From contig NC_020541.1 in NCBI RefSeq assembly GCF_000230695.2, positions 248,001-312,000 on the forward strand: a stretch of DNA of 64,000 nucleotides, written 5' to 3'. The translations under genes and the position numbers were made by a program. The notes beneath the pieces were generated by a model that searched no databases, was not told the DNA's origin, and saw nothing but the letters and a program-made list of their open reading frames with translations. The DNA comes from Rhodanobacter denitrificans (lineage in GTDB: Bacteria > Pseudomonadota > Gammaproteobacteria > Xanthomonadales > Rhodanobacteraceae). Positions 1 to 64,000 of this stretch are shown piece by piece. The stretch's first letter is position 1, and each line of letters opens with the position of its first letter.

Positions 1-84
1 CAGGCGGTGCAAGGAAGACTGCACCATGTTGATGCGCCAGCGGTAGATGCCGAGGTGCGGTGAAAGGGGGCGTGGATTGTGCAC
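1..84 (-). CDS. sdhC: succinate dehydrogenase cytochrome b556 subunit (SdhC), 5' part only
   Basis: The first 28 codons of a minus-strand gene that leaves the window on the left. The start is GTG at 84, placed by a perfect AGGAGG at 93-98 with 8-nt spacing. The reading MHNPRPLSPHLGIYRWR... followed by MVQSSLHRL matches the SdhC N-terminus, which typically reads RPLSPHL.YRW with a SxLHR motif just before the first membrane helix. SdhC anchors succinate dehydrogenase (complex II) to the inner membrane and helps bind heme b and quinone. Being first in transcription order, it presumably heads an sdhCDAB operon to the left. The identification rests on a short but characteristic stretch. Confidence 0.85.
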   Translation of the reverse strand, partial: MHNPRPLSPHLGIYRWRINMVQSSLHRL

Positions 85-423
85 GGCAAAAACCTCCTGA
101 AGCTGTCCGGTCAGCCCGGCAATAACTCCGCCGACGCGGCTGCAGTCGGCGGCCGCTGAGCGTTTCGCACGTGAGTGCGGGATCCGGCGTTTCATCACCC
201 GGCAGCGAGCGGCGCCGCGCGGCCCATTCGTCCTGACACGGGAACGTGCGTGTGAGAATGACGAACTCGACGTACACCGCAGCCACACCCGATCGGCACC
301 GCCCATCGCACGCTCGCGCTGGTTGCTCGATGGTAGCGAGTGCCACCGGCGACGCCCTGACCTCCATCAAGCTCTTTCGTGCGCAACGTGGCGTATGCGC
401 TGCAAACGCGCGATTCGAACCGG
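85..423 (-). promoter_or_regulatory. sdhC upstream region (no gene seen)
   Basis: About 340 bp without a convincing gene between sdhC and the end of the DUF7673-like gene. It contains the sdhC Shine-Dalgarno site (93-98) and an 8-bp GC-rich hairpin with a 9-nt loop (arms 128-135 and 145-152), which would lie in the sdhC mRNA leader if transcription starts upstream of it. Short ORFs here have no start signal or recognisable protein. The sdh promoter is expected in this stretch, but I do not see clear -10/-35 boxes. Confidence 0.4.
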
Positions 424-762
424 CTAACGACGCCATTTGGTGGCAATCGCGGCCAGCTCGTCGCGGATCGTGGGATCCAGCAATTCCGGGCATTCGGATA
501 CGCGCGCAATCAGGCCAAAAACCGTCACGGTGTCGCGAATCACGGTCGGGTCGCACGCCCAGATGTCGGTGGGGTCGTAGGCACCAAAGCTGTCGGCATC
601 CGCCCAGGCGAGCAGAAAGTTGGCGCAGCGGCTGGCCTGGCCCGAGTTGCCGAGTGCCACTTCCGCCAAGTGATGCATGGCGGCAAGTTCCTCCGGCGTG
701 GGTTGGGTCGGGTCGTGTTCGGCGGGCGCGGAGATGATGACGGACAAGTCAGGTATGGCCAT
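424..762 (-). CDS. DUF7673-like small protein
   Basis: A 112-residue protein with no signal peptide or membrane segment. The middle (FLLAWADADSFGAYDPTDIW followed by a DPTVIRDTVTVFGLIAR stretch) resembles, from memory, the DUF7673 family: short proteins with a LLAWxNAxxxGxxDxTDxWxxD core, common on integrative elements and plasmids and of unknown function. Its ATG (760-762) lies inside the 3' end of the upstream minus-strand gene, with a 14-nt overlap, so the two are probably translationally coupled. Family assignment is by motif recall only. The gene supports the idea that 0.4-5.3 kb is a remnant of mobile or accessory DNA. Confidence 0.55.
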   Translation of the reverse strand: MAIPDLSVIISAPAEHDPTQPTPEELAAMHHLAEVALGNSGQASRCANFLLAWADADSFGAYDPTDIWACDPTVIRDTVTVFGLIARVSECPELLDPTIRDELAAIATKWRR

Positions 763-1558
763 GGGTGGTTCCGGGGCGGGGCGGGGTGGCCGGCCGGCGT
801 TCTGCGCTTGCTGATGACAAACCCGCGAAGAGTTGGTGCACGGCGTGCGTTACTGCGGCACAGCCGGAGTCGTGCTCGTGGAACGGCACCTGGCGCACGA
901 GGGCCAGCGCGATTTCGGCCGACTCGACCAGGTACTGGCAGGCGGCCTCGATGGCCCAGGTGCGGGCGCGCTGCATGGCGTCACCGGCGCTGGCGCAACC
1001 TTGCGCCAGCAGCATGACGGTGACGTCCGCGGTGCCGCGAACGATGCTTTCGCTGCGTATCGCCAGATGACCGATACGCCCGGTAAGCAGCCAGAGTTCA
1101 CCGGCCGGTGCCTGGGTGGCCGGATGATGTGCGCGGTCCACGCCGATGGCATCGAGAAAACAGCCAAGGCGTTGATGGAAGCGGGCCGTAATCCTGCGGG
1201 GCGGTTGCCATTGCCAGGTATCGGATCCGTGCGCGACAAGCTCCATCCCGACGGCATGGACGGCTTCGTCCGTGACGGGATCGTCGTCGGCCGCCGCTGC
1301 CGCGTCCGTAGCGGTGGCCACGCAACCGAGCGCGTTGCGCAGTCGTGCGACATCCACGGCAAGACCGGTTGCCGTGGGCAGCCGCATGGCAATGTCCTGG
1401 GTGGACCACGCGATAGCGCGGCTGGTGGCCGGCCCGAACTGGGCACCATCGCTGATGCGCACACAGTGGCCAGTAACCGGATCGATCGACCAGCCGCTCG
1501 GGAGCGGCGTGCTCGGTAGGAGAAGCGGAAGCGACACGGGCACCTTCGCGCATGACAA
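749..1558 (-). CDS. hypothetical protein, 269 aa, upstream partner of DUF7673-like gene
   Basis: I do not recognise this protein. It is soluble-looking, with no signal peptide or transmembrane helix. The N-terminus contains GWSIDPVTGHCVRISDG, a short ordered segment, followed by Ala/Thr-rich and helical stretches and a polar C-terminus. It overlaps the downstream DUF7673-like gene by 14 nt in the same direction, so the two probably form one transcript. It is divergent from the TPR/hydroxylase gene across about 190 bp that must hold both promoters. Codon use is GC-rich like the chromosome. The first ATG of the frame is assumed as start; no strong ribosome-binding site was found to fix it. Confidence 0.5.
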   Translation of the reverse strand: MSCAKVPVSLPLLLPSTPLPSGWSIDPVTGHCVRISDGAQFGPATSRAIAWSTQDIAMRLPTATGLAVDVARLRNALGCVATATDAAAAADDDPVTDEAVHAVGMELVAHGSDTWQWQPPRRITARFHQRLGCFLDAIGVDRAHHPATQAPAGELWLLTGRIGHLAIRSESIVRGTADVTVMLLAQGCASAGDAMQRARTWAIEAACQYLVESAEIALALVRQVPFHEHDSGCAAVTHAVHQLFAGLSSASAERRPATPPRPGTTHGHT

Positions 1559-1744
1559 GCCACTGCACGGTAGCGGGTGGGCGCACCGGCGCCATGACCT
1601 GAATCAGCTTCGGCGCTGGAACGGCCGCCGGGCGTGCAGAGCCAGCCGCTCGGCACGACTGCGATGGCGGGGCTTGTGCCAGGTCATGGAAGAATTTGTA
1701 CAACGTCGCATAGTTGTCCCATGCAGTCGATTGGGCAGGCCGGC

Positions 1745-3067
1745 ATGACAACAACGAGTGGCGCCGAAAGCGATCCCATTTTGCGCGCGCGCGGCGAGGT
1801 GATGGTGCACCGCGCGCAGGCGGCGGAAGCGCTGTACCGCAAGGCGCTCGAAACGCAGCCGGACAACGCGGAAGCGCTGAACTTCGTTGCGATGTGCGAG
1901 CTGGGTCGGGGCGAGTTTGACAGCGCCCGCGAGCACCTCGAAAAGGCCGTGCACATCGACCCGGAGGAAGCCAATTTCCGCAAGAACCTCGGCATCCTGC
2001 AGCTGGCACTGGGCCACGCGCAGGATGCCATCGACACCTTCGATCAAGTGATCGCGATGGATCCGAAGGAGCTCTCGGCGCCGCTGCATCGGGCGGCCGC
2101 GCTGGAACAGCTGGGCAGCACCTACGACGCTACGGCGGCGTACTACCACGCTATCGCTACCGCGCAGGCGGCGTTTAGCTGGCGTAACCGCAACACTACG
2201 CCACCGGTGCTGCAGCCGGTGGTGCGGCACGCCATCGATTACATTCAGCGCAACCAGCAGCAGATTTTCATGGAACTCATGCAACCGGTGCGCGCGCAGT
2301 ACGGAGCCGCAGCACTTGCGCGCGTGGAGCAGGGCCTTGCCATTTACCTCAAGCACGCAGCGGCGCAATACCCCGATCCGCGGCAAAGTTGCGCGTTTTT
2401 CTACATACCGGGCCTGTCCGCCGAACCGATGCTGGATGCCGCGCACATGCCAGGCATGGTGGCGCTGGCGACCGCCGGCGACACCTGGCTGGCCGAGCTG
2501 GATACAGCTGCCGCCGAGCAGTTGGGTGAGCCCTATTTCGGCACGCATGACCTGGCGCTGTTGCGTGAACAGGGCGTGCTCGACGGCGACACCGGCGCGC
2601 GGCTCACCGCGTGGTTCCTTTATCGTAATGGCGACCGGGAGCCGGCCGCGCGGCAACATTTGCCACGCTCGTTGGCGGCGGTGGAATCGCTGCCGCAACG
2701 CGTGCAGGTGGAGAACCTCGGCCCCAACGTGTATTTCGCCACGCTTGCTCCCGGTACGCATATCTTGCCAAGCCGTGGCATCACCAACGCCCGGGTCAAC
2801 ATGGAGATTCCTCTGCAAGTGGACGGCCGTTGCGTGCGCAGCGTTGCCGGTCATGAGGAAACCTGGCGCATGGGGGCGTGCGTGGCGTACGACGGCAGCT
2901 TTGCGCATGAATTATGGAACCACGGCCCTGGCCCGTGCACGGCCCTGGTGCTGGACGCCTGGCACCCGGAGCTGAGTGCGGCCGAACGCGCGGCGTTGCC
3001 CCTGCTGTTCGAGGGCATCAGTCAATTTCATATGGCAGCGGGTGTGGAGCCGCCGTTTGGCAATTAG
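1745..3067 (+). CDS. TPR protein with degenerate aspartyl/asparaginyl beta-hydroxylase domain
   Basis: A 440-residue cytosolic protein. Residues about 15-165 contain three TPR-like helical pairs (AEALYRKALETQPDNAEAL, and similar units ending DPEEANF and DPKELSA). The C-terminal 180 residues show the aspartyl/asparaginyl beta-hydroxylase (AspH) fold: TNARV, AYDGSFAHELWNHG and DAWHPELSAAERAALP. The usual first metal-ligand motif PHTGxTN reads PSRGITN, and other 2-oxoglutarate contacts are replaced (see findings), so hydroxylase activity is doubtful. Start chosen at ATG 1745 because upstream codons of the frame overlap the divergent gene's leader and look non-coding. The next gene follows after 35 bp and is probably co-transcribed. 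Confidence 0.75.
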   Translation: MTTTSGAESDPILRARGEVMVHRAQAAEALYRKALETQPDNAEALNFVAMCELGRGEFDSAREHLEKAVHIDPEEANFRKNLGILQLALGHAQDAIDTFDQVIAMDPKELSAPLHRAAALEQLGSTYDATAAYYHAIATAQAAFSWRNRNTTPPVLQPVVRHAIDYIQRNQQQIFMELMQPVRAQYGAAALARVEQGLAIYLKHAAAQYPDPRQSCAFFYIPGLSAEPMLDAAHMPGMVALATAGDTWLAELDTAAAEQLGEPYFGTHDLALLREQGVLDGDTGARLTAWFLYRNGDREPAARQHLPRSLAAVESLPQRVQVENLGPNVYFATLAPGTHILPSRGITNARVNMEIPLQVDGRCVRSVAGHEETWRMGACVAYDGSFAHELWNHGPGPCTALVLDAWHPELSAAERAALPLLFEGISQFHMAAGVEPPFGN

Positions 3068-3102
3068 CGGGCGGCTGCCCAACGCCACGCCACGAAACCA
3101 CC

Positions 3103-3510
3103 ATGAGCGCCAACCAACCTTCGCACGTGAAACTTGATCCGCAACCCCCGTGGGCGCGCTTTCAGGACATCATCGTGCAACTGGATACCGATGCGCTGAT
3201 CGCCGTGGGGATCGAAACCATGGCCGAGCTGACCGGTGCCACCCATGTCAACGCGCGCGCCCGGGCCGTGGATGCCGATGGCAACACGCTGCGCGACGCG
3301 GCCGGTTTGCCTGTCACTACGCAGGTCAGCCATCCCTACGAGACGTCCGACCTCACTGCGAACGGTCTACGTGTGGTCGATTTGCAGCGTGATTGTGTAC
3401 GCGTGGTGCTGGGCGAGCCGACCGTACATTTCTTCATCGGCGCCGATACGGCCGAATGCCGGGCGAGGGCATCGATCCGCATGCGTCTCGCGCGGGCACA
3501 GGATGCGTAA
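3103..3510 (+). CDS. hypothetical protein, 135 aa
   Basis: I do not recognise this protein. It has no signal peptide or membrane helix. The central region (INARARAVDADGNTLRDAAG-like, then a stretch ending VVLGEPTVHFFIGADTAE) suggests a small beta-rich domain. It starts 35 bp after the TPR/hydroxylase-fold gene on the same strand, so the two are likely one operon and may work together. ATG 3103 is the only start in a sensible position; the upstream extension of the frame runs antiparallel through the previous gene and is a shadow. Confidence 0.55.
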   Translation: MSANQPSHVKLDPQPPWARFQDIIVQLDTDALIAVGIETMAELTGATHVNARARAVDADGNTLRDAAGLPVTTQVSHPYETSDLTANGLRVVDLQRDCVRVVLGEPTVHFFIGADTAECRARASIRMRLARAQDA

Positions 3511-3606
3511 GGCGGGCAGCTGCAGGCCGCGCCGCGCGTCGAGACGGGATGCATGCGCAACCTCGATCGACCGTGGCGGAAACTTTCGTCATCCCAAGCG
3601 GGCACT

Positions 3607-4155
3607 TCAGTCGGGTGGCCTCATAGAAATGAAAAAGCACACCCACAATGCGAAAATGCAAAAGAGACCAGGCACGATGAGCCACACCTTTCTTGTAACG
3701 AACAGCCGCTGCATTAGCGCAGTGGCTCCAACCAGCTGCAAGAAGAATCCCCATCCTGGCACGCATTGCCAGAAGTTGATTGGCGCGACCAACAACAATG
3801 ATTGACTAGGTTTGGAGGGATCGTAGTGCACCGTCACGCGGTCACCGAACGACAAGTGCGCCAAGTGGTCACGGGGCCACTGGGGATCGGTAGAGCCATT
3901 CAGCGAAGGGCCATGCATCAGATCCAAGTAGCCAATATTGTGGCCCTTATGATCTACGCCTTGAACTTGGTACGCATAGACGAGTTTTGGCCAATAACGA
4001 CCACCAACCTGATTTACTTGTGCCACCTCAACGACTCCGGAAGTGGTTGGCCAGGTCAGACTTGCTGCCGCATGCGTGTATTCGACGTATCCAGCTATTA
4101 GCGCAATAGCTATTGTGCCTAGCCAAAGTAACAACCAAATTCCCAACTTTCGCAT
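3607..4155 (-). CDS. DUF3592-type membrane protein
   Basis: A 182-residue membrane protein. One transmembrane helix near residues 5-25 (LGIWLLLWLGTIAIALIAGY) is followed by an extracytoplasmic domain with the DUF3592 pattern: SGVVEVAQV, KLVYAYQVQG, then GDRVTVHYDPSKPSQSLL. Two hydrophobic segments close the protein. DUF3592 function is unknown. The start was moved to ATG 4155 because AGGGGGG precedes it at good distance and the long upstream extension lacks coding character. The GC content is lower than in the flanking core genes. Divergent from the lipoprotein gene at 4366. Confidence 0.7.
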   Translation of the reverse strand: MRKLGIWLLLWLGTIAIALIAGYVEYTHAAASLTWPTTSGVVEVAQVNQVGGRYWPKLVYAYQVQGVDHKGHNIGYLDLMHGPSLNGSTDPQWPRDHLAHLSFGDRVTVHYDPSKPSQSLLLVAPINFWQCVPGWGFFLQLVGATALMQRLFVTRKVWLIVPGLFCIFALWVCFFISMRPPD

Positions 4156-4365
4156 CCATCCCCCCTGCTTCCGCCATTCTGGCAAAGGCCTCTGGCCATG
4201 AAGTCCATGATCGCATATCAGGTAGGAGCTGATGTGCTGAGTGATATTCTTGGCACCGACGGCGGCGGCGTTCGTCGCTGGCCCGTTGGCATGCGCGCTC
4301 GACCCGAAGCAGGCGTTTTCGCGTCGACAAGTCGCCACATTTCGGCCAAGCAGAGGGAACAGCGG

Positions 4366-4953
4366 ATGCGTTACATCGTCGTAGTCGTCATGGCATGGAT
4401 GTTGAGTGCGTGTGCCTCCGTCGCACCGGCATGTCGCGGGCAGCAATTCGGTGCGATCAAGGTTGAACCAGTCGGCGTAACAGGCAAAGTCTTCGGACTT
4501 CCGCCTGAGATCCCTGAGATCACGCGTGGCATGGCCTTTGAGTCTTCTGGCTTCAGCTGCGGATCCACTGTGGCAGCGGATATCGAACGCCGAGTGGCGT
4601 ACTCGGCTAGGGATTGTTCAAAGGAAGGCTCTGAACCTCTCCCCGAGGCTCCCGCCCCATCGGACAAGTTCGCTGCGAGTTTCACTCGTACGGAGAGCGG
4701 TGTCACCCATATCATCGTGGTACGTTGGGTCAAACTCAGCGAATCCGACGTAGCTAGGCTGGTGTGCGCGGGTAACGCCGTGTGGACCGCAAAATCTAAA
4801 TTTCGAGAGTATGTGGTGCCGCCGCACTCCGTATCTTACGTACGGCTACGCGATCAACAAAGCTACAAGGATCAGGGAGGCGCCACCGAAATGGGCCCAG
4901 AGGCTAAAGAATTGATCCGGGCTCTTGAGCACGTGGCCCCCGCGAACCGCTGA
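4366..4953 (+). CDS. hypothetical lipoprotein
   Basis: A 195-residue protein beginning MRYIVVVVMAWMLSAC, a lipoprotein signal peptide whose lipobox (L-S-A-C) makes Cys16 the lipidated residue after signal peptidase II. The mature part has no domain I recognise; it contains four cysteines after the lipobox (AC, SC, DC and VC contexts) that could form disulfides in the periplasm. ATG 4366 is preceded by AGAGGGAAC, a plausible ribosome-binding site. The ORF extends further upstream but without coding character. It sits alone between the divergent DUF3592 gene and a non-coding stretch. Confidence 0.65.
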   Translation: MRYIVVVVMAWMLSACASVAPACRGQQFGAIKVEPVGVTGKVFGLPPEIPEITRGMAFESSGFSCGSTVAADIERRVAYSARDCSKEGSEPLPEAPAPSDKFAASFTRTESGVTHIIVVRWVKLSESDVARLVCAGNAVWTAKSKFREYVVPPHSVSYVRLRDQQSYKDQGGATEMGPEAKELIRALEHVAPANR

Positions 4954-5056
4954 ATCACTATGCCGCTCTTATCGCAGTGATTGGCATTCACCTGTTTTGA
5001 TCAAAATGCTTGCATTCGGTGAATTTGTCTCCGATTTCTAATGTCGGCTTCCGCCG

Positions 5057-5299
5057 ATGGTTGCCCTTGCAGTGCTGGTGATGGCCGGGCAAGCTGCTAC
5101 GGGCATAGGTCGACCCGAAGCGGACCTTGCGAACAGAACGGCGGAATGACTTGATGGAGCGGAAGCCGTGGATGAAGAAACATCGACTTTAGAAGCGGTG
5201 TTCCTAGGTAAAGTGCGGGCGGCGCTCGACAACTTGTTTGAGCGCACACGAGCCAAGGACGAGTTGACACCTGCCGCCGACGCGAAGCAGCTAAAGTAA
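5057..5299 (+). pseudogene. possible decayed small ORF with in-frame TGA
   Basis: From ATG 5057 an 81-codon frame reads a signal-peptide-like MVALAVLVMAGQAATG, then about 14 residues, an in-frame TGA at 5147-5149, and continues in the same frame with 49 residues of protein-like, charged helix (EAVFLGKVRAALDNLFERTR) to TAA 5297-5299. The part after the stop looks coding, so this may be a gene inactivated by a nonsense mutation, or two unrelated stretches. No ribosome-binding site is obvious. I cannot name it. It lies between the lipoprotein gene and the tRNA. Confidence 0.3.
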
Positions 5300-5358
5300 C
5301 TCCGGACTCTAAACCGTCCCGCTACTCAAAGCGGGGGGCGTCGTGCTTTCAACGAGAT

Positions 5359-5387
5359 CATAAAGTGGCCAAAGTGGCCACTTTATG
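5359..5387 (-). terminator. hairpin downstream of the tRNA gene
   Basis: A perfect 12-bp inverted repeat (CATAAAGTGGCC at 5359-5370 and its complement at 5376-5387) with a 5-nt loop, 35 nt past the tRNA 3' end in the direction of tRNA transcription. There is no clean U-tract, so the termination role is inferred from position. A second, smaller GC stem (CCCGCT / AGCGGG, 5318-5335) follows. Confidence 0.45.
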
Positions 5388-5422
5388 GTTTCTCGCACAA
5401 AGCCTGGGCTTGCGCAAATTCG

Positions 5423-5498
5423 TGGTGGGCCCACCAGGACTCGAACCTGGAACCAAAGGATTATGAGTCCTCTGCTCTAACCATTGAGCTATAGGCCC
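5423..5498 (-). tRNA. tRNA with CAU anticodon, probably tRNA-Ile2 (lysidine type)
   Basis: A complete 76-nt cloverleaf on the minus strand including encoded CCA: acceptor GGGCCTA/TGGGCCC, D-arm GCTC...GAGC, anticodon stem GAGGA/TCCTT with loop CTCATAA, T-arm CCAGG-TTCGAGT-CCTGG. The anticodon is CAT. The body (GGTTAGAGCA, then GACTCATAATC, then TTGGT) resembles bacterial tRNA-Ile2, whose C34 is converted to lysidine by TilS to read AUA. Elongator tRNA-Met is the alternative. It lies 193 bp downstream of the autotransporter stop on the same strand. Confidence 0.9.
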
Positions 5499-5691
5499 AT
5501 GCAAGGGCGGCAGTTTACCGTAGGTGCGGATGGCGTAGCGGCGATTGGGCGGCGCCGGAGGAGGCGCGGGGCGGACTGCATGCCGGTCGGCGGTGAGTTT
5601 CGAGTCGGCCGCCGGACCTCGCCCGGACGATCAGGATCGGCGCGTACCGTGTGGACGGCGGCAACGACGTTCGTCGCTGCCGCCGTGCCGG

Positions 5692-8600
5692 TCACGGTGG
5701 CAGCGTCTTCTGTACGCTGAGCAGGATGCTCTGGTTGTCGCGGCTCGTGTTGTCCAGCTGGTTCTGGTATTCCGCGCGCAGCGACCAGCCCTTGAGCGTC
5801 TGCAGCGCGATGCCTGCGCCGAGCAAGGTGTGGTTGCGGGATTGGCGGGCCAGCGTGGCCTGGTACAGCGGACCGGACGGCAGGTCCGCATAGCGCATCG
5901 CCGCCTGGCTGGAGCCTTGCAAGTCGTGGCCGAACTCCGCGCGCAGCTGCGGCGCCCATACGCCGTAGTCGCGCTGGACCGTCCATCGCGCCAGCAGGCC
6001 CACGGTGGCGGTGCTGGTCTTGACGGTCTGGTCCCGGTAGCTCAGTGCGAACACGGCGTCGCCGGTTTCGGTGTAGCCGTCGAGCGTCGCGCGGGCGATG
6101 TCCAGCCTGCCGTAGGGCGTGAGCAGCATGTCGTCCGCCTGGTGCCGGTAGCCCACCGAGAACGAGGCGAACCACTGCTTGCCGTCGCGGCTGCCGCGCA
6201 CCGTGTTGCCGTTGTCGGTGACGAAGCGGCGCGCGTCGAACTGCAGCCACTGGTAGCCGACCAGCGCGTCCATGTAGGCCGATTCACCGGGCCGGTAACT
6301 GCCGTAGGCGGCGACGTTGTAGCTGTCCACGGTGCTGCGGCTGCCATGCTGGCCGATGTCGGAAGCATCGTGGCCGTAGCCGACGCCCAGGCCCAGCGCG
6401 AGCGACTGGGTCAGCTGCTTGTCCGCGCCCAGGCTGAGGCCCGAGGTGGTGAAGTCGACGCCGTTGTAGCTGGCGCCGGGCTTCAGCTTGCCGAAGTTCA
6501 TCGCGCCACCGGCCCAGAAGGCAAGGCCGTCCGGCGCGCCGCTACTGGAGGCTGCAGGAACGGTTGCCGGGGCGTCTGCGGGCGCCAGGAAGGGATCGCC
6601 GCCGCCGCCCATCACCTGCTGCTGCAGGCCGGCTAGCGTGTCGCTGCGCCGCTGGCTGCTGGCGGAACTCATGGTGATGCCGTTGCTGAAGCCGGCGCGG
6701 CTGCCGCTGTCGTGCAGGCTTTCCAGGCGGCGCTGGAAGTTGCCGATCTGGCCCATCGCCATGCGGCGTGCCGCCTCGGCCTGGGCTTCCAGCACGCCCA
6801 GCACTTCGGCGTTCTTCGACGGATCGCCGCGCAGCATGACGGTAACGTCGACCGTGCCCGGTGCGGAGGTAGCGAACGCGTTGCTCAGCGTATAGGCGAT
6901 CTGCGCCACGCCATCGAAGCTGGCGGCGGAGGTGAACGCCAGCGCGTAGCCACCGCCGCCGGTGGATACGATGGTGGCCGAACCGGCGTTCGCCGGCGAA
7001 ATGGACACCACATTCGCAGCCGTGAACGGACCGCCGTGCGCTTGCGCGACAAGGTCGACCTGTACCGTGGTGCCGGCGTTCGCCGTTGCCGTCAGCGCGG
7101 CTGCCACCGGACGCGGGTTGACCGTCACCGTGACGTGGGCCGGTGGCGAGGTGCCGAAGACGTTGCTCAGCGTGTAGTCGAAGCCGAACGTGCCCGAGGC
7201 GTTCGCGGCGGCGGTGTAGACGATGTCGGTGCCCTGTGTCGTCGCCGTACCCGAGGCTGGCGTGTTCACCACCGCAGCGGCGGTGAATGGACCGTTGCTT
7301 GCACCCGTGGCCGCATGGATCGTGACCGACGCGCCGGCCAGTACTGAGACGCTCTGCGCCGCCGCGACCGGCACGGCCAGCGGCGTCACCGAGACGCTGA
7401 CCGTGGCCGGCGACGAAATCCCGCCAGGGCCAGTCGCGGTGTAGGTGAAGCTGTCGCTGCCGAAGAAGCTGGCCGACGGCGTGTACACCACATGCAGGCC
7501 GCTGACCGCCGCCGTGCCGTGCGCAGGCGCCTGCGCCACCGCGATGCTGGTGATCGGGCCGGCGTCATTGGCCGTGACCGCGATGGTGACCGGCGAGTTG
7601 GCCGGTGTCGTGGCGGTGTCGTTCACCGTGACCGGCACGGGCTGGTCGATGCCCAGCGAGTAGGCCTGGCTGCCGGTGAAGCCGAAGCCGTCGGTTGCGC
7701 TGACGGTGAAGTTGTAGTTGCCGGCCGTGGTCGGCGTGCCGGACACCGTGCCGGCGCTGCTCAAGGCGATGCCCGGCGGCAGCGCGCCGGAGGCGAGGCT
7801 GTAGGTATAGCTGCCGTTGCCGCCGCTCGCGCCCAGCGCCTGACTGTAGGCGACGTTGGCCTGGCCGTTCGGCAACGTGGCCGGGGTGATGGTGATGGTC
7901 GGTGCGGCCACGGTGAACGTGTAGGCCTGGCTGCCGCTGAAGCCGAGGCCATCGGTCGCGGTGACGGTGAAACTGTAGTTGCCCACCGTGGTCGGCGTGC
8001 CGGACACCGTGCCCGAGCTGCTCAAGGCGATGCCGGGCGGCAGTGCGCCAGAGGCGAGGCTGTAGGTGTAGCTGCCGCTGCCGCCGCTGGCGCTCAACGC
8101 CTGGCTGTAGGCGACGCCGCCGCCGCCCGCCGGCAGCGTCGCCGGCGTGATCGCGATGGTCGGCGCGGCCACGGTGAGCGTGTAGATCCGGCTGCCCGAG
8201 AACGGTGCGCTGGTGCCAGTGCTGCTGTCAGTGGCCCTGAGCGTGAAGTTGAAGCTGCCCGCTGCCGTCGGCGTGCCGGACAACGTGCCTGTGGACGACA
8301 GTGCCAGACCCGACGGCAACGTGCCGGCGACGACGGAATAGGTATACGGTGCCGTGCCGCCGCTGGCGGTGAAGGCATGAGTGTAGGGGGTTTCCGCTGT
8401 GGCGTTGGCCAGCGCGCCTGGGTCGAGCACCACCGTGCCCGCGCCGACCGTGACGCTGTAGGCCTGGCTGCCGGTGAAGCCACTGCCGTCCGTTGCGGTG
8501 ATGGTGAAGTTATAGGTTCCCGCAGCTGTGGGCGTGCCGCTCATGACGCCGGAGTTGACGTCCAGCGACAGGCCTATCGGCAGTGCGCCGGAGCTCACAT

Positions 8601-11600
8601 TGTAGGTAAAGGTGGCTGGTTGGCCTTCCGATGCGGTGATGGTCTGGTTGTACGCGACGCCGACCGCCGGTGCCGGCAGGATGCCCGGCGACAGCGTGAT
8701 GGTCGGCACGGCCACGGTGAACGTGTAGGCCTGGCTGCCGGTGAAGCCGAAGCCGTCGGTCGCGGTGATGGTGAAGTTGTAGTTGCCGGCCGTGGTCGGC
8801 CTACCGGACACGGTGCCGGCGCTGCCCAAGGCGATGCCGGGCGGCAGCGCGCCGGAGGCGAGGCTGTAGATGTAGCTGCCGTTGCCGCCGCTCGCGCCCA
8901 GCGCCTGACTGTAGGCGACGTTGGCCTGGCCGTTCGGCAACGTGGCCGGGGTGATGGTGATGGTCGGTGCGGCCACGATGAAGGTATAAGCCCGGCTGCC
9001 GGTGAAGCCGAAGCCGTCGGTCGCGCTGACGGTGAAGTTGTAGTTGCCGGCCGTGGTCGGCGTGCCGGACACCGTGCCCGAGCTGCTCAAGGTGACGCCG
9101 GGCGGCAGCGCGCCGGAGGCGAGGCTGTAGGTATAGCTGCCGTTGCCGCCGCTCGCGCCCAGCGCCTGACTGTAGGCGACGTTGGCCTGGCCGTTCGGCA
9201 ATGTGGCTGGGGTGATGGTGATGGTCGGCGCGGCCACGGTGAACGTGTAGGCCCGGCTGCCGGTGAAGCCGAAGCCGTCGGTCGCGCTGACGGTGAAGTT
9301 GTAGTTGCCGGCCGTGGTCGGCGTGCCGGACACGGTGCCGGCGCTGCTCAAGGTGATGCCGGGCGGCAGCGCGCCGGAGGCGAGGCTGTAGGTGTAGCTG
9401 CCGTTGCCGTTGCCGCCGCTCGCGCCCAGCGCCTGACTGTAGGCGACGTTGGCCTGGCCGTTCGGCAACGTGGCCGGGGTGATGGTGATAGTCGGTGCGG
9501 CCACGATGAAGGTATAAGCCCGGCTGCCGGTGAAGCCGAAGCCGTCGGTCGCGCTGACGGTGAAGTTGTAGTTGCCCACCGTGGTCAGCGTGCCGGACAC
9601 CGTGCCCGAGCTGCTCAAGGTGATGCCGGGCGGCAGCGCGCCGGAGGCGAGGCTGAAGGTGTAGCCGCCGCTGCCGCCGGCGGCACTCAAGCTCTGGCTA
9701 TAGGCAGCGCCACCGGTGCCCGCCGGCAGTGTGGTCGGCGTGATCGCGATGGTCGGTGCGGCCACGGTGAGAGCGTAGCTCTGGCTGGCCGTGAATGGCG
9801 CGCCGGTGCCGGTCGAGCTGTCCGTGGCCTGCACGGTGAAGTTGAAGCTGCCGGCGGCGGTGGGCGTGCCGGACAGCACGCCGCCGGAGGATAGCGCCAG
9901 GCCCGCCGGCAGCGCGCCCGCCGTCAGCGTGTAGGCATACGGCGCGGTGCCGCCGTTGGCGGTGAAGGTGTGCGTGTAGGGCGTTTCCGCCGTGGCGTTG
10001 GCCAGCGCCGCCGGGGCCAGCACCACCGTGCCGGCGCCGACCGTGACGCTGTAGGCCTGGCTGCCGGTGAAGCCGCCGCTGTCAGTCGCGGTGAGCGTGA
10101 AGTTGAAACTGCCCCCCGCGGTCGGCGTGCCGCTGATCACTCCCGAGTTGGCGCCCAGCGACAGGCCCGTCGGCAGCAGGCCGGAGCTCACGTTGTAGGT
10201 GAAGGTGGATGGGCTGGCTTCGGATGCGGTGATCGCCTGGCTGTACGCGTTACCGACCGCCGGTGCCGGTAGGGTGCCCGGCGACAGCGTGATGGTCGGC
10301 GCGGCCACGGCGAGGGTGTAGTTGCCCGACACGGTGAAGGGCGCGCCGGTGCCGGTCGAGCTGTCCGTGGCCCGCACGGTGAAGTTGAAGTTGCCCGCCG
10401 CGGTCGCCGTGCCGGACAGCGCGCCCGCGGACGACAGCGTCACGCCCGGCGGCAGGGCGCCCGCGACGATCGCATAGCTGTATGGCGCGGTACCGTTGGC
10501 GGCGGCGAACGTGGCGCTTGCCGGCGAGCCGGCGGTGCCGTTGATGGTCGTCCCGGATGCGGGCGCCAGCGTCAGCGTGGGTGCGCCCACGGTGATGCCG
10601 TAGGCGCGGCTGCCCGTGTAGGGGCCAGTGCCGGTACTGCTGTCGGTCGCGGTAATGACGAAATTGAAGCTGCCGGCGGCCGTCGGCGTGCCGGTGATCG
10701 CGCCGGTGCTGCTGACGGTCAGGCCAGGCGGCAGCGCGCCGGCGGTGACGGCATAGGCATACGGAGCGGCGCCGCCGGATGCCGTCACGTTCTGCGAATA
10801 CGCCGCGGCCACGCCAGGGTTGGTCAGCGAGGCAGGCGCAATCGAAATAGTCGGGGCGTTCACCGTCAGCGCCAGCGAGCCGCTGGTGGCGCTGAACGGA
10901 CCGGTGCCGGTGCTGCTGTCGGTGGCGGTCACGGTGAAATTGAAGCTTCCACCCGCGGTGGCCGTACCCGACAGCGAGCCGTTGCTGGCCAGCGTGATGC
11001 CCGCCGGCAGGCTGCCGGAGGCGATGGCGTAGGTGTACGGCGCCGTGCCGCCGCTCGCGCTGGCGAGCGACTGGCTGTAGGCCGCGCCGACGGTGGCCGC
11101 CGGCGGACTGGCCGGCGTGTAGCTGATGGTCGGCGGCGGTACGGTGATGGTCACCGTGGCCGGTGATGACGTGCCGCTGGCGTTGGTGCCGGTATAGGTG
11201 AAGCTGTCCGGGCCGGCGTAGCCGGCGGCGGGAGTGTAGGTGATCGAGGTGCCGCTGGCGGTGGCGGTGCCGTGCGCAGCCTGTGTAGCGACGGCGACCG
11301 AGGCCGGCGCACCGCCGGTGAAGTTGAGGGTGATCGGGTTGCTGGTACTGCCGTAGGCCACCGTGGCACTCACCGGGTTGGCGACCGGGGGCGGCAGGTT
11401 CTGCACGGTGATGGACAGGTTGTTGGCCGAGAAGTACGGCCCGGGGGCGCCGCTGCTGTCCGTGACGCGCACGGTGAAGTTGGTAGTGCCGCTCGCAGTG
11501 GGCGTGCCGCTGATGGTGCCGTTGCTGGCCAGGGTCAGGCCGGCTGGCAGCGTGGTGCCGCCGTCCAGCGTGTAGGTGTACGGCGGCGTGCCGCCGGCGG

Positions 11601-12342
11601 CGGTCAGCGTGAAACCGTAGGGTCGGTTGATGACCGCCGCCGTGGGCGTGTTGGTGACGACGACGCTCGGCGCACCGATGGAGACCGAATAGCTCGCCGT
11701 ACCAGTGACGCTGGCGCTGTCGGTGGCCGTGATCGAGAACGCATAGCTGCCCTGCGTGGTCGGCGTGCCGGAGATCGTGTTGCCGCTGAGTGTCAGGCCC
11801 GGCGGCAGGGAAGAACCGCTGGTGACGGCGAAGGTGTACGGCGCGGTGCCGCCGGTGGCGCTCAGGGTCTGGGTGGCGTAGCTGACGGCTACGGTGCCCG
11901 AGGGCATCGTCGCCGGCGAGAGCGTGATGGGCGAGGTCTTCGGGGCGATGTGTACCGTCACCGTGACGAAATTGATGCCCGAGCCATCGTCGTACCGGAA
12001 GGTATCCGTCGTGGCGCCGTCGTTGTTGTTGGAGTAGCTGATCTGCGAGGCCGCGTTGCTGGTGACTGTCGCCGTGCCGTGGTTTGCCAGCGACGTGATG
12101 TTGCCGATGCCGAAACCGGGGCTGGCGCTGCACGCCGTGACGTCCATGCTGATCGTCGTGCCGGGCGCCATCGGCGATCCGGAGGAGGCATTGGACGGCG
12201 TATAGGCCGTGCAGACCGCACGCGACAGGCCCGGCAGCGCCAGCATGCCGCACACCAGCAGGAAACTTGTCCACCGGCCGAATACGCTACGGCCGAGCCC
12301 ATGGCGCATCGCGTCGCGATGCTTCGACTCCGGATGCCACAT
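5692..12342 (-). CDS. giant Ig-repeat autotransporter (type Va-like)
   Basis: A 2216-residue predicted surface adhesin. Signal peptide: FLLVCGMLALPGLSRA preceded by a charged N-region. The passenger carries about 15 putative-Ig (He_PIG-like) repeats, each with the signature LPPGLTLSS..G..SGTPTAAGSFNFTVxATDS, then cadherin-like VNDTATTPANSPVTIAV and related modules. The last ~270 residues are an autotransporter beta-barrel (FWAGGAMNFGKLKPG...GLSLGADKQLT...LSVQKTLPP) with alternating strands. Start set at ATG 12342, preceded by AGGGGA at good spacing; a longer frame upstream is unsupported. It is divergent from the tail-collar triplet across 283 bp. Near-identical repeats occupy the central third (see repeat entry). 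Likely function is surface attachment or cell-cell contact, inferred from architecture only. Confidence 0.88.
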   Translation of the reverse strand: MWHPESKHRDAMRHGLGRSVFGRWTSFLLVCGMLALPGLSRAVCTAYTPSNASSGSPMAPGTTISMDVTACSASPGFGIGNITSLANHGTATVTSNAASQISYSNNNDGATTDTFRYDDGSGINFVTVTVHIAPKTSPITLSPATMPSGTVAVSYATQTLSATGGTAPYTFAVTSGSSLPPGLTLSGNTISGTPTTQGSYAFSITATDSASVTGTASYSVSIGAPSVVVTNTPTAAVINRPYGFTLTAAGGTPPYTYTLDGGTTLPAGLTLASNGTISGTPTASGTTNFTVRVTDSSGAPGPYFSANNLSITVQNLPPPVANPVSATVAYGSTSNPITLNFTGGAPASVAVATQAAHGTATASGTSITYTPAAGYAGPDSFTYTGTNASGTSSPATVTITVPPPTISYTPASPPAATVGAAYSQSLASASGGTAPYTYAIASGSLPAGITLASNGSLSGTATAGGSFNFTVTATDSSTGTGPFSATSGSLALTVNAPTISIAPASLTNPGVAAAYSQNVTASGGAAPYAYAVTAGALPPGLTVSSTGAITGTPTAAGSFNFVITATDSSTGTGPYTGSRAYGITVGAPTLTLAPASGTTINGTAGSPASATFAAANGTAPYSYAIVAGALPPGVTLSSAGALSGTATAAGNFNFTVRATDSSTGTGAPFTVSGNYTLAVAAPTITLSPGTLPAPAVGNAYSQAITASEASPSTFTYNVSSGLLPTGLSLGANSGVISGTPTAGGSFNFTLTATDSGGFTGSQAYSVTVGAGTVVLAPAALANATAETPYTHTFTANGGTAPYAYTLTAGALPAGLALSSGGVLSGTPTAAGSFNFTVQATDSSTGTGAPFTASQSYALTVAAPTIAITPTTLPAGTGGAAYSQSLSAAGGSGGYTFSLASGALPPGITLSSSGTVSGTLTTVGNYNFTVSATDGFGFTGSRAYTFIVAAPTITITPATLPNGQANVAYSQALGASGGNGNGSYTYSLASGALPPGITLSSAGTVSGTPTTAGNYNFTVSATDGFGFTGSRAYTFTVAAPTITITPATLPNGQANVAYSQALGASGGNGSYTYSLASGALPPGVTLSSSGTVSGTPTTAGNYNFTVSATDGFGFTGSRAYTFIVAAPTITITPATLPNGQANVAYSQALGASGGNGSYIYSLASGALPPGIALGSAGTVSGRPTTAGNYNFTITATDGFGFTGSQAYTFTVAVPTITLSPGILPAPAVGVAYNQTITASEGQPATFTYNVSSGALPIGLSLDVNSGVMSGTPTAAGTYNFTITATDGSGFTGSQAYSVTVGAGTVVLDPGALANATAETPYTHAFTASGGTAPYTYSVVAGTLPSGLALSSTGTLSGTPTAAGSFNFTLRATDSSTGTSAPFSGSRIYTLTVAAPTIAITPATLPAGGGGVAYSQALSASGGSGSYTYSLASGALPPGIALSSSGTVSGTPTTVGNYSFTVTATDGLGFSGSQAYTFTVAAPTITITPATLPNGQANVAYSQALGASGGNGSYTYSLASGALPPGIALSSAGTVSGTPTTAGNYNFTVSATDGFGFTGSQAYSLGIDQPVPVTVNDTATTPANSPVTIAVTANDAGPITSIAVAQAPAHGTAAVSGLHVVYTPSASFFGSDSFTYTATGPGGISSPATVSVSVTPLAVPVAAAQSVSVLAGASVTIHAATGASNGPFTAAAVVNTPASGTATTQGTDIVYTAAANASGTFGFDYTLSNVFGTSPPAHVTVTVNPRPVAAALTATANAGTTVQVDLVAQAHGGPFTAANVVSISPANAGSATIVSTGGGGYALAFTSAASFDGVAQIAYTLSNAFATSAPGTVDVTVMLRGDPSKNAEVLGVLEAQAEAARRMAMGQIGNFQRRLESLHDSGSRAGFSNGITMSSASSQRRSDTLAGLQQQVMGGGGDPFLAPADAPATVPAASSSGAPDGLAFWAGGAMNFGKLKPGASYNGVDFTTSGLSLGADKQLTQSLALGLGVGYGHDASDIGQHGSRSTVDSYNVAAYGSYRPGESAYMDALVGYQWLQFDARRFVTDNGNTVRGSRDGKQWFASFSVGYRHQADDMLLTPYGRLDIARATLDGYTETGDAVFALSYRDQTVKTSTATVGLLARWTVQRDYGVWAPQLRAEFGHDLQGSSQAAMRYADLPSGPLYQATLARQSRNHTLLGAGIALQTLKGWSLRAEYQNQLDNTSRDNQSILLSVQKTLPP
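7640..10310 (-). repeat. tandem and higher-order Ig-domain repeats inside the autotransporter gene
   Basis: Units of 261 bp (87 codons) repeat with near identity: equivalent points fall at 8710, 8971, 9232 and 9499 (the last step is 267 bp because of a 6-bp GN insertion). A further copy starts at 7906. Four distinct domain types (LSPG.LPAPAVG, GTVVL, IAITP.TLPAG, ITITPATLPNGQ) occur in the same order twice, once as a six-unit block (about 8710-10310, with the last type in three copies) and once as a four-unit block (about 7640-8710). This indicates block duplication plus local tandem expansion. Confidence 0.85.
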
Positions 12343-12625
12343 GACTTGTCCCCTGTTTGCCCGTGTTCCGTTGGGCGGACGCCTGGCGGCGCGTTGTGAA
12401 AGCTGCCGTGGCTCGCGAACGAGCAGCCACGGTACCGGACCTCTTCGCCGGACGGTCGTGAGCCCTGCCTGGCGGTTCTGTCTTTTCCTTTCAGTGCCCC
12501 TCGAGGGCGGCCGCGGCATATTGTGGCTTTGTGCACGAAGAGCTTGTCAAGCCGTCGGGTATGCGCAAGAGTGCGCGGGCCGGCCGGGGACCTGTCGCCG
12601 GAACCATCCAAGGGGAGAATCACTC

Positions 12626-13126
12626 ATGTCGCAACCCTTTCTCGGGCAGGTGATGCCGGTGGCGTTCAACTTTGCGCCCAAGGGATTCGCTTTCTGCAAC
12701 GGCCAGTTGCTGCCGATCAACCAGTATCAGGCGCTGTTCTCGCTGCTGGGTACCCAGTTCGGCGGCAACGGCACAACGAACTTTGCCTTGCCCGACCTGC
12801 GCAGCCGCACCCCGCTGGGTTCCAGCAACGGCACGGATGTCGGCCAGGCCGGCGGCGTCGAGAACGTCGCGCTGTCGAGCGGGCAGATTCCTGCGCACAA
12901 TCACGCCTTCAACGCGAACACCGCCGCGGGCACCACGCGCATTCCCGGCAACGGCGTGCTGGGTGCCGCCGGCTCGCTCAGCATCTACGGCAGCTCCGGT
13001 GGCCCGCAGATTCCGCTGAACGTGCTCGACGACGCTGGGCAGACGCTGCCGCATTCGAACCTGCAGCCATACACGGTGCTGAACTTCTGCATCGCGCTCA
13101 ATGGCATCTTCCCCTCGCGCAGCTGA
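12626..13126 (+). CDS. phage tail-collar-domain protein 1 (MdpB-like)
   Basis: A 166-residue protein with the tail-collar (gp12-like, 'microcystin-dependent protein') pattern: FLGQVMPVAFNFAPKGFAFC, NGQLLPINQYQALFSLLGTQ, FGGNGTTNFALPDLRSRTP, and a C-terminal HSNLQPYTVLNFCIALNGIFP. In phages this fold makes trimeric short tail-fibre tips. Here it is free-standing, without signal peptide or other phage genes. The start has a strong site (AAGGGGAGAA before ATG 12626). First of three paralogues followed by a GNAT gene; the operon is divergent from the autotransporter. Role unknown; a fibre or structural role is inferred from fold. Confidence 0.85.
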   Translation: MSQPFLGQVMPVAFNFAPKGFAFCNGQLLPINQYQALFSLLGTQFGGNGTTNFALPDLRSRTPLGSSNGTDVGQAGGVENVALSSGQIPAHNHAFNANTAAGTTRIPGNGVLGAAGSLSIYGSSGGPQIPLNVLDDAGQTLPHSNLQPYTVLNFCIALNGIFPSRS

Positions 13127-13140
13127 CCGGAGCTCCCGCC

Positions 13141-13671
13141 ATGTCCACACCTTACGTTGGCGAGATCCGCCTGTTTCCCTACAACTTCGCACCGAATGGC
13201 TGGTTCGACTGCGACGGCCGCCTGCTGCCCATCTCGGAATACGATGTCCTGTTCAGCCTGGTCGGCACCGTCTACGGTGGCGACGGCGTGAATACCTTTG
13301 CGCTGCCCGACCTGCGCGGCCGCGTGCCGATCCACCAGGGTGCGGGGCCGGGCATGGGAACCTACGTGCTGGGCCAGCTGGCCGGCACCGAGACGGTCAC
13401 GCTGCTGCCGAACCAGCTGCCGGCCCACAGCCATGTCTTCTACGCGGCGGATTCGGCGGCAAGCTCCGCCGCGCCGTCCGCCACACTCCAGCTGGGGGCC
13501 GTCAGCGGAGACACGCTGTACACGAACAGCACCGCAGGCATCGCCAGCGGCGACCTGGCCGCGACGGCCGTCGGTTCCGTGGGGGGCAGTCAGCCGCACG
13601 ACAACACCATGCCCACGCTGACCGCGCGTTTCTGCATCGCCTGGGCCGGCGTCTACCCGTCGCAGGGTTGA
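13141..13671 (+). CDS. phage tail-collar-domain protein 2 (MdpB-like)
   Basis: A 176-residue paralogue of the preceding gene, 14 bp downstream. It keeps YVGEIRLFPYNFAPNGWFDC, DGRLLPISEYDVLFSLVGTV, YGGDGVNTFALPDLRGRVP and the ending PHDNTMPTLTARFCIAWAGVYP. It has a longer Ser/Ala-rich variable segment (about residues 100-130), where phage collar proteins vary their tip. A shared length, conserved ends and variable middle with its two neighbours suggest they could form a hetero-oligomer. No secretion signal is visible. Confidence 0.85.
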   Translation: MSTPYVGEIRLFPYNFAPNGWFDCDGRLLPISEYDVLFSLVGTVYGGDGVNTFALPDLRGRVPIHQGAGPGMGTYVLGQLAGTETVTLLPNQLPAHSHVFYAADSAASSAAPSATLQLGAVSGDTLYTNSTAGIASGDLAATAVGSVGGSQPHDNTMPTLTARFCIAWAGVYPSQG

Positions 13672-13702
13672 GCGCCGTCGACCGACTACAAGGACATCAT
13701 TC

Positions 13703-14236
13703 ATGAGCGATCCCTTCATTGGCGAGATCCAGATCTACGGCTTCAACTTCGCGCCCCAGAACTGGGCCCTGTGCCAGGGCCAGTTGATGCCGATCCAGCA
13801 GAACACGGCGCTGTTCTCGCTGCTCGGTATCCAGTTCGGCGGCAACGGCACCACCAATTACCAGTTGCCGAACTTCACCGGCAACGTGGCGTGTGGCCAG
13901 GGTCAGGGCGCCGGGCTGACGCCACGCATGGTCGGCGAAACCTTCGGCTCGGACAGCGTCACCCTGCTGCTCAATGAGATGCCGGCACATGCCCACGGCG
14001 CGCGCGTCTACAACCAGCCGACGGCCGCCAATCGGGCCGGCGTTCCGGCCAGCGGCGATGCCGTCATCACGCCGCAGTCGGTGGCGATGCTGACCAATAC
14101 CAACGCGGTCAACACCACCTTGCCGATCCAGACGGTCGGCATGACCGGTGGCGGCCAGCCGCACGAAAACCGGCAGCCGTACCTGACGCTGAATTTCTGC
14201 ATCGCGCTGTCGGGGGTGTTTCCTCAGCGCCCGTGA
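13703..14236 (+). CDS. phage tail-collar-domain protein 3 (MdpB-like)
   Basis: A 177-residue third paralogue: FIGEIQIYGFNFAPQNWALC, QGQLMPIQQNTALFSLLGIQ, FGGNGTTNYQLPNFTGNVAC and the closing GQPHENRQPYLTLNFCIALS. The LPDLRGR box of the other two is altered to LPNFTGN. An ATG with a preceding AAGGACATC fixes the start. Its TGA overlaps the GTG start of the GNAT gene (GTGA), so the acetyltransferase is translationally coupled to this structural triplet. Confidence 0.85.
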   Translation: MSDPFIGEIQIYGFNFAPQNWALCQGQLMPIQQNTALFSLLGIQFGGNGTTNYQLPNFTGNVACGQGQGAGLTPRMVGETFGSDSVTLLLNEMPAHAHGARVYNQPTAANRAGVPASGDAVITPQSVAMLTNTNAVNTTLPIQTVGMTGGGQPHENRQPYLTLNFCIALSGVFPQRP

Positions 14237-14790
14237 GCGCAGCCGGGACGTTGAACTTTCCCCCGAGCCGGGCGGCCTGGCTGCCCGCCTCGGGGGAAAG
14301 CCTTCCGGCAGGGGTGGGCTGGCGCGACGCGCATGACCAGGATCTGCCGTTCCTCCGCCGCCTCTACGGCGAGGTGCGCGCCGCCGAACTGGCCGCGGTG
14401 CCGTGGCCCGACGCCGTGCGGCAGGCTTTCCTGGACAGCCAGTTCGCACTGCAGCACCTGCACTACGCCACGCATTTCCAGCCGGCGGATTACCTGGTGA
14501 TCGAGGATGCGGGGAGGCCCATCGGCCGCCTGTACCTGTACCGCGACCCGCGGGAGGTCCATGTCATCGACATCGCGCTGCTCGCCGCAGCGCGAGGACG
14601 CGGCATCGGTTCGGCGCTGCTGCGGCAGGTGCAGCAAAGTACGCTGCGCGATGGCCTGGGCAGCGTCATGCTGCATGTCGAGCAGCGCAATGCCGCGGCG
14701 CGCAGGCTCTACGAACGCCTGGGATTCGCCGTCGAGGAGGGCATCGGCGGCCACCTGCGCATGCGCTGGATCGCCGCCATGCTCAGTTGA
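14233..14790 (+). CDS. GNAT family N-acetyltransferase
   Basis: A 185-residue acetyl-CoA-dependent acyltransferase. The N-terminal 30 residues are Pro/Ala-rich; then the GNAT fold follows with DYLVIEDAGRPIGRLYLYR (motif C/D), the acetyl-CoA loop in LLAAARGRGIGSALLRQVQQ (R/Q-x-x-G-x-G/A type) and a motif B region NAAARRLYERLGF. GTG 14233 overlaps the stop of the third tail-collar gene by 4 nt. Substrate unknown; genomic coupling suggests it modifies the collar proteins or their ligand. Its 3' end overlaps the convergent DUF6916 gene by 8 nt. Confidence 0.8.
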   Translation: MSAAGTLNFPPSRAAWLPASGESLPAGVGWRDAHDQDLPFLRRLYGEVRAAELAAVPWPDAVRQAFLDSQFALQHLHYATHFQPADYLVIEDAGRPIGRLYLYRDPREVHVIDIALLAAARGRGIGSALLRQVQQSTLRDGLGSVMLHVEQRNAAARRLYERLGFAVEEGIGGHLRMRWIAAMLS

Positions 14791-15076
14791 ACAGCGCCTG
14801 GTAGATGAAGCCATCGCGGTCGCGCGCGATCGGCACCAGGAAGATGCCGAACTCGCCCACGCCGTCGTGGCGCATGGTGTAGGTGCGCTGCGGGAAAAGC
14901 ACCGCCGATTCGTGGCGGAACAGCAGGGAGAATGGCTCGCGCACCATGCCGGCGACCGGCTGGTACGGCAGTGGCCGCGCCTCGACCAGGACGAAGGGCG
15001 TGCTCATCTGGTCGATCTCGACCCTGAAGGTCTCGTTGAGATGGCCCGCGAAGTGGTCCAACCGAAAAAATTGCAT
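14783..15076 (-). CDS. DUF6916-like protein
   Basis: A 97-residue protein without signal peptide. The layout (LDHFAGHLNETFRVEIDQ, then FVLVEARPLP, then REPFSLLFRHESAVLFPQ and RTYTMRHDGVGEFGIFLVPI, ending YQALFN) matches my recollection of DUF6916, small proteins habitually encoded beside tail-collar genes in Xanthomonadaceae. It looks like a compact beta-barrel, possibly an assembly partner. It is convergent with the GNAT gene and overlaps its end by 8 nt. Confidence 0.65.
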   Translation of the reverse strand: MQFFRLDHFAGHLNETFRVEIDQMSTPFVLVEARPLPYQPVAGMVREPFSLLFRHESAVLFPQRTYTMRHDGVGEFGIFLVPIARDRDGFIYQALFN

Positions 15077-15205
15077 GACGTTCCCCCTGGCCGTCGAGCA
15101 TGCCCAAGCCGGGCCGGGCTTTCAACACGTGTCCGGTGCGCGCCGTCGCTGAAGGACGAGCCGCGCCTTCCTGGCGAGCCGGTCGTGCGTTCCCGGGGCG
15201 ACAAC

Positions 15206-15233
15206 AAGAAGCCCCGCGTCGGCGGGGCTTCTT
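15206..15233 (-). terminator. rho-independent terminator after rpoD
   Basis: A 12-bp perfect stem (AAGAAGCCCCGC at 15206-15217 and its complement at 15222-15233) with a 4-nt loop, followed in the minus direction by a T-rich TTCTTGTTGT. It lies about 20 bp past the rpoD stop codon. Confidence 0.85.
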
Positions 15234-15253
15234 CGTCATGCCGGCGTCGCCGC

Positions 15254-17131
<1,878 letters not shown>

Positions 17132-17163
17132 TCACCGACCGCCGCAGGGTTCAAGAACCGGAC

Positions 17164-17192
17164 ATTATAGCGATGTGCTGCTTTTTTGACCA
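17164..17192 (-). promoter_or_regulatory. sigma-70 promoter of rpoD
   Basis: On the minus strand a perfect -10 TATAAT (17164-17169) lies 17 bp from a -35-like TGGTCA (17187-17192, two mismatches to TTGACA). It is 33 bp from the rpoD ATG. An A-rich tract in the spacer adds curvature. Confidence 0.6.
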
Positions 17193-17298
17193 GTTTTCAA
17201 GTGGAAAAAGATCGCTGGAGGACACGCAAAAATCGCGCCAGACCGCCGTATTGCCGTGCATCGCCGGGCTCGATCCGGCGAGGCGTCGCACCCGCCGT

Positions 17299-17739
17299 TC
17301 AGCCGGTGTCGAGCCGGAAGGTCACCGGGCCGTCGTTCACCAGCCGGATCACCATATGGGCGCCGAAGCGCCCGGTTTCCACCCCCGGGTGTGCGGCGCG
17401 GGCCAGTTCCAGCAGCCGCTCGAACCAGCGCCGGCCGTGCTCGGGCGACGCCGCGCCGGTGAAACTGGGGCGCATGCCGGAGCGGGTGTCGGCGGCGAGG
17501 GTGAACTGGCTGACCAGCAGCAGGTCGCCGCCGGTGTCGGTGAGCGAGCGGTTCATCTTGCCGTCCGCATCGGCGAACACGCGGTAACCGAGCAGGCGCT
17601 CCAGCATGCGCTTCGCCTGCGCCTCGCCGTCGTCGGGTTGCACCGCCACCAGGGCCAGCAGGCCGGGGCCGATCGCGCCGACCGTTTCGTCGCCGACACT
17701 GACGCTGGCGGACAGGACGCGCTGGATCAGGGCGATCAT
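17299..17739 (-). CDS. dtd: D-aminoacyl-tRNA deacylase
   Basis: A 146-residue cytosolic enzyme that removes D-amino acids (and glycine) mischarged onto tRNA. Family landmarks: [15 protein letters not shown] at the N-terminus, [20 protein letters not shown] (the SQFTLxADT...RPSFT active-site strip, with Thr) and the C-terminal [13 protein letters not shown] carrying the Gly-cisPro cross-subunit motif. The start was set at ATG 17739, matching the family N-terminus; the 13-residue upstream extension is dropped. It is divergent from the acyltransferase gene. Confidence 0.95.
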
Positions 17740-17843
17740 TCTCTGGCGGCGGGGCGAGGCGAAGGACCGGCAAAGCATACGAGGTTGCCGGTTCGGCGCA
17801 AGTCGGCGGGTCGCGGCGCGCCGCCCGCTACACTGGCGACCCT

Positions 17844-18737
17844 ATGCGTATCGACATGTACCTCGTCTACCTGCTGCTGCGCCTGCTGGCGCTGCTGCCG
17901 CTGCGCACGCTGCATGGCCTGGGCGCAGCGCTGGGCCGGCTGCTGCTGTGGCGTGGCGGCCGCACGGTGCAAAACACCGCGGCAAACCTGGCGATCGCGC
18001 GCCCGCAGCTGGATGACAGGGCGCAGGTCGCGCTGTTGCGCGAGGTGATGGCCGAGAGCGGCAAGTCGGCCAGCGAGATCGTCAAGGTCTGGGGCGCCGG
18101 CGCCGAACGCGCGCTGGGGCTGGTACGCGAAGTGCGCGGCGAGGCGCTGCTGGATGCCGCGCTGGCCGCGGGCAAGGGCGTGATCATCGCCGCGCCACAC
18201 CTGGGCTGCTGGGAGCTGCTGAACTACTGGCTGTGCCGCAAGACGCCGATGGCGATCCTGTACCGGCCGCCGCGGATTGCCGCGATCGAGGGCCTGCTGC
18301 GCAAGGTGCGCGGTGCGCTGGCGCCAGAGCAGGTGCGTGCCGACGGTGCCGGCGTGCGCACGCTGTACAAGCGGCTGGCCGCCGGCGGCACGGTCGGCAT
18401 CCTGCCGGACCAGAAGCCGCGCGCGGGCGAAGGCCAGATCGCGCCGTTCTTCGGCCGCGACGCGCTGACCATGGTGCTGCTGCCGCGGCTGGCCGCGCGC
18501 ACCGGGGCGACCGTGCTGTTCGCATTCGCCGAACGGCTGCCGCGTGGCGCCGGCTACCGCATCCACCTGCTGCCGGCGCCGGCGGGGCTGACCGAGCCCA
18601 GTCTGGACACGGCTTGCGCGGCTCTCAACCGCGGTGTGCAGGCATGCGTGGAGCTGGCTTTCACGCAGTACCAGTGGCAATACAAACGCTATTCGGCGGA
18701 CGGCCTGGTCAGTCCGTACGACCGCCAGGACGGCTAG
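17844..18737 (+). CDS. LpxL/HtrB-family lysophospholipid/lipid A acyltransferase
   Basis: A 297-residue inner-membrane acyltransferase. One N-terminal membrane segment (LVYLLLRLLALLPLRTLHGL) precedes the catalytic domain. The H-x4-E active-site motif is in APHLGCWELLNYW, followed by YRPPR (acyl-acceptor motif) and LPDQKPRAGEG. This family transfers acyl chains from acyl-ACP to Kdo2-lipid IVA or related lipids. Which chain it adds cannot be told from sequence. It starts at ATG 17844; short overlap-free neighbours on the minus strand flank it. Confidence 0.88.
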   Translation: MRIDMYLVYLLLRLLALLPLRTLHGLGAALGRLLLWRGGRTVQNTAANLAIARPQLDDRAQVALLREVMAESGKSASEIVKVWGAGAERALGLVREVRGEALLDAALAAGKGVIIAAPHLGCWELLNYWLCRKTPMAILYRPPRIAAIEGLLRKVRGALAPEQVRADGAGVRTLYKRLAAGGTVGILPDQKPRAGEGQIAPFFGRDALTMVLLPRLAARTGATVLFAFAERLPRGAGYRIHLLPAPAGLTEPSLDTACAALNRGVQACVELAFTQYQWQYKRYSADGLVSPYDRQDG

Positions 18738-18789
18738 CCGCGTTCCGAAGGGCGGCAGCGTCGGGCCGCGGTGGAACGTGCCGCACCAC

Positions 18790-19536
18790 TCACACCGACA
18801 GGGTGCGTCCGCCGTCCACGCGGATGACCTGCCCGGTGACGTACGGCGCATCGCGCAACAGCCACAGCACGGCGCCGGCGACGTCCTCGGGCGTGCCGGC
18901 GCGCTGCAGCGGCGTGCGCGCCAGCATCGCCTGCTGGTCGGCGTACGGCTTGCCGTCGCTGGGCCACAGCACCGCGCCGGGCGCCACGCCGTTGACGCGT
19001 ATGTGCGGGGCCAGCTCCAGCGCCAGCGAGCGGGTCATCGCGGCCAGCGCGGCCTTCGCCATGCAGTACACGGTGTGCTGCGCCAGCGGCCGCTCGGCGT
19101 AGATGTCGACCAGGTTGACGATGCCGCCGCGCGCCTGGTGCAGCGCCGGGATCGCCGCCTGGCTGAGAAAGAATGGCGCCTGCGCGTTGGAGGCGAACAG
19201 CGTGTTCCACTGCGCCGGCGTCGCCGTGCCCAGCGGGGTGGGGAAGAACGCCGAGGCGTTGTTGACCAGCGCGTCGAGCCGGCCGTAGCGCGCCAGCAGT
19301 TGTTCGAGCAACGCCGGCAGGGCCGGCAAGTCGGCCAGCTCGGCCTGCAGCAGCAAGGTGCTGCCGCTACGCCGGCGTTCGAGTTCGTCGGCCAGCGCGC
19401 GGGCGTCGTCGCCGGAACAGCGGTAGTGCAGCGCCAGGTCGTACCCCGCCGCGTGCAGCGTGCGCGCCGTCACTGCACCGACGCGGCGGCTGGCGCCGGT
19501 GATCAGCGCGACGGGACGATCGTGGCGTGGCGGCAT
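18790..19536 (-). CDS. pteridine reductase-like SDR (FolM type)
   Basis: A 248-residue NADPH-dependent short-chain dehydrogenase. The N-terminal TGASRRVGAVTARTLH has the TGxxxRxG variant typical of pteridine reductases rather than TGxxxGxG. NNASAFFPT follows the NNAS motif, the catalytic pair is YCMAKAAL (Y-x3-K), and the C-terminus ends VTGQVIRVDGGRTLSV. Pteridine reductases reduce dihydrobiopterin/dihydrofolate in the cytosol. The start at ATG 19536 (MPPRHDRPVALITG) suits the fold; an 8-residue longer start at 19560 is possible. Confidence 0.8.
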   Translation of the reverse strand: MPPRHDRPVALITGASRRVGAVTARTLHAAGYDLALHYRCSGDDARALADELERRRSGSTLLLQAELADLPALPALLEQLLARYGRLDALVNNASAFFPTPLGTATPAQWNTLFASNAQAPFFLSQAAIPALHQARGGIVNLVDIYAERPLAQHTVYCMAKAALAAMTRSLALELAPHIRVNGVAPGAVLWPSDGKPYADQQAMLARTPLQRAGTPEDVAGAVLWLLRDAPYVTGQVIRVDGGRTLSV

Positions 19537-19606
19537 CGGGCGGCTCCGGCGATTGCACAAGTCCCAGCTTGCCGCAAAGCCGGCAGCGCGTCATCCGCGA
19601 CGGTGC

Positions 19607-20254
19607 TCAGCTGTCATCCTCGAGGGCGATCTCGCCTTCGAACAACGCGATCGCGGTGGCGGCGACCTGCCCGGTGTCGTAGTACGCATACGCACCGACG
19701 CCGAGCGCGCCGACCACCGGCAACCAGCGCGAGACGCCCTTGCCGAGCGTGCGCCGCGTCAGCTTGATGCCGATCTGCTTCGCCACGCGCTCGACCACCG
19801 CGTAGGACATGCGCCGGAACACCAGCCGGTCGCCCATGCGCACCACCAGGTCGCGGAACGCCTGCGCTGCGGTGTGGCGGAACAGGCACCACAGCATCTG
19901 CTCGCGGCCCAGCGTGGCGTGGTGGCCATAGGCGGCGGCAATGTCGCTGACCATCTGCGCCTGGAGCTTCCAGATCGCGATCAGCTCCGGCAGCAGGGTC
20001 AGCCAGCCCAGCGGCCCCGGCGGCAAGGCCAGCGAGCCGGCGGCGAGTGCGGCGCGCCGGGCCGCGTGGTTGGCCAGGCGGCGTGCCTCGCCGGCGGGAT
20101 CCTGGCTGTTGCCGACCCTGCTGTCGGGCACCTGGCTCACGAAATCCAGGATCGCCTCGGCGATCCGGCCGTGCTCAGCCGGCGCAATGACGGCGGGTAC
20201 CTGCTGGCTGCGCTGGGGCATGCGTGGTTCCGGGGGAGTCGCTGTTGGCGGCAT
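19607..20254 (-). CDS. EcsC family protein
   Basis: A 215-residue protein of the EcsC family, whose role is poorly defined. Recognisable parts are GPLGWLTLLPELIAIWKLQA and MVSDIAAAYGHHATLGREQML, then RWLPVVGALGVGAYAYYDT, giving two amphipathic/hydrophobic stretches that suggest membrane association. The C-terminus is acidic (GEIALEDDS). It starts at ATG 20254; an internal ATG at 20221 is an alternative. It is divergent from the TonB receptor, so the Zur-like palindrome at 20347-20372 could also act on it. Confidence 0.75.
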   Translation of the reverse strand: MPPTATPPEPRMPQRSQQVPAVIAPAEHGRIAEAILDFVSQVPDSRVGNSQDPAGEARRLANHAARRAALAAGSLALPPGPLGWLTLLPELIAIWKLQAQMVSDIAAAYGHHATLGREQMLWCLFRHTAAQAFRDLVVRMGDRLVFRRMSYAVVERVAKQIGIKLTRRTLGKGVSRWLPVVGALGVGAYAYYDTGQVAATAIALFEGEIALEDDS

Positions 20255-20346
20255 GTGCCCTTGCCAGTCTAGGGGTGTCGCATGAAGCAGGGATCAACCG
20301 ATTCGCCGGCAGGCGTGACTTGTGGCGCAGGCGGGGCGGGAAATTA

Positions 20347-20372
20347 TTCAGTAATGTTATAACATTACCGAA
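20347..20372. promoter_or_regulatory. Zur-like operator palindrome upstream of TonB receptor
   Basis: A 26-bp palindrome with one mismatched pair; the central 18 bp GTAATGTTATAACATTAC (20351-20368) is a perfect inverted repeat. The core ATGTTATAACAT matches the Zur-box consensus described for alphaproteobacteria (GATATGTTATAACATATC) and, in its half-sites, the gammaproteobacterial one. It ends 33 bp before the TonB receptor ATG, the right place for a repressor covering the promoter. The region is strikingly AT-rich compared with its GC-rich surroundings. Confidence 0.7.
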
Positions 20373-20405
20373 TAAACCAATCGTCTACCTCTGCCGGAAC
20401 TGCCG

Positions 20406-22592
20406 ATGAAGCCTTCCCTGCTCGCCGCGAGCCTCGCCATCGCCCTGGGCACGAGCGCCGTCCATGCCACCGACGTGCCGCCGCCAACCAGTGCCGCCAC
20501 CCCCGTCGCCGCCGCGAACGCAGACGACCCGACCGACGGCGGCAACCGCAACAGGCAGCCGGTCAAGGTGCAGGACCTGGGCGCGGTCTCGGTCTCGGCC
20601 GCGCTGGACCAGGCGCGCAATGGGCTGTCGCCGGATACCGGCTCCAGCCAGTACGTGATCGACCAAAAGGCGATCGCGCAGTTGCCGCTGGGCGCCTCCA
20701 CGCCGGTGAACCAGGTGCTGCTGCAGGCGCCGGGCGTGGTGCAGGATTCCTACGGCGGCGTGCACGTGCGCGGCGACCACGCCAACCTGCAGTACCGCAT
20801 CAACGGCGTGATCATCCCCGAGTCGATCGGCGGCTTCGGCCAGAGCCTCGACGCGCGCACCATCCGCACCGTCAAGCTGCTCGACGGCGCGCTGCCGGCG
20901 CAGTACGGCCTGCGCACTGCGGCCGTGGTCGACATCACCACCAGGAGCGGCAGCGAGCTGGGCAACGGCGGCAGCGTGGGCATCACCGGCGGCAGCAACG
21001 GCACGCTCAACCCGAACGCATCGGTGTGGGGCAGCAACGAGCGCTGGAGCTGGTTCCTCACCGGCAACTACCTGGAGAACGACGCCGGCATCGAGAACCC
21101 CACGCCGGGCAAAAAGCCGATCCACGACCATACCAACCAGGCCAAGGGCTTCGGCGACATCAGCTACCTGATCGACAACGACACCCGTCTGAGCTTCCTG
21201 TTCGGGGTGGCCAACAACCGCTTCCAGATCCCCAACCAGCCGGGGCTGCAGCCGCAGTTCGGCTACCTCGGCCAGGTGGGCTTCGACTCCGCCGATCTCG
21301 ATGGGCGCCAGCGCGAGAACACCCGCTTCGGCGTGCTGGCGCTGCAGGGCAAGCTGGGCGCGACCGACTACCAGGTGTCGGTGGGCCAGCGCTACAGCAG
21401 TCTCGCCTACAGCCCGGACCGGATCGGCGAGCTGATGTTCAACGGCGTCGCCTCCGCCGTCAGCCGCAGCAACCGCGCCAGCACCCTGCAGGCCGATTTC
21501 GCCACGCCGCTGGGCGACCGCCATACCCTGCGCTACGGCATCTACGGCAGCTTCGAGCGCGCCATCAGCGGCAACAATGCCTGGGTGTTCCCCGCCGACG
21601 CCGGCGGCAACCAGACCAGCACCACGCCGATCAACATTCTCGACGGCAGCCGCCTCGTGGCGAAGACCTGGTCGGCCTACGTGCAGGACGAATGGAGCAT
21701 CGGCGACGACTGGACGCTGAACTACGGCCTGCGCGGCGACCGTTACCAGCTGGTGCGCAGCGAGAGCCAGCTGAGCCCGCGCCTGGGCCTGGTCTGGCAG
21801 GCCACCGGCAGCACCACCGTGCACGCCGGCTACTCGCGCTACTTCACTCCGCCGGCCACCGAGATGATCGCCAGCTCGAACATCGCCAAGTTCGACGGCA
21901 CCACCAATGCCGTGTCGGACATGGGCAACAACACGCCGCTGGCCGAGCGCTCGGATTATTTCGACGCCGGCATCTCGCAGAACATCGGTTCGGCCTGGAC
22001 CGTCGGCGTGGACGCCTATTACCGCAAGGTGCGGCGCCTGCAGGACGAAGGCCAGTTCGGCTCCGCGCTGGTCTACTCCACCTTCAACTACGAAGCGGGC
22101 CGGGTGAAGGGCGTGGAGTTCACCGCCAACTACGAGCAGGGGCCGCTGTCCGCCTGGTTCAACGCATCGCTCGGCAAGGCCATCGGCAAGCGCATCGTCA
22201 CCAGCCAGTACAACTTCGCGCCGGACGACCTGGCCTGGGTCAACAACCACTGGATCTTCCTCGACCACGATCAGAAGCTCACTTCGTCCGGCGGAATCCA
22301 TTACGCGTTGAACGACAGCACCGGGGTCGGCGCCGACTATCTGTTCGGCAGCGGTCTGCGCAAGGACGGCGACGTGCCGAACGGCGCCTCGCTGCCGGCG
22401 TACTTCCAGTTGAACCTCAACCTGTCGCACGACTTCGCCTTCGACCGCTTCGGCAAGCTGCACACCCAGCTGGCCGTGCTCAACGTGCTGGACCGCACCT
22501 ACGAGCTGCGCGACGGCAGCGGCATCGGCGTCGGCGCGCCGCAGTTCGGCCCGCGCCGCGGCGTGTACCTGAGCCTGCAGAAGGATTTCTGA
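20406..22592 (+). CDS. TonB-dependent receptor, candidate Zur-regulated zinc receptor
   Basis: A 728-residue outer-membrane receptor. Signal peptide: MKPSLLAASLAIALGTSAVHA. The plug domain covers about residues 60-190 (SQYVIDQKAIAQLPLGAS, VHVRGDHANLQYRINGVIIP, VVDITTRSG) and is followed by a 22-strand-type barrel ending GPRRGVYLSLQKDF with the terminal Phe. An extracellular-loop-like segment (GKKPIHDHTNQ, about residue 236) contains clustered histidines. It imports a ligand using TonB-ExbBD energy. The Zur-like operator just upstream suggests zinc or a zinc complex (ZnuD-like role), an inference from regulation. Monocistronic; the next gene starts after 142 bp. Confidence 0.85.
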   Translation: MKPSLLAASLAIALGTSAVHATDVPPPTSAATPVAAANADDPTDGGNRNRQPVKVQDLGAVSVSAALDQARNGLSPDTGSSQYVIDQKAIAQLPLGASTPVNQVLLQAPGVVQDSYGGVHVRGDHANLQYRINGVIIPESIGGFGQSLDARTIRTVKLLDGALPAQYGLRTAAVVDITTRSGSELGNGGSVGITGGSNGTLNPNASVWGSNERWSWFLTGNYLENDAGIENPTPGKKPIHDHTNQAKGFGDISYLIDNDTRLSFLFGVANNRFQIPNQPGLQPQFGYLGQVGFDSADLDGRQRENTRFGVLALQGKLGATDYQVSVGQRYSSLAYSPDRIGELMFNGVASAVSRSNRASTLQADFATPLGDRHTLRYGIYGSFERAISGNNAWVFPADAGGNQTSTTPINILDGSRLVAKTWSAYVQDEWSIGDDWTLNYGLRGDRYQLVRSESQLSPRLGLVWQATGSTTVHAGYSRYFTPPATEMIASSNIAKFDGTTNAVSDMGNNTPLAERSDYFDAGISQNIGSAWTVGVDAYYRKVRRLQDEGQFGSALVYSTFNYEAGRVKGVEFTANYEQGPLSAWFNASLGKAIGKRIVTSQYNFAPDDLAWVNNHWIFLDHDQKLTSSGGIHYALNDSTGVGADYLFGSGLRKDGDVPNGASLPAYFQLNLNLSHDFAFDRFGKLHTQLAVLNVLDRTYELRDGSGIGVGAPQFGPRRGVYLSLQKDF

Positions 22593-22734
22593 AGGACGGG
22601 AATGGGGAATGGAACCGGCAAGAGCGGCGAGTTGCGTCCATGCATCCCGGGCGTTAGATCCCGCTCCTGCAGGTGGAGACGAGGGCTGCGGTCCATCCGT
22701 TATGCTTGCCGCGTTTTCATGACCGGCAACCGCC

Positions 22735-23928
22735 ATGCCCTCCCGCCTGCCCGAACCGAGCGCCGACGAACGCGCCCATGCCGACCGTCTGCTGCAGCTG
22801 CTGCGCGAACAGATCGCCTCGCACGGGCCGATGCCGTTCTCGCAGTACATGGAGCGCTGCCTGTACGCGCCGGGGCTGGGCTACTACAGCGCCGGGCGCA
22901 CCAAGTTCGGCGCTGCCGGCGACTTCGTCACCGCGCCGGAGCTGGGTGACCTGTTCGCCGGCTGCGTGGTGAATGCGGTGCAGCCGGTGCTGGCGATGCT
23001 CGGCGACGAGGCGGATTTCCTCGAACTGGGCGGCGGCAGCGGCGCGTTCGCCGAGGCGGCGCTGAAGGCGCTGGCGGCCGGCGGCACGCTGCCGCGGCAA
23101 TACCTGATCCTGGAGCCCAGCGCCGACTTGCGCGAACGCCAGCGCGAGCGGCTTGCCGCGAACCTGCCGGCCGATCTGCATGCCCGCGTGCAATGGCTGG
23201 ATCGCCCGCCCGAGCAGGACTGGCGTGGCGTGCTGTTCGCCAACGAAGTGATCGACGCGCTGCCGGCCACCCGCTTCGCGATACGCCAGGGCGAGGTCTA
23301 CGAGGAATACGTGGCGCTCGACGGCGAAGGCCGGCTGATCCGCGTCGACCGCCCGGCCGACGCGCTGGTGACCGGTGCGGTGCGCCACGTCGAGCGCGAC
23401 CTCGGCATCGAGTTCGCCAATGGCTACCGCTCGGAGATCCTGCCGCAGCTGCCGTACTGGATCCAGGCGGTGGCTGGTGCGCTCACCGCCGGGCTGATGC
23501 TGTTCATCGACTACGGCTACGTGCGCCGCGAGTACTACCTGCCCGAGCGTGACGACGGTACGCTGATGGCGCATTACCGCCACCATGCGCACGCCGATCC
23601 GCTGTACCTGCCGGGGCTGAACGACCTCACCGCCTCGGTCGATTTCACCGCGCTGGCCGAGGCCGGCAACAGCGCCGGCTTCGGCGTCGTGGGCTACCTG
23701 CCGCAGGCGCAGCTCCTGATCGGTGCCGGCTTGCAGGACGTGTTCGAGCGCGAGCACGCGGCGATCGCCGACGAGCACGGCCGCTACCGGCTGGCGCAGC
23801 AGGCGAAGCGGCTGATGCTGCCCGAGCAGATGGGCGAGCGCTTCCAGGCCATGCTGCTGGCGCGTGGCCTCGATGCCCTGCCGCTGCCGGCCGAACTGCT
23901 CGCCGCCGACCAGGGTGGGCGGCTCTGA
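22735..23928 (+). CDS. MidA/NDUFAF7-like SAM-dependent methyltransferase (COG1565)
   Basis: A 397-residue cytosolic protein of the DUF185/COG1565 family. Landmarks: MPFSQYMERCLYAPGLGYYS near residue 35, DFVTAPELGDLFAG, the SAM motif FLELGGGSGAFAEAAL, NEVIDALPATRF and a late LFIDYGYVRREYY. The mitochondrial homologue (NDUFAF7) dimethylates an arginine of a complex I subunit; the bacterial substrate is unproven. It is followed 8 bp later by a VanZ-like gene, so the two are probably co-transcribed. Confidence 0.85.
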   Translation: MPSRLPEPSADERAHADRLLQLLREQIASHGPMPFSQYMERCLYAPGLGYYSAGRTKFGAAGDFVTAPELGDLFAGCVVNAVQPVLAMLGDEADFLELGGGSGAFAEAALKALAAGGTLPRQYLILEPSADLRERQRERLAANLPADLHARVQWLDRPPEQDWRGVLFANEVIDALPATRFAIRQGEVYEEYVALDGEGRLIRVDRPADALVTGAVRHVERDLGIEFANGYRSEILPQLPYWIQAVAGALTAGLMLFIDYGYVRREYYLPERDDGTLMAHYRHHAHADPLYLPGLNDLTASVDFTALAEAGNSAGFGVVGYLPQAQLLIGAGLQDVFEREHAAIADEHGRYRLAQQAKRLMLPEQMGERFQAMLLARGLDALPLPAELLAADQGGRL

Positions 23929-23936
23929 CCGGCGCC

Positions 23937-24347
23937 ATGGACGTCCAGACGTCCGCACGGCTGCGCTGGCATCGCGCCTGGGTCGCGCTGGGCGGCGCGA
24001 TCATGCTGTGGACGCTGTGGATGGCGCTGACGCCGGATCCGGACATCACGCTGGCGTTTCCGTACGGCGACAAGCTGCTGCACGCCACCACCTTCACCTG
24101 CCTGATGGGCTGGTGGGGCAATGTCTACCGCGCGCGTCGCCCGCGCGGCTGGGCCACGCTGGGCTGCCTGGCGTTTGGCGTCTTCATCGAGTTCGCGCAG
24201 TGGCTGGACCCGCCGCGCGACGCCGATGCGCTGGACGTGCTCGCCGATGGCGCCGGCATCGTCATCGCGCTGCTGCTGCTGCGCACACCGCTCGCCAACG
24301 TGCTGGCGAGCGTGGAAGCGTGGTCAGTGCGCCGGCGCGGGGGCTGA
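23937..24347 (+). CDS. VanZ-like membrane protein
   Basis: A 136-residue inner-membrane protein with about four transmembrane helices: one after the N-terminus (VALGGAIMLWTLWMAL), DKLLHATTFTCLMGWWG (the DKxxHxxxF motif of VanZ-like proteins), LGCLAFGVFIEFAQWL (with the E-x-x-Q signature) and a last helix DGAGIVIALLLLR. Function is not established; VanZ gives low-level teicoplanin resistance in enterococci. It starts 8 bp after the methyltransferase stop and its 3' end overlaps the convergent sulfatase gene by 24 nt. Confidence 0.8.
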   Translation: MDVQTSARLRWHRAWVALGGAIMLWTLWMALTPDPDITLAFPYGDKLLHATTFTCLMGWWGNVYRARRPRGWATLGCLAFGVFIEFAQWLDPPRDADALDVLADGAGIVIALLLLRTPLANVLASVEAWSVRRRGG

Positions 24348-26534
24348 GCCGGGCGCTGCCGGCGCCACCGTCGAGCCGGCGGACGCAGGCACCGAACCGG
24401 GCGCTGCCGGCAGCGGTTCCACCGGCGTCGCATCGGTTGGCCGGCGCAGCAGCTGGCCGCGCTTGAACAGCTCGCTGGCGACCTGGTAGTAGGCGATCGT
24501 CTGTGCGATCTGCTCCTCGTTCTGCGGCACCAGCGGCACGGCGTCGCCGCTGGCATAGTCCGGCTTCATCTGCTCCAGCTTGCGCCCGGGTTCCAGCACG
24601 GTGAGCACGTCCTCGTGCAGGTAGCCGAGCTTCTCGTAGGTGGCCGGAAACGCGCGTTCACGGCCGGGTTCCAGCTGGAACAGGTCGTAGCCGAAGAAGC
24701 GCGAGCGGTAGCTGAAGTTGAGCAGGCCGAGCAGGGTCGGCGCGATGTCGACCTGGCCCATCAGGCGGTCCACCCGCCGCGGCTGGATGTGCTTCGGCGC
24801 GTAGATCCACAGCGGCACGTGGTAGCGGTTCACCGGCACGCTGGTCTTGCCTGCGCTGGAGGCGCAGTGGTCGGCGGTGATCACGAACACGGTATCGTCG
24901 AAGTACGGCTTCGCGCGCGCGCGCCGAATGAAGTCGCCGATCGCCCAGTCGGTATAGGCCACCGCGCCCTGGCGGGTGCCGTTGGCCTGCTTCACGCGGC
25001 CTTCCGGGAAGGTGAACGGCCGGTGGTTGGAGGTGGTCATGATGTGCAGGAAGAACGGCTTGCCGGAGGCCGCGATCTGGTCCATCTGGCCCATCGCCAG
25101 CGTGTACAGGTCCTCGTCGGCGACGCCCCATACGTTCTCGCGGTGGATCGTGGCGGTCTTCGGGATGTCGCGCCGGTCGACCGCGCGATAGCCGTTGTGG
25201 CTGAAGAAATAGTTCATGTTGTCGAACTCGCCGTAGCCGCCGTAGACGAAGTCCGACTGGTAGCCGCGGTCGTTGAACACGCTGGCCAGCGAGAACAGGT
25301 TCTCGTTGCCGCGCTCCTTCAGCAGCGAATCGCCGGGCGTGGGCGGCACCGACAGCGCCAGTGCTTCCAGCCCGCGCACGGTGCGCGTGCCGTTCGCGTA
25401 GAGATTGTCGAAGAACAGGCTTTGCCCGGCCAGCGCATCCAGGTACGGCGTGATCTTTTCCTGGTTGCCGAACGTGCCCAGATAGTCGCCAGACAGGCTC
25501 TCCACGCTGATCAGCACCACGTTGAGGCGCTTCTCCGGGCCGGCGTGGCGGATCGCGCGGGTGAGGTCGCGCGGGTCGTCGCTGACGTAGCTCGCCTCGG
25601 GCGTCTTCAGCATCTCGCGCACGCGGCGGAACGCCTCGTCGTCCGGCAGCGTGCGGTAGAACTTCGCGTAGTCGAGGTGGCTGCTGCGGAACGCATTGAA
25701 GAACTGGTAGATGCCGTTGCCGGCCAGCTCGTTGACGTAGTTGTTGCCGGTGCGGTCCTTCATGCCGCCGTTCACCGCGGCGACCGAAACCACCGTCAAC
25801 ACCAGCCACAGCAGCGCCACCTTGCCGCGCTGCCAGAAGCGGCTGCCGTCGTCGCGCACGCGCAGGGCGCGCCGGCCGAGCGCGAACAACACCAGCGCCA
25901 GCGCCGCCAGCAGCGTCAGCCAGCGGCCGATCGGATAGGACTCGCGGATGTTGCCGATCACCTCGGTGGTGTAGACGAGGTAGTCCACCGCGATGAAGTT
26001 GAAGCGCACGCTGAACTCGTTCCAGAACACCAGCTCGGACGCCGCCACGAACAGCAGTCCGTACAGCAGCAGCAGGGCGAAGCCGTACAGCACCCACTGG
26101 CCGGCGCGCGAGGTGTAGGTGAACGCGGTCAACGGCAGCACGAACAGGAACGGCAGCAGCGCCGGCCAGGTGGTCTTGAGCGTGGCGTGGTACATCAGGT
26201 GCAGCACGCCCAGGCAGATCGCGCAGGCCAGCACCAGGCCGGCGGCGGACAACAGCCAGCGCCACAGTCCCGGCATGCGCCCGGAGCGCGTCGGCACGAT
26301 CCACAGCAACAGCACCAGCGGCCACGCCACGTAGATGCAGGTGACCAGGTCGTAGCCCAGCCCCACGCCGAACGCGTACAGCAGGTTCAGCGCCGTGTGC
26401 GGCACCTCGCTGCCGGACATCACCAGCAGCACCACGCGGGTGGCGAACGAGATCGCCAGGTAGGTGATCGCCAGCCACCACAGCGGGCGGAAACGCTGAC
26501 GCAAGGGAGAGGTCGGGGTGAACGCACTCGACAC
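24324..26534 (-). CDS. LTA synthase family sulfatase/phosphoglycerol transferase-like membrane protein
   Basis: A 736-residue protein with five N-terminal transmembrane helices (residues about 15-230) and a large periplasmic sulfatase-fold domain. The catalytic Thr lies in YANGTRTVRGLEALALS, with metal-binding residues in LISVESLSGDYLG and FVITADHCASS. Gram-negative relatives transfer phosphoglycerol or phosphoethanolamine groups to periplasmic glycans or lipids. GTG 26534 is preferred over the frame's TTG at 26540, because the GGAG motif directly abuts that TTG but sits 6 nt before the GTG. A Pro/Ala/Ser-rich tail ends the protein. Convergent with VanZ. Confidence 0.82.
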   Translation of the reverse strand: MSSAFTPTSPLRQRFRPLWWLAITYLAISFATRVVLLVMSGSEVPHTALNLLYAFGVGLGYDLVTCIYVAWPLVLLLWIVPTRSGRMPGLWRWLLSAAGLVLACAICLGVLHLMYHATLKTTWPALLPFLFVLPLTAFTYTSRAGQWVLYGFALLLLYGLLFVAASELVFWNEFSVRFNFIAVDYLVYTTEVIGNIRESYPIGRWLTLLAALALVLFALGRRALRVRDDGSRFWQRGKVALLWLVLTVVSVAAVNGGMKDRTGNNYVNELAGNGIYQFFNAFRSSHLDYAKFYRTLPDDEAFRRVREMLKTPEASYVSDDPRDLTRAIRHAGPEKRLNVVLISVESLSGDYLGTFGNQEKITPYLDALAGQSLFFDNLYANGTRTVRGLEALALSVPPTPGDSLLKERGNENLFSLASVFNDRGYQSDFVYGGYGEFDNMNYFFSHNGYRAVDRRDIPKTATIHRENVWGVADEDLYTLAMGQMDQIAASGKPFFLHIMTTSNHRPFTFPEGRVKQANGTRQGAVAYTDWAIGDFIRRARAKPYFDDTVFVITADHCASSAGKTSVPVNRYHVPLWIYAPKHIQPRRVDRLMGQVDIAPTLLGLLNFSYRSRFFGYDLFQLEPGRERAFPATYEKLGYLHEDVLTVLEPGRKLEQMKPDYASGDAVPLVPQNEEQIAQTIAYYQVASELFKRGQLLRRPTDATPVEPLPAAPGSVPASAGSTVAPAAPGSAPAPAH

Positions 26535-26593
26535 GGGCAACTCCAGCAGGAAGGGATCGACGGGTGCCCGCAGCGGGCGTCGTCATCCGGGCT

Positions 26594-27841
26594 TTATACC
26601 GCGGATCCGCTTGGCGAAGGCTGAGTTTTCAGACTGGCGATGGCGTGGATCCGCGCCGTTTGCATCGCCTGGCCGATCGCCGGGCCGGCCAGGCCGCGGG
26701 CGACGAAGTCGGCGGACTCGACCGCCGCGGCGGCAGCGCGTGCCGCGCGCAGGTAGTCCGCCTGCGGGTAGGCGTCGTGCTCGCGGCCCAGCCGGCCGCG
26801 CTGGTCCGCCTCGCAGGCGGCGAGGAAAAGCTCCAGTCGCGCCGGCCGGCGCAGGGCATCCAGCGCGCCCAGCAGCTTCAGCACGGTGGCCGGCTTCAGC
26901 TCGAACGCGCGGTGCACGTTCAGATGCTCGCGGCAGACCAGCGCGGCCAGCGTCGCGTGCTCGGTCGGCACCTTCAGCCGCGCGGCCAGCGCGAGCAGCG
27001 GCGCTACGCCGCGATGCTCGTGGCCGATGTGGCGCGGCAGCTCGGCGGCCGGGGTCAGCGCCTTGCCGAGATCGTGGGTCAGTGCGCAGAAGCCCACCAC
27101 GTCGTTGCCCGGCGCCAGCCGCGCCGCCGCGTCCAGCACCAGCTCCACGTGCACGCCGGTGTCGATCTCCGGGTGGAACTCGGCGCGCTGCGGCACACCG
27201 TACAGCGCGTCGACCTCGGGAAACAGCACGGCCAACGCGCCGCACTCGCGCAGCACGCGCAGGAACGCGGACGGCTGCGGCTCGCCCAGCGCCTTGCGCG
27301 TTTCCGCCCACACGCGCTCCGGCACCAGGTGGTCGACCTCGCTGTCGGCCACCATCTGCCGCATCAGCGCCATCGTCTCGTCGGCCACCGCGAAGCCCAG
27401 CGGCGCGAAGCGCGCGGCGAAGCGCGCCACCCGCAGCACTCGCACCGGGTCCTCCACGAACGCTGGCGACACGTGGCGCAGCACGCGCGCCTCGATGTCG
27501 CGCACGCCGCCGAACGGGTCGGTCAATGCGCCGTGCTCGTCCTCGGCGATTGCATTGATGGTGAGGTCGCGCCGGGCCAGGTCCTGCTCCAGCGTGATCG
27601 TCGGGTCGGCCTGAAACACGAAGCCGTGGTAGCCGCGCCCGCTCTTGCGCTCGGTGCGCGCCAGCGCGTACTCCTCGCCGGTGTCGGGATGCAGGAACAC
27701 CGGGAAATCCTTGCCCACCGGCTTGTAGCCAAGCACCAGCAGTTCCTCCGGCAACGCGCCGACCACCACGTGGTCACGGTCGACCACCGGGCGGTTCAAC
27801 AGTTTGTCGCGGACCGCGCCGCCGACTAGATAGGTTTGCAT
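26594..27841 (-). CDS. cca: CCA-adding tRNA nucleotidyltransferase
   Basis: A 415-residue class II nucleotidyltransferase that builds or repairs the tRNA 3'-CCA end. [19 protein letters not shown] carries the GGxxRD motif, and VDRDHVVVG the catalytic Dx[29 protein letters not shown] (RxxRxxR-type ATP/CTP recognition) and the HD-domain motif [14 protein letters not shown] follow, giving the bacterial Cca-HD architecture. It is separated by about 210 bp of visibly AT-richer DNA from the divergent Rhs gene. Confidence 0.95.
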
Positions 27842-28055
27842 GGGGGGATTCTGCCACGCGCCCGTGTTGTACGTAGGATCCGGCGGGCATTTGGAAAATC
27901 ATTGTGCCTAACTTCATGGTGTTCGGTTATATGGACATAATGGGTTCGTTATTTTTTTAGGAATTAAAGCGTAACAACTTGCTTGTTGACATTGCTGTTA
28001 TCGAAGCTCAAGTCTACAACTGGGACTTTGGTGTCATACCGGATAGGGGAAAGAC

Positions 28056-31000
28056 ATGAAGTTGAATCGGCAAAGGAACTGCCTGTCGGCAGCCGCACGG
28101 GCTTCGACTGCGATGCAAGACAACGGAGGAGACTTCAGAGCCAGTACGCTATGGCCACAGGTTCGAGTGAGTTCCTTGCCGCGTTTTTTCTTGTTCCTTG
28201 CTTTAGCTCTGGGGCTACTCGCCTCGCCTCATCAGGCCAAGGCAGTCATGGTAGCCCACCCGGTGATTTGCACTACTGGCACCCCTGGGTATCAGCAAAG
28301 CTACGTGTGCGATGTGACATGGATTGATGATGGCGATGGCGGCGGCGGTGGAAATGGTTCCGTTGGCGTTGGCGGCGGGGGCGGCGGTTCTCCGCATACC
28401 TCCGTCAACACGCAAAGTACCGTCAACCAGAACAACAGCAAGAACCCGAAATTGCCCTGCGATAAAACAACCACAACAAGCGTAGTCACTGCCTCCGACC
28501 CCATCGATACCAGTTCAGGTAGCAAAATAGAAAAAGTCACCGATTTCGCCGAGCCCGGCGAAATGGGTCTGACCTTCGAAAGGTATTACAACTCCCGTTT
28601 TTCCTGCGCTGGATCCAACGCTCCATGCACGACAAACGTGGGAACGTGGACCACCAATCTGGATTACGAACTGGATGTCATCTGTTACTACCAGAGTACG
28701 GGAGGTAATCCGGATCGTCCCATTCGTTGCGGGCCAGTGACCTTTACACGACCCGATGGATCCAGTCTGAATTTCGTATCCACGACGGCCTTCTTCGGGA
28801 CGACGAACGGAGCCCCGAATCCCGGGCCCTTTTCTCCCGTGGGTACCGCCACGTTGACGAACAATGGCAACAGCACCTACACCTTGCGCGACGAGGACGC
28901 CCAGGTGCTGACCTTCGACAGCCAGGGCAATCTGCTTTCGATCAAAGACCCTTCGGGCATCGGCTGGACGCTGACCCATCCCGACGGCAACACCACTGTC
29001 GTTACGCACACCAATGGAACGTCATTCAAGGTCGCCTTGGTCGCTGGATCGGGTGGAACCTACGGGTCGGCCAAGCAGATCAATGTGACTGATCCCGCCG
29101 GTGGCGTGTATGTCTACCAGTCGACCGTCGGGGTATGGGATTCCTTCACGAACCCCGTCAGTCACCTCGGTGTCGTCAGCTCCGAAACGCTCCCTGGTTC
29201 GCCTAGCACCACCGTGGCGTACAAATATCTGCCGGACAACTCTGCCACCGGCTCGTATGCTCAATTGGCCGAGGTCGACTACAACGGCGTGGCCCACGAC
29301 GTCACCACCTACGACGGCGCCGGCCGCGCCAACTTATCCAGCATGGCCGATGGCACCCAGAAAACCACGATCGTTTACGGCGGCAACGGCATAGGCCCGA
29401 CGGCGACGGTGACCAATCCTCTGGGGCATATCGCGGTGTATCAGTACAACGGCAGCCAGTTGTTGCTGTCGGTGACGGGGACGGGCAATGCTGCCTTGCA
29501 TTGCGACGCTTCGTTTGCCCAGAACACCTACGACGCCAACGGCAACCTGGCGACCTCCGCCGACAACAACGGCAATACCACCCAGTACGTCTACGCGGCC
29601 ACTGGCTTGCTGCAGAAGAAGACCGAGGCAGCAGGAACGGCATCACAGCGCATAACGGATTTTACGTGGGATACCACGGCAGGCATGGACCGGCCGCTGT
29701 CGATCAAGATTGAGGGGCTATCCGAAACCGACTTCGCCTACGACAGCAACAACAGGCTGGCCGCGCAGACGCTGAAGAACCTAACGACGGTCGGAACGCA
29801 GCCGGCGCTGACGACCACCTATGCCTATACGTATTACGCCAACGGCATGCTCAAAACTCGTTCTGTGACTCACCCCTCGTTGAACGGAAGCAACACGGAC
29901 GTTTACACGTACGACACTCTCGGCAATCTAGCCACGGTCGCCGACGGGCTGGGGCATACCACGACGTATAGCAGTTACAGTCTGCTGGGCCGTCCCGGCC
30001 AGATCAGCGGCCCTAACGGTGATGTGACCAATTACACCTACGATGCGCGTGGCCGGGTGGCCAGCATTGTCCGGCATCCCAACGGCGTGGCGGCGACGTG
30101 GACCTACACCTATGACGGATTCGGGCTGCCCGCTGGCGTAACGGCTCCCGACAATTCGGTGTCCGGCATCACCCGCAATGCCTATATGCAGGTCACCAGC
30201 GTCACGCACAACGACAAGGATGGCACATCCACCGAAAGCTTTTCTTACGATGCCAACGGCGATGTCGTCACGCGTATTGTTGCGAGAGGTGGCGACATCG
30301 GTGTCGAGGCGACGGCGAGCTACGACGGGCTGGGTCGCATGTACCAGAAGCATGGCATGCACGGGCAAACCCTCACGTATGCCTACGACAAGAACGACAA
30401 TGTAGTGTCGGTGACCGATGCGCTCGGTCATGCCATCACGTATCAATACGATGCGCTGAATCGTGTGACCCAGTCGACCGACCCGAACGCCGGCGTCACG
30501 AAGTACACGTACGACCTCGCCGGCCATGTCATCACGGTCACCGATCCCCGGGGCTTGGTCACCACGTACGCTTACGACGGTCTCGGGCAACTCTGGAGCC
30601 AGTCCAGTCCGGACACCGGCACCACGACCTTCGCCTACGACGCCTACGGACGTCGCTATAGCATGACGCGGGCCGATGGCGTGCAGACGATCTATGGCTA
30701 TGACACGCTCAATCGTCCCACCAGCGTCAGTGCCGGTGGCTTGACGCAGAGCACCGCCTATGACAGCTGCACGCACGGTATCGGCCGGCCATGCAGTGTG
30801 AGCGATGCCAACAGCACCACGTCGTACACCTACACGCCGGAAGGCTGGATCACGGGTCGCGGCTTCTCGATCGGCGGCACCAGTTATGCGTTGGGCTACG
30901 GCTACGACAGCGTGGGCCATGTGGCGAGCGTGGTGTACCCCGACGGCAACAGCGCCGCGTACAGCTACATCAACGGGGCGGTGTCGGGCGTCACCGTCAC

Positions 31001-32303
31001 GGTGGGTGGCACCTCGGCCAGCGCGGTCAGTGCGGTGACCTACCGGCCCGGTGGTACGGCGATGGCGTCGTGGACCTCCAGCAATGGGCTGACCAACACA
31101 CTGGTCTACGACAGCGATGGCCGGCTGGGTAGCATCAACGTGCCTGGCGTGCAGAATCTGGCTTTCACTTACGATGCCGCGGACCGGATCACACAGATCA
31201 CCAACGGACTCGATGGTTCGATGACCGAGACTATTGGCTACGATGCGATGAGCCATCTCACCACGGAAACCTCCGGCGCTGACAACGAGAGTTACACCTA
31301 CGATGCCGCCGGTAACCGCACCCACCAGGTGGTCAACGGCAACACGACCACTTATTCCATGGCAGCCACGAGCAACCGTCTGGCCACCCTGTCGGGCACT
31401 TGGAATACCACATGGGGCTACGATGCCGAGGGCGCCATCACGACGGCCAACGGTACCACGGTGTACCAGTACGACCCGTTCCACCGTCTGGTCAACGCGA
31501 ACGGGACGAGCTATGTGATCGGTCCGGAAGGCCAGCGGTTGCGCAAGATGAGTGCGTCGGGGGTCACCACGTATTTTGCGCCCGATCGAAGCGGGACGTT
31601 GCTGGCTGAGAACCAGAGCGGGACGTGGATGGATTACGTGTGGTTGAACGGGCGGCTGGTGACGGCGATTGTCAATGGCGGGAAGTATCCGGTGCATGCC
31701 GATCAGACGGGACGGCCGATGGCGGTGACCAACTCGAACAGTCAAGCCATCGTGTGGCAGGCGCAGGGCCTTCCCTTCACAAATCAGGTCACGACCAATG
31801 TGTGGCGCACCTTCAATCTCGGGTTTCCCGGCCAGTACCATGACCTCGAGAGCGGGATGTGGCAGAACGGTGCGCGGGACTACAATCCTTACATCGGGCG
31901 CTACGTCGAGAGCGATCCGATCGGGTTGGGAGGGGGAATCAACACCTATGCCTATGTCGGCAATAATCCGCTCAGCAACATCGATCCTTTTGGCTTGCAG
32001 GATACTAGCAAGGAACAGAAGGAGAACGCTGTTCAAGGCGCCACGAATCTCGCAGGAGCAGCCGTCCTTCCTGACAGTGCAGGAGCGGTTTCGGATATCG
32101 GAGGCGCACTCGGGCAAGGCGCGGTGGCGATCAGTTCGGGAATACAAACGTTGGCGCAGCAGGACTACAACGCCTTTACGGCACCCGAAGGCGGCACACA
32201 CATTTATCCAAAATTGTTTGGGGACATGAATTGGTCGCAGTACCCCACTTTTGCCGAAGCATGGAAGGCCTATTTGATGAAGCGGCTTGGAAAATGCCCA
32301 TGA
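28056..32303 (+). CDS. Rhs/YD-repeat protein with Sec signal and variable C-terminal tip
   Basis: A 1415-residue protein. ATG 28056 has a strong site (TAGGGGAAAGAC), giving an unusually long N-terminus of about 40 residues before a hydrophobic signal FFLFLALALGLLASPHQAKA. Next come a Gly-rich spacer, a DUF6531-like start (DPIDTSSGSKIEKVTDF) and many YD repeats (YTYDARGRV, YAYDKNDNV). The Rhs core ends NGARDYNPYIGRYVESDPIG and NPLSNIDPFGL near residue 1313. The last ~100 residues are a unique tip, ending FAEAWKAYLMKRLGKCP. No PAAR or VgrG gene is nearby, so export by Sec is more likely than T6SS. Such tips are usually toxins; I cannot name this one. Confidence 0.88.
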   Translation: MKLNRQRNCLSAAARASTAMQDNGGDFRASTLWPQVRVSSLPRFFLFLALALGLLASPHQAKAVMVAHPVICTTGTPGYQQSYVCDVTWIDDGDGGGGGNGSVGVGGGGGGSPHTSVNTQSTVNQNNSKNPKLPCDKTTTTSVVTASDPIDTSSGSKIEKVTDFAEPGEMGLTFERYYNSRFSCAGSNAPCTTNVGTWTTNLDYELDVICYYQSTGGNPDRPIRCGPVTFTRPDGSSLNFVSTTAFFGTTNGAPNPGPFSPVGTATLTNNGNSTYTLRDEDAQVLTFDSQGNLLSIKDPSGIGWTLTHPDGNTTVVTHTNGTSFKVALVAGSGGTYGSAKQINVTDPAGGVYVYQSTVGVWDSFTNPVSHLGVVSSETLPGSPSTTVAYKYLPDNSATGSYAQLAEVDYNGVAHDVTTYDGAGRANLSSMADGTQKTTIVYGGNGIGPTATVTNPLGHIAVYQYNGSQLLLSVTGTGNAALHCDASFAQNTYDANGNLATSADNNGNTTQYVYAATGLLQKKTEAAGTASQRITDFTWDTTAGMDRPLSIKIEGLSETDFAYDSNNRLAAQTLKNLTTVGTQPALTTTYAYTYYANGMLKTRSVTHPSLNGSNTDVYTYDTLGNLATVADGLGHTTTYSSYSLLGRPGQISGPNGDVTNYTYDARGRVASIVRHPNGVAATWTYTYDGFGLPAGVTAPDNSVSGITRNAYMQVTSVTHNDKDGTSTESFSYDANGDVVTRIVARGGDIGVEATASYDGLGRMYQKHGMHGQTLTYAYDKNDNVVSVTDALGHAITYQYDALNRVTQSTDPNAGVTKYTYDLAGHVITVTDPRGLVTTYAYDGLGQLWSQSSPDTGTTTFAYDAYGRRYSMTRADGVQTIYGYDTLNRPTSVSAGGLTQSTAYDSCTHGIGRPCSVSDANSTTSYTYTPEGWITGRGFSIGGTSYALGYGYDSVGHVASVVYPDGNSAAYSYINGAVSGVTVTVGGTSASAVSAVTYRPGGTAMASWTSSNGLTNTLVYDSDGRLGSINVPGVQNLAFTYDAADRITQITNGLDGSMTETIGYDAMSHLTTETSGADNESYTYDAAGNRTHQVVNGNTTTYSMAATSNRLATLSGTWNTTWGYDAEGAITTANGTTVYQYDPFHRLVNANGTSYVIGPEGQRLRKMSASGVTTYFAPDRSGTLLAENQSGTWMDYVWLNGRLVTAIVNGGKYPVHADQTGRPMAVTNSNSQAIVWQAQGLPFTNQVTTNVWRTFNLGFPGQYHDLESGMWQNGARDYNPYIGRYVESDPIGLGGGINTYAYVGNNPLSNIDPFGLQDTSKEQKENAVQGATNLAGAAVLPDSAGAVSDIGGALGQGAVAISSGIQTLAQQDYNAFTAPEGGTHIYPKLFGDMNWSQYPTFAEAWKAYLMKRLGKCP

Positions 32304-32391
32304 GCCTGCCGCCTGAAGCCCTTGTAGATTCGACTGATGGCGCCTTTCGGTTGGTGCTGTGTCTGTGGTTCTCTGCATTGCAGGCCAGTGT

Positions 32392-33276
32392 ATGACTGGC
32401 ATGTCATCGTGGACGCTTCTGGCACAAATACTGCGGCCGTGGCCATACCGTCTGTTGTTCTTTGGGCTCGCTATTGTCGCTCTGTCTGTCTTCACCTATA
32501 GATTCAATGACAAGTATAGTGTCCCCCTCATCGCTGCGAAACGCTTCGGAGCTGCCTTATTGGGCGGTCAATTTCTAGCAGCGGCCGCAACGATCTTATT
32601 TTTCGGTTGGAACATCGGGTGGCGGATTCACCCTGATCCCGTAATTGTCGAAGACTGGGTTGGAGCGTTTTGGCACTTTTATGTAGACGATTTCTTTTCT
32701 AAAGTCGGCCTCGGCTTGGCGGTGCTCGGTCTTGTATTGGCGGGTGGTGTGACGTGGAAATCCATCGGGATTAGACGTCCCAGTCTTTCGATCCCATCGG
32801 TATTAGTTATCGTTGCTGTGGCCTATCTTGTTTTGCATTTTTTGGTAGCGCCAGTCAGCTTGAACCTTTGGGAATGGTGCCTCAGATTTTTTGGCGCCGA
32901 TTTAAGTCAAGGCAATGATGGTATTGATCCACTGCAGTGGGAAGTGTGGAGCTTAAGACAAGTCGCCAGTCAGATCGGCATTCTTGGGCCTGCACTAATC
33001 GTGCTTTGTATAGGGATTTTGGCGCCAGTTATCGAGGAGATGTTCTTTCGAGGCATGCTGTTTACGGCCTTGTTAGAGAGGTTACCGACTTGGGGTGCGT
33101 TGATCGGCCAAGCACTACTATTTGCAGTGATACACCTCGATTTGGTGCGATTGCCCTATCTGATTGTGCTTGGTCTGGTACTTGGTTACTTGGTAAAGCG
33201 AACATCTTCTCTGCTGCCCGCAGTGCTTTTGCATATCATTATCAATGTCCTTTCATTGATCGCCGTGATGACTTAG
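32392..33276 (+). CDS. CPBP family intramembrane protease-like protein
   Basis: A 294-residue membrane protein with about seven hydrophobic helices. The CPBP (Abi) signature is present: APVIEEMFFRGMLFTALL gives the EExxxR pair, FAVIHLD supplies the second-motif His, and VLLHIIINVLSL the third (HxxxN). Homologues include Rce1-type CAAX proteases and bacteriocin-immunity proteins. ATG 32392 was taken; a GTG at 32359 is an upstream alternative. DNA is much less GC-rich than the core chromosome. It lies 88 bp after the Rhs stop in the place where an immunity gene would sit. Confidence 0.8.
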   Translation: MTGMSSWTLLAQILRPWPYRLLFFGLAIVALSVFTYRFNDKYSVPLIAAKRFGAALLGGQFLAAAATILFFGWNIGWRIHPDPVIVEDWVGAFWHFYVDDFFSKVGLGLAVLGLVLAGGVTWKSIGIRRPSLSIPSVLVIVAVAYLVLHFLVAPVSLNLWEWCLRFFGADLSQGNDGIDPLQWEVWSLRQVASQIGILGPALIVLCIGILAPVIEEMFFRGMLFTALLERLPTWGALIGQALLFAVIHLDLVRLPYLIVLGLVLGYLVKRTSSLLPAVLLHIIINVLSLIAVMT

Positions 33277-33359
33277 GAATTCGGAACCCTATGAGTATGA
33301 GCACGCATCTCTCCTAAGTAAGATCTATACCATGGTTTACGAGAGGATTTGGAAATCAC

Positions 33360-33680
33360 ATGGTTCATCGCGTGATTGGTGGTGTCGTTGTGTTGATATG
33401 GCTGTGGATGGGTTGCCATATGCATCACTGGGTTCCTAGCCTGGGGGTCGCTGCGTCCTCCGATATCAGCTTGTATGCGGGTCGAGGCGGTGGAGTCTTT
33501 TATGTCCTGCTTATGCCGCTGCTCGCGGCAACCTTGCTGATCTTTCCCGATTTCTTTGTAGACCATTTCAGCCCTTCCTCAGAGATGACCAACGAGCCGC
33601 TACTCGAAGCGAGCTTCTGGCGGCTCTGTGGCTATTTCACCCTGTTGGTGAGTTGGGGCTTGTTACAGCTGTTTCGTTAA
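33360..33680 (+). CDS. small membrane protein, 106 aa
   Basis: I recognise no family. Three hydrophobic segments are visible: IGGVVVLIWLWMGCHMHHW at the N-terminus, GVFYVLLMPLLAATLLIF in the middle and YFTLLVSWGLLQLF at the C-terminus, so it is an inner-membrane protein. It starts 83 bp after the CPBP gene on the same strand and shares its low GC content. It is a second candidate accessory or immunity gene of the Rhs locus, by position only. The ribosome-binding site is weak (GAGAGG at a long distance). Confidence 0.5.
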   Translation: MVHRVIGGVVVLIWLWMGCHMHHWVPSLGVAASSDISLYAGRGGGVFYVLLMPLLAATLLIFPDFFVDHFSPSSEMTNEPLLEASFWRLCGYFTLLVSWGLLQLFR

Positions 33681-33726
33681 ATGGAGGAGCCGAAGTTGGC
33701 TCACCACCATACGGAGCTTACGGGGG

Positions 33727-34029
33727 TTACGCCGAACACCGCATGCCCTCCGTGCAGGCCCAACGTAATGCCTCCGCATCTACTCCTGCGTGATGATGTC
33801 GCGACGCAGCATTCGGATGCTCATCGAAGTAGCGCTCAATCAGCGGAGCGATGTCGTCACGCAGTACCAAGGTTTGATTGACAACATGAGGCGCCCCGAG
33901 ATTCATCTGCAAACTGAAACCTTCCAGCGCGCAGCGAAAAAGCTTGCCATCATTGACGTGGTCGTAGAGCACAAACGAACGAGGGCCTCGGGGTCGTGCC
34001 TTGTGAAACCTCGGATAAGGGGCCGGAAG
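33727..34029 (-). pseudogene. 3' fragment of an unidentified gene cut by the outer IS
   Basis: A minus-strand frame of about 100 codons (GKLFRCALEGFSLQMNLGAP, then LVLRDDIAPLIERYFDEHP) has protein-like composition, but its only possible start (GTG 34044) lies inside the terminal inverted repeat of the insertion sequence beginning at 34030. The simplest reading is a gene whose 5' part was removed or displaced by the IS insertion. I cannot identify it. No continuation is visible on the far side of the IS at 37425. Confidence 0.35.
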
Positions 34030-34146
34030 CTGAGGTTTCCCCACGAATCTTCTCGTTCAATCAACACGTTGCATGCTGGTTGAAGGAACAGTGCGCGCAT
34101 GATGCGGTCAATCCTCACGGGTTACGAAGCCAGAGGAGACCACACC

Positions 34147-34204
34147 ATGCACGCCACCAAAGTATTGCAAAAGTGCCTGGGCGATGCACTGCAGCCGATG
34201 CATG
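34147..34204 (+). pseudogene. 5' fragment of the IS4-like transposase gene
   Basis: ATG 34147 has a good ribosome-binding site (AGAGGAGACC). The first 19 codons read MHATKVLQKCLGDALQPMH and run directly into the IS66-type element at 34205. The reading frame resumes exactly at 36248 on the other side, so this is the lost N-terminus of the 385-residue ORF there. The intact protein would have been 402 residues. Confidence 0.85.
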
Positions 34205-34283
34205 GTAAGCGTCCGCCCACCTCATATTCCCCAAGTACTTCGTAGCCGCTGCACTACGCGCCTGTTCAACCAGGAACGTAGCG

Positions 34284-34652
34284 ATGAGCATGAAGCGGAG
34301 TGGAGTGGGCGGCACAGGTCGACCGTGCGCATGGTGGCTGGTGAGTGCGCCGGTAGATTTTCGCTGTGGTGCGGATCGGCTGCTGGTGCACGTGCGCGAA
34401 GTGCTGGGGCGGGAACCGTTGGACGGTTCAGCGTATGTGTTCCGCAACCGCCGCGCCACACGCATCAAGGTGCTGATGGTGGACGCGCAGGGCGTGTGGC
34501 TCTCGGTGCGTCGATTGCATCAGGGGCGATTCGTCTGGCCGTCGGCGGGTGAGACGCTGTGGTCGCTCGGTCACGCGCAGTTCGCATGGTTGTGTGCGGG
34601 AGTGGACTGGCAGCGTTTGAGCGCGCCGATGCCGCTTGAAAAATGCGTGTAA
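34284..34652 (+). CDS. tnpB: IS66 family accessory protein TnpB
   Basis: A 122-residue protein of the IS66 Orf2 (TnpB) family, required with TnpC for transposition though its biochemical role is unclear. Family features: APVDFRCGADRLLVHVREVL (the usual DxRKGxDGL segment, varied), AYVFRNRRATRIKVLMVDAQ (FxNRxRxRIKxLxxDxxG) and GVWLSVRRLHQGRFVWP. It precedes tnpC by 19 bp. The ATG at 34284 follows AGGAACGTAGCG. Confidence 0.88.
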   Translation: MSMKRSGVGGTGRPCAWWLVSAPVDFRCGADRLLVHVREVLGREPLDGSAYVFRNRRATRIKVLMVDAQGVWLSVRRLHQGRFVWPSAGETLWSLGHAQFAWLCAGVDWQRLSAPMPLEKCV

Positions 34653-34671
34653 CCCGTTACGCTGCGCGACC

Positions 34672-36207
34672 ATGGATCACGCAGCGATCAACGACATCAC
34701 GGACGTCCAAACGCTGCGTGCGATGCTGGCCGATTGCGGTGCGGTGATTGCCGCCCACGAGCAAACCATCGCCCAGCGCGACCACACGATCGCGTTCAAA
34801 GACGCGAAGATCGACAAGCTCACCCACGAGATCGCGCGCCTGCGCCGCGTGCAGTTCGCAGCCAAGTCCGAACGCATGGATCCGGCCCAGCGCGAGCTGT
34901 TTGACGAGGCGATGGCCGCGGATATCGCGGCGCTGGAGACGGAACTGGCCGCCTTGCGCGAGCCCGCCCAACCGGCGGCTCGCCCACCCCGCCAGCCGGT
35001 TCGCCGCACGCTGCCGCCGGAGCTGCCGCGTATCGAGACGATCCACGAACCGGCCTCCTGCGACTGCGGCACCTGCGGTGCCGCCTTGGTGAAGATCGGC
35101 GAACACGTCAGTGAAAAGCTGGACATCGAGCCGATGACCTTCTTCGTGCGCCGCGACGTGCATCCGCAATACGCCTGCCGCACGTGCGAGACCATCGTCG
35201 CCGAGCCAGTCGCACCCAGCATCCTCGACCGCGGCCTCGCCGCCCCGGGCCTGCTGGCCCAGGTCGCGATCCAGAAATACACCGACCACCTGCCGCTGTA
35301 CCGGCAGGAAGCGATCTTCGCGCGCGCCGGCATCACGCTATCGCGCACGACACTGGCCGAATGGATCGGCGCGGTCGGCGTGGCGCTGCAACCGCTGGTG
35401 GATGCGCTGCGCACCAAGCTGCTTGCCTCGCACGTCCTGCACGCTGACGAAACCCCGGTCGCCCAGCTCGACCCCGGTGCCGGCAAAACCAAACGCGCTT
35501 ATTTGTTTGCGTATCGCAACACCGGCGAGCAGCCCATCGTCCTCTTCGACTACTGCCCCAGTCGCGCCGGCAAGCATGCCGCCGCGTTCCTCGGGAACTG
35601 GCGCGGAGCGCTGATGGTGGACGACTACGCCGGCTACAAGGCGCTGTTTACCTCCGGGATCACCGAACTGGCCTGCTGGGCGCATGCGCGACGCACCTTC
35701 GTCGACGCTCACAAGGCCAGCGGCAGCCCGATCGCCGAAGACGCCGTGCGGCGTATCGGCGAGCTCTACGCCATCGAAGCCAAACTGCGCGACCTCGACG
35801 ACGAAGTGCGCACGCGCGAACGACGAAGACACCTCGCGCCCAAACTCGACGCACTCAAGCACTGGCTGGACGACCTTCAACCCAAGGCGCTGGGCAACAG
35901 CGGCCTAAGCCGGGCCGTCGATTACACGCTCCGACGCTGGAGCGCACTCGTGCGCGTCCTCGACGACGGCGCCTGGCCGATCGACAACAACCCCATCGAA
36001 AATGCCATCCGGCCGATCGCCATCGGTCGCAAGAACTGGCTGTTCGCCGGTTCCCAAAGCGCCGGCCAACGTGCCGCCGCCCTCATGAGCCTGATCGCCA
36101 CCGCCAAAGCCAACGGCCTCGAACCCCACGCCTGGCTCACCGACGTCCTCACCCGCCTGCCCACCACCAAAGACCGCGACATCATCACGCTGTTGCCGCT
36201 GGCATAG
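34672..36207 (+). CDS. tnpC: IS66 family transposase TnpC
   Basis: A 511-residue transposase. The N-terminal coiled coil (about residues 20-80, IAFKDAKIDKLTHEIARLRR) is followed by an IS66 zinc-binding region (CDCGTCGAAL and YACRTCE, residues about 125-170). The DDE domain has D in LHADETPV (about 258), D in MVDDYAGYKALF (about 317) and E in NNPIENAIRPIAIGRKNWLF (about 443), and a C-terminal IS66 segment ends the protein. The frame is intact, so the element may be active. The start at ATG 34672 follows a stop-codon spacing typical of IS66 operons. Confidence 0.93.
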   Translation: MDHAAINDITDVQTLRAMLADCGAVIAAHEQTIAQRDHTIAFKDAKIDKLTHEIARLRRVQFAAKSERMDPAQRELFDEAMAADIAALETELAALREPAQPAARPPRQPVRRTLPPELPRIETIHEPASCDCGTCGAALVKIGEHVSEKLDIEPMTFFVRRDVHPQYACRTCETIVAEPVAPSILDRGLAAPGLLAQVAIQKYTDHLPLYRQEAIFARAGITLSRTTLAEWIGAVGVALQPLVDALRTKLLASHVLHADETPVAQLDPGAGKTKRAYLFAYRNTGEQPIVLFDYCPSRAGKHAAAFLGNWRGALMVDDYAGYKALFTSGITELACWAHARRTFVDAHKASGSPIAEDAVRRIGELYAIEAKLRDLDDEVRTRERRRHLAPKLDALKHWLDDLQPKALGNSGLSRAVDYTLRRWSALVRVLDDGAWPIDNNPIENAIRPIAIGRKNWLFAGSQSAGQRAAALMSLIATAKANGLEPHAWLTDVLTRLPTTKDRDIITLLPLA

Positions 36208-36247
36208 CCCGCGGCATCCTTCAAGGTGGGGTGGGTGGACGCTTACG

Positions 36248-37405
36248 ATGCATGCACTGCGCCGTCGCGTGCTGTTGCGTGCCGTGGAAGCATTGATCCA
36301 TGGCCGTCGTCTAACCCTGATTGATGTCGCCCGCGGGTGGCCCGGTGCGGAGCGCATCCGCGCGCCGCTGAAGGCACTGGATCGACTGCTGGGTAATCGA
36401 CATCTGCACGCTGAGCGTGAACACGTGCACGGAGCCATGGCGCGCTGGTTATTGCGCGGCCCGCATCCGGTCATCGTGCTGGACTGGTGTGACCTGAAAG
36501 CGGATCGGTGCTGGCATCTGTTGCGCGCGGCGGTTCCCGTCGGCGGGCGGACCCTGACGATACTGGACATGGTATTTCCCGATGGACAACAAGGTTCGCC
36601 AGCGGCAGAGAAACGATTTCTGCAGCGATTGGCGGCGCTGATTCCCCAGGATGTGCGGCCGATTCTGGTGACCGATGCTGGCTTTCGCGCGCCATGGTTT
36701 CGCGCTGTCGAAGCAATGGGCTGGCACTGGCTGGGACGGCTGCGCCACCGCACGCTGGTGAAGCCCACTGATGCAGTGGATACGCCGGATGCATGGGTGC
36801 CGTGCCGAGCGCTCTACGAGCTGGCCGTCGCCGCACCGCGCGACTTGGGGCTGATGGATACGGTGCGTGCCAAGCCCTGGTGCTGTCGCGTGGTGGTGCA
36901 TGCCAGACCACCGAAGGGACGCAGACAACGCAACCGTCAGGGCATGCCGTCACGCACCAAGAAGAGCCAAGAGAACGCGGCCCGCGAACGCGAGCCATGG
37001 CTTCTCATCGCTTCGCCTGCACGGAGGCACCTGAGCGCCCGACAAATGGTGGCGCTGTATGCCCGGCGCACGCAGATTGAACTGTCCTTCCACGACTTGA
37101 AATCACACCGCTACGGCCACGCCTTTGAGGACAGTTTGACTCGCAAGGGCAAGCGCATCGAAGTGTTGCTGCTGCTCCATACGATGGCGGCGTTCGCCAG
37201 TTGGCTGGTCGGCATGGCGTGCGAAACGGCAGGTATCGACCAATGGTTGGCACCCTTTCGATCGAAGCGACGGCTGTACTCGATCATGCGACTTGGCCGT
37301 GAGGCGCTGGTGCGACGATGGTCAAACGTCAGGCTCGACGAACTCATGGAACAGATACGAAAGCCATCTCCGGCGCTGCTCGATCAGATGGCTGTGACAG
37401 CATGA
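36248..37405 (+). CDS. IS4-like transposase, 3' part with a regenerated ATG
   Basis: A 385-residue remainder of a 402-residue DDE transposase. Visible catalytic regions: VIVLDWCDLKAD (about residue 77), PILVTDAGFRAPWF (about 141) and a YREK-like RRTQIELSFHDLKSHRYGHA (about 277). It begins ATGCATGCACTG, where ATGCATG comes from the target duplication of the IS66 insertion, so the ORF has an in-frame start but only 17 residues fewer than the original. There is no proper ribosome-binding site from its own gene; translation would depend on the IS66 right end. Probably inactive or weakly expressed. Confidence 0.8.
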   Translation: MHALRRRVLLRAVEALIHGRRLTLIDVARGWPGAERIRAPLKALDRLLGNRHLHAEREHVHGAMARWLLRGPHPVIVLDWCDLKADRCWHLLRAAVPVGGRTLTILDMVFPDGQQGSPAAEKRFLQRLAALIPQDVRPILVTDAGFRAPWFRAVEAMGWHWLGRLRHRTLVKPTDAVDTPDAWVPCRALYELAVAAPRDLGLMDTVRAKPWCCRVVVHARPPKGRRQRNRQGMPSRTKKSQENAAREREPWLLIASPARRHLSARQMVALYARRTQIELSFHDLKSHRYGHAFEDSLTRKGKRIEVLLLLHTMAAFASWLVGMACETAGIDQWLAPFRSKRRLYSIMRLGREALVRRWSNVRLDELMEQIRKPSPALLDQMAVTA

Positions 37406-37445
37406 AAACGTGGGGAAACCTCAGGGACGGAGGGAATTAAGCGAT

Positions 37446-37566
37446 CACTTATTCCATGGCAGCCACGAGCAACCGTCTGGCCACCCCGTCGGGCACTTGG
37501 AACACCACATGGGGCTACGATGCCGATGGCGCCATTACCACGGTCAACGGCACCACGGTGTACCAG
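37446..37566 (+). pseudogene. 121-bp orphan fragment of a second rhs gene
   Basis: This stretch aligns without gaps to 31349-31469 of the intact rhs gene with 7 mismatches by eye (about 94 percent). It encodes TYSMAATSNRLATPSGTWNT and following YD-repeat codons, then identity stops abruptly at 37566 just before the neighbouring minus-strand gene. Most differences are at third positions, so it derives from a diverged paralogue, not a fresh copy. It marks the right boundary of the Rhs/IS region. Confidence 0.85.
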
Positions 37567-37615
37567 CGGGACGTGCAGGCGGAGCCGAGGAGGCTGGGGG
37601 GCATGGCGATGATCT

Positions 37616-38263
37616 TCATGCGCGCTTGTGCAGGAAGACGTGGCAGGCGCGTTCGCCTATCACCTGCCGGGTGCAGGCGTAGCCCAGCGCGGGCAGGTCG
37701 AGGCCGCCAAGCAGGTGTTCGCCGGTACCTAGCAGTACGGGCCGCAGGGCCAGGTGCAGTTCGTCGATCAGGCCGGCGCGCAGGTATTCGCGCACCGTAG
37801 CTACGCCGCCGCCGAGGCGCACGTCGAGGCCTCCGGCAGCGGCGCGAGCCTGCCGAAGCGCGGCCTCGATGCCTTCGGTGACGAAATGGAACTCGGTGCC
37901 GCCGGCCATGCGCAGGCTGGGGCGCGGGTGGTGGGTGAGCACGAACACCGGCGTGTGGTACGGCGGCTCGTCGCCCCACCAGCCTTGCCAGCTCTCGTCC
38001 GGCCAGGGGCCGCGCACGGGGCCGAACATGTTGCGCCCGAGGATCCACGCGCCGATGCCGGCGAAACCCTGCTCGGCGAGGTCGTTGTCGACGCCGGTCT
38101 CGCCGCCGTCCTGGCCCTGCATGCGCCGCCACAGCCGGGTGGGGAAGAACCATTCCATCAGTTCCGGGCCGCCGACGCCGAGCGGGTGCTCGAGGTCCTG
38201 GCCCGGCCCGGCGCCGTAGCCGTCGATGGAAAGCGCAAAGCTCTGCACGCGAAGTTTTGACAT
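37616..38263 (-). CDS. dihydrofolate reductase family (RibD C-terminal) protein
   Basis: A 215-residue protein of the RibD_C / YyaP-YwjB type. MSKLRVQSFALSIDGYGAGP has the typical SIDG start; RNMFGPVRGPW, TPVFVLTHHPRPSLRM, HFVTEGIEAAL and LGGGVATVREYLRAGLIDEL follow (NADPH-binding G-G-x-x-x and the LIDEL motif). These are stand-alone reductase-fold proteins whose substrate is unknown. It is the first core gene to the right of the Rhs/IS region; its stop is only 50 bp from the rhs fragment. Confidence 0.82.
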   Translation of the reverse strand: MSKLRVQSFALSIDGYGAGPGQDLEHPLGVGGPELMEWFFPTRLWRRMQGQDGGETGVDNDLAEQGFAGIGAWILGRNMFGPVRGPWPDESWQGWWGDEPPYHTPVFVLTHHPRPSLRMAGGTEFHFVTEGIEAALRQARAAAGGLDVRLGGGVATVREYLRAGLIDELHLALRPVLLGTGEHLLGGLDLPALGYACTRQVIGERACHVFLHKRA

Positions 38264-38305
38264 GGCTGGTCCGCCGTGCCGCCCGAGGTCGCTGCAGTCT
38301 ACCCG

Positions 38306-39508
38306 TCACAGCAGCCGCAGGTCGTGCGGCCGCGCCTGCGGGAACACCGTCTGCAGCTGATTGACGGATAGCCCCCACAGCCGCGCGAACAGCCCGCCCA
38401 GCACGTCGCGGCAGTCGTTGAGCACGCGGTAGTCGCGGTCCTGCAGCAGGTTCTGCCGGTTCACCGCGAGCTGTTCGCCGACGATGCGGCCGCCGGCGAC
38501 CCTGCCGCCCAGCACCCAGTGCACGGTGCCGTGGCCGTGGTCGGTGCCGCGGTCGCCGTTCTCGCGGAAGGTGCGGCCGAACTCGGAGAGCACCACTACG
38601 GTGGTGTCGTGCCAGGCGTCGCCCAAGGTGTCGGCGTAGGCGGCGAGGCCTTCGCCGAGGTTCTTCAGGTTGTTGGCCAGGTCACCCTGGGTGCTGCCCT
38701 GGTTGACGTGGGTGTCCCAGCCGCCCACGTCGACGAAGCCCAGCCGATACTGCTCGCGCATCAGGGTGGCGATGCGCCGCGTCTCGGCGGCGAAGCTGCG
38801 CGCGCCGGGCGCGCCGCGGCTGGCCGCCAGCATCTCGTCGCGCAGGTCGGCGGAGATGGTGCGCGGCAGGGTCAGGCCGTCGGCGCTGGCCTGGGCCAGC
38901 GGCGTGCCTGCGTACATGCCGGAGAGGATCGCCGCCTGGCGCGGGTCGAAGTGTGCCTTGGGGTCGACCTTCAGCGAGATGTTGGGAATGTCGCGCCCGG
39001 CGCCCTGGAAAGAGAGCGGCAAGTTGTTGGTGAAGGCGATCGGCGGTACCCCGGTGAGCAGTCCGGACAACCGTGCGAGGAAGCCGGAGCGGTAATCGCC
39101 GGCGTGGCCCTGCGGCTGGCCGCGCTCGATGTGGTCCTGCGTCTCGAAGTGGCTGCGCGAGAGGTCGTCGGTGCCGGCGAACGGGATGAAGGCGAGTTGC
39201 TTCTTCTGCCACAGTGGCAGCAGCGTGTCGCGCACCACCGGGTTGAGGCCCCAGTCTGCGTCCAGCCCGACGGCGCTGTCGGGATTGCTGGCATCGGGTT
39301 TCGCGATCGCGAGGGTGGGGCGCGATGCGTAGTAGAAGTCGCTGGTGCAGGGCACCAGCAGGTTGTTGCAGTCGTAGCCGCCGCGCAGGAACACCAGCAG
39401 GAAGCGCGGCGAGCCGGCGGGCGCGGCGAACAGCCGGCCGGAGAACGACAGCGTGGCCGCGGCGGCGCAGGTGCCGGCAGCGGCGAGCAGGAACTGGCGA
39501 CGGTTCAT
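38306..39508 (-). CDS. DUF1501 secreted protein (Tat substrate)
   Basis: A 400-residue protein with a twin-arginine signal (MNRRQFLLAAAGTCAAAATL, Arg-Arg followed by a hydrophobic core), so it is exported folded. The mature part has the DUF1501 sulfatase-like layout: RFLLVFLRGGYDCNNLLVP near the start, FETQDHIERGQ, and a late VVVLSEFGRTFRENGDRGTD followed by HGHGTVHWVLGG. It is paired with the upstream DUF1800 gene, a linkage common in proteobacteria and planctomycetes, function unknown. ATG 39508 is chosen so that the Tat motif is N-terminal. Confidence 0.85.
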   Translation of the reverse strand: MNRRQFLLAAAGTCAAAATLSFSGRLFAAPAGSPRFLLVFLRGGYDCNNLLVPCTSDFYYASRPTLAIAKPDASNPDSAVGLDADWGLNPVVRDTLLPLWQKKQLAFIPFAGTDDLSRSHFETQDHIERGQPQGHAGDYRSGFLARLSGLLTGVPPIAFTNNLPLSFQGAGRDIPNISLKVDPKAHFDPRQAAILSGMYAGTPLAQASADGLTLPRTISADLRDEMLAASRGAPGARSFAAETRRIATLMREQYRLGFVDVGGWDTHVNQGSTQGDLANNLKNLGEGLAAYADTLGDAWHDTTVVVLSEFGRTFRENGDRGTDHGHGTVHWVLGGRVAGGRIVGEQLAVNRQNLLQDRDYRVLNDCRDVLGGLFARLWGLSVNQLQTVFPQARPHDLRLL

Positions 39509-39539
39509 GGCAGGTATCTCGGCGGTGGCAGATTTTGAT

Positions 39540-39622
39540 TCGTCATTCCAGCGCAAGCTGGAATCCAGTGCCTTGCAGCCTGGTTTGAAGTCGCTGGATC
39601 CCAGCTTGCGCTGGGATGACGA
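39540..39622. repeat. REP-like inverted repeat between DUF1800 and DUF1501 genes
   Basis: Two 29-bp arms (39540-39568 and 39594-39622) are inverted copies with two mismatches, each containing CAGCGCAAGCTGG as a smaller palindrome, separated by 25 bp. The 5' end TCGTCAT(T/C)CCAGCGC is the typical look of a REP/MITE-type chromosomal repeat of Xanthomonadaceae-related genomes. It lies in the intercistronic gap of a two-gene operon and could stabilise or attenuate the mRNA. Confidence 0.75.
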
Positions 39623-39640
39623 GTAAAAAAACGGATATCC

Positions 39641-41248
39641 CTAGCGGTAGTTGAAATCGGGCGAGGACAACAGGAAGGTGTTCCACTCCGCCAGCGACTT
39701 CGCCTGCGCCAGCGCGTGGCGGGTGGCCTCGGACAGCCGCGGTGCGATGGTGTCGCGGTACAGCGCCGAGTCGCGCAGCGCGGGCGGGTCGGCCGGCGCG
39801 CCGCCGCCGTCGTCGGCGAACAGCCGGTTGCGCCCGCTGCCGATCACACCGGCGAAGTCGAAGCGCTTGCCCAGCTGGCCCGAGCCGGTCCAGCTGGCCG
39901 AGTCCAGCGGCCAGCCGTCCGGGGTGACGCGGCCGTACAGCGGCTCGCCCATCTGCTGCAGCCAGTTCGCCAGCGGCGCGGTGTTCGGCACCGGCTGGCC
40001 GTCGTAGGCCAGGCGCAGCGACGAGACCACGAAGCGCATCGGGTCCTTGAACTTGCGCGGGTCCGGCGCGGCGGCCTCCGTCGACAGCAGCATGGTGCGC
40101 AGCACTGCCGCGATGTCGCCGTCGCTGCGCCGGAAGGTGTCGGCCATCGCGTCCACCAGCGCGGGCGGAGGCCGGTCGGCGACGAAGTACTCGGCCAGCC
40201 GCTGCGAGATGAAGTGCGCGCAGGCGGGCTGGCGCACGATCAGGTCCACCGCCTGGCCGATCTCGGCGTAGCCGCGGCCTTCGATGGTGTGGCCGAGGAA
40301 GGTCTTGTCGCCGAAGTCGTGCCGATTCGGATTGAACACGAACAGGCCGCCGCGCACCATGCCGGGCCGCTCGCGGCCGCGGCGCGCAAGGCGCCGCGGC
40401 GGCTGCAGTTGCAGGCCGGCGCCGGTGAGCACGCGCATCAGCTGCTGCACGTCGGCCTGGCTGTAACCGGCGCCCACGCCCAGCGTGTGCAGCTCCATCA
40501 GCTCGCGCGCGTAGTTCTCGTTGGTCCGGTCGCGGGCGTTGCGCGCGTTGTCGAGGAACGCCAGCATGGCCGGACTCTGCAGCGTGGCCATCACCAGGTC
40601 GCGGAACTTGCCCAGCGCGTGCGGGCGGATCACGTTCTCCTCGTAGTCGGCGGCAAACACGCGCACCGGGCCCTTGCCGGCGTACACGCTGAAGTGGTTG
40701 AGCCAGAACCACACCAGCTGCTCCTTCAGCTGGTTGCCGCCGCGGATCGCGTGCAGCAGCTCGGCCTGCGCGGCCTGCTGCACCAGTTCGCGACGGTACT
40801 GGCCGAGTGCCTGCTTGGCCGCGTCCTTGGCCGGGCCGGCCGGGGTGTCCTTGTACTGCTGCTGCCGTGCGCGGAAGTCGGCCAGCAGCTCGGGCAGCGG
40901 CGTGGCCAGCAGCGGCAGCGCCCGGATCTGCGCGGCGACCGCGGGCGGCAGGCGGTCGTCGCCGGCCAGCTGCTCGTCGAGGAAGCGCACGCGGCCCAGC
41001 TGGCGGTAGCGCGCCAGGGTGGCGCTGTCCAGGCCGAAGCCGTCGCGGCGCAACCAGGCGATGTCGCCGGGGGCGAGTTCGCCCGCGATGGCGCGGGAGG
41101 CGGGCAGCCGGTCCGGTGGCGTCTGTCCGGCGCCGGCCAGCGTGGGCGGCATGGTCAACAACAGGCCAAGCATGGGTGCGAGGCGGCAAAGCGTGTTGGG
41201 CACGTGGCGATTCCGGCAGGGCAATGCAGGAAGCAACGCCAGACGCAT
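39641..41248 (-). CDS. DUF1800 secreted protein
   Basis: A 535-residue exported protein. A hydrophobic N-terminal region (LCRLAPMLGLLLTMPPTLAGA, residues about 20-40) looks like a Sec signal. DUF1800 features: FWLNHFSVYAGKG, ENYARELMELHTLGVGAGYS and NPNRHDFGDKTFLG, then MLLSTEA and PMRFVVSSLRLA. It is upstream of the DUF1501 gene in the same direction with a REP-like palindrome between them. These families occur together and are presumed to act as a pair in the envelope. The start at 41248 follows GGAGGG at 11 nt. Confidence 0.85.
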   Translation of the reverse strand: MRLALLPALPCRNRHVPNTLCRLAPMLGLLLTMPPTLAGAGQTPPDRLPASRAIAGELAPGDIAWLRRDGFGLDSATLARYRQLGRVRFLDEQLAGDDRLPPAVAAQIRALPLLATPLPELLADFRARQQQYKDTPAGPAKDAAKQALGQYRRELVQQAAQAELLHAIRGGNQLKEQLVWFWLNHFSVYAGKGPVRVFAADYEENVIRPHALGKFRDLVMATLQSPAMLAFLDNARNARDRTNENYARELMELHTLGVGAGYSQADVQQLMRVLTGAGLQLQPPRRLARRGRERPGMVRGGLFVFNPNRHDFGDKTFLGHTIEGRGYAEIGQAVDLIVRQPACAHFISQRLAEYFVADRPPPALVDAMADTFRRSDGDIAAVLRTMLLSTEAAAPDPRKFKDPMRFVVSSLRLAYDGQPVPNTAPLANWLQQMGEPLYGRVTPDGWPLDSASWTGSGQLGKRFDFAGVIGSGRNRLFADDGGGAPADPPALRDSALYRDTIAPRLSEATRHALAQAKSLAEWNTFLLSSPDFNYR

Positions 41249-41389
41249 TCGCCGGATGACCCTCCTGCGGTGGTGGCCGGGCGGCTGTTTTCGTTGCGTT
41301 CAGATGGAAGGGTCCGCAGCTTTATGCAGCCGCCCCGCTCACGTAAGCTGGCAAGCCGAGACCGGCGGCAGGCAAGGGGCCCATCGACG

Positions 41390-42982
41390 ATGGTGGCAAG
41401 TCAGGTTCATCCGCTGCTGCGCGACCGCGTCGCGGGCCTGTCGCCGGAGGTGGTGCGGCTGCTGGGCGAGGCCGGTGATGCGATGACCGGCGGCGAGCTG
41501 GAGCGCGCCGCGGCGGCGCTGGCCGCGGCGCTGGCGCTGGCGCCGGACAGCACGGAGGCGTTGCGCCTGTCGGCCCAGCTGCAGCAGTTGCGCGGCGAGC
41601 ACGCGCAGGCGGTGGCGATCCTGCGCGAGGCGCTGGCGAAGGATCCGCGCGATGCCGTGCTGCATATCAGCCTGGGTGTTGCGCTGCAGTCCAGCGGCGA
41701 GAACGAGGCCGCGTTGTCGGCGCTGCAGCGGGCCTGTGAACTGGCGCCCGACTTCGCTCCGGCATGGTTCAACCGGGGCCGGATGTTCCAGCTGCTGGGC
41801 CGCCCGGCCGGGGCAATCACCGCGCTGCACCGCGCACTGGATGTCGACCCGGGGCACCTGGCGGCGCGGCTGCTGCTGGCTTCGGCGCAGGCCGACCTCG
41901 GTGCCGAGGTGCAGGCGGCCGCGAACTATCGCGAGGTGCTGCGGCGTGAGCCCGGCCAGCCGGAGGCCTGGAGCGGCCTGGCCGCGCTGGACGCCGAGCG
42001 CTTCGGCAGCGACGACGTGGCCCGTCTGCAGCAGGTGCTGCAGGCGCCGCAGCCGACGCCGCGCGCGCGCATCCAGCTCGGCTTCGCGCTGGCCCGCGCG
42101 CTGGAAGACCAGGCCGATTACCGCGCGGCCTTCCGCGCCTTGCGCAAGGCCAACGGGTGGCGGCACCGGCAGCTGAACTGGAACGCGGCAAGCATGTGCG
42201 CGCACGTCGACGCCATGCTCGCCGCATTCGCCGAACCGCTGGCCGGGGCCGCGGATGCCGCACTCGGCGAGCAGGTGATCTTCCTCATGGCGCTGCCGCA
42301 CGCCGGCGCCGCATTGACCGGGCAGATCCTTGCCGCCCACCCGTACGTGGGCGGCGTCGACGAGTCGCCCGACCTGCAGCGGGTGATCGGCGAGGAGTCG
42401 GCGCGGCGCGGACGACCGCTGCTGCAGTGGATCGGTGCGGCCACGCCGGCGGACTGGGCGCGGCTGGGCCGGGACTACCTGGCGCGTACCGGGCCCGTGT
42501 GCCGCGGCCGGCCGCGCTTCGTCGACGCATACCGGCTGAACTGGCGCGTGGCCGGCGTGGCGCTGGCGATGCTGCCCGGCGCGCGGGTGGTGCATTGCCG
42601 GCGCGATGCGCTGGAAACCTGCTTCGCCTGTTACCGCCAGCTGTTCGCCAGCGGCCACGATTTCAGCTACGACCTGGACGACATCGCCAGCTACTGGCGC
42701 GACCACGAGCGGCTCGGCCGGCATTGGCAGCGGCTGTTCCCGCAGCGCTACCTCGAGCACGACTACGAGGCGCTGCTGGCCGAGCCCGAGGCGCAGGTGC
42801 AGCGGTTGCTGGCGTTCTGCGGGCTGGAGGTCGCCCCGGCCTGCCTGGCGGGCTTCCGGCACGGGCCGGCGCAGGCGCGCACGGCACTGCGCGGGCGCCA
42901 GCCCTGGCCGCGCGAACCGGCGCTGGCCGCGCGCTACGGCGCCGAGCTGGATCGCCTGCGGCTGTTGCTGGGCGCGCGCTGA
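41390..42982 (+). CDS. TPR protein with degenerate sulfotransferase domain
   Basis: A 530-residue protein. Residues about 20-240 hold six TPR-like units (AQAVAILREALAKDPRDAVL, ACELAPDFAPAWFNRGRMFQ). The C-terminal 260 residues match the TPR-linked sulfotransferase family: QILAAHPYVGGVDESPDLQR, VVHCRRDALETCFACYRQLF, DLDDIASYWRDHERLGRHW and LLAFCGLEVAPACL. The PAPS 5'-phosphosulfate loop, normally PRSGTTL, reads PHAGAAL, so catalysis is doubtful. ATG 41390 has AAGGGG upstream. Divergent from the DUF1800 gene and convergent with the epimerase gene. Confidence 0.78.
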   Translation: MVASQVHPLLRDRVAGLSPEVVRLLGEAGDAMTGGELERAAAALAAALALAPDSTEALRLSAQLQQLRGEHAQAVAILREALAKDPRDAVLHISLGVALQSSGENEAALSALQRACELAPDFAPAWFNRGRMFQLLGRPAGAITALHRALDVDPGHLAARLLLASAQADLGAEVQAAANYREVLRREPGQPEAWSGLAALDAERFGSDDVARLQQVLQAPQPTPRARIQLGFALARALEDQADYRAAFRALRKANGWRHRQLNWNAASMCAHVDAMLAAFAEPLAGAADAALGEQVIFLMALPHAGAALTGQILAAHPYVGGVDESPDLQRVIGEESARRGRPLLQWIGAATPADWARLGRDYLARTGPVCRGRPRFVDAYRLNWRVAGVALAMLPGARVVHCRRDALETCFACYRQLFASGHDFSYDLDDIASYWRDHERLGRHWQRLFPQRYLEHDYEALLAEPEAQVQRLLAFCGLEVAPACLAGFRHGPAQARTALRGRQPWPREPALAARYGAELDRLRLLLGAR

Positions 42983-42994
42983 TCCGCGCGCTGT

Positions 42995-43933
42995 TCAACG
43001 TTGCGGCGAACGCGCCGCGGCCAGCCGGCGTTGCCGCGGCGGTTCGCCGAGCAGCACCGGCAGCCACGGCGTGAACGGCTGCGGCACGATGCCGAGCGCG
43101 GCGTAGCCGTCCACCTTGCCGACCGAATCGGTGCGCAGCGAGCGGAAGTTGTCCAGCGAAAAAGGCTTGCCGGGCAGCAGCTCGGCGAACTGCGCCTGCA
43201 GCCGGCCGAGGCTGTCGGGCAGTGCCACGACCGGCGTGCGCAGGCCGGCGGCAGCGCGGATCTTGCGCACGATCTCGCCCAGCGTGAGCACCTCCGGACC
43301 GTACAGCTCGAAGCTGCGCCGTTGACCCAGCTTCGCGTGGTCGACGCAGCGGGCGATCGCCTCGGCCACGTCGCCGACCCAGGTGGGCGCCATCCGTGCC
43401 TTCGCGCGTGCCAGCGGCAGCACCGGCATCTGTCGCAGCAGCTTGGCGAAGCGGCTGACCAGGCCGTCGCCGGGGCCGAAGATCACGCTGGGCTGGTAGA
43501 TCGTCCAGTCCAGCGCGGAGGCCTTGACCAGCGCCTCGGCCTCGCCGCGACTCTTCAGGTACTGCGACAGGCCCTGGCCGGCCTTCAGCGAGCTCATCTG
43601 GTGCAGGCGGCCCACGCCGCTGGCGTGGCAGGCGGCGATCAGCCGGCGGGCAAGTTCCACGTGCACCCGCTGGAAGCCGTCGCGGCCGTGCGGGTTGAGG
43701 ATGCCGACCAGGTTGATCACCGCGTCGGCGCCGGCCAGCTGCCGGCGCAGCACGTCGTCGTCGTGGATGTCGGCGTTGCGCACGCTGACCGTGGGCAGCA
43801 CGCCGAGTTCGCGGTGCTGCTCGCGGTTGCGGCTGAGCAGCACGATGCGGTGGCCGTCGGCGGCCAGTCGCGGCACCAGGCGGCTGCCGACGAAACCGGT
43901 GCCGCCGAGGATGACGAGTTGCTGTGCGGCCAT
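42995..43933 (-). CDS. NDUFA9-like NAD(P)-dependent epimerase/dehydratase
   Basis: A 312-residue extended-SDR protein. MAAQQLVILGGTGFVGSRLV holds the NAD(P)-binding GGTGFVG motif. DAVINLVGILN and SLKAGQGLSQYLKSRGEAEA give the altered active-site region (Y-x3-K as YLKSR, lacking the usual lysine), and YQPSVIFGPGDGLVSRFA is family-typical. This subgroup resembles the complex I NDUFA9 assembly subunit and is often not catalytic. Its start lies 21 bp beyond the stop of the transglycosylase gene upstream, so the two are likely co-transcribed. Confidence 0.82.
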   Translation of the reverse strand: MAAQQLVILGGTGFVGSRLVPRLAADGHRIVLLSRNREQHRELGVLPTVSVRNADIHDDDVLRRQLAGADAVINLVGILNPHGRDGFQRVHVELARRLIAACHASGVGRLHQMSSLKAGQGLSQYLKSRGEAEALVKASALDWTIYQPSVIFGPGDGLVSRFAKLLRQMPVLPLARAKARMAPTWVGDVAEAIARCVDHAKLGQRRSFELYGPEVLTLGEIVRKIRAAAGLRTPVVALPDSLGRLQAQFAELLPGKPFSLDNFRSLRTDSVGKVDGYAALGIVPQPFTPWLPVLLGEPPRQRRLAAARSPQR

Positions 43934-43953
43934 GGGATTTCCTCGATGGAGCT

Positions 43954-45987
43954 TCAGGGCGAGACGCTGCCGGCGACGGCCGCTGCCGACGCCGCCTCGG
44001 CGGGACAGTCGACTGCCCGGCGCGCCGTCGCGGCGGTCGGCACGGCATACGGCTGGCCGATCGGACTCATGCGGGTGGCCAGCGGCACCACCGTGTCGCC
44101 GCTCAGGCGCCAATCGTAGATCACGCTGAAAGCCATCACCCGCGCCACGTACTCGCGGGTTTCCCGGTACGGGATGGTGGCGACGAACAGGTCCGGCGCC
44201 AGCATGCCGCGCGTGGCCAGCCACTGGTCGACCTTGTTCGGGCCGGCGTTGTAGGCGGCGCTGGCCAGCCACGGCGAGCCGTTGAAGCGTGCGGCCATCT
44301 GCGCCAGGTAGCGCGTGCCCAGCGCGATGTTGGTGGCCGGGTCGTACAGCGTGTCGCCGCCGCCCCAGTCGAGCCCGTTGCGCTTCGCCACCAGCGCGGC
44401 GGTGGCCGGCAGCAGCTGCATCAGGCCGCGCGCGTCGGCACCGGATTGGGCATCGCTCATCCAGGCGCTTTCCGCGCGCAGGATGCCGTAGGCCCAGGCC
44501 GGCTCGATCCCGGCTTGCCCGGCCTGCGGCACCAGGCCGTCCTGGCTGGCCAGCGGGAAGCGCAGGTCGTACAGCCGCAGGGCGTCGCCGCTGCTCAGGG
44601 TGAAGACGGCGCGGTCGTACCAGCCGCGGCGGTTGGCCATGTCGGCGGCGACCCGCTGGGTATCCGGGTCGGCGTCCTGCAAGGCGCGCGCCCACTCGCG
44701 CCGGGCGAACTTGGGCAGATCCACCGCATACAACTCGAACGCACGCAACAGGCCGGGATTGGCCAGCAGGGCCTGTTCGCGTTGCGGGTCGTCGGCCAGG
44801 GTCAACGGACAGATCGCGTACGGCCGGTCGAGCCGGTCGGCGGACAGGAAGCCGAAGAAGGTGGGCTTGTCGGCCTGGGCCTCGAACAGCCGGCGGGCCT
44901 CGTCGTCACGGCCCAGCGCGGCCAGCGCTCGGCCGCGGAAATACTGCCATTCGCTGTCCTGCCGCTGGTCGGCGGGCATCGCGTCGAGGCCGGCCAGCAC
45001 CGCACTCCAGTCCTGCTGCGCCAGCGCCACGCGCACCCGCCATTCGCGGGTGCCGTCGGTCTGCGCGGCGGCAGGCAGGGCGATCAGCCGGGCCAGCGCG
45101 CCGTCGTCGAAATCGGTGGCGTGGTACAGCGCCAGCGCCTGCAGGATCTGGTTGCGCTGCGCCTCGCTGAAGCCGAAGCGGGACTGCAGTTGCTGCCAGG
45201 CGGCGTCGGCGGCGTCGACATCGCGCCGGGCCTGGCGGGTCAGCGCCAGCGCGGCGGCCTGGCGCTGGCGCGGCTGGTTGGGCCAGCTGCGCGCGGCGTC
45301 CAGCGCGGCGGCCGGATCGCGCAGTGCCAGCGCCAGCTGCAGCGCGCTGGCGCGGCCGGGTTCGGCGAGCCAACCGGCCAGGCTGGCGATGGTGCCGGCC
45401 TGGCCGGCGTCGGCGGCGCGGTCGATCCGCGTCCACAGTCGCGCCTCGGTCAACAGGCCCTGCGTGTGCGCGGCGGCGAGCACCGGGTCGCAGGCGTCGG
45501 GCAGGCTTGGCTTGGCCCACAGCGCGGCGAGGTCGCGCTCGAACTCCAGCGTGCCGCCGCCGGCCAGCCGCGCCTGCAGCGCGTCGCAGGCGAGCGTGTC
45601 GCCGAGGCCGCTCTGGTACAGCGCGAGGAACGTGCTCCAGTCCTGCCGCCGCGCCAGCTCCCGCAGGAACGCGCGGCGCAGGTCGGCGGCGGGGATCCAG
45701 TCCGGGTATTGCGCCAGGTACGCCTCCACGCTGGCGCGGTCGAGCTGCTGGATGTCGTGCTGCAGGGCCGCCGCCGCCAGGTACGGGTACAGCGGGTAGT
45801 CGTGCAGGTTGGCCGCCAACTGCCGCCAGCCATCGCCGCCTTGCTGGGCGGCGGCATAGGCCTGCCGGAAGGCCGCGCGCTGGGCGGCGTCGGGGGCGGC
45901 GGCTCGCGCCGGCACGCTCGTCAGCAGCCAGCCGGCGAGCAGCAGCCCGGTGAGCAGGATGCGCCGCGGCGAGAGGAAGACGGACAT
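43954..45987 (-). CDS. slt: soluble-type lytic murein transglycosylase (Slt70-like)
   Basis: A 677-residue periplasmic enzyme that cleaves peptidoglycan with 1,6-anhydro-muramic acid formation. Signal peptide: ILLTGLLLAGWLLTSVPARA. A long alpha-superhelical region (residues about 30-470, the Slt70 doughnut) precedes the catalytic domain: WAYGILRAESAWMSDAQSGA with the catalytic Glu, ADARGLMQLLPATA, NIALGTRYLAQM and SAAYNAGPNKVDQW. Length and order agree with Slt. It is cotranscribed with the NDUFA9-like gene and divergent from the GH17 gene. Confidence 0.92.
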   Translation of the reverse strand: MSVFLSPRRILLTGLLLAGWLLTSVPARAAAPDAAQRAAFRQAYAAAQQGGDGWRQLAANLHDYPLYPYLAAAALQHDIQQLDRASVEAYLAQYPDWIPAADLRRAFLRELARRQDWSTFLALYQSGLGDTLACDALQARLAGGGTLEFERDLAALWAKPSLPDACDPVLAAAHTQGLLTEARLWTRIDRAADAGQAGTIASLAGWLAEPGRASALQLALALRDPAAALDAARSWPNQPRQRQAAALALTRQARRDVDAADAAWQQLQSRFGFSEAQRNQILQALALYHATDFDDGALARLIALPAAAQTDGTREWRVRVALAQQDWSAVLAGLDAMPADQRQDSEWQYFRGRALAALGRDDEARRLFEAQADKPTFFGFLSADRLDRPYAICPLTLADDPQREQALLANPGLLRAFELYAVDLPKFARREWARALQDADPDTQRVAADMANRRGWYDRAVFTLSSGDALRLYDLRFPLASQDGLVPQAGQAGIEPAWAYGILRAESAWMSDAQSGADARGLMQLLPATAALVAKRNGLDWGGGDTLYDPATNIALGTRYLAQMAARFNGSPWLASAAYNAGPNKVDQWLATRGMLAPDLFVATIPYRETREYVARVMAFSVIYDWRLSGDTVVPLATRMSPIGQPYAVPTAATARRAVDCPAEAASAAAVAGSVSP

Positions 45988-46116
45988 GGAGGCTCCTGCG
46001 GTGGATCACGGGCAGTGTAGTCGATGCGCCTGAACCGCTTGTCGCGCGGCGGTGAGGGTGTGCCGGCGCGCCTGCTAAGCTGGCACGCTTGGTTTCCACA
46101 CCTTCACGGGATCGGC

Positions 46117-47721
46117 ATGTCGCCAGCAGCTCCGCCTGTCTTTCGTCGCGTCTGGCCGGCGTGGCTGGCGCTGCTGCTGGCGGCGTTGGCCGGGGCGGCC
46201 TGGTGGTGGGCGATCGGCCGGCCGGTGGCGTTGCCGGAGGCGCCATCGGCACGGATCGCCTGCGTCTCCTACGCGCCGTTTCGCCAGGCCGGCGAGACGC
46301 CGCTGGATGCGAACGCCTACATCAGCCCCGAGCGCATCGACGCGGACCTGCGCGCGTTGTCGCAGCGCTTCGACTGCGTGCGCACGTACTCGCAGGGGCA
46401 AGGCCTCAGCGCGGTGCCCGCGATCGCCGGGCGCTACGGCATGAAAGTGTTGCTGGGCATCTGGCTGAGCGGCGACGCAAAGGCGAACGCGCAGCAGGTC
46501 GCACTGGGCATCGCCACCGCGAACAAGTACCCGCAGGTGCTGCGCGGGGTGATCGTGGGCAACGAGGTGCTGCTGCGCGGCGAGCTGACTTCGGCGCAAC
46601 TGGCCGGCTACCTGCGCGAGGTGCGCGCGGCGGTCCACGTGCCGGTGACCTATGCCGACGTGTGGGAATTCTGGCTGCGCCATCCCGAGCTGGCCGGCTC
46701 GGTGGACTACCTCACCATCCACATCCTGCCGTACTGGGAAGACCAGCCGGTGCCGCCCGAGCGCGCGGTGCAGCATGTGGCGACGGTGTACGCGAAGGTG
46801 CAGCAGGCGTTTCCCGGCCGCCGCGTGATGATCGGCGAGACCGGCTGGCCCAGCGCCGGACGGCCGCGCCAGGCGGCCAGCGCCAGCGTGGTCAACGAGG
46901 CGCGCTACCTGCGCGAGTTCCTGCGCTACGCGGCCACCGTGCACATGCCGTACAACGTGATCGAGGCGTTCGACCAGCCGTGGAAACGCGCGCAGGAAGG
47001 CACCGCCGGCGGTTACTGGGGCATCTTCGACGCGCAGGCGCGGCCGAAGTTCGCCATGCAGGGGCCGGTGATCGAGGAGCCGCGCTGGTGGCTCGGCTGG
47101 CTCGCCGGCGCGGCCGGCGTCGCGCTGTTCGTGCTGGCCGGCGGCCGCCAGCGACGCCGGCGCGGCTCTCTGGCGCTGGCGCTGGCCGGCATGGCCAGCG
47201 GCGGCGCGCTGGCATGGCAATTCCGGCAGATGCTGTACGCCTGCCGCGACGGCTGGGAGTGGGCGGTGTCGCTCGCTGCCTGCGCACTGGCCCTGTTCAC
47301 CGCGTTGCGGCTGGCGCGCCGGATCGCCGCGCGGCTGGCCGGCACGACCGCGTCCGCCGCACCGCCGCGCTGGCTGCGCGCCGGCTGGCTGTTCGCGTTG
47401 GCCTATTACGGCCTGCTGCTGGCGGTCGACGGCCGCTACCGGGATTTCCCGCTGGGCCTGTTCTGGCTGCCGTGCCTGGGCTACGCGCTGCTCGGCTGGC
47501 TGGGCGAGCGTCACGCGCCGGCGCTGCCGCTGCCGGAGGAGCGCTTCCTCGCGCCGTGGCTGCCCTTGCTGGCCGCGGTCGTGCTGCTGCAGGAAGCCGG
47601 GCTCACCGCGGTGGCGTGGCTATGGCTGGGGATGAACCTGCTGCTGGCCTTGCCGGTGCTGGTCGAGTGGCACCGCGCGCGGCGCCTGCAGCCGCAGCAG
47701 ACGCAGGCAGCCGGCCAGTAG
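46117..47721 (+). CDS. GH17 beta-1,3-glucanase-like membrane protein
   Basis: A 534-residue membrane-bound glycosidase-like protein. One N-terminal helix (AWLALLLAALAGAAWWWAIG) precedes an extracytoplasmic GH17 barrel: CVRTYSQGQGL, GVIVGNEVLLRG (acid/base Glu in NE), VMIGETGWPS (nucleophile Glu) and NVIEAFDQPWK. From about residue 330 the protein has seven or so membrane helices, an arrangement seen in bacterial beta-glucan-modifying proteins. Likely a transglycosylase or hydrolase of periplasmic or extracellular beta-glucans; substrate is inferred. The start at ATG 46117 precedes the first helix by a short basic segment. Confidence 0.82.
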   Translation: MSPAAPPVFRRVWPAWLALLLAALAGAAWWWAIGRPVALPEAPSARIACVSYAPFRQAGETPLDANAYISPERIDADLRALSQRFDCVRTYSQGQGLSAVPAIAGRYGMKVLLGIWLSGDAKANAQQVALGIATANKYPQVLRGVIVGNEVLLRGELTSAQLAGYLREVRAAVHVPVTYADVWEFWLRHPELAGSVDYLTIHILPYWEDQPVPPERAVQHVATVYAKVQQAFPGRRVMIGETGWPSAGRPRQAASASVVNEARYLREFLRYAATVHMPYNVIEAFDQPWKRAQEGTAGGYWGIFDAQARPKFAMQGPVIEEPRWWLGWLAGAAGVALFVLAGGRQRRRRGSLALALAGMASGGALAWQFRQMLYACRDGWEWAVSLAACALALFTALRLARRIAARLAGTTASAAPPRWLRAGWLFALAYYGLLLAVDGRYRDFPLGLFWLPCLGYALLGWLGERHAPALPLPEERFLAPWLPLLAAVVLLQEAGLTAVAWLWLGMNLLLALPVLVEWHRARRLQPQQTQAAGQ

Positions 47722-48033
47722 CGCCAGCGCGCCGCTCTCGAAGCAGTACAGCTGCAGCGCGAGAATGCCGAGCGCGGTGGCCAGCCAGGCCAGCCAGGCA
47801 TGCCGGCGCAGCAGCGCCAGCGCGGTGGCGGCGAGCGCCGCGATGCCGTAGACGTCGTGCAGAAACCCGAGCACCAGCGCTTGCCGCCAGCGGCACCACC
47901 ACGGGCCGTCGGCGCTGCACAGCTGGCCGATCGCGCTGGATTCGACCACGCCATAGCGCAGCCATGTCGCCAGCAGCGCCACCAGCAGCAGGGCCAGCCA
48001 CGGCCAGGCCCTTCGCCATGCCGGCGCGGTCAT
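47620..48033 (-). CDS. hypothetical membrane protein, 137 aa
   Basis: I recognise no family. Four hydrophobic helices are visible (WPWLALLLVALLATWLRYG; LVLGFLHDVYGIAALAATAL; HAWLAWLATALGILALQLY; ALALLAGCLRLLRL). Its ATG (48031-48033) overlaps the stop of the EEP gene (ATGA type), so it is the second gene of that transcript. Its last 34 codons run antiparallel through the end of the GH17 gene (102-nt overlap). Confidence 0.55.
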   Translation of the reverse strand: MTAPAWRRAWPWLALLLVALLATWLRYGVVESSAIGQLCSADGPWWCRWRQALVLGFLHDVYGIAALAATALALLRRHAWLAWLATALGILALQLYCFESGALALLAGCLRLLRLQAPRAVPLDQHRQGQQQVHPQP

Positions 48034-48842
48034 TGTGCGCGGCCCGGCGGGGCCTTGCCGCCGACGGTCGCCGGCAGGCTGATTTCGGCCGCCAGCGGCA
48101 GGTGGTCGGAGAACGCCTGCGGCAGCGCCCAGGTCTTCTCCAGCCGGATCGCCGGCGAGGTGAGGATGTGGTCCAGCGCACGCCGCGGCTTCCAGCTGGG
48201 GAAGGTCGGCGTCGGTTGCGCCGGCGGCTGCAGGGTGGACTTGGCGAACAGCTGCTGCATCTCGCTGCTGCCGGGCTCGGCGTTGAGGTCGCCCATCAGC
48301 ACCGCGTGCGGGAAATCCTGCAGCAGTTCGGCGATGAAGCCGAGCTGGCGCGCGCGCGCCGGTGCGCTCAGCGAGAGGTGCGCGATCATCACCGCCAGCG
48401 CGTTGTCGCCTTCGCCGAACTGGGCCAGCAGCGCGCCGCGGCCGGGGATCCGGCTGGGCAGCGGGTAATCCAGCACCGTGTGCGGCTCCAGCCGGCTGAT
48501 CAGGCCGTTCGCCGAGTGCGCCAGCCGGGCCATCGCGCGGTTCGGCTGGTGGCTCCAGAACGGCAGGCCGGCGGTCTCGGCGAGGTAGCGGGTCTGGTTG
48601 AGGAAGCCCGAACGCAGGCTGCCGGCATCGGCCTCCTGCAGGCCGATCACGTCGAACTGCGCCAGCACCTCGGCCAGGCGGTCGAGGTTGTCCATCTTGC
48701 TGCGCCCCGGCAGCAGCGCGTTGAGGCTGCGGGTGACGTACTGGCGGTAGCGCTGCACGCTGGCGCCGGCCAGGATATTGCAGCTCAGCAGACGCAGGCG
48801 GCGCTCGACGGGGGCGGCTTGGGGAGTGGCGGCGCGGCTCAT
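48030..48842 (-). CDS. endonuclease/exonuclease/phosphatase (EEP) family protein
   Basis: A 270-residue Mg-dependent phosphoesterase of the EEP fold. Ordered motifs: RLLSCNILAG (N ligand), DVIGLQEADAGSLRSG (catalytic Glu), VMIAHLSLS, AVLMGDLNAEPGS (DLN), RRALDHILTSP and the final FSDHLPLAAEI (SDH). The substrate (nucleic acid, phospholipid or inositol phosphate) is undetermined. No signal peptide. It overlaps the next membrane-protein gene by 4 nt and follows the DsbA genes on the same strand after about 135 bp. Confidence 0.85.
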   Translation of the reverse strand: MSRAATPQAAPVERRLRLLSCNILAGASVQRYRQYVTRSLNALLPGRSKMDNLDRLAEVLAQFDVIGLQEADAGSLRSGFLNQTRYLAETAGLPFWSHQPNRAMARLAHSANGLISRLEPHTVLDYPLPSRIPGRGALLAQFGEGDNALAVMIAHLSLSAPARARQLGFIAELLQDFPHAVLMGDLNAEPGSSEMQQLFAKSTLQPPAQPTPTFPSWKPRRALDHILTSPAIRLEKTWALPQAFSDHLPLAAEISLPATVGGKAPPGRAQ

Positions 48843-48978
48843 GGCAACACACTACACGGGAAGGGGATGCCGGCGGCCATGTTCATGGGTCATGCTCACG
48901 CGCCGGGTACGCCGCCCAGCATGATCCACCGCAGATGAACAGCGCGCCAGTCGGGTCGCCCGGCGCCGCGGCCGTCGC

Positions 48979-49629
48979 CTACTTGCCGGCCAGCTCGCGC
49001 TTGACCAGCCATTGCGTCACCGCAACCATCTCGTCGAACGAGTGCATGGTGATCACGCGGTACTTGCCGTTGACCACGATGGTCGGGGTGCCGTCCACCT
49101 GCCAGCGCTGGATCAGCGCGAGATCTTCCTTCAGCTTCGCGGTGGCCTCCGCCGAGGTGGCCAGGCGCATGAAGGCGGCGCGGTCGACGCCTTCGTGGGC
49201 GTAGAAGTCGGCCAGTTCGTCCAGCGAGTTGACCGGGTAATGCTGGGCGAACTTGGCGTCGAACAGCTTCAGATGAGTGCGCTCGACCACGCCCAGCTGC
49301 TTTGCCGCGTAGTACGCACGCGCATACGGCAGCCACTCGGCGCTGAACGGCGCCGGCACCAGCTTGAATGCCACGCCGGCCGGCAGCTGCTGGCGCAGCT
49401 TCTCGGCAGTCGGCGCGAACTGCGCGCAATGGATGCAGCCGTAGGAGAACACCTCGACCACTTCCACCTTGCCCTCGCTGCTGTAGCGCTGGTGCGGAGC
49501 GGGCAGGGTGACGTACTCGGTACCCTCGGTATACGGTGCCGGCGCGCCGGACTGCGCGGTGCAGGCACTGGCCAGCAACAGGCCGACGAGCAGGGTGAGC
49601 AGGCGCGGGTGGGCGAATCGCTTGAACAT
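48979..49629 (-). CDS. thiol:disulfide interchange protein, DsbA/DsbL type (lipoprotein)
   Basis: A 216-residue periplasmic thioredoxin-fold oxidoreductase. A lipobox-like LLASAC at residue 23 suggests lipid anchoring. The active site is C-I-H-C (EVFSYGCIHCAQFAP), and the cis-Pro loop is VDGTPTIVVNGKYR. DsbA proteins oxidise cysteine pairs in exported proteins and are re-oxidised by DsbB. It is downstream of a second DsbA-like gene with a C-P-A-C site, 60 bp apart, so both are probably one transcript with cytochrome c4. Confidence 0.88.
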   Translation of the reverse strand: MFKRFAHPRLLTLLVGLLLASACTAQSGAPAPYTEGTEYVTLPAPHQRYSSEGKVEVVEVFSYGCIHCAQFAPTAEKLRQQLPAGVAFKLVPAPFSAEWLPYARAYYAAKQLGVVERTHLKLFDAKFAQHYPVNSLDELADFYAHEGVDRAAFMRLATSAEATAKLKEDLALIQRWQVDGTPTIVVNGKYRVITMHSFDEMVAVTQWLVKRELAGK

Positions 49630-49689
49630 GGGGTCTCTCTTCGCGGGTTGGCGGTGGGGCCGCCGTACGGGTCAGATTAACCGAACCGC

Positions 49690-50580
49690 CTACTTGCCGG
49701 CGGCTTCCTTGGCGACCAGCCACTGGGTCAGCTCGATCGACTGCGCGTAGCCACCGGCGGAACTGGCCGTGAAGCGGTACTTGCCGTTGACGATCATGGT
49801 CGGCGTGCTGTCCACCCCGTAGGCCTTCATCAGGTCGTCGGCACGCTTCATCCGGGTGTTGACCGTGAACGAGTTGGCGACGCCGACGAACTCCTTCGGA
49901 TCGACGCCGTACTTGGCGTAGAACTTCGCCGCGTCCTCGATCGTCGGCCACGCCTCGTGCGGCTTCAGCCCGCTGGCCTTCAGGTTGTAGGTGGACAGCT
50001 CGCCGCTCTTCCATACCGCGTCGAACATCGCGTCGTGGGTCTTGCCGACCAGGTCCAGCGCCTGCGCCGCGTAGAACGCGCGCTGGTACATCGGCCAGTT
50101 CTCGTCCGGGCGGAACGAGGCGGCCAGGTAGTTCATCACCGCGTTCGGCGGCAGGCTCTTGGCGATCTGGTCGACGGTGGCATGGAAGCCATTGCAGGCC
50201 GGGCAGCCGTAGGAGAACACCTCGGTCACCTCGATCTTGCCGGGGTGGCTGGTCGGCTGCGCCGGATCGATCAGGAAGTAGTGCTTGCCCTCGACCCACT
50301 TGCCGTTGTCGACGAACGGCACCGCGGCCACGGCCGGGGTGCTCGCCGCCGGCGCGGGTTCGCCGGGGGCGGTCGCGGCGGCCGTGCCGGTGCTGGCGGG
50401 CGCCGTGCTGCCGGCCGCTGCCGGTGCGGTGCTGGTGGCGGGGCTGGCCGGCGCGGCGGCTTCGGCGCTGCTGCTGGCGACCGGCGCCGTCGCCGGGGCC
50501 GTGCTGCCGCTGTCGCGGTCATGGCTGCAGGCGGCGAGCGCGAGCAGGGCGGCACACAGGAACGACAGACGCTTCAACAT
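49690..50580 (-). CDS. DsbA-family thiol:disulfide interchange protein with long linker
   Basis: A 296-residue lipoprotein-like oxidoreductase. The start ATG 50580 gives MLKRLSFLCAALLALAAC, with a clear lipobox. About 75 residues of Ala/Pro/Thr/Ser low-complexity linker follow, then the DsbA domain: EVTEVFSYGCPACNGFHATV (C-P-A-C active site) and a cis-Pro loop in GVDSTPTMIVNGKYRFT. The linker would let the catalytic domain reach across the periplasm. It is the upstream member of the DsbA pair and lies between cytochrome c4 and the second DsbA gene. Confidence 0.88.
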   Translation of the reverse strand: MLKRLSFLCAALLALAACSHDRDSGSTAPATAPVASSSAEAAAPASPATSTAPAAAGSTAPASTGTAAATAPGEPAPAASTPAVAAVPFVDNGKWVEGKHYFLIDPAQPTSHPGKIEVTEVFSYGCPACNGFHATVDQIAKSLPPNAVMNYLAASFRPDENWPMYQRAFYAAQALDLVGKTHDAMFDAVWKSGELSTYNLKASGLKPHEAWPTIEDAAKFYAKYGVDPKEFVGVANSFTVNTRMKRADDLMKAYGVDSTPTMIVNGKYRFTASSAGGYAQSIELTQWLVAKEAAGK

Positions 50581-50644
50581 GGCGGACCTCGAAAAGGCGG
50601 AACGCAAAATGACAGCGCCGACACTTCGGTCGGCGCGGGTTCGG

Positions 50645-51427
50645 TCAGGGGGCACTGGCCGGCTGGCTGTCGGTGCCGTGCAAGCCCTCGATGTAGCTGG
50701 CGAGGGCGGCAATGTCGTCGGCGCTCAGCTGCTTGGCGATCGCCGGCATGACCTGCGCATGGGCGTCGTCGCCCCAGGTGGTGCCGTCGTGCCAGGCCTT
50801 CAGCGTGGCCTCGATGTACTGCGCGTGCTGGCTGGCCAGCTGCGGGTACATCGCGCCCGGATTGCCGCGGCCGTCGATGCTGTGGCAGGCCATGCAGGCC
50901 GGGATGCCGCGCGCGGCGTCGCCCTGGCGGAACAGCGTCTGGCCGCGTTCCACCAGCGCCTGGTCGGCCACGCCGGGCAGCGCGGTCTTGCTGGCGAAGT
51001 AGGCGCCGAGGTCGTGCATGTCCTGCTCGGACAGCGGCGCGGCCATGCCCATCATGATCGGGTTCTGCCGCTTGGCCGCCTTGAAGCTGGTCAGCTGGCG
51101 CACGATGTACTGCTCGCTCTGGCCGGCCAGCTTCGGGAACTGCGCGTTCGTCGAATTGCCGTCCATGCCGTGGCAGGCGCCGCAGACGGCGGCCTTGGCT
51201 TGGCCGGCGGTGGCGTCACCCGGCTTGGCCGCAGCTGCGGTGGCCGCCGGTGCAGGCGCGGCGGCAGTGGCTGCGCCTGCAGGCGTTGCCGCGGTGCTGA
51301 CGGCGGCTGGCGTGGCAGTCTCCGGTTTGGCGTCTTGTGCCATCACGGCGCTGGCGGACAGTGCCAGCACGAGGGCCAGGGCAGACCCGAGAACCGTGGG
51401 TCGAAAACCAGCAGACCGAAAACTCAT
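50645..51427 (-). CDS. cytochrome c4 (diheme)
   Basis: A 260-residue periplasmic electron carrier. A signal peptide (GSALALVLALSASAVMA) is followed by a 35-residue Ala/Pro linker and two c-type domains with heme motifs AAVCGACHGMDG and ACMACHSIDG, each followed by a Met ligand candidate (PIMMGMAAPL; AQVMPAIAKQL). Cytochrome c4 feeds electrons to terminal oxidases. The start was set at ATG 51427, at the signal peptide; a GTG at 51457 is the longer frame. It is divergent from engB, as in other Xanthomonads. Confidence 0.9.
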   Translation of the reverse strand: MSFRSAGFRPTVLGSALALVLALSASAVMAQDAKPETATPAAVSTAATPAGAATAAAPAPAATAAAAKPGDATAGQAKAAVCGACHGMDGNSTNAQFPKLAGQSEQYIVRQLTSFKAAKRQNPIMMGMAAPLSEQDMHDLGAYFASKTALPGVADQALVERGQTLFRQGDAARGIPACMACHSIDGRGNPGAMYPQLASQHAQYIEATLKAWHDGTTWGDDAHAQVMPAIAKQLSADDIAALASYIEGLHGTDSQPASAP

Positions 51428-51543
51428 ACACTTGACTCCCGAGAGACTTGCGAACACTGCCAGGGATGGCGGCCATGCGGCCAGCCACAGGCAGAAACCT
51501 CGGAATTATCCCTGTGCCACCATAGCTTGGTCAAACCATCCCC

Positions 51544-52224
51544 ATGTCCAATCCCCTGCAAGGCAGGTCCAATCCCCTGCAAGGCGCGCAATTCGTGCTC
51601 GCCGCCCATCGCGTCGATCAGCTTCCCGCCGACGAGGGTGCCGAGGTGGCGTTCGCCGGACGTTCGAACGCCGGCAAGTCCAGCGCACTGAATGCGCTGA
51701 CCGGGCACAAGGGCCTGGCGCGCACCTCGAAGACGCCTGGCCGCACCCAGCAGATGGTGGCGTTCAGCCTGCCGCCGCTGCGGGACGTGCCGGCGCGAGC
51801 ATCCGTCACCGTCGACGGCCAGCACGTATCCGACTGGCGGCTGATCGACCTGCCGGGCTACGGCTACGCCAAGGTGCCGCTGGAGATGCGCGAGCACTGG
51901 AAGCAGGAAATCGACCGCTACCTGCACCAGCGGCGCAGCCTGCGCGGCGTGGTGCTGATCGCCGACATCCGCCATCCGCTGAAGGAGTTCGACCGGATGA
52001 TGCTGGACTTCTGCTTCGCCAGCGGCCTGCCCTGCCACCTGCTGCTGACCAAGGCCGACAAGCTCTCGCGCAACCAGGCCGCGCAGGCACTGGCGGCGAT
52101 GCGCAAGAGTTTTCCCGACGGCCTGCACGCCACCGCGCAGGTGTTCTCTTCCACCGCCGGCACCGGCGTGGACGAGGCGCGGCAGGCGGTGGCGGCGCTG
52201 CTGCGGCAGCCGCGTGAAGCGTGA
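51544..52224 (+). CDS. engB: ribosome biogenesis GTPase EngB (YihA/YsxC)
   Basis: A 226-residue GTPase that aids 50S subunit assembly. G-motifs in order: G1 AGRSNAGKSSALNALTG, G2 TPGRTQ, G3 LIDLPGYGYAKVP, G4 LLTKADKLS and G5 STAGTG. The N-terminus contains a direct duplication (SNPLQGRSNPLQG) produced by a 21-bp tandem repeat at 51546-51585, so the first seven residues are likely an insertion or an alternate start region. It is divergent from the cytochrome c4/DsbA operon and followed by a hairpin at 52318-52348. Confidence 0.95.
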   Translation: MSNPLQGRSNPLQGAQFVLAAHRVDQLPADEGAEVAFAGRSNAGKSSALNALTGHKGLARTSKTPGRTQQMVAFSLPPLRDVPARASVTVDGQHVSDWRLIDLPGYGYAKVPLEMREHWKQEIDRYLHQRRSLRGVVLIADIRHPLKEFDRMMLDFCFASGLPCHLLLTKADKLSRNQAAQALAAMRKSFPDGLHATAQVFSSTAGTGVDEARQAVAALLRQPREA

Positions 52225-52317
52225 GTCCCGGCCGGGTGGTCGCGGGCTGGCGGCTGCACCGAAGTCACGCCGACCGTAGCGGACAGGGCGCGTGCGCCGT
52301 GGCGCATCGCACGAACA

Positions 52318-52348
52318 AACGGGCCGACAGTGTTGCTGCCGGCCCGTT
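52318..52348. terminator. bidirectional hairpin between convergent genes
   Basis: A 9-bp stem (AACGGGCCG and its complement) with a 13-nt loop between engB and the convergent minus-strand gene ending at 52374. In the minus direction it is followed by a T-rich TGTTCG, so it more plausibly terminates that gene. No good T-run on the engB side. Confidence 0.55.
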
Positions 52349-52373
52349 CGCCGCTATGAAACTCGCCCTGTGG

Positions 52374-52934
52374 TTATTCCTGGCGTGGGGGTGAGATAAC
52401 CTTCATGCAGTTGTCGTAGGCATCTTTTGCTTTGCCGTATTCGCCCACGGCGATAGCGCACATCAAGCCACCGCCCCCAGAGCATGCCGCTACTGCAGCG
52501 TCGGCAGCATCCAGCAAGCGCTGCAGTTCTGTAGAACAAGTGCCGCCGAGTGCTGCCATCAGCGGCGCATGGGTGGACTTTCTGTGCTGCATCAACCACG
52601 TCCGCGCATTTTGGATCTTGAGTGCCAGATCAGGATGCGACTTCAGCCAAGCAGTGTTGGCGTCGAGATCGACGACCTTGGTCGTCGTCGAAATGCCGTC
52701 ATCAGTCTGGATAATCGCCGCGTGCCCAACCACCCGAATGGTGATGTGGGTGGTCAGACCGGGTTCCGCGTTCTGTGCTTCGATCGTTCCGTCGCTGCGT
52801 ACCGCAACTTGCTGAGTCCCGGTACTGGACGTGGTGGTGAACTGTTTGGGGAGTGATGATTGCTCGGCGGCAATAACACCGGATGCCAAGCCGATGAACG
52901 CCACGCCCATGACTACCTTGCAAAGCTTATGCAT
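52374..52934 (-). CDS. hypothetical secreted protein
   Basis: A 186-residue protein with a Sec signal peptide (CKVVMGVAFIGLASGVIAA). I recognise no domain. The mature half begins with a Thr/Ser-rich section and a possible beta region (TTHITIRVVGHAAIIQTDDG); the C-terminal half is helical with four cysteines (GTCSTE, AACSGG, LMCAIA, DNCMKV) that may form two disulfides. Lower GC than its neighbours suggests recent acquisition. Single-gene unit convergent with engB. Confidence 0.55.
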   Translation of the reverse strand: MHKLCKVVMGVAFIGLASGVIAAEQSSLPKQFTTTSSTGTQQVAVRSDGTIEAQNAEPGLTTHITIRVVGHAAIIQTDDGISTTTKVVDLDANTAWLKSHPDLALKIQNARTWLMQHRKSTHAPLMAALGGTCSTELQRLLDAADAAVAACSGGGGLMCAIAVGEYGKAKDAYDNCMKVISPPRQE

Positions 52935-53080
52935 GTCGTGCTCCCTGCTGATATTGAGGTGCCAGTGAAGCAGTACTTCCCCTCGTGTCCGCCAAGGGAA
53001 AATCAGTCACTACCTGTCCATATCCCACGAATGATCGTGGGTCAAGGTTCCTTGGCCCGAGGCCATCGATTCGTCTCGCG

Positions 53081-53572
53081 TCAGCCGTCCACCGACGCCA
53101 TGAACACCGCGCACAGCGCTTCCATGCCAGCGCGGTCGTCGTCGTCGAAGCGGTCGGTGACCGGGCTGTCCACGTCCCACACGCCGAGCAGGCTGCCGTC
53201 GGCCTTCACCAGCGGCACCACGATTTCCGATTGCGAGGCGGCGTCGCAGGCGATGTGCCCGTCGAACGCGTTGACGTCGCGCACCAGCTGGGTCTGGCGG
53301 GTCTGCGCGGCGGTGCCGCAGACGCCGCGGCCGAGCGCGATGCGGATGCACGCCGGCTTGCCCTGGAACGGGCCGACCACCAGCTCGGTGCCGTCGTACA
53401 GGTAGAAACCGGCCCAGTTCAGCTGCGGCAGGCTGTGGTAGACCAGTGCGCCGAAGTTCGCCGCATTCGCGATCAGGTCGCGCTCGCCGGCGAGGATGCC
53501 GCGCGCCTGCCGCACCAGGTCGTCGTAGTGCTCGCGCTTGCTGGCGTAGGCGTGGGTTTTCAGTTCGAACAT
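53081..53572 (-). CDS. msrC: free methionine-(R)-sulfoxide reductase (GAF domain)
   Basis: A 163-residue GAF-fold enzyme that reduces free Met-R-sulfoxide with thioredoxin. The three family cysteines are present: GKPACIRIALG, RGVCGTAAQ and DGHIACDAASQSE, matching Cys84, Cys94 and Cys118 of the E. coli enzyme. The end VWDVDSPVTDRFDDDDRAGM is family-typical. It sits beside flavin/GAF genes on the other strand and fits an oxidative-stress theme in this area. Confidence 0.9.
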   Translation of the reverse strand: MFELKTHAYASKREHYDDLVRQARGILAGERDLIANAANFGALVYHSLPQLNWAGFYLYDGTELVVGPFQGKPACIRIALGRGVCGTAAQTRQTQLVRDVNAFDGHIACDAASQSEIVVPLVKADGSLLGVWDVDSPVTDRFDDDDRAGMEALCAVFMASVDG

Positions 53573-53777
53573 GCGGCGTGTCCTGCAGCAAAGCCCGTAT
53601 TATGCGCGCACCGATGCAGGGGAGAGCCGGATGGGTCCGACCGGGCAAGGCGAGGCGATCGAGGCGGGGCGGCTGGGCATCTGCGCGGGCGGCGTCTTCG
53701 TGCCGGCCCCGCGGTGGCGGATCGTACCGCCCGGCGCGCGCTTGCGGCGCCGTGGCCGGACGGCCTGAGGACAGCGC

Positions 53778-54278
53778 ATGCCGGCCCACCCGCCCACTGT
53801 AGTGCTCGATGCCGAACACGTCCGCTTCGTCGAGGGCGCGGCGTCGATCATCGTGGCTTCGCGCAACGCCGCCAACATGCCGGAGCTGGTGCGCGCGCAG
53901 GGCTGCCGGGTCAGCCGCGATCGCCGCCGGGTGCAGCTGTTCGTGCAGGCCAGCCAGGCGCAGGCGCTGTTCGACGACCTGCGCCGCAACGGGCGCCTCG
54001 CGGTGGTGTTCACCAGCCCGAGCACGCACCGCTCGCTGCAGCTCAAGGGCGACGACGCCAGCATCGCGCGGGCGCGCCCGGCGGATGCCGCGCGGGTGGC
54101 GGCGTACCGCGCGGCGTTGGTGGCCGAGCTGGGCGGCATCGGCATCAGCGAGGCGCTGGCGCGGGCGCTGCTGGCCGGCGACGACGACACGCTGAGCGTG
54201 GTGGCGTTCACTCCCGTGGCGGCGTTCGTGCAGACGCCCGGCCCCGACGCCGGCCGCCCGCTGGAGCCGGCGCCATGA
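53778..54278 (+). CDS. pyridoxamine 5'-phosphate oxidase-like flavin/heme-binding protein
   Basis: A 166-residue split-barrel protein of the PNPOx-like superfamily. IIVASRNAANMPELVRAQGC, RRRVQLFVQASQAQALFDDL and GRLAVVFTSPSTHRSLQLKG fit the FMN-binding strands. These proteins bind FMN, F420 or heme. Its stop overlaps the next gene's ATG by 4 nt (ATGA), so it is translationally coupled to a larger PNPOx-GAF protein and both may bind related cofactors. Confidence 0.75.
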   Translation: MPAHPPTVVLDAEHVRFVEGAASIIVASRNAANMPELVRAQGCRVSRDRRRVQLFVQASQAQALFDDLRRNGRLAVVFTSPSTHRSLQLKGDDASIARARPADAARVAAYRAALVAELGGIGISEALARALLAGDDDTLSVVAFTPVAAFVQTPGPDAGRPLEPAP

Positions 54279-55612
54279 ACCTGGACGCGATCCGCGAATG
54301 CTTCGACGGCAGCATCCCCGGCGTGATGGCCACCTGCGCGCCGGACGGCACGCCAAACGTGGCCTACCTGTCGCAGATCGAGTACCTCGACGGCAGCCAC
54401 CTGGCGCTGTCGTTCCAGTTCTTCAACAAGACCCGGCAGAACATCCTGGCCAACCCGCAGGCGCGGCTGCTGCTGATCCACCCGCAGACCGCGACGATGT
54501 ACCGGCTGTCGCTGCACTACCTGCGCACCGAGACCGAGGGACCGCTGTTCGAACGCATGCGCGCCAAGCTGGCGGGGATCGCCTCGCACGTCGGCATGGG
54601 CGGAGTGTTCCGCCTGAAGGGTTCGGACGTCTATCGCGTGCAGGCGATCGAGCAGGTGCCGGGCCGGCCGCTGCCGCCCGCGCCGCCGCGGTGCAACCTG
54701 CTGGCGGCGACGCGGCACGCCGCGCAGCGGCTGGCCGCGGCGGCCGACCTGGAAAGCCTGCTGGAGGCCATGCTCGCCTCGCTGCGCGAGGACTTCGACG
54801 TGCGCCATGCGATGGTGCTGCTGCTCGACGGCGGCGGGCGCAAGCTGTTCACGCTGGCCAGTTGCGGCTACGAGCAGTCCGGCGTCGGCTCGGAGATCCC
54901 GCTGGGCGAGGGCGTGATCGGCGTGGCGGCGCGCGAGGGCACGCCGATCCGCATCGCACACATGACCAGCGAGTACGCCTACGGCCGCGCGATCCGCGAG
55001 GCGGTGGCGCAGGGCGGCGAGGCCGACCGGCTGGAAACCGAAATCCCGCCGCCGGGCCTGGCCGAATCGCGCAGCCAGCTGGCGGTGCCGATCGGCGCCG
55101 GCCGCCGCCTGCTCGGCGTGCTGTATGTGGAAAGCCCGCAGGACCTGCGCTTCGGCTACGACGACGAGGACGCGCTGGTCACCCTGGCCGCGCAGCTCGG
55201 CCTGGCGATCAACCTGTTCCGCGAGGCCGCCGAGGGCGCGGCAGAGCCGTTGCCGGCGCAGGAGCGTCGCCGCCGCGTCGCCGGGCCGCCGGTGACGGTG
55301 CGCCACTACGCCGAAAACGACAGCGTGTTCTTCGGCGACGACTACCTGATCAAGGGCGTGGCCGGCGCGATCCTGTGGACCCTGCTGCGCGACCACGAGG
55401 CCGGCCGCAGCAGCTTCGCCAACCGCGAGCTGCGGCTCGACCCGCGCATCCGCCTGCCGGACATCAGCGACAACCTGGAGGCGCGGCTGATCCTGCTGCA
55501 GCGGCGGCTGCTCGAACGCGGGGCCTGCGTGCGCATCGAGAAGACCGGGCGCGGCCGCTTCCGCCTGTGCGTGGAGCGGCCGCTGCAGCTGGTCGACGTG
55601 CCCGCCGGCTAG
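54275..55612 (+). CDS. PNPOx-GAF-winged-helix fusion, candidate redox sensor
   Basis: A 445-residue cytosolic protein with three parts. Residues about 1-140 are a PNPOx-like split barrel (GVMATCAPDGTPNVAYLSQI, LSFQFFNKTRQNILANPQAR). Residues about 150-320 are a GAF domain (LEAMLASLREDFDVRHAMVL, GVIGVAAREGTPIRI, LAVPIGAGRRLLGVLYVESP). The last 110 residues look like a winged helix (YLIKGVAGAILWTLLRDHEA, FANRELRLDPRIRLPDISDN, LERGACVRIEK). The architecture suggests a cofactor- or NO/O2-sensing regulator; DNA binding is inferred. Its 3' end overlaps the convergent hemerythrin gene by 4 nt. Confidence 0.72.
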   Translation: MNLDAIRECFDGSIPGVMATCAPDGTPNVAYLSQIEYLDGSHLALSFQFFNKTRQNILANPQARLLLIHPQTATMYRLSLHYLRTETEGPLFERMRAKLAGIASHVGMGGVFRLKGSDVYRVQAIEQVPGRPLPPAPPRCNLLAATRHAAQRLAAAADLESLLEAMLASLREDFDVRHAMVLLLDGGGRKLFTLASCGYEQSGVGSEIPLGEGVIGVAAREGTPIRIAHMTSEYAYGRAIREAVAQGGEADRLETEIPPPGLAESRSQLAVPIGAGRRLLGVLYVESPQDLRFGYDDEDALVTLAAQLGLAINLFREAAEGAAEPLPAQERRRRVAGPPVTVRHYAENDSVFFGDDYLIKGVAGAILWTLLRDHEAGRSSFANRELRLDPRIRLPDISDNLEARLILLQRRLLERGACVRIEKTGRGRFRLCVERPLQLVDVPAG

Positions 55613-56334
55613 GCCGCCTGCGCCGCCGGCAGCGCCAGCGCCGTGGACAGCTTGCGCCAGTCGTGCTCGTCCAGGTGGGCGCGGGCCAGCGCCAGCGCGC
55701 CGCCGAACACGTGGTCGGGGGCGTTGGCGCGGATGCCGCCCAGCAGCTGCAGGCGCTCGGCGTGGCTGAGCGAGGGCAGCATCCAGCGCAACCCGAGCGC
55801 ACTGGCCTGCGGCGGCAACGAGGCGACCAGCGCGCCTTCGATCGCCAGCAGCTCGGCGTCGCTGTAGTGCGCCCACAGCACCGCGTTGTGCTCGCGCTCC
55901 TCGTAGTCCATGTGCTGGAAGTTCTCGCCGACGAACAGCGCGAACCAGCGGTAGAGGTTGTTGGCGGCCTCGCCGGCGGCGTCGTCGACGCGCCGCTGCT
56001 CCAGCGCGTCGACCTGCTCGAGCAGCAGCGCAATGTCTCCCTCGTGATGCACGTGCTCGCCGGCGATGCGTGCCGCCGAGCCCGGCTCGCACGCTTCCAG
56101 CGCCGGGTGCACGAAGCGGTTCTCGTCGTCCAGGTGCACCCGGCAGAAGCCGAGCAGCTCGCGCGCCTGCCGCAGCGTGGCGTCGACCTCGCGCTCGTCG
56201 GCGAGGTCCATGCGGCCCAGCCGCAGCAGGGTATCGGCCATGAAGGCGCGCAGCGCCTTGTGGATGAAGCCGTACATGTTGTAGCGCACGGGCGCGGACG
56301 CGGCCGCGACGGATCGGGGGGATAAGTGGTGCAT
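55609..56334 (-). CDS. hemerythrin-domain protein
   Basis: A 241-residue protein with a hemerythrin (HHE) four-helix domain. Candidate iron ligands: ALRAFMADTL..., FCRVHLDDENRFVHPALE, IAGEHVHHEGDIALL and NFQHMDYEEREHNAVLW (H-x3-E/H-x-x-E types). Such domains bind a diiron centre that senses or scavenges O2 and NO. It is convergent with the PNPOx-GAF gene. Upstream (minus direction) lie the TTCCTAA repeats, which could control it. Confidence 0.78.
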   Translation of the reverse strand: MHHLSPRSVAAASAPVRYNMYGFIHKALRAFMADTLLRLGRMDLADEREVDATLRQARELLGFCRVHLDDENRFVHPALEACEPGSAARIAGEHVHHEGDIALLLEQVDALEQRRVDDAAGEAANNLYRWFALFVGENFQHMDYEEREHNAVLWAHYSDAELLAIEGALVASLPPQASALGLRWMLPSLSHAERLQLLGGIRANAPDHVFGGALALARAHLDEHDWRKLSTALALPAAQAA

Positions 56335-56425
56335 GATGGCCTGCCGTGATGGGATGGGGGGAACGACGGCGCTGCACGATGCAGCGCGTCGGGAATGGTC
56401 AGTCTAGGCAGGCGCGCCGCGCGCG

Positions 56426-56467
56426 TTTCCTAAAACTTCGCTGCGGATTTCCTAAGAAATTCCTAAG
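56426..56467. promoter_or_regulatory. TTCCTAA direct repeats, possible response-regulator site
   Basis: Three copies of TTCCTAA begin at 56427, 56449 and 56460, that is 22 and 11 bp apart, all on one face of the helix. The last two read TTCCTAAGAAATTCCTAAG, i.e. CCTAAG-N5-CCTAAG, the layout used by OmpR/PhoB-family regulators such as PmrA (YTTAAK-N5-YTTAAK). It lies between the divergent hemerythrin gene (56334) and bioD (56606). Confidence 0.5.
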
Positions 56468-56558
56468 TGCCGCGCCGGCGTATGCCATACGTCATGCTTG
56501 CCACGCCGGCGCAGCGGCGCCGACCATCGCGCCCGGCTCGACCACGGAGGAAACACGG

Positions 56559-56609
56559 ATGCACAACGTAGAAACGGGCTGGCGGACAACGAAGGAGCGC
56601 CGCGCATGA
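56559..56609 (+). CDS. 16-codon upstream ORF coupled to bioD
   Basis: ATG 56559 has a near-perfect Shine-Dalgarno (GGAGGAAACACGG) and encodes MHNVETGWRTTKERRA, ending at a TGA that overlaps the bioD start (GCATGAG). The much stronger ribosome-binding site here than for many genes in the window suggests ribosomes enter on this short ORF and reinitiate at bioD. It could also be the remnant of a lost upstream biotin gene. The peptide has no known homologue that I can name. Confidence 0.5.
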   Translation: MHNVETGWRTTKERRA

Positions 56610-57283
56610 GCCGCGCGGTGTTCATCGCCGGCACCGACACCGGCATCGGCAAGACCCACGCGGCCTGCACCCTGCTGCACGCGTTGCGCGCGGCCGGCCA
56701 CGACGCCTGCGGCATGAAGCCGGTGGCCAGCGGTTGCGCGGAAACGCCCGACGGCCTGCGCAACGACGACGCGCTGGCGCTGCTGGCCGCCGGCGGCGTG
56801 GAACTGCCGTACGCGCAGCTCAACCCGGTGGCGCTGCGCGAGCCGCTGTCGCCGCACCTGGCGGCGGCGCACGACGGCGTGACGATCACCCTGGCGCCGT
56901 TGCGCGAGGCGTTCGGGCGGCTGCAGGCGGCGCACGGCACGGTGGTGGTCGAGGGCGTCGGCGGCTGGCTGGTGCCGCTGGCGCCGGGGCTGTTCGCCGC
57001 GGACATCGCGAAACAGTGGCAGCTGCCGGTGATCCTGGTGGTGGGCCTGCGGCTGGGCTGCCTCAACCATGCCCTGCTCAGCGCGCGCACGATCGTGGCC
57101 GACGGCTGCCGCCTGCTCGGCTGGATCGGCAACCACGTCGACCCGGCGATGGACGCGCCGGAGGAGAACCTGGCCACACTGTGCGAGCTGCTGCCGGCGC
57201 CGTGCCTGGGCGTGCTGCCGCACGGCGTGGCGCCGGTGCGGGCCGCCGGCTATCTGCGCGCGGCGGTAGCGGCGTTGGACTGA
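56606..57283 (+). CDS. bioD: dethiobiotin synthase
   Basis: A 225-residue cytosolic enzyme making dethiobiotin from DAPA, CO2 and ATP. MSRAVFIAGTDTGIGKTHAA has the P-loop (GTDTGIGKT); HDACGMKPVASGCAETPDGL, NPVALREPLSPHLAA, VVEGVGGWLVPL and ILVVGLRLGCLNHALLSART are family signatures. The start ATG overlaps the stop of the 16-codon ORF upstream. The next gene is an unknown protein 53 bp further; no other bio genes are in the window. Confidence 0.95.
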   Translation: MSRAVFIAGTDTGIGKTHAACTLLHALRAAGHDACGMKPVASGCAETPDGLRNDDALALLAAGGVELPYAQLNPVALREPLSPHLAAAHDGVTITLAPLREAFGRLQAAHGTVVVEGVGGWLVPLAPGLFAADIAKQWQLPVILVVGLRLGCLNHALLSARTIVADGCRLLGWIGNHVDPAMDAPEENLATLCELLPAPCLGVLPHGVAPVRAAGYLRAAVAALD

Positions 57284-57335
57284 ACTTCACGTGCGGCGTG
57301 CTGGGATAAGTACCTGCCCGAAGTCCGGAGACGTT

Positions 57336-57683
57336 ATGGCCCGCAACCACTATTACCTTTCGATCGCCGACCTGGCCCATGCGCGCGGCGATGATCCGCG
57401 TTTCGCCTGGGACGGCGCCGGCCCGATCGACTTTGCCGCGGCGCTGCAGCAGGCGCTGCGCGACGACACCCTGTTCCGGCGCTGGCGCGCGGCGCAGCCC
57501 GACCCCGACGCGGTCGACGCCGGCCTCGGCGCGACCGATCCGGCCGCGCAGGTGCAGGTGCAGGTCGCCGACCTGCGCACCGACGTGGACCTCATCACCG
57601 ACCTGCCGATGAGCGTGGTGCGCCACCGCTTGTACCTGCTGATCGGCGCGGCGTGGCAACTGCGCGACCTGCGCGCGGCCTGA
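57336..57683 (+). CDS. hypothetical protein, 115 aa
   Basis: I do not recognise a family. The protein is soluble, acidic and helical (MARNHYYLSIADLAHARGDD; VQVQVADLRTDVDLITDLPM; RLYLLIGAAWQLRDLRAA). CGGAGACGTT precedes ATG 57336, and the frame has GC-rich codon use like the core genes. It follows bioD by 53 bp and may share its transcript. Confidence 0.6.
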   Translation: MARNHYYLSIADLAHARGDDPRFAWDGAGPIDFAAALQQALRDDTLFRRWRAAQPDPDAVDAGLGATDPAAQVQVQVADLRTDVDLITDLPMSVVRHRLYLLIGAAWQLRDLRAA

Positions 57684-57789
57684 AGCCGATTCCCCGCGCG
57701 GTTTGGAAAACTGCCCGCGCTGCCGCTACAGTCGGCGGCCATGACTTGCCGTACCCGCTGACGGGTACCTCTCAACCTGGGGAAACCGG

Positions 57790-59973
57790 ATGCTTCGTCT
57801 GCGCACGATTGTGATTGCCACCACGATGGCCCTGGCTGCCTGCTCGCAGCAGCCGCACGAGGCCGCTAACCCACCCGCCCCGACCGCCCCGGCCGCCGCC
57901 AGCAGCACCGCCACCGCCATGACCAGCAACCCGTTCTACAGCGCCAGCACGCTGCCGTTCCAGGCGCCGCCGTTCGACAAGATCCACGACGCCGATTACC
58001 AACCGGCCATCGAGGAAGGCATGCGCCAGCAACTGGCCGAGATCGAGAAGATCGCCAACGACCCGGCCGCGCCCACGTTCGAGAACACCTACGTGGCGAT
58101 GGAGAAATCCGGCGCGATGCTGCACCGGGTGATGGCGGCATTCAACGCCGTCACCGGCGCCAACACCAACGACACGCTGCAGAAGGTGCAGGAACAGGAA
58201 GCGCCGAAGCTGGCCGCGCACGAGGACGCGATCCACCTCGACGGCAAGCTGTTCCAGCGCGTGCAGACGATTTACGACCAGCGCGACACGCTCAAGCTCG
58301 ATCCGGAATCCGCGCGCCTGGTCGAGGTGGTCTACAAGAACTTCGTGCACGCCGGCGCCAAGCTCTCCGATGCCGACAAGGCGAAGCTGAAAGACCTCAA
58401 CAAGGAAGAGTCCACGCTGAGCACCGCCTTCACCAACAAGCTGCTGACCGCCACCAAGGACGCCGCGCCGGTGATCGCCGACAAGGCGCAGCTGGCCGGC
58501 CTGTCCGACGCCGAGCTGGCCGCCGCCGCGCAGGCCGGCAAGGAGCGCAAGCAGGACGGCAAGTACGTGCTGACCTTGCAGAACACCACCCAGCAGCCGG
58601 AGCTGCAGGATCTCACCGACCGCGCCACCCGCCAGGCGCTGTTCGAAGCCTCGTGGACCCGTGCCGAGCGGGGCGACGCGAACGACACCCGCAAGACCAT
58701 CGAGCGGCTGGCGCAGATCCGCGCGGAGCAGGCGAAGCTGCTCGGTTATCCCGACTACGCCGCGTGGAAGCTCGACGACCAGATGGCGAAGACGCCGGAA
58801 ACGGCGCTGAAGTTCATGCAGGATCTGGTGCCCGCGGTCACCGCGCGCGCGAAGACCGAGGCAGGCGACATCCAGGCCGTGATCGACCAGCAGCACGGCG
58901 ATTTCAAGTTGGCGCCGTGGGACTGGAACTTCTACGCCGAGCAGGTGCGCAAGGCGAAGTTCGACCTCGACGAGAACCAGATCAAGCCGTACTTCGAGCT
59001 GGACGACGTGCTGCAGAACGGCGTGTTCTACGCCGCCAACCAGCTGTACGGGCTGACCTTCAAGGAGCGCCACGACATCCCGGTGTACCAGCCGGACATG
59101 CGCGTATTCGAGGTGTTCGACCAGGACGGCAAGTCGCTGGCGCTGTTCTACACCGACTACTTCAAGCGCGACAACAAGGGCGGCGGCGCCTGGATGGACA
59201 ACCTGGTCACGCAGTCGAAACTGCTCGGCAGCAAGCCGGTGATCTTCAACGTGTGCAACTTCAGCAAGCCGGCCGCGGGTCAGCCGGCGCTGCTGTCGTT
59301 CGACGACGTGACCACCATGTTCCACGAGTTCGGCCATGCGCTGCACGGCATCTTCGCCGACGAGCAGTACCCGACCCTGTCCGGCACCAACACCGCGCGC
59401 GACTTCGTCGAGTTCCCCTCGCAGTTCAACGAGCACTGGGCCACCGACCCCAAGGTGTTCGCCCACTACGCGAAGCACTACCAGACCGGTGAGCCGATGC
59501 CGCAGGCGCTGGTCGACAAGATGAAGAAGGCCGGCAAGTTCAACAAGGGCTACGAGATGACCGAGCTGGTCGCCGCCGCCCTGCTCGACATGAACTGGCA
59601 CATGCTCGGCGCCGACGCGCCGCTGCAGGACGCCGACCAGTTCGAGGCCGCCGCGCTGAAGAAGGACGGCATCGACCTCAGCTACGTGCCGCCGCGCTAC
59701 CGCTCCAGCTACTTCCAGCACATCTGGGGCAACGGCTACGCCGCCGGCTACTACGCCTACCTGTGGACGCAGATGCTGGCCGACGACGCCTTCATCGGCT
59801 TCAAGGAACACGGTGGCCTGACCCGCGAGAACGGCGACCGCTTCCGCGCGATGGTGCTGTCGCGCGGCAACACCGAGGAGCTGGCGAAGATGTACCGCGA
59901 CTGGCGCGGCCACGACCCGGAGATCGAGCCGATGCTGGAGAACCGCGGGCTGAAGGACGCGCCGAAACCGTAA
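57790..59973 (+). CDS. dcp: M3 family oligopeptidase (peptidyl-dipeptidase Dcp-like), lipoprotein
   Basis: A 727-residue zinc metallopeptidase. The signal MLRLRTIVIATTMALAAC ends in a lipobox, so it is anchored in the periplasm, followed by a Pro/Ala/Thr linker. The catalytic motif is FHEFGHALHG (HExxH) with the third ligand Glu in the following FVEFPSQFNEHW segment, and GYAAGYYAYLW near the C-terminus. M3 peptidyl-dipeptidases remove C-terminal dipeptides. The length matches Dcp. A strong hairpin terminator follows. Confidence 0.92.
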   Translation: MLRLRTIVIATTMALAACSQQPHEAANPPAPTAPAAASSTATAMTSNPFYSASTLPFQAPPFDKIHDADYQPAIEEGMRQQLAEIEKIANDPAAPTFENTYVAMEKSGAMLHRVMAAFNAVTGANTNDTLQKVQEQEAPKLAAHEDAIHLDGKLFQRVQTIYDQRDTLKLDPESARLVEVVYKNFVHAGAKLSDADKAKLKDLNKEESTLSTAFTNKLLTATKDAAPVIADKAQLAGLSDAELAAAAQAGKERKQDGKYVLTLQNTTQQPELQDLTDRATRQALFEASWTRAERGDANDTRKTIERLAQIRAEQAKLLGYPDYAAWKLDDQMAKTPETALKFMQDLVPAVTARAKTEAGDIQAVIDQQHGDFKLAPWDWNFYAEQVRKAKFDLDENQIKPYFELDDVLQNGVFYAANQLYGLTFKERHDIPVYQPDMRVFEVFDQDGKSLALFYTDYFKRDNKGGGAWMDNLVTQSKLLGSKPVIFNVCNFSKPAAGQPALLSFDDVTTMFHEFGHALHGIFADEQYPTLSGTNTARDFVEFPSQFNEHWATDPKVFAHYAKHYQTGEPMPQALVDKMKKAGKFNKGYEMTELVAAALLDMNWHMLGADAPLQDADQFEAAALKKDGIDLSYVPPRYRSSYFQHIWGNGYAAGYYAYLWTQMLADDAFIGFKEHGGLTRENGDRFRAMVLSRGNTEELAKMYRDWRGHDPEIEPMLENRGLKDAPKP

Positions 59974-59996
59974 GCGGCGCGCCGCCCTTGCATCAG

Positions 59997-60029
59997 GATC
60001 AGGCCCGCCACGTGCGGGCCTGATCTTTT
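59997..60029 (+). terminator. rho-independent terminator after dcp
   Basis: GATCAGGCCCGC (59997-60008) pairs with its complement at 60014-60025 over 12 bp with a 5-nt loop and is followed by TTTT. It lies 24 bp after the dcp stop. Confidence 0.9.
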
Positions 60030-60122
60030 CCGGCAACCGCGTCATGGAAACGCTGCGGGGATGCCGTGCAGTCATCCGTCGCGTGGAATAATCGGGCATC
60101 GCCGACCGGAGTTGCCCAGCGC

Positions 60123-61961
60123 GTGGACAGCCATCATTTCCTGCAGACTGCGGTGGTGTTCCTGCTCGCCGCGGTGATCGCGGTGCCGCTGACCAAGCGC
60201 TTCCGGCTGGGTGCGGTGCTCGGCTACCTGATCGCCGGCGTGGCGATCGGGCCGCAGCTGCTGGGGCTGGTCAACGACACCGAAGGGGTGGCGACGATCT
60301 CCGAGTTCGGCGTCGAGCTGATGCTGTTCGTGATCGGCCTGGAATTGTCGCCGCAACGCCTGTGGGTGATGCGCCGCTCGGTGTTCGGCACCGGCCTGCT
60401 GCAGGTGCTCTCGACCAGCGTGGCGATCGCGGCGGCCGGCTATTTCCTGTTCGGCCTCACCGGCAAGGGCGCGGCGATCGTGGGCGGCAGCCTGGCGCTG
60501 TCGTCCACCGCGTTCGGCCTGCAGATCCTGGCCGAGCGCAAGGAGGCCGGTTCGGCCTACGGCCGCCAGGTGTTCTCGATCCTGCTGTTCCAGGACCTGG
60601 CGGCGATCCCGCTGATCGCCGCAGTGCCGCTGCTGGCCTCGTCCACCGCGCAGGATTTCAACCTGTTCGCGGTGCTGCGCACGGTCGGCGTGATCGTGGC
60701 GGTGATCGTCGGCGGCCGTTACCTGTTGCGCCCGGTGTTCCGCTTCGTCGCCAAGGCGGATTCGGTGGAAGTGTTCACCGCCACCGCGCTGCTGGTGGTG
60801 ATGGGCGTGGCGCTGCTGATGGAGATGGCTGGCGTGTCGGCGACGCTGGGTGCGTTCCTGGCCGGCATGCTGCTGGCCGATTCGGAATACCGGCACGAAC
60901 TGGAATCGAACATCGAGCCGTTCAAGGGCCTGCTGCTGGGCCTGTTCTTTATCAGCGTGGGCATGTCGATGGACCTGTCGCTGCTGCTGCATCGTCCCGG
61001 GCTGATGTTCGGATTGGTCTGCGCCTTGCTGCTGCTGAAGAGCGTGCTGCTGTGGCCGCTGGGGCGCTTGCTGGGCGGGCTCAACCGTTCGGACACCTTG
61101 CGTCTGGTGGTGCTGCTGGCCTGCGGCGGCGAGTTTGCGTTCGTGGTGCTGCGCCAAGCGGCCGAGCAGCGGCTGATCGGCGTGGTTCAGCGTGACGCGC
61201 TGGTGCTGGCGATCACCTTGTCGATGGCGCTGACCCCGCTGCTGGTGGTACTGGCGGCGAAGGCGCTGAACGTGAGGCCGAACAAGCCGTCGCGCGAGTT
61301 CGATGCGATCGAGGCCGGCACGCCGCGGGTGATCATCGCCGGCTTCGGCCGCGTCGGCCAGATCATCGCCCGCGTGCTGCGCGCGCAGAACATCCCGTTC
61401 GTGGCGCTGGAGCATTCGGCCGACCAGGTGGACCAGTCGCGCCGCTTCGGCAGCGTCAACCTGTTCTTCGGCGATCCGGCGCGGCCGGAACTGCTGCGCG
61501 CGGCGCGGGCCGACAAGGCCGAGGTGTTCGTGCTGGCCACCGACGATCCGGAAGCGAACCTGCGCACCGCGCGGCTGGTGCGGCGGCAGTACCCGCACCT
61601 GAAGATCATCGCCCGCGCGCGCAACCGCCAGCACGTGTTCCGGCTGATGGACATGGGCGTCGAGGAACCGGTCCGCGAGACGTTCCACTCCAGCCTCAAG
61701 ATGACCCGCAAGACGCTGGAGGCGCTGGGCCTGTCGCACGAGCTGGCAGCCGACCGGGTCGAGCGCTTCCGTCGCTACGACGAGGAACTGCTGAAGAAGC
61801 AGGCGCTGGTCTACGACGACGAGACCAAGCTGATCCAGAGCACGCGCGAGGCGATGATCGACCTGCAACGATTGTTCGAGGCGGATGCCGAGCGCAGTGC
61901 GGAACGCGAACGCCAGCGCGATGCGGGCACGCCGCTGACCAGCGACGAGGAAGAGGAATAG
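60123..61961 (+). CDS. KefC-type monovalent cation:proton antiporter (CPA2)
   Basis: A 612-residue antiporter. About 12 membrane helices occupy residues 5-395 (FLQTAVVFLLAAVIAVPLTK; LGAVLGYLIAGVAIGPQLLG; GKGAAIVGGSLALSSTAFGL; VSATLGAFLAGMLLADSEYR). The C-terminal TrkA-N domain has VIIAGFGRVGQIIARVLRAQ and further NAD-binding residues, and the protein ends with a charged tail (ERERQRDAG, then DEEEE). KefB/KefC proteins exchange K+ for H+ and are gated by glutathione or NAD(H). GTG 60123 gives the N-terminus VDSHHFLQTAVVFLL, typical of Xanthomonad homologues; an upstream ATG at 60066 is unlikely. Confidence 0.9.
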   Translation: MDSHHFLQTAVVFLLAAVIAVPLTKRFRLGAVLGYLIAGVAIGPQLLGLVNDTEGVATISEFGVELMLFVIGLELSPQRLWVMRRSVFGTGLLQVLSTSVAIAAAGYFLFGLTGKGAAIVGGSLALSSTAFGLQILAERKEAGSAYGRQVFSILLFQDLAAIPLIAAVPLLASSTAQDFNLFAVLRTVGVIVAVIVGGRYLLRPVFRFVAKADSVEVFTATALLVVMGVALLMEMAGVSATLGAFLAGMLLADSEYRHELESNIEPFKGLLLGLFFISVGMSMDLSLLLHRPGLMFGLVCALLLLKSVLLWPLGRLLGGLNRSDTLRLVVLLACGGEFAFVVLRQAAEQRLIGVVQRDALVLAITLSMALTPLLVVLAAKALNVRPNKPSREFDAIEAGTPRVIIAGFGRVGQIIARVLRAQNIPFVALEHSADQVDQSRRFGSVNLFFGDPARPELLRAARADKAEVFVLATDDPEANLRTARLVRRQYPHLKIIARARNRQHVFRLMDMGVEEPVRETFHSSLKMTRKTLEALGLSHELAADRVERFRRYDEELLKKQALVYDDETKLIQSTREAMIDLQRLFEADAERSAERERQRDAGTPLTSDEEEE

Positions 61962-61982
61962 ACCGGCGCTTCTGGGGCGTCC

Positions 61983-64000
61983 CTAATCCGACGGCTGCGC
62001 CGGCTGGCGCAGGGTCTGCCGCACGCTGGGGATCGCGCTGCTGCGTGCGGCCAGTTCGTGGGCGATGTCGACGTAGCCCAGCTGCCGCGCCACGTCGGCG
62101 GCGGTGCGCCCGAACGCATCGGCCGCGTTGCGGTCGGCGCCGCGCGACAGCAGCACGCGCGCCGGCGGCAGCAGTGCGTGCATGGCGCAGGCGTGCAGCG
62201 CGGTGACGCCGCGCTGGTCGGCGTGTTCCGCCCTGGCGCCGGCCTCCAGCAGCAGCGGCACCAGTGCGCCGATATGGGTGGCGTCGCATTCGCTGCCCGG
62301 GCGCAGCTGTGCACCGAGCAACAGCAGTAGCGGCGTCTTGCCTTCGTTGTCCGCATGGTTGATGTCGGCGCCGCGCTTGAGCAGGCCATCGAACAGGCGC
62401 CGCGCGCGCAGGCTGTCGTTGTGTTCGAAGCCGAACTGGGCGGCGGCGTGCAGCGCGCTGCGGCCGGCGTCGTCGACTGCGTTGACGTCGGCGCCGGCGT
62501 CCAGCAGTTGTTCGGCGATGTCCGGATAACCCATGGCTGCGGCCACCATCAAGGCGGTGGCCTGGTTCGGCAGGCGCTGGTCGACCGCGACTTCATGTTG
62601 CAGCAGCAGCGCAACCAGGGCCTCGCGGCGCGCCGCCACCGCGGCGGCCAGCGGGGTGACGCCGCTGCGGGCCGGAAGCGCGGCGTCCGCGCCGGCGTCG
62701 AGCAGGCAGGCGGCGATGTCGCGGTGGCCGGCGCCGCAGGCGTGCAGCAGCGCGGTGGCGCCCTGGTCGTCGCGGGTGTCCACGGCGAAGCCCAGTTCCA
62801 GCAGGCGCTGCACGCTGGCCAGCGCGCCGGCCCTGGCGACGGCGGGCAGGTCGTCGGCGCGCAGCGCGCGGTTCGGCCGCGGCCAGTCGCGCCAGTCCAG
62901 CCAGCGTTCCACCGCCGGGTGCTCCAGTGCCAGGCCCAGCGGGGTTTCGCCGTTGGCGTCGGTCGCCTCGGGATTCGCGCCGTGCGCGATCAGCGCGCGC
63001 ACCAGCGGCAGTGCCTGCGCGCCGTGTTCCAGTGCGGCGAACAGCGGCGTGCGGCCGTCGCGGTCGCGCGTGTTTGGATCGCCGCCGCGCGCCAGCAGGG
63101 CCTGCAGCAGCGGTAACTGCCCGTTGACCACGGCCAGCTGCAGCGGGGTGCGCCCATGGGCGTCCGCGCCGAACGGGTCGGCGCCGCGTTCGAGCAGGCT
63201 GAGCGGCAGTGCGGCGCCCTCGGCGGCCCCGTTCAAATGCGCCAGCGCCTGCGCCAGCAGGCCGGCACCGGCCGGGCTGGCGCCGGCCTGCAGCAGGTCG
63301 TCCAGCGCCTCGGTGGCATCCGGCAACTGCGGCAGCAAGGCGTCGAACAGACGCTGGCCCAGCGGCGGCAGGCTCGGCGCGTCGGCAGTTTCGGCGTCGT
63401 CGATGCGCGGCGCTTCCAGCCGCGCCTCGGCATCCAGGCCGTGGTCGAGCAGCCAGCGGCGCGCCGCGCCCAGGCCCGGCTCGGCCAGTTCCAGATATAG
63501 CCGGGCCAGCTCCGTCTGCGGCCAGTCGCGCACGCGCTCGACGAAGCCGGAGACGATCGCCCAGTGGCCGAAGCGCAGCGCGTCCAGCAGATGCGCGGGG
63601 GTGTCGCTGCCTTCGCCCAGCACGTCCTGGCTGAGGCTGGCCGGCAGCGGCGTGTCGGGGTCGAGTAGGGCAACCAGGTCCCAGCGCCCGGCGCCGGCGG
63701 CATGATCGAGCGCACTGCGGCCGTCGCCGCCGGCGGCCTTCGGTTCGGCGCCCAGCGCCAGCAGTGCGCGCACGGTGTCGGCGTGCGCACGCGGCGACTG
63801 GCAGGCCAGGGTCAGCGCGTCGCGGCCGTGGCCGTCGCGCAGGCCGGCATCGGCCTGCGCCTCGGCCAGCCGTTGCACGATGCCGCCGGCGCCGGCGCGC
63901 GCGGCTTCCATCAGGGCGCTGCTGCCATGACGGTCGACCAGGTTGACGTCGGCGCCGGCGGCGCACAGCGCACGGGCGATCTGTTCGTGGCCTTCGGCCG
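61983..64000 (-). CDS. large ankyrin-repeat protein, 5' end beyond the window
   Basis: A minus-strand gene entering from the right edge; at least 672 codons. It is made of many ankyrin repeats (GRTPLQLAVVNGQLPLLQAL; GVTPLAAAVAARREALVALL; GVTALHACAMHALLPPARVL), each about 33 residues with the G-x-TPLH-A core. The in-frame codons from 63912 to 64000 (HEQIARALCAAGADVNLVD) continue the repeat series without a start, so the gene goes on past 64000. The function is probably protein-protein interaction; ligand unknown. Convergent with the KefC-like gene; 21 bp separate their stops. Confidence 0.88.
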   Translation of the reverse strand, partial: AEGHEQIARALCAAGADVNLVDRHGSSALMEAARAGAGGIVQRLAEAQADAGLRDGHGRDALTLACQSPRAHADTVRALLALGAEPKAAGGDGRSALDHAAGAGRWDLVALLDPDTPLPASLSQDVLGEGSDTPAHLLDALRFGHWAIVSGFVERVRDWPQTELARLYLELAEPGLGAARRWLLDHGLDAEARLEAPRIDDAETADAPSLPPLGQRLFDALLPQLPDATEALDDLLQAGASPAGAGLLAQALAHLNGAAEGAALPLSLLERGADPFGADAHGRTPLQLAVVNGQLPLLQALLARGGDPNTRDRDGRTPLFAALEHGAQALPLVRALIAHGANPEATDANGETPLGLALEHPAVERWLDWRDWPRPNRALRADDLPAVARAGALASVQRLLELGFAVDTRDDQGATALLHACGAGHRDIAACLLDAGADAALPARSGVTPLAAAVAARREALVALLLQHEVAVDQRLPNQATALMVAAAMGYPDIAEQLLDAGADVNAVDDAGRSALHAAAQFGFEHNDSLRARRLFDGLLKRGADINHADNEGKTPLLLLLGAQLRPGSECDATHIGALVPLLLEAGARAEHADQRGVTALHACAMHALLPPARVLLSRGADRNAADAFGRTAADVARQLGYVDIAHELAARSSAIPSVRQTLRQPAQPSD

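Follow-up and report, generated by a model that had tools for sequence, protein, structure and literature searches.

Tail-collar triplets with a giant stalk, a GNAT and DUF6916: a candidate non-viral surface system recurring across bacterial phyla

Three free-standing tail-collar paralogues, a giant Ig-repeat autotransporter, a GNAT acetyltransferase and a DUF6916 protein form a gene set in Rhodanobacter denitrificans that recurs widely in other bacteria. We interpret the set as a conserved non-viral surface system. Its collars, with GNAT and DUF6916 as helpers, would form a heterotrimeric head that acts beyond the cytoplasm in concert with a giant stalk; we place the probability of this reading at roughly 65%. 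The genes lie in a 64,000-nucleotide stretch of DNA (the window; Table 1). The novelty lies in the combination of these genes in a cell, as no account of a collar triplet with stalk, GNAT or DUF6916 occurred among the literature matches listed; the head alone has a viral counterpart in the published excerpts discussed below.

Table 1. Features of the locus, numbered from the first letter of the window
Feature	Position	Strand	Source
Giant surface stalk: autotransporter of 2216 aa with Ig repeats (He_PIG/Big_9)	5692..12342	-	Pfam
Passenger stretch holding all 15 He_PIG domains	7654..11901	-	genome-wide He_PIG search
Autotransporter beta-barrel PF03797	5764..6519	-	Pfam
Divergent intergenic region, if stalk start = 12342	12343..12625	.	
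Collar 1, 166 aa, leaderless, PF07484	12626..13126	+	
Collar 2, 176 aa, leaderless, PF07484	13141..13671	+	
Collar 3, 177 aa, leaderless, PF07484	13703..14236	+	
GNAT acetyltransferase, GTGA-coupled to collar 3	14233..14790	+	
DUF6916 protein, 97 aa, predicted all-beta, six strands	14783..15076	-	
tRNA-Met, border of module on one side	5423..5498	-	
rpoD, border of module on other side	15254-17131	-	

The stalk is a type Va (monomeric) autotransporter by its C-terminal PF03797 barrel (residues 1942-2193 of 2216; E 7e-53; 180.4 bits against a cut-off of 26), and Pfam also found 15 He_PIG and four Big_9 stretches in it. A sequence-only reading of the window had described this protein as divergent from the collars across 283 bp. 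The divergence was borne out, and the distance holds only for a start at 12342; the reading frame extends open up to an ATG at 12519, so the gap varies with the chosen start. No sigma-70 consensus was found in the divergent region as delimited in Table 1. The same reading had noted three tandem collar paralogues of near-equal length, and all three matched PF07484 (97.3, 93.8 and 83.4 bits for collars 1-3 against a cut-off of 24; E at most 1.1e-23 each). The GTGA coupling of the GNAT gene was likewise confirmed, its start overlapping the collar-3 stop, as was the DUF6916 gene (PF21880; 101.1 bits against a cut-off of 27). The latter's minus-strand orientation had been left out; the gene is convergent with GNAT, with an 8 bp overlap. 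The sole He_PIG gene, sole three collar genes and sole DUF6916 gene of the genome all lie at this locus. Their co-location exceeds chance, as each of the three families is confined to the locus in this genome and the set recurs widely. None of six proteins matched a known anti-phage defence system in PADLOC.

Collar loci were found in 12 phyla, and triplets in 11 of these. Exactly three collars were present at 72 of 80 sampled loci (11 phyla), another number at the remaining eight, and a GNAT gene at 61 of the 80 (11 phyla). Conserved co-occurrence had been proposed as a check on the system; the set does remain linked in further genomes and phyla, and it is absent as a block from one close relative, which lacks the whole module save 43 codons of DUF6916. 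The proposed survey was framed on Xanthomonadales and a He_PIG autotransporter. Conservation of the set stood, yet the set is tied neither to Xanthomonadales nor to He_PIG domains or autotransporters. He_PIG was rejected as a marker of the system, the domain being found in 107 of 200 genomes of the order. Within family f1, 14 of 15 genomes with collars carried it versus 7 of 19 without (Fisher p 0.001, kinship ignored). Proteins of the collars' orthologous group (COG4675) appear among those detected in soil metaproteomes, as far as the excerpt of that report goes (PMC5579227).

The collars fall into three distinct classes. Class labels changed 11 times on the collar tree versus 44.0 times with shuffled labels, and 0 of 200 shuffles were as low; this is a quick tree of 31 chosen loci, with 9 of 90 inner branches starred and 47 open, and support for c3 as a group within the clade of the window is only 14. 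At two loci (L055 and L080) the order of c1 and c2 is swapped, with both classes still present. Two proteins (L210 and L211) consist of three collars in one permuted chain, followed by a PEPxxWA-CTERM tail in L210 and an RTX tail in L211, while L212 is one collar-collar-GNAT ORF. An HxH motif occurs in 408 of 410 collars, is lost in L211, and aligns with the HxH of the phage long tail fibre 8kec. T4 gp12 binds metal via histidines; the words 'knitted trimeric metal-binding fold' stand in a title cited in reference lists. The AlphaFold model of a single collar was poor (mean pLDDT 56.4) and is uninformative on the trimer either way. Judging from the sequences and by analogy, the three collars very probably form one heterotrimer with one member of each class. 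This idea, raised by the sequence-only reading, gains independent support from the one-of-each classes, the natural three-collar single chains and the virophage precedent. We rate both the heterotrimer and the whole explanation higher, and two of the rival readings slightly lower, because the published virophage trio is described as a 1:1:1 heterotrimer.

If the leaderless collars were instead cytosolic, for example as a scaffold or regulator, their sole link to the surface stalk would be common regulation. Such a location would fit the signal peptide survey, in which none was seen on collars outside the secreted loci (pattern test of 410 collars; L210-L229 by eye), and the cytoplasmic location given for RhiA of the rhi operon in the excerpted report (PMC2275737). 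However, homologues carry Sec signals (L085, L213, L214, L215, L218 and L219; by eye) or the PEP-CTERM and RTX tails described above. Moreover, the giant partner lies 5' on the same strand at 40 of 101 loci, 5' on the opposite strand at 28, 3' on the same strand at 28 and 3' on the opposite strand at 5, a mixture that common promoter control fails to explain. We regard cytosolic collars as unlikely. Collar action outside the cytoplasm is supported by the Sec-signal relatives, the PEP-CTERM and RTX tails and the surface anchors of many giant partners. A collar protein was reported in the Ruegeria pomeroyi exoproteome, according to the excerpt of that study (PMC4949626); two other roseobacter exoproteome papers named none in their main text. 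At L092, one further signal-pattern match lies before the annotated start.

Leaderless and secreted loci also differ in composition. GNAT is present at 116 of 136 leaderless versus one of seven secreted loci. DUF6916 or a gene of the Tat family occurs at 94 of these leaderless loci and at none of the seven secreted ones, the secreted set being small and drawn from few family codes (f54, f55, f65 and Tateyamaria). The collars themselves show a cysteine switch, with C-x-G in 419 of 426 leaderless versus 0 of 12 secreted cases, and C-P in 0 of 426 versus 11 of 12.

Giant genes are concentrated beside the triplets. At 101 of 128 triplet loci, a reading frame of 1000 residues or more lies within 2 kb, counted as stop-to-stop ORFs with a GC-frame filter rather than as annotated genes. 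The first kb held 97 near ends of giant ORFs in 253 flanks (0.383). Farther out the density was 0.021, both at 2-5 kb (15 near ends over 707 flank-kb) and at 2-7 kb (24 over 1147), which makes the first kb about 18-fold enriched. With flanks that stop at around 9-10 kb, counts in bins past roughly 6 kb are too low; the 2-5 kb bins give equal density. These neighbours often bear their own lineage's surface anchor (autotransporter barrel, SLH, CWB2 or T9SS). The barrel was found on the partner in the window, Sinorhizobium, Phyllobacterium and Ruegeria TM1040, and the partner in Paenibacillus sp. 37 has three SLH domains. Among 57 giant-partner C-termini, 23 matched SLH, 4 T9SS and 1 CWB2; SelO, CPSase and TPR matches also occurred, and some large neighbours are not surface proteins. 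Both the enrichment and the many surface-anchored giants argue against collars that are secreted binders acting alone, with the stalk a separate adhesin co-kept since both serve surface life. Solitary action would account for the 27 of 128 triplets without a large ORF within 2 kb, and for the secreted loci, where no Ig stalk adjoined the collars as far as tested; we consider it quite improbable.

That the locus is what domestication left of a phage tail or tailocin is hardly credible despite PF07484 and the PHROG tail matches, as collar 3 shares at most 34.9% identity with phage records (best 15 of 259 matches), DUF6916 matched no phage record, triplet and GNAT are kept in many phyla, and neither the 10 proteins scanned with PHROGs (1634-17778) nor the nine window neighbours scanned with Pfam (749-22592) included a capsid, sheath, baseplate, lysis or integrase family. 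For these neighbours the earlier statement that the locus is neither prophage nor tailocin thus holds. Records label collar genes as 'phage tail protein', 'tail fiber protein' and also 'microcystin-dependent protein', and genes with any of these labels are easily dismissed as phage debris; here they are part of a conserved cellular set.

The best NCBIfam model for GNAT was RimI (ribosomal protein S18-alanine N-acetyltransferase), an assignment rejected at 54.5 bits against a cut-off of 86.4; GNAT may possibly still work like an N-terminal acetyltransferase. The predicted DUF6916 model was confident (94.5), and no clear relative of it was found. Between collars and GNAT lies a gene slot that is empty at 54 of 80 triplet-GNAT loci. 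Tat-like genes account for 10 of 26 slot genes versus 76 of 8864 control ORFs, and other slot genes, at L063, L067 and L071, combine a match to a DUF6916 profile with twin-arginine motifs recognised by eye. A relationship of the Tat-motif family (L042, L043, L050, L076 and L077) to DUF6916 was rejected (hhalign probability 0.1; E 0.63). No route of export can be seen in the window, where the collars are without signal peptides and no gene fills the slot between collar 3 and GNAT.

In the surface system that we favour, three leaderless paralogues, one per class, would assemble into an ABC head with a putative HxH metal site, a cellular counterpart of the phage or virophage tail-fibre tip minus its shaft. 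GNAT would probably acetylate the N-termini of the cytosolic collars, and DUF6916 would probably be their assembly or export partner. Where the slot gene carries a twin-arginine signal, as in some lineages, folded export by hitch-hiking on Tat would be the likeliest route. The head would then act outside the cytoplasm together with the giant repeat protein, held at the surface by each lineage's own route, and the simplest role for the collars would be that of the head through which an adhesive stalk binds. Adhesion, the target, the route of export, acetylation and attachment of the head to the stalk are elements that we infer. More tentatively, the set might constitute a cross-phylum surface organelle, whose ABC head is assembled and N-acetylated in the cytosol, leaves it already folded through a dedicated pathway for leaderless proteins (DUF6916, sometimes with a Tat-signalled carrier) and docks on a giant anchored stalk. 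Such an organelle would stand as cellular sister to the receptor-binding tips of phages and virophages, and possibly as a source or sink of them. If true, our explanation would describe a new kind of surface machine, pose the new question of how folded leaderless trimers exit the cell, and newly link viral receptor-binding proteins with bacterial adhesins.

Several known systems share parts of this set. Phage tail-fibre tips have the collar fold by profile (T4 gp12, 1ocy, E 9.4e-5; 8kec, E 7.4e-10); unlike them, the set comprises three separate free-standing genes with no shaft, no virion genes and an adjoining cellular stalk. Extracellular contractile injection systems and tailocins likewise place a phage-tail-derived fold on the cell side, but no sheath, tube or baseplate family occurred among the scanned neighbours. 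Fibrillar adhesins, monomeric autotransporters and S-layer-anchored Ig proteins also present an anchored stalk of Ig repeats. None of these families is known to include a collar trio, GNAT or DUF6916.

The rhi operon (rhiABC(D)) of Rhizobium leguminosarum, compared by description rather than sequence, is rhizosphere-expressed and shares the collar domain through RhiB (COG4675; PMC13133039). RhiD is grouped with opacity surface antigens (PMC6969944), while RhiA gave no Pfam match. Unlike the trio, the operon has one collar gene, and the excerpts of these reports describe no GNAT, DUF6916 or giant stalk there. A virophage paper, again in excerpt, names three joined tail-collar ORFs (PMC10385804). 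The tripartite tail of virophage DSLV2 sits on a virus capsid, unlike this set, and a giant anchored stalk, GNAT and DUF6916 are not described for it in the excerpted report. Like this set, by description rather than sequence, it is made of three consecutive collar-domain proteins; these are reported to co-purify and to form, on the evidence of native and SDS-PAGE, negative-stain EM and AlphaFold3, a heterotrimer of 1:1:1 stoichiometry that binds Synechococcus cells (PMC12724248).

Re-examination of the window sequence bore out the coordinates of the sequence-only reading and added the strand of the DUF6916 gene. A whole-genome profile search placed the only collar domains of the 4.2-Mb genome in these three genes; its sole DUF6916 gene is likewise the window copy, and its sole He_PIG gene the stalk, with 15 of 15 domains in one frame.

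Genes of the collar module in the window
Feature	Coordinates	Strand	Remark
Autotransporter (stalk), 2216 residues	5692-12342	-	divergent from collar genes
Collar gene 1	12626-13126	+	
Collar gene 2	13141-13671	+	
Collar gene 3	13703-14236	+	
GNAT	14233-14790	+	GTGA-coupled to collar 3
DUF6916	14783-15076	-	convergent with GNAT

The view that the locus is neither a prophage nor a tailocin stands as far as the neighbours scanned. These are chromosomal genes of ordinary kinds (RpoD, D-Tyr-tRNA deacylase, lipid A acyltransferase, SDR, TonB receptor, TPR-Asp/Asn hydroxylase, a DUF3592 protein), together with some that matched nothing, and phage records reached at most 34.9% identity to collar 3 (best 15 of 259). 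Phage records searched with DUF6916 gave no match, nor did defence-system models match the locus proteins. A TPR plus Asp/Asn beta-hydroxylase protein is encoded upstream of the module (1634-3067); a gene for an aspartyl/asparaginyl beta-hydroxylase is found close to an Azospirillum triplet too (L087, 2808-3845).

Conserved co-occurrence, which the sequence-only reading had put forward for survey, was found within the order. Collars matched in 80 of 200 genomes and DUF6916 in 70 of 200; by our count from the table, 59 of the 80 collar-bearing genomes have exactly three collar matches. The neighbourhoods read were the window's and 40 others, the latter from 39 genomes and picked for a collar or DUF6916 match. 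Exactly three collars stand at 39 of these 41, the exceptions being L073 (two triplets) and L062 (two collars), and GNAT, which was no selection criterion, is present at all 41 (5 kb off in L065). Most commonly, a giant autotransporter is divergent from the collars, or a giant Ig/cadherin protein without a barrel lies upstream on the same strand. In L073 (3462-7763), GNAT and DUF6916 are flanked by the two triplets. Two relatives of the window genome contain He_PIG open frames of 12,110 (G120:C5:233819) and 12,621 residues (G198:C40:178624).

A 24-sequence collar alignment was then compared with genome contigs. The best 80 loci among the matches listed, a sample biased toward the alignment's first sequence (Paenibacillus) and with some short contigs, span 11 phyla. 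Exactly three collars occur at 72 of them (10 phyla), GNAT within 3.5 kb at 61, a DUF6916- or Tat-family gene at 38, and, within 4.5 kb, an ORF of 900 residues or more at 63. The sole Planctomycetota locus among the 80 has six collars, the number seen at one Pirellulaceae locus (L127). Triplets on plasmid records came from Deinococcus, Sinorhizobium, Phyllobacterium, Rhizobium, Aminobacter, Ruegeria, Comamonas, Paenibacillus and others. In gene arrangement the S. meliloti LMB1 plasmid is like the window, down to the autotransporter stalk, except that collar classes 1 and 2 have traded places. Triplets in Azospirillum (L087, 2537-12196) and Deinococcus (L091, 9729-12323) lie near lasso-peptide B2 and PqqD-type genes, which encode RiPP-like enzymes. 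On a Burkholderia anthina plasmid (L097, 2210-16633), a Mor activator, phage tape-measure, annotated tail fibre and giant DUF4347 protein stand in a row, joining a phage-like context to a giant protein.

At 101 of 128 loci with exactly three collars, an ORF of 1000 residues or more lies within 2 kb. Giant ORFs there number 0.383 per flank within the first kb, versus a background of 0.021 per kb (15 in 707 at 2-5 kb; 24 in 1147 at 2-7 kb). At 40 of the 101 loci the giant is on the 5' side and the same strand, at 28 it is 5' and opposite, at 28 3' and same, and at 5 3' and opposite. As its position and strand vary, simple operon inertia fails to explain the linkage.

Judged by their domains, many giant partners are surface proteins, anchored by the means of their own lineage. 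Autotransporter barrels are found on partners in the window, Sinorhizobium, Phyllobacterium and Ruegeria TM1040, the last with Ig domains from other families. The Paenibacillus sp. 37 partner bears three SLH domains, and that of Hymenobacter, at a one-collar locus, a T9SS sorting domain. C-terminal stretches of 320 residues were taken from 57 large neighbours (59 qualified, two running off their contigs); SLH was present in 23, T9SS in 4 and CWB2 in 1, and plainly unrelated neighbours among the 57 were SelO, CPSase and TPR. By eye, the C-termini of three neighbours from actinobacteria (L121, L136, L175) show LxxTG followed by hydrophobic and then basic residues; of these the LPXTG model matches L175 alone (16.7 bits vs 15.9, E 0.0089). 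Also by eye, the L081 partner of Deinococcus starts with what resembles a lipobox.

Collars group by position across genomes, with 11 label changes on a quick tree (93 rows, 31 loci) versus 44.0 when labels were shuffled; none of 200 shuffles gave so low a count. Loci L055 and L080 have classes c1 and c2 in swapped order, one of each class still being present. On our reading of the tree, each of 11 loci in the window's clade has one member per class, the c3 group there having a support of only 14. The candidate metal-site motif HxH occurs in 408 of 410 collars and lines up with that of 8kec, a phage long tail fibre.

Two related natural proteins, from L210 and L211, have three collars in a single chain and are 51% identical to each other. 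In the 507-residue L210 frame, a signal peptide (by eye) is followed by a C-terminal collar segment, two full collars, a third collar missing that segment, and finally a PEPxxWA-CTERM sorting signal (53.2 bits, cut-off 35). The permuted order recurs in L211, which continues into RTX repeats and has no HxH. Such a shift of the final collar segment to the front would be understandable if adjacent chains swapped segments. In L212 (7698-9374, minus strand), collar 2, collar 3 and GNAT share a 617-residue open frame, possibly a Rosetta-stone fusion; it comes from a single genome, with a lost stop codon as the alternative.

From outside, the strongest support comes from a virophage (PMC12724248). 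A trio of consecutive collar-domain tail proteins of this virus was reportedly purified together from E. coli, ran on native and SDS-PAGE as expected of a 1:1:1 heterotrimer, and showed binding to Synechococcus cells in ELISA. This precedent raised our confidence that the three different collars would form a heterotrimer, to a probability of roughly 0.85. The heterotrimer first proposed from the sequence has gained support from one-of-each classes, three-collar chains and this precedent; for the window collars themselves we infer it.

Sec-type signals, assigned by eye without a predictor, occur on collars of L085 (3/3), L213 (3), L214 (2), L215 (2), L218 (2) and L219 (1). A Ruegeria pomeroyi collar protein was reported in the exoproteome (PMC4949626); the main text of two other roseobacter exoproteome papers names no collar protein. 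The comparison drew on 143 loci that carry two or more collars and have 2.5-kb flanks, with L085, L210, L211, L213, L214, L215 and L218 counted as secreted. GNAT accompanies 116 of 136 leaderless versus 1 of 7 secreted loci (a 29-bit opposite-strand match), and a DUF6916- or Tat-family gene 94 of 136 versus none of 7; among 438 collars placeable by pattern, C-x-G occurs in 419/426 leaderless versus 0/12 secreted and C-P in 0/426 versus 11/12. Because the secreted loci are few and related, none of these counts is independent of the others. They suggest that GNAT and DUF6916 belong to a leaderless mode of collar making. Of 383 collar N-termini, 275 begin M-S or M-A and 254 have P at residue 4; they would be plausible GNAT substrates. 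The secreted trio of L085 (1-14592, a Tateyamaria plasmid) adjoins type II secretion pseudopilin genes, an S74 tail-fibre protein and an FG-GAP membrane protein, with no GNAT or DUF6916.

At 26 of 80 loci where a triplet precedes a same-strand GNAT, there is room for a gene between collar 3 and GNAT. A strict twin-arginine pattern occurs in 10 of these 26 slot genes versus 76 of 8864 control ORFs. Slot genes of L063, L067 and L071 are DUF6916 relatives with a twin-arginine leader (by eye); others form a family separate from DUF6916. The Deinococcus L081 slot protein has a periplasmic-binding fold and a twin-arginine motif by eye, and those of L086 and L099 are similarly annotated. Because the slot is empty in the window and twin-arginine motifs occur only in some lineages, we hypothesize that a folded trimer hitch-hikes on Tat in those lineages only.

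A relative of the same genus (G115; RpoD 98% identical) lacks the stalk, collars, GNAT and remainder of DUF6916 in the 18 kb read. On the rpoD side its DNA is 92% identical to the window as far as DUF6916 codon 43; the match resumes only at a tRNA-Met stretch (window 5423-5542), past which the two genomes do not match. The DUF6916 gene, cut after codon 43 and adjoining rpoD (G115:C1 near 210539, L240), is probably a scar; its truncation suggests loss of the module next to tRNA-Met.

In our judgement, the heterotrimer head likely acts outside the cell, and more likely than not it works with the giant stalk; an adhesive or recognition role is somewhat favoured. From linkage and the secreted variants, DUF6916 has about even odds of being an assembly or export partner, and GNAT might, more tentatively, act on collar N-termini.

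We found no account of the bacterial set (trio, stalk, GNAT and DUF6916) in the literature searched, which took in few subscription journals and no bioRxiv preprints. The rhi operon of Rhizobium leguminosarum, for which rhizosphere biology has been reported, has one collar gene, rhiB, versus three here (PMC13133039, PMC6969944). In assembly, the nearest known thing to the collar trio is that of the virophage (PMC12724248). The head alone would resemble something already known, and the novelty would lie in the cellular set as a whole.
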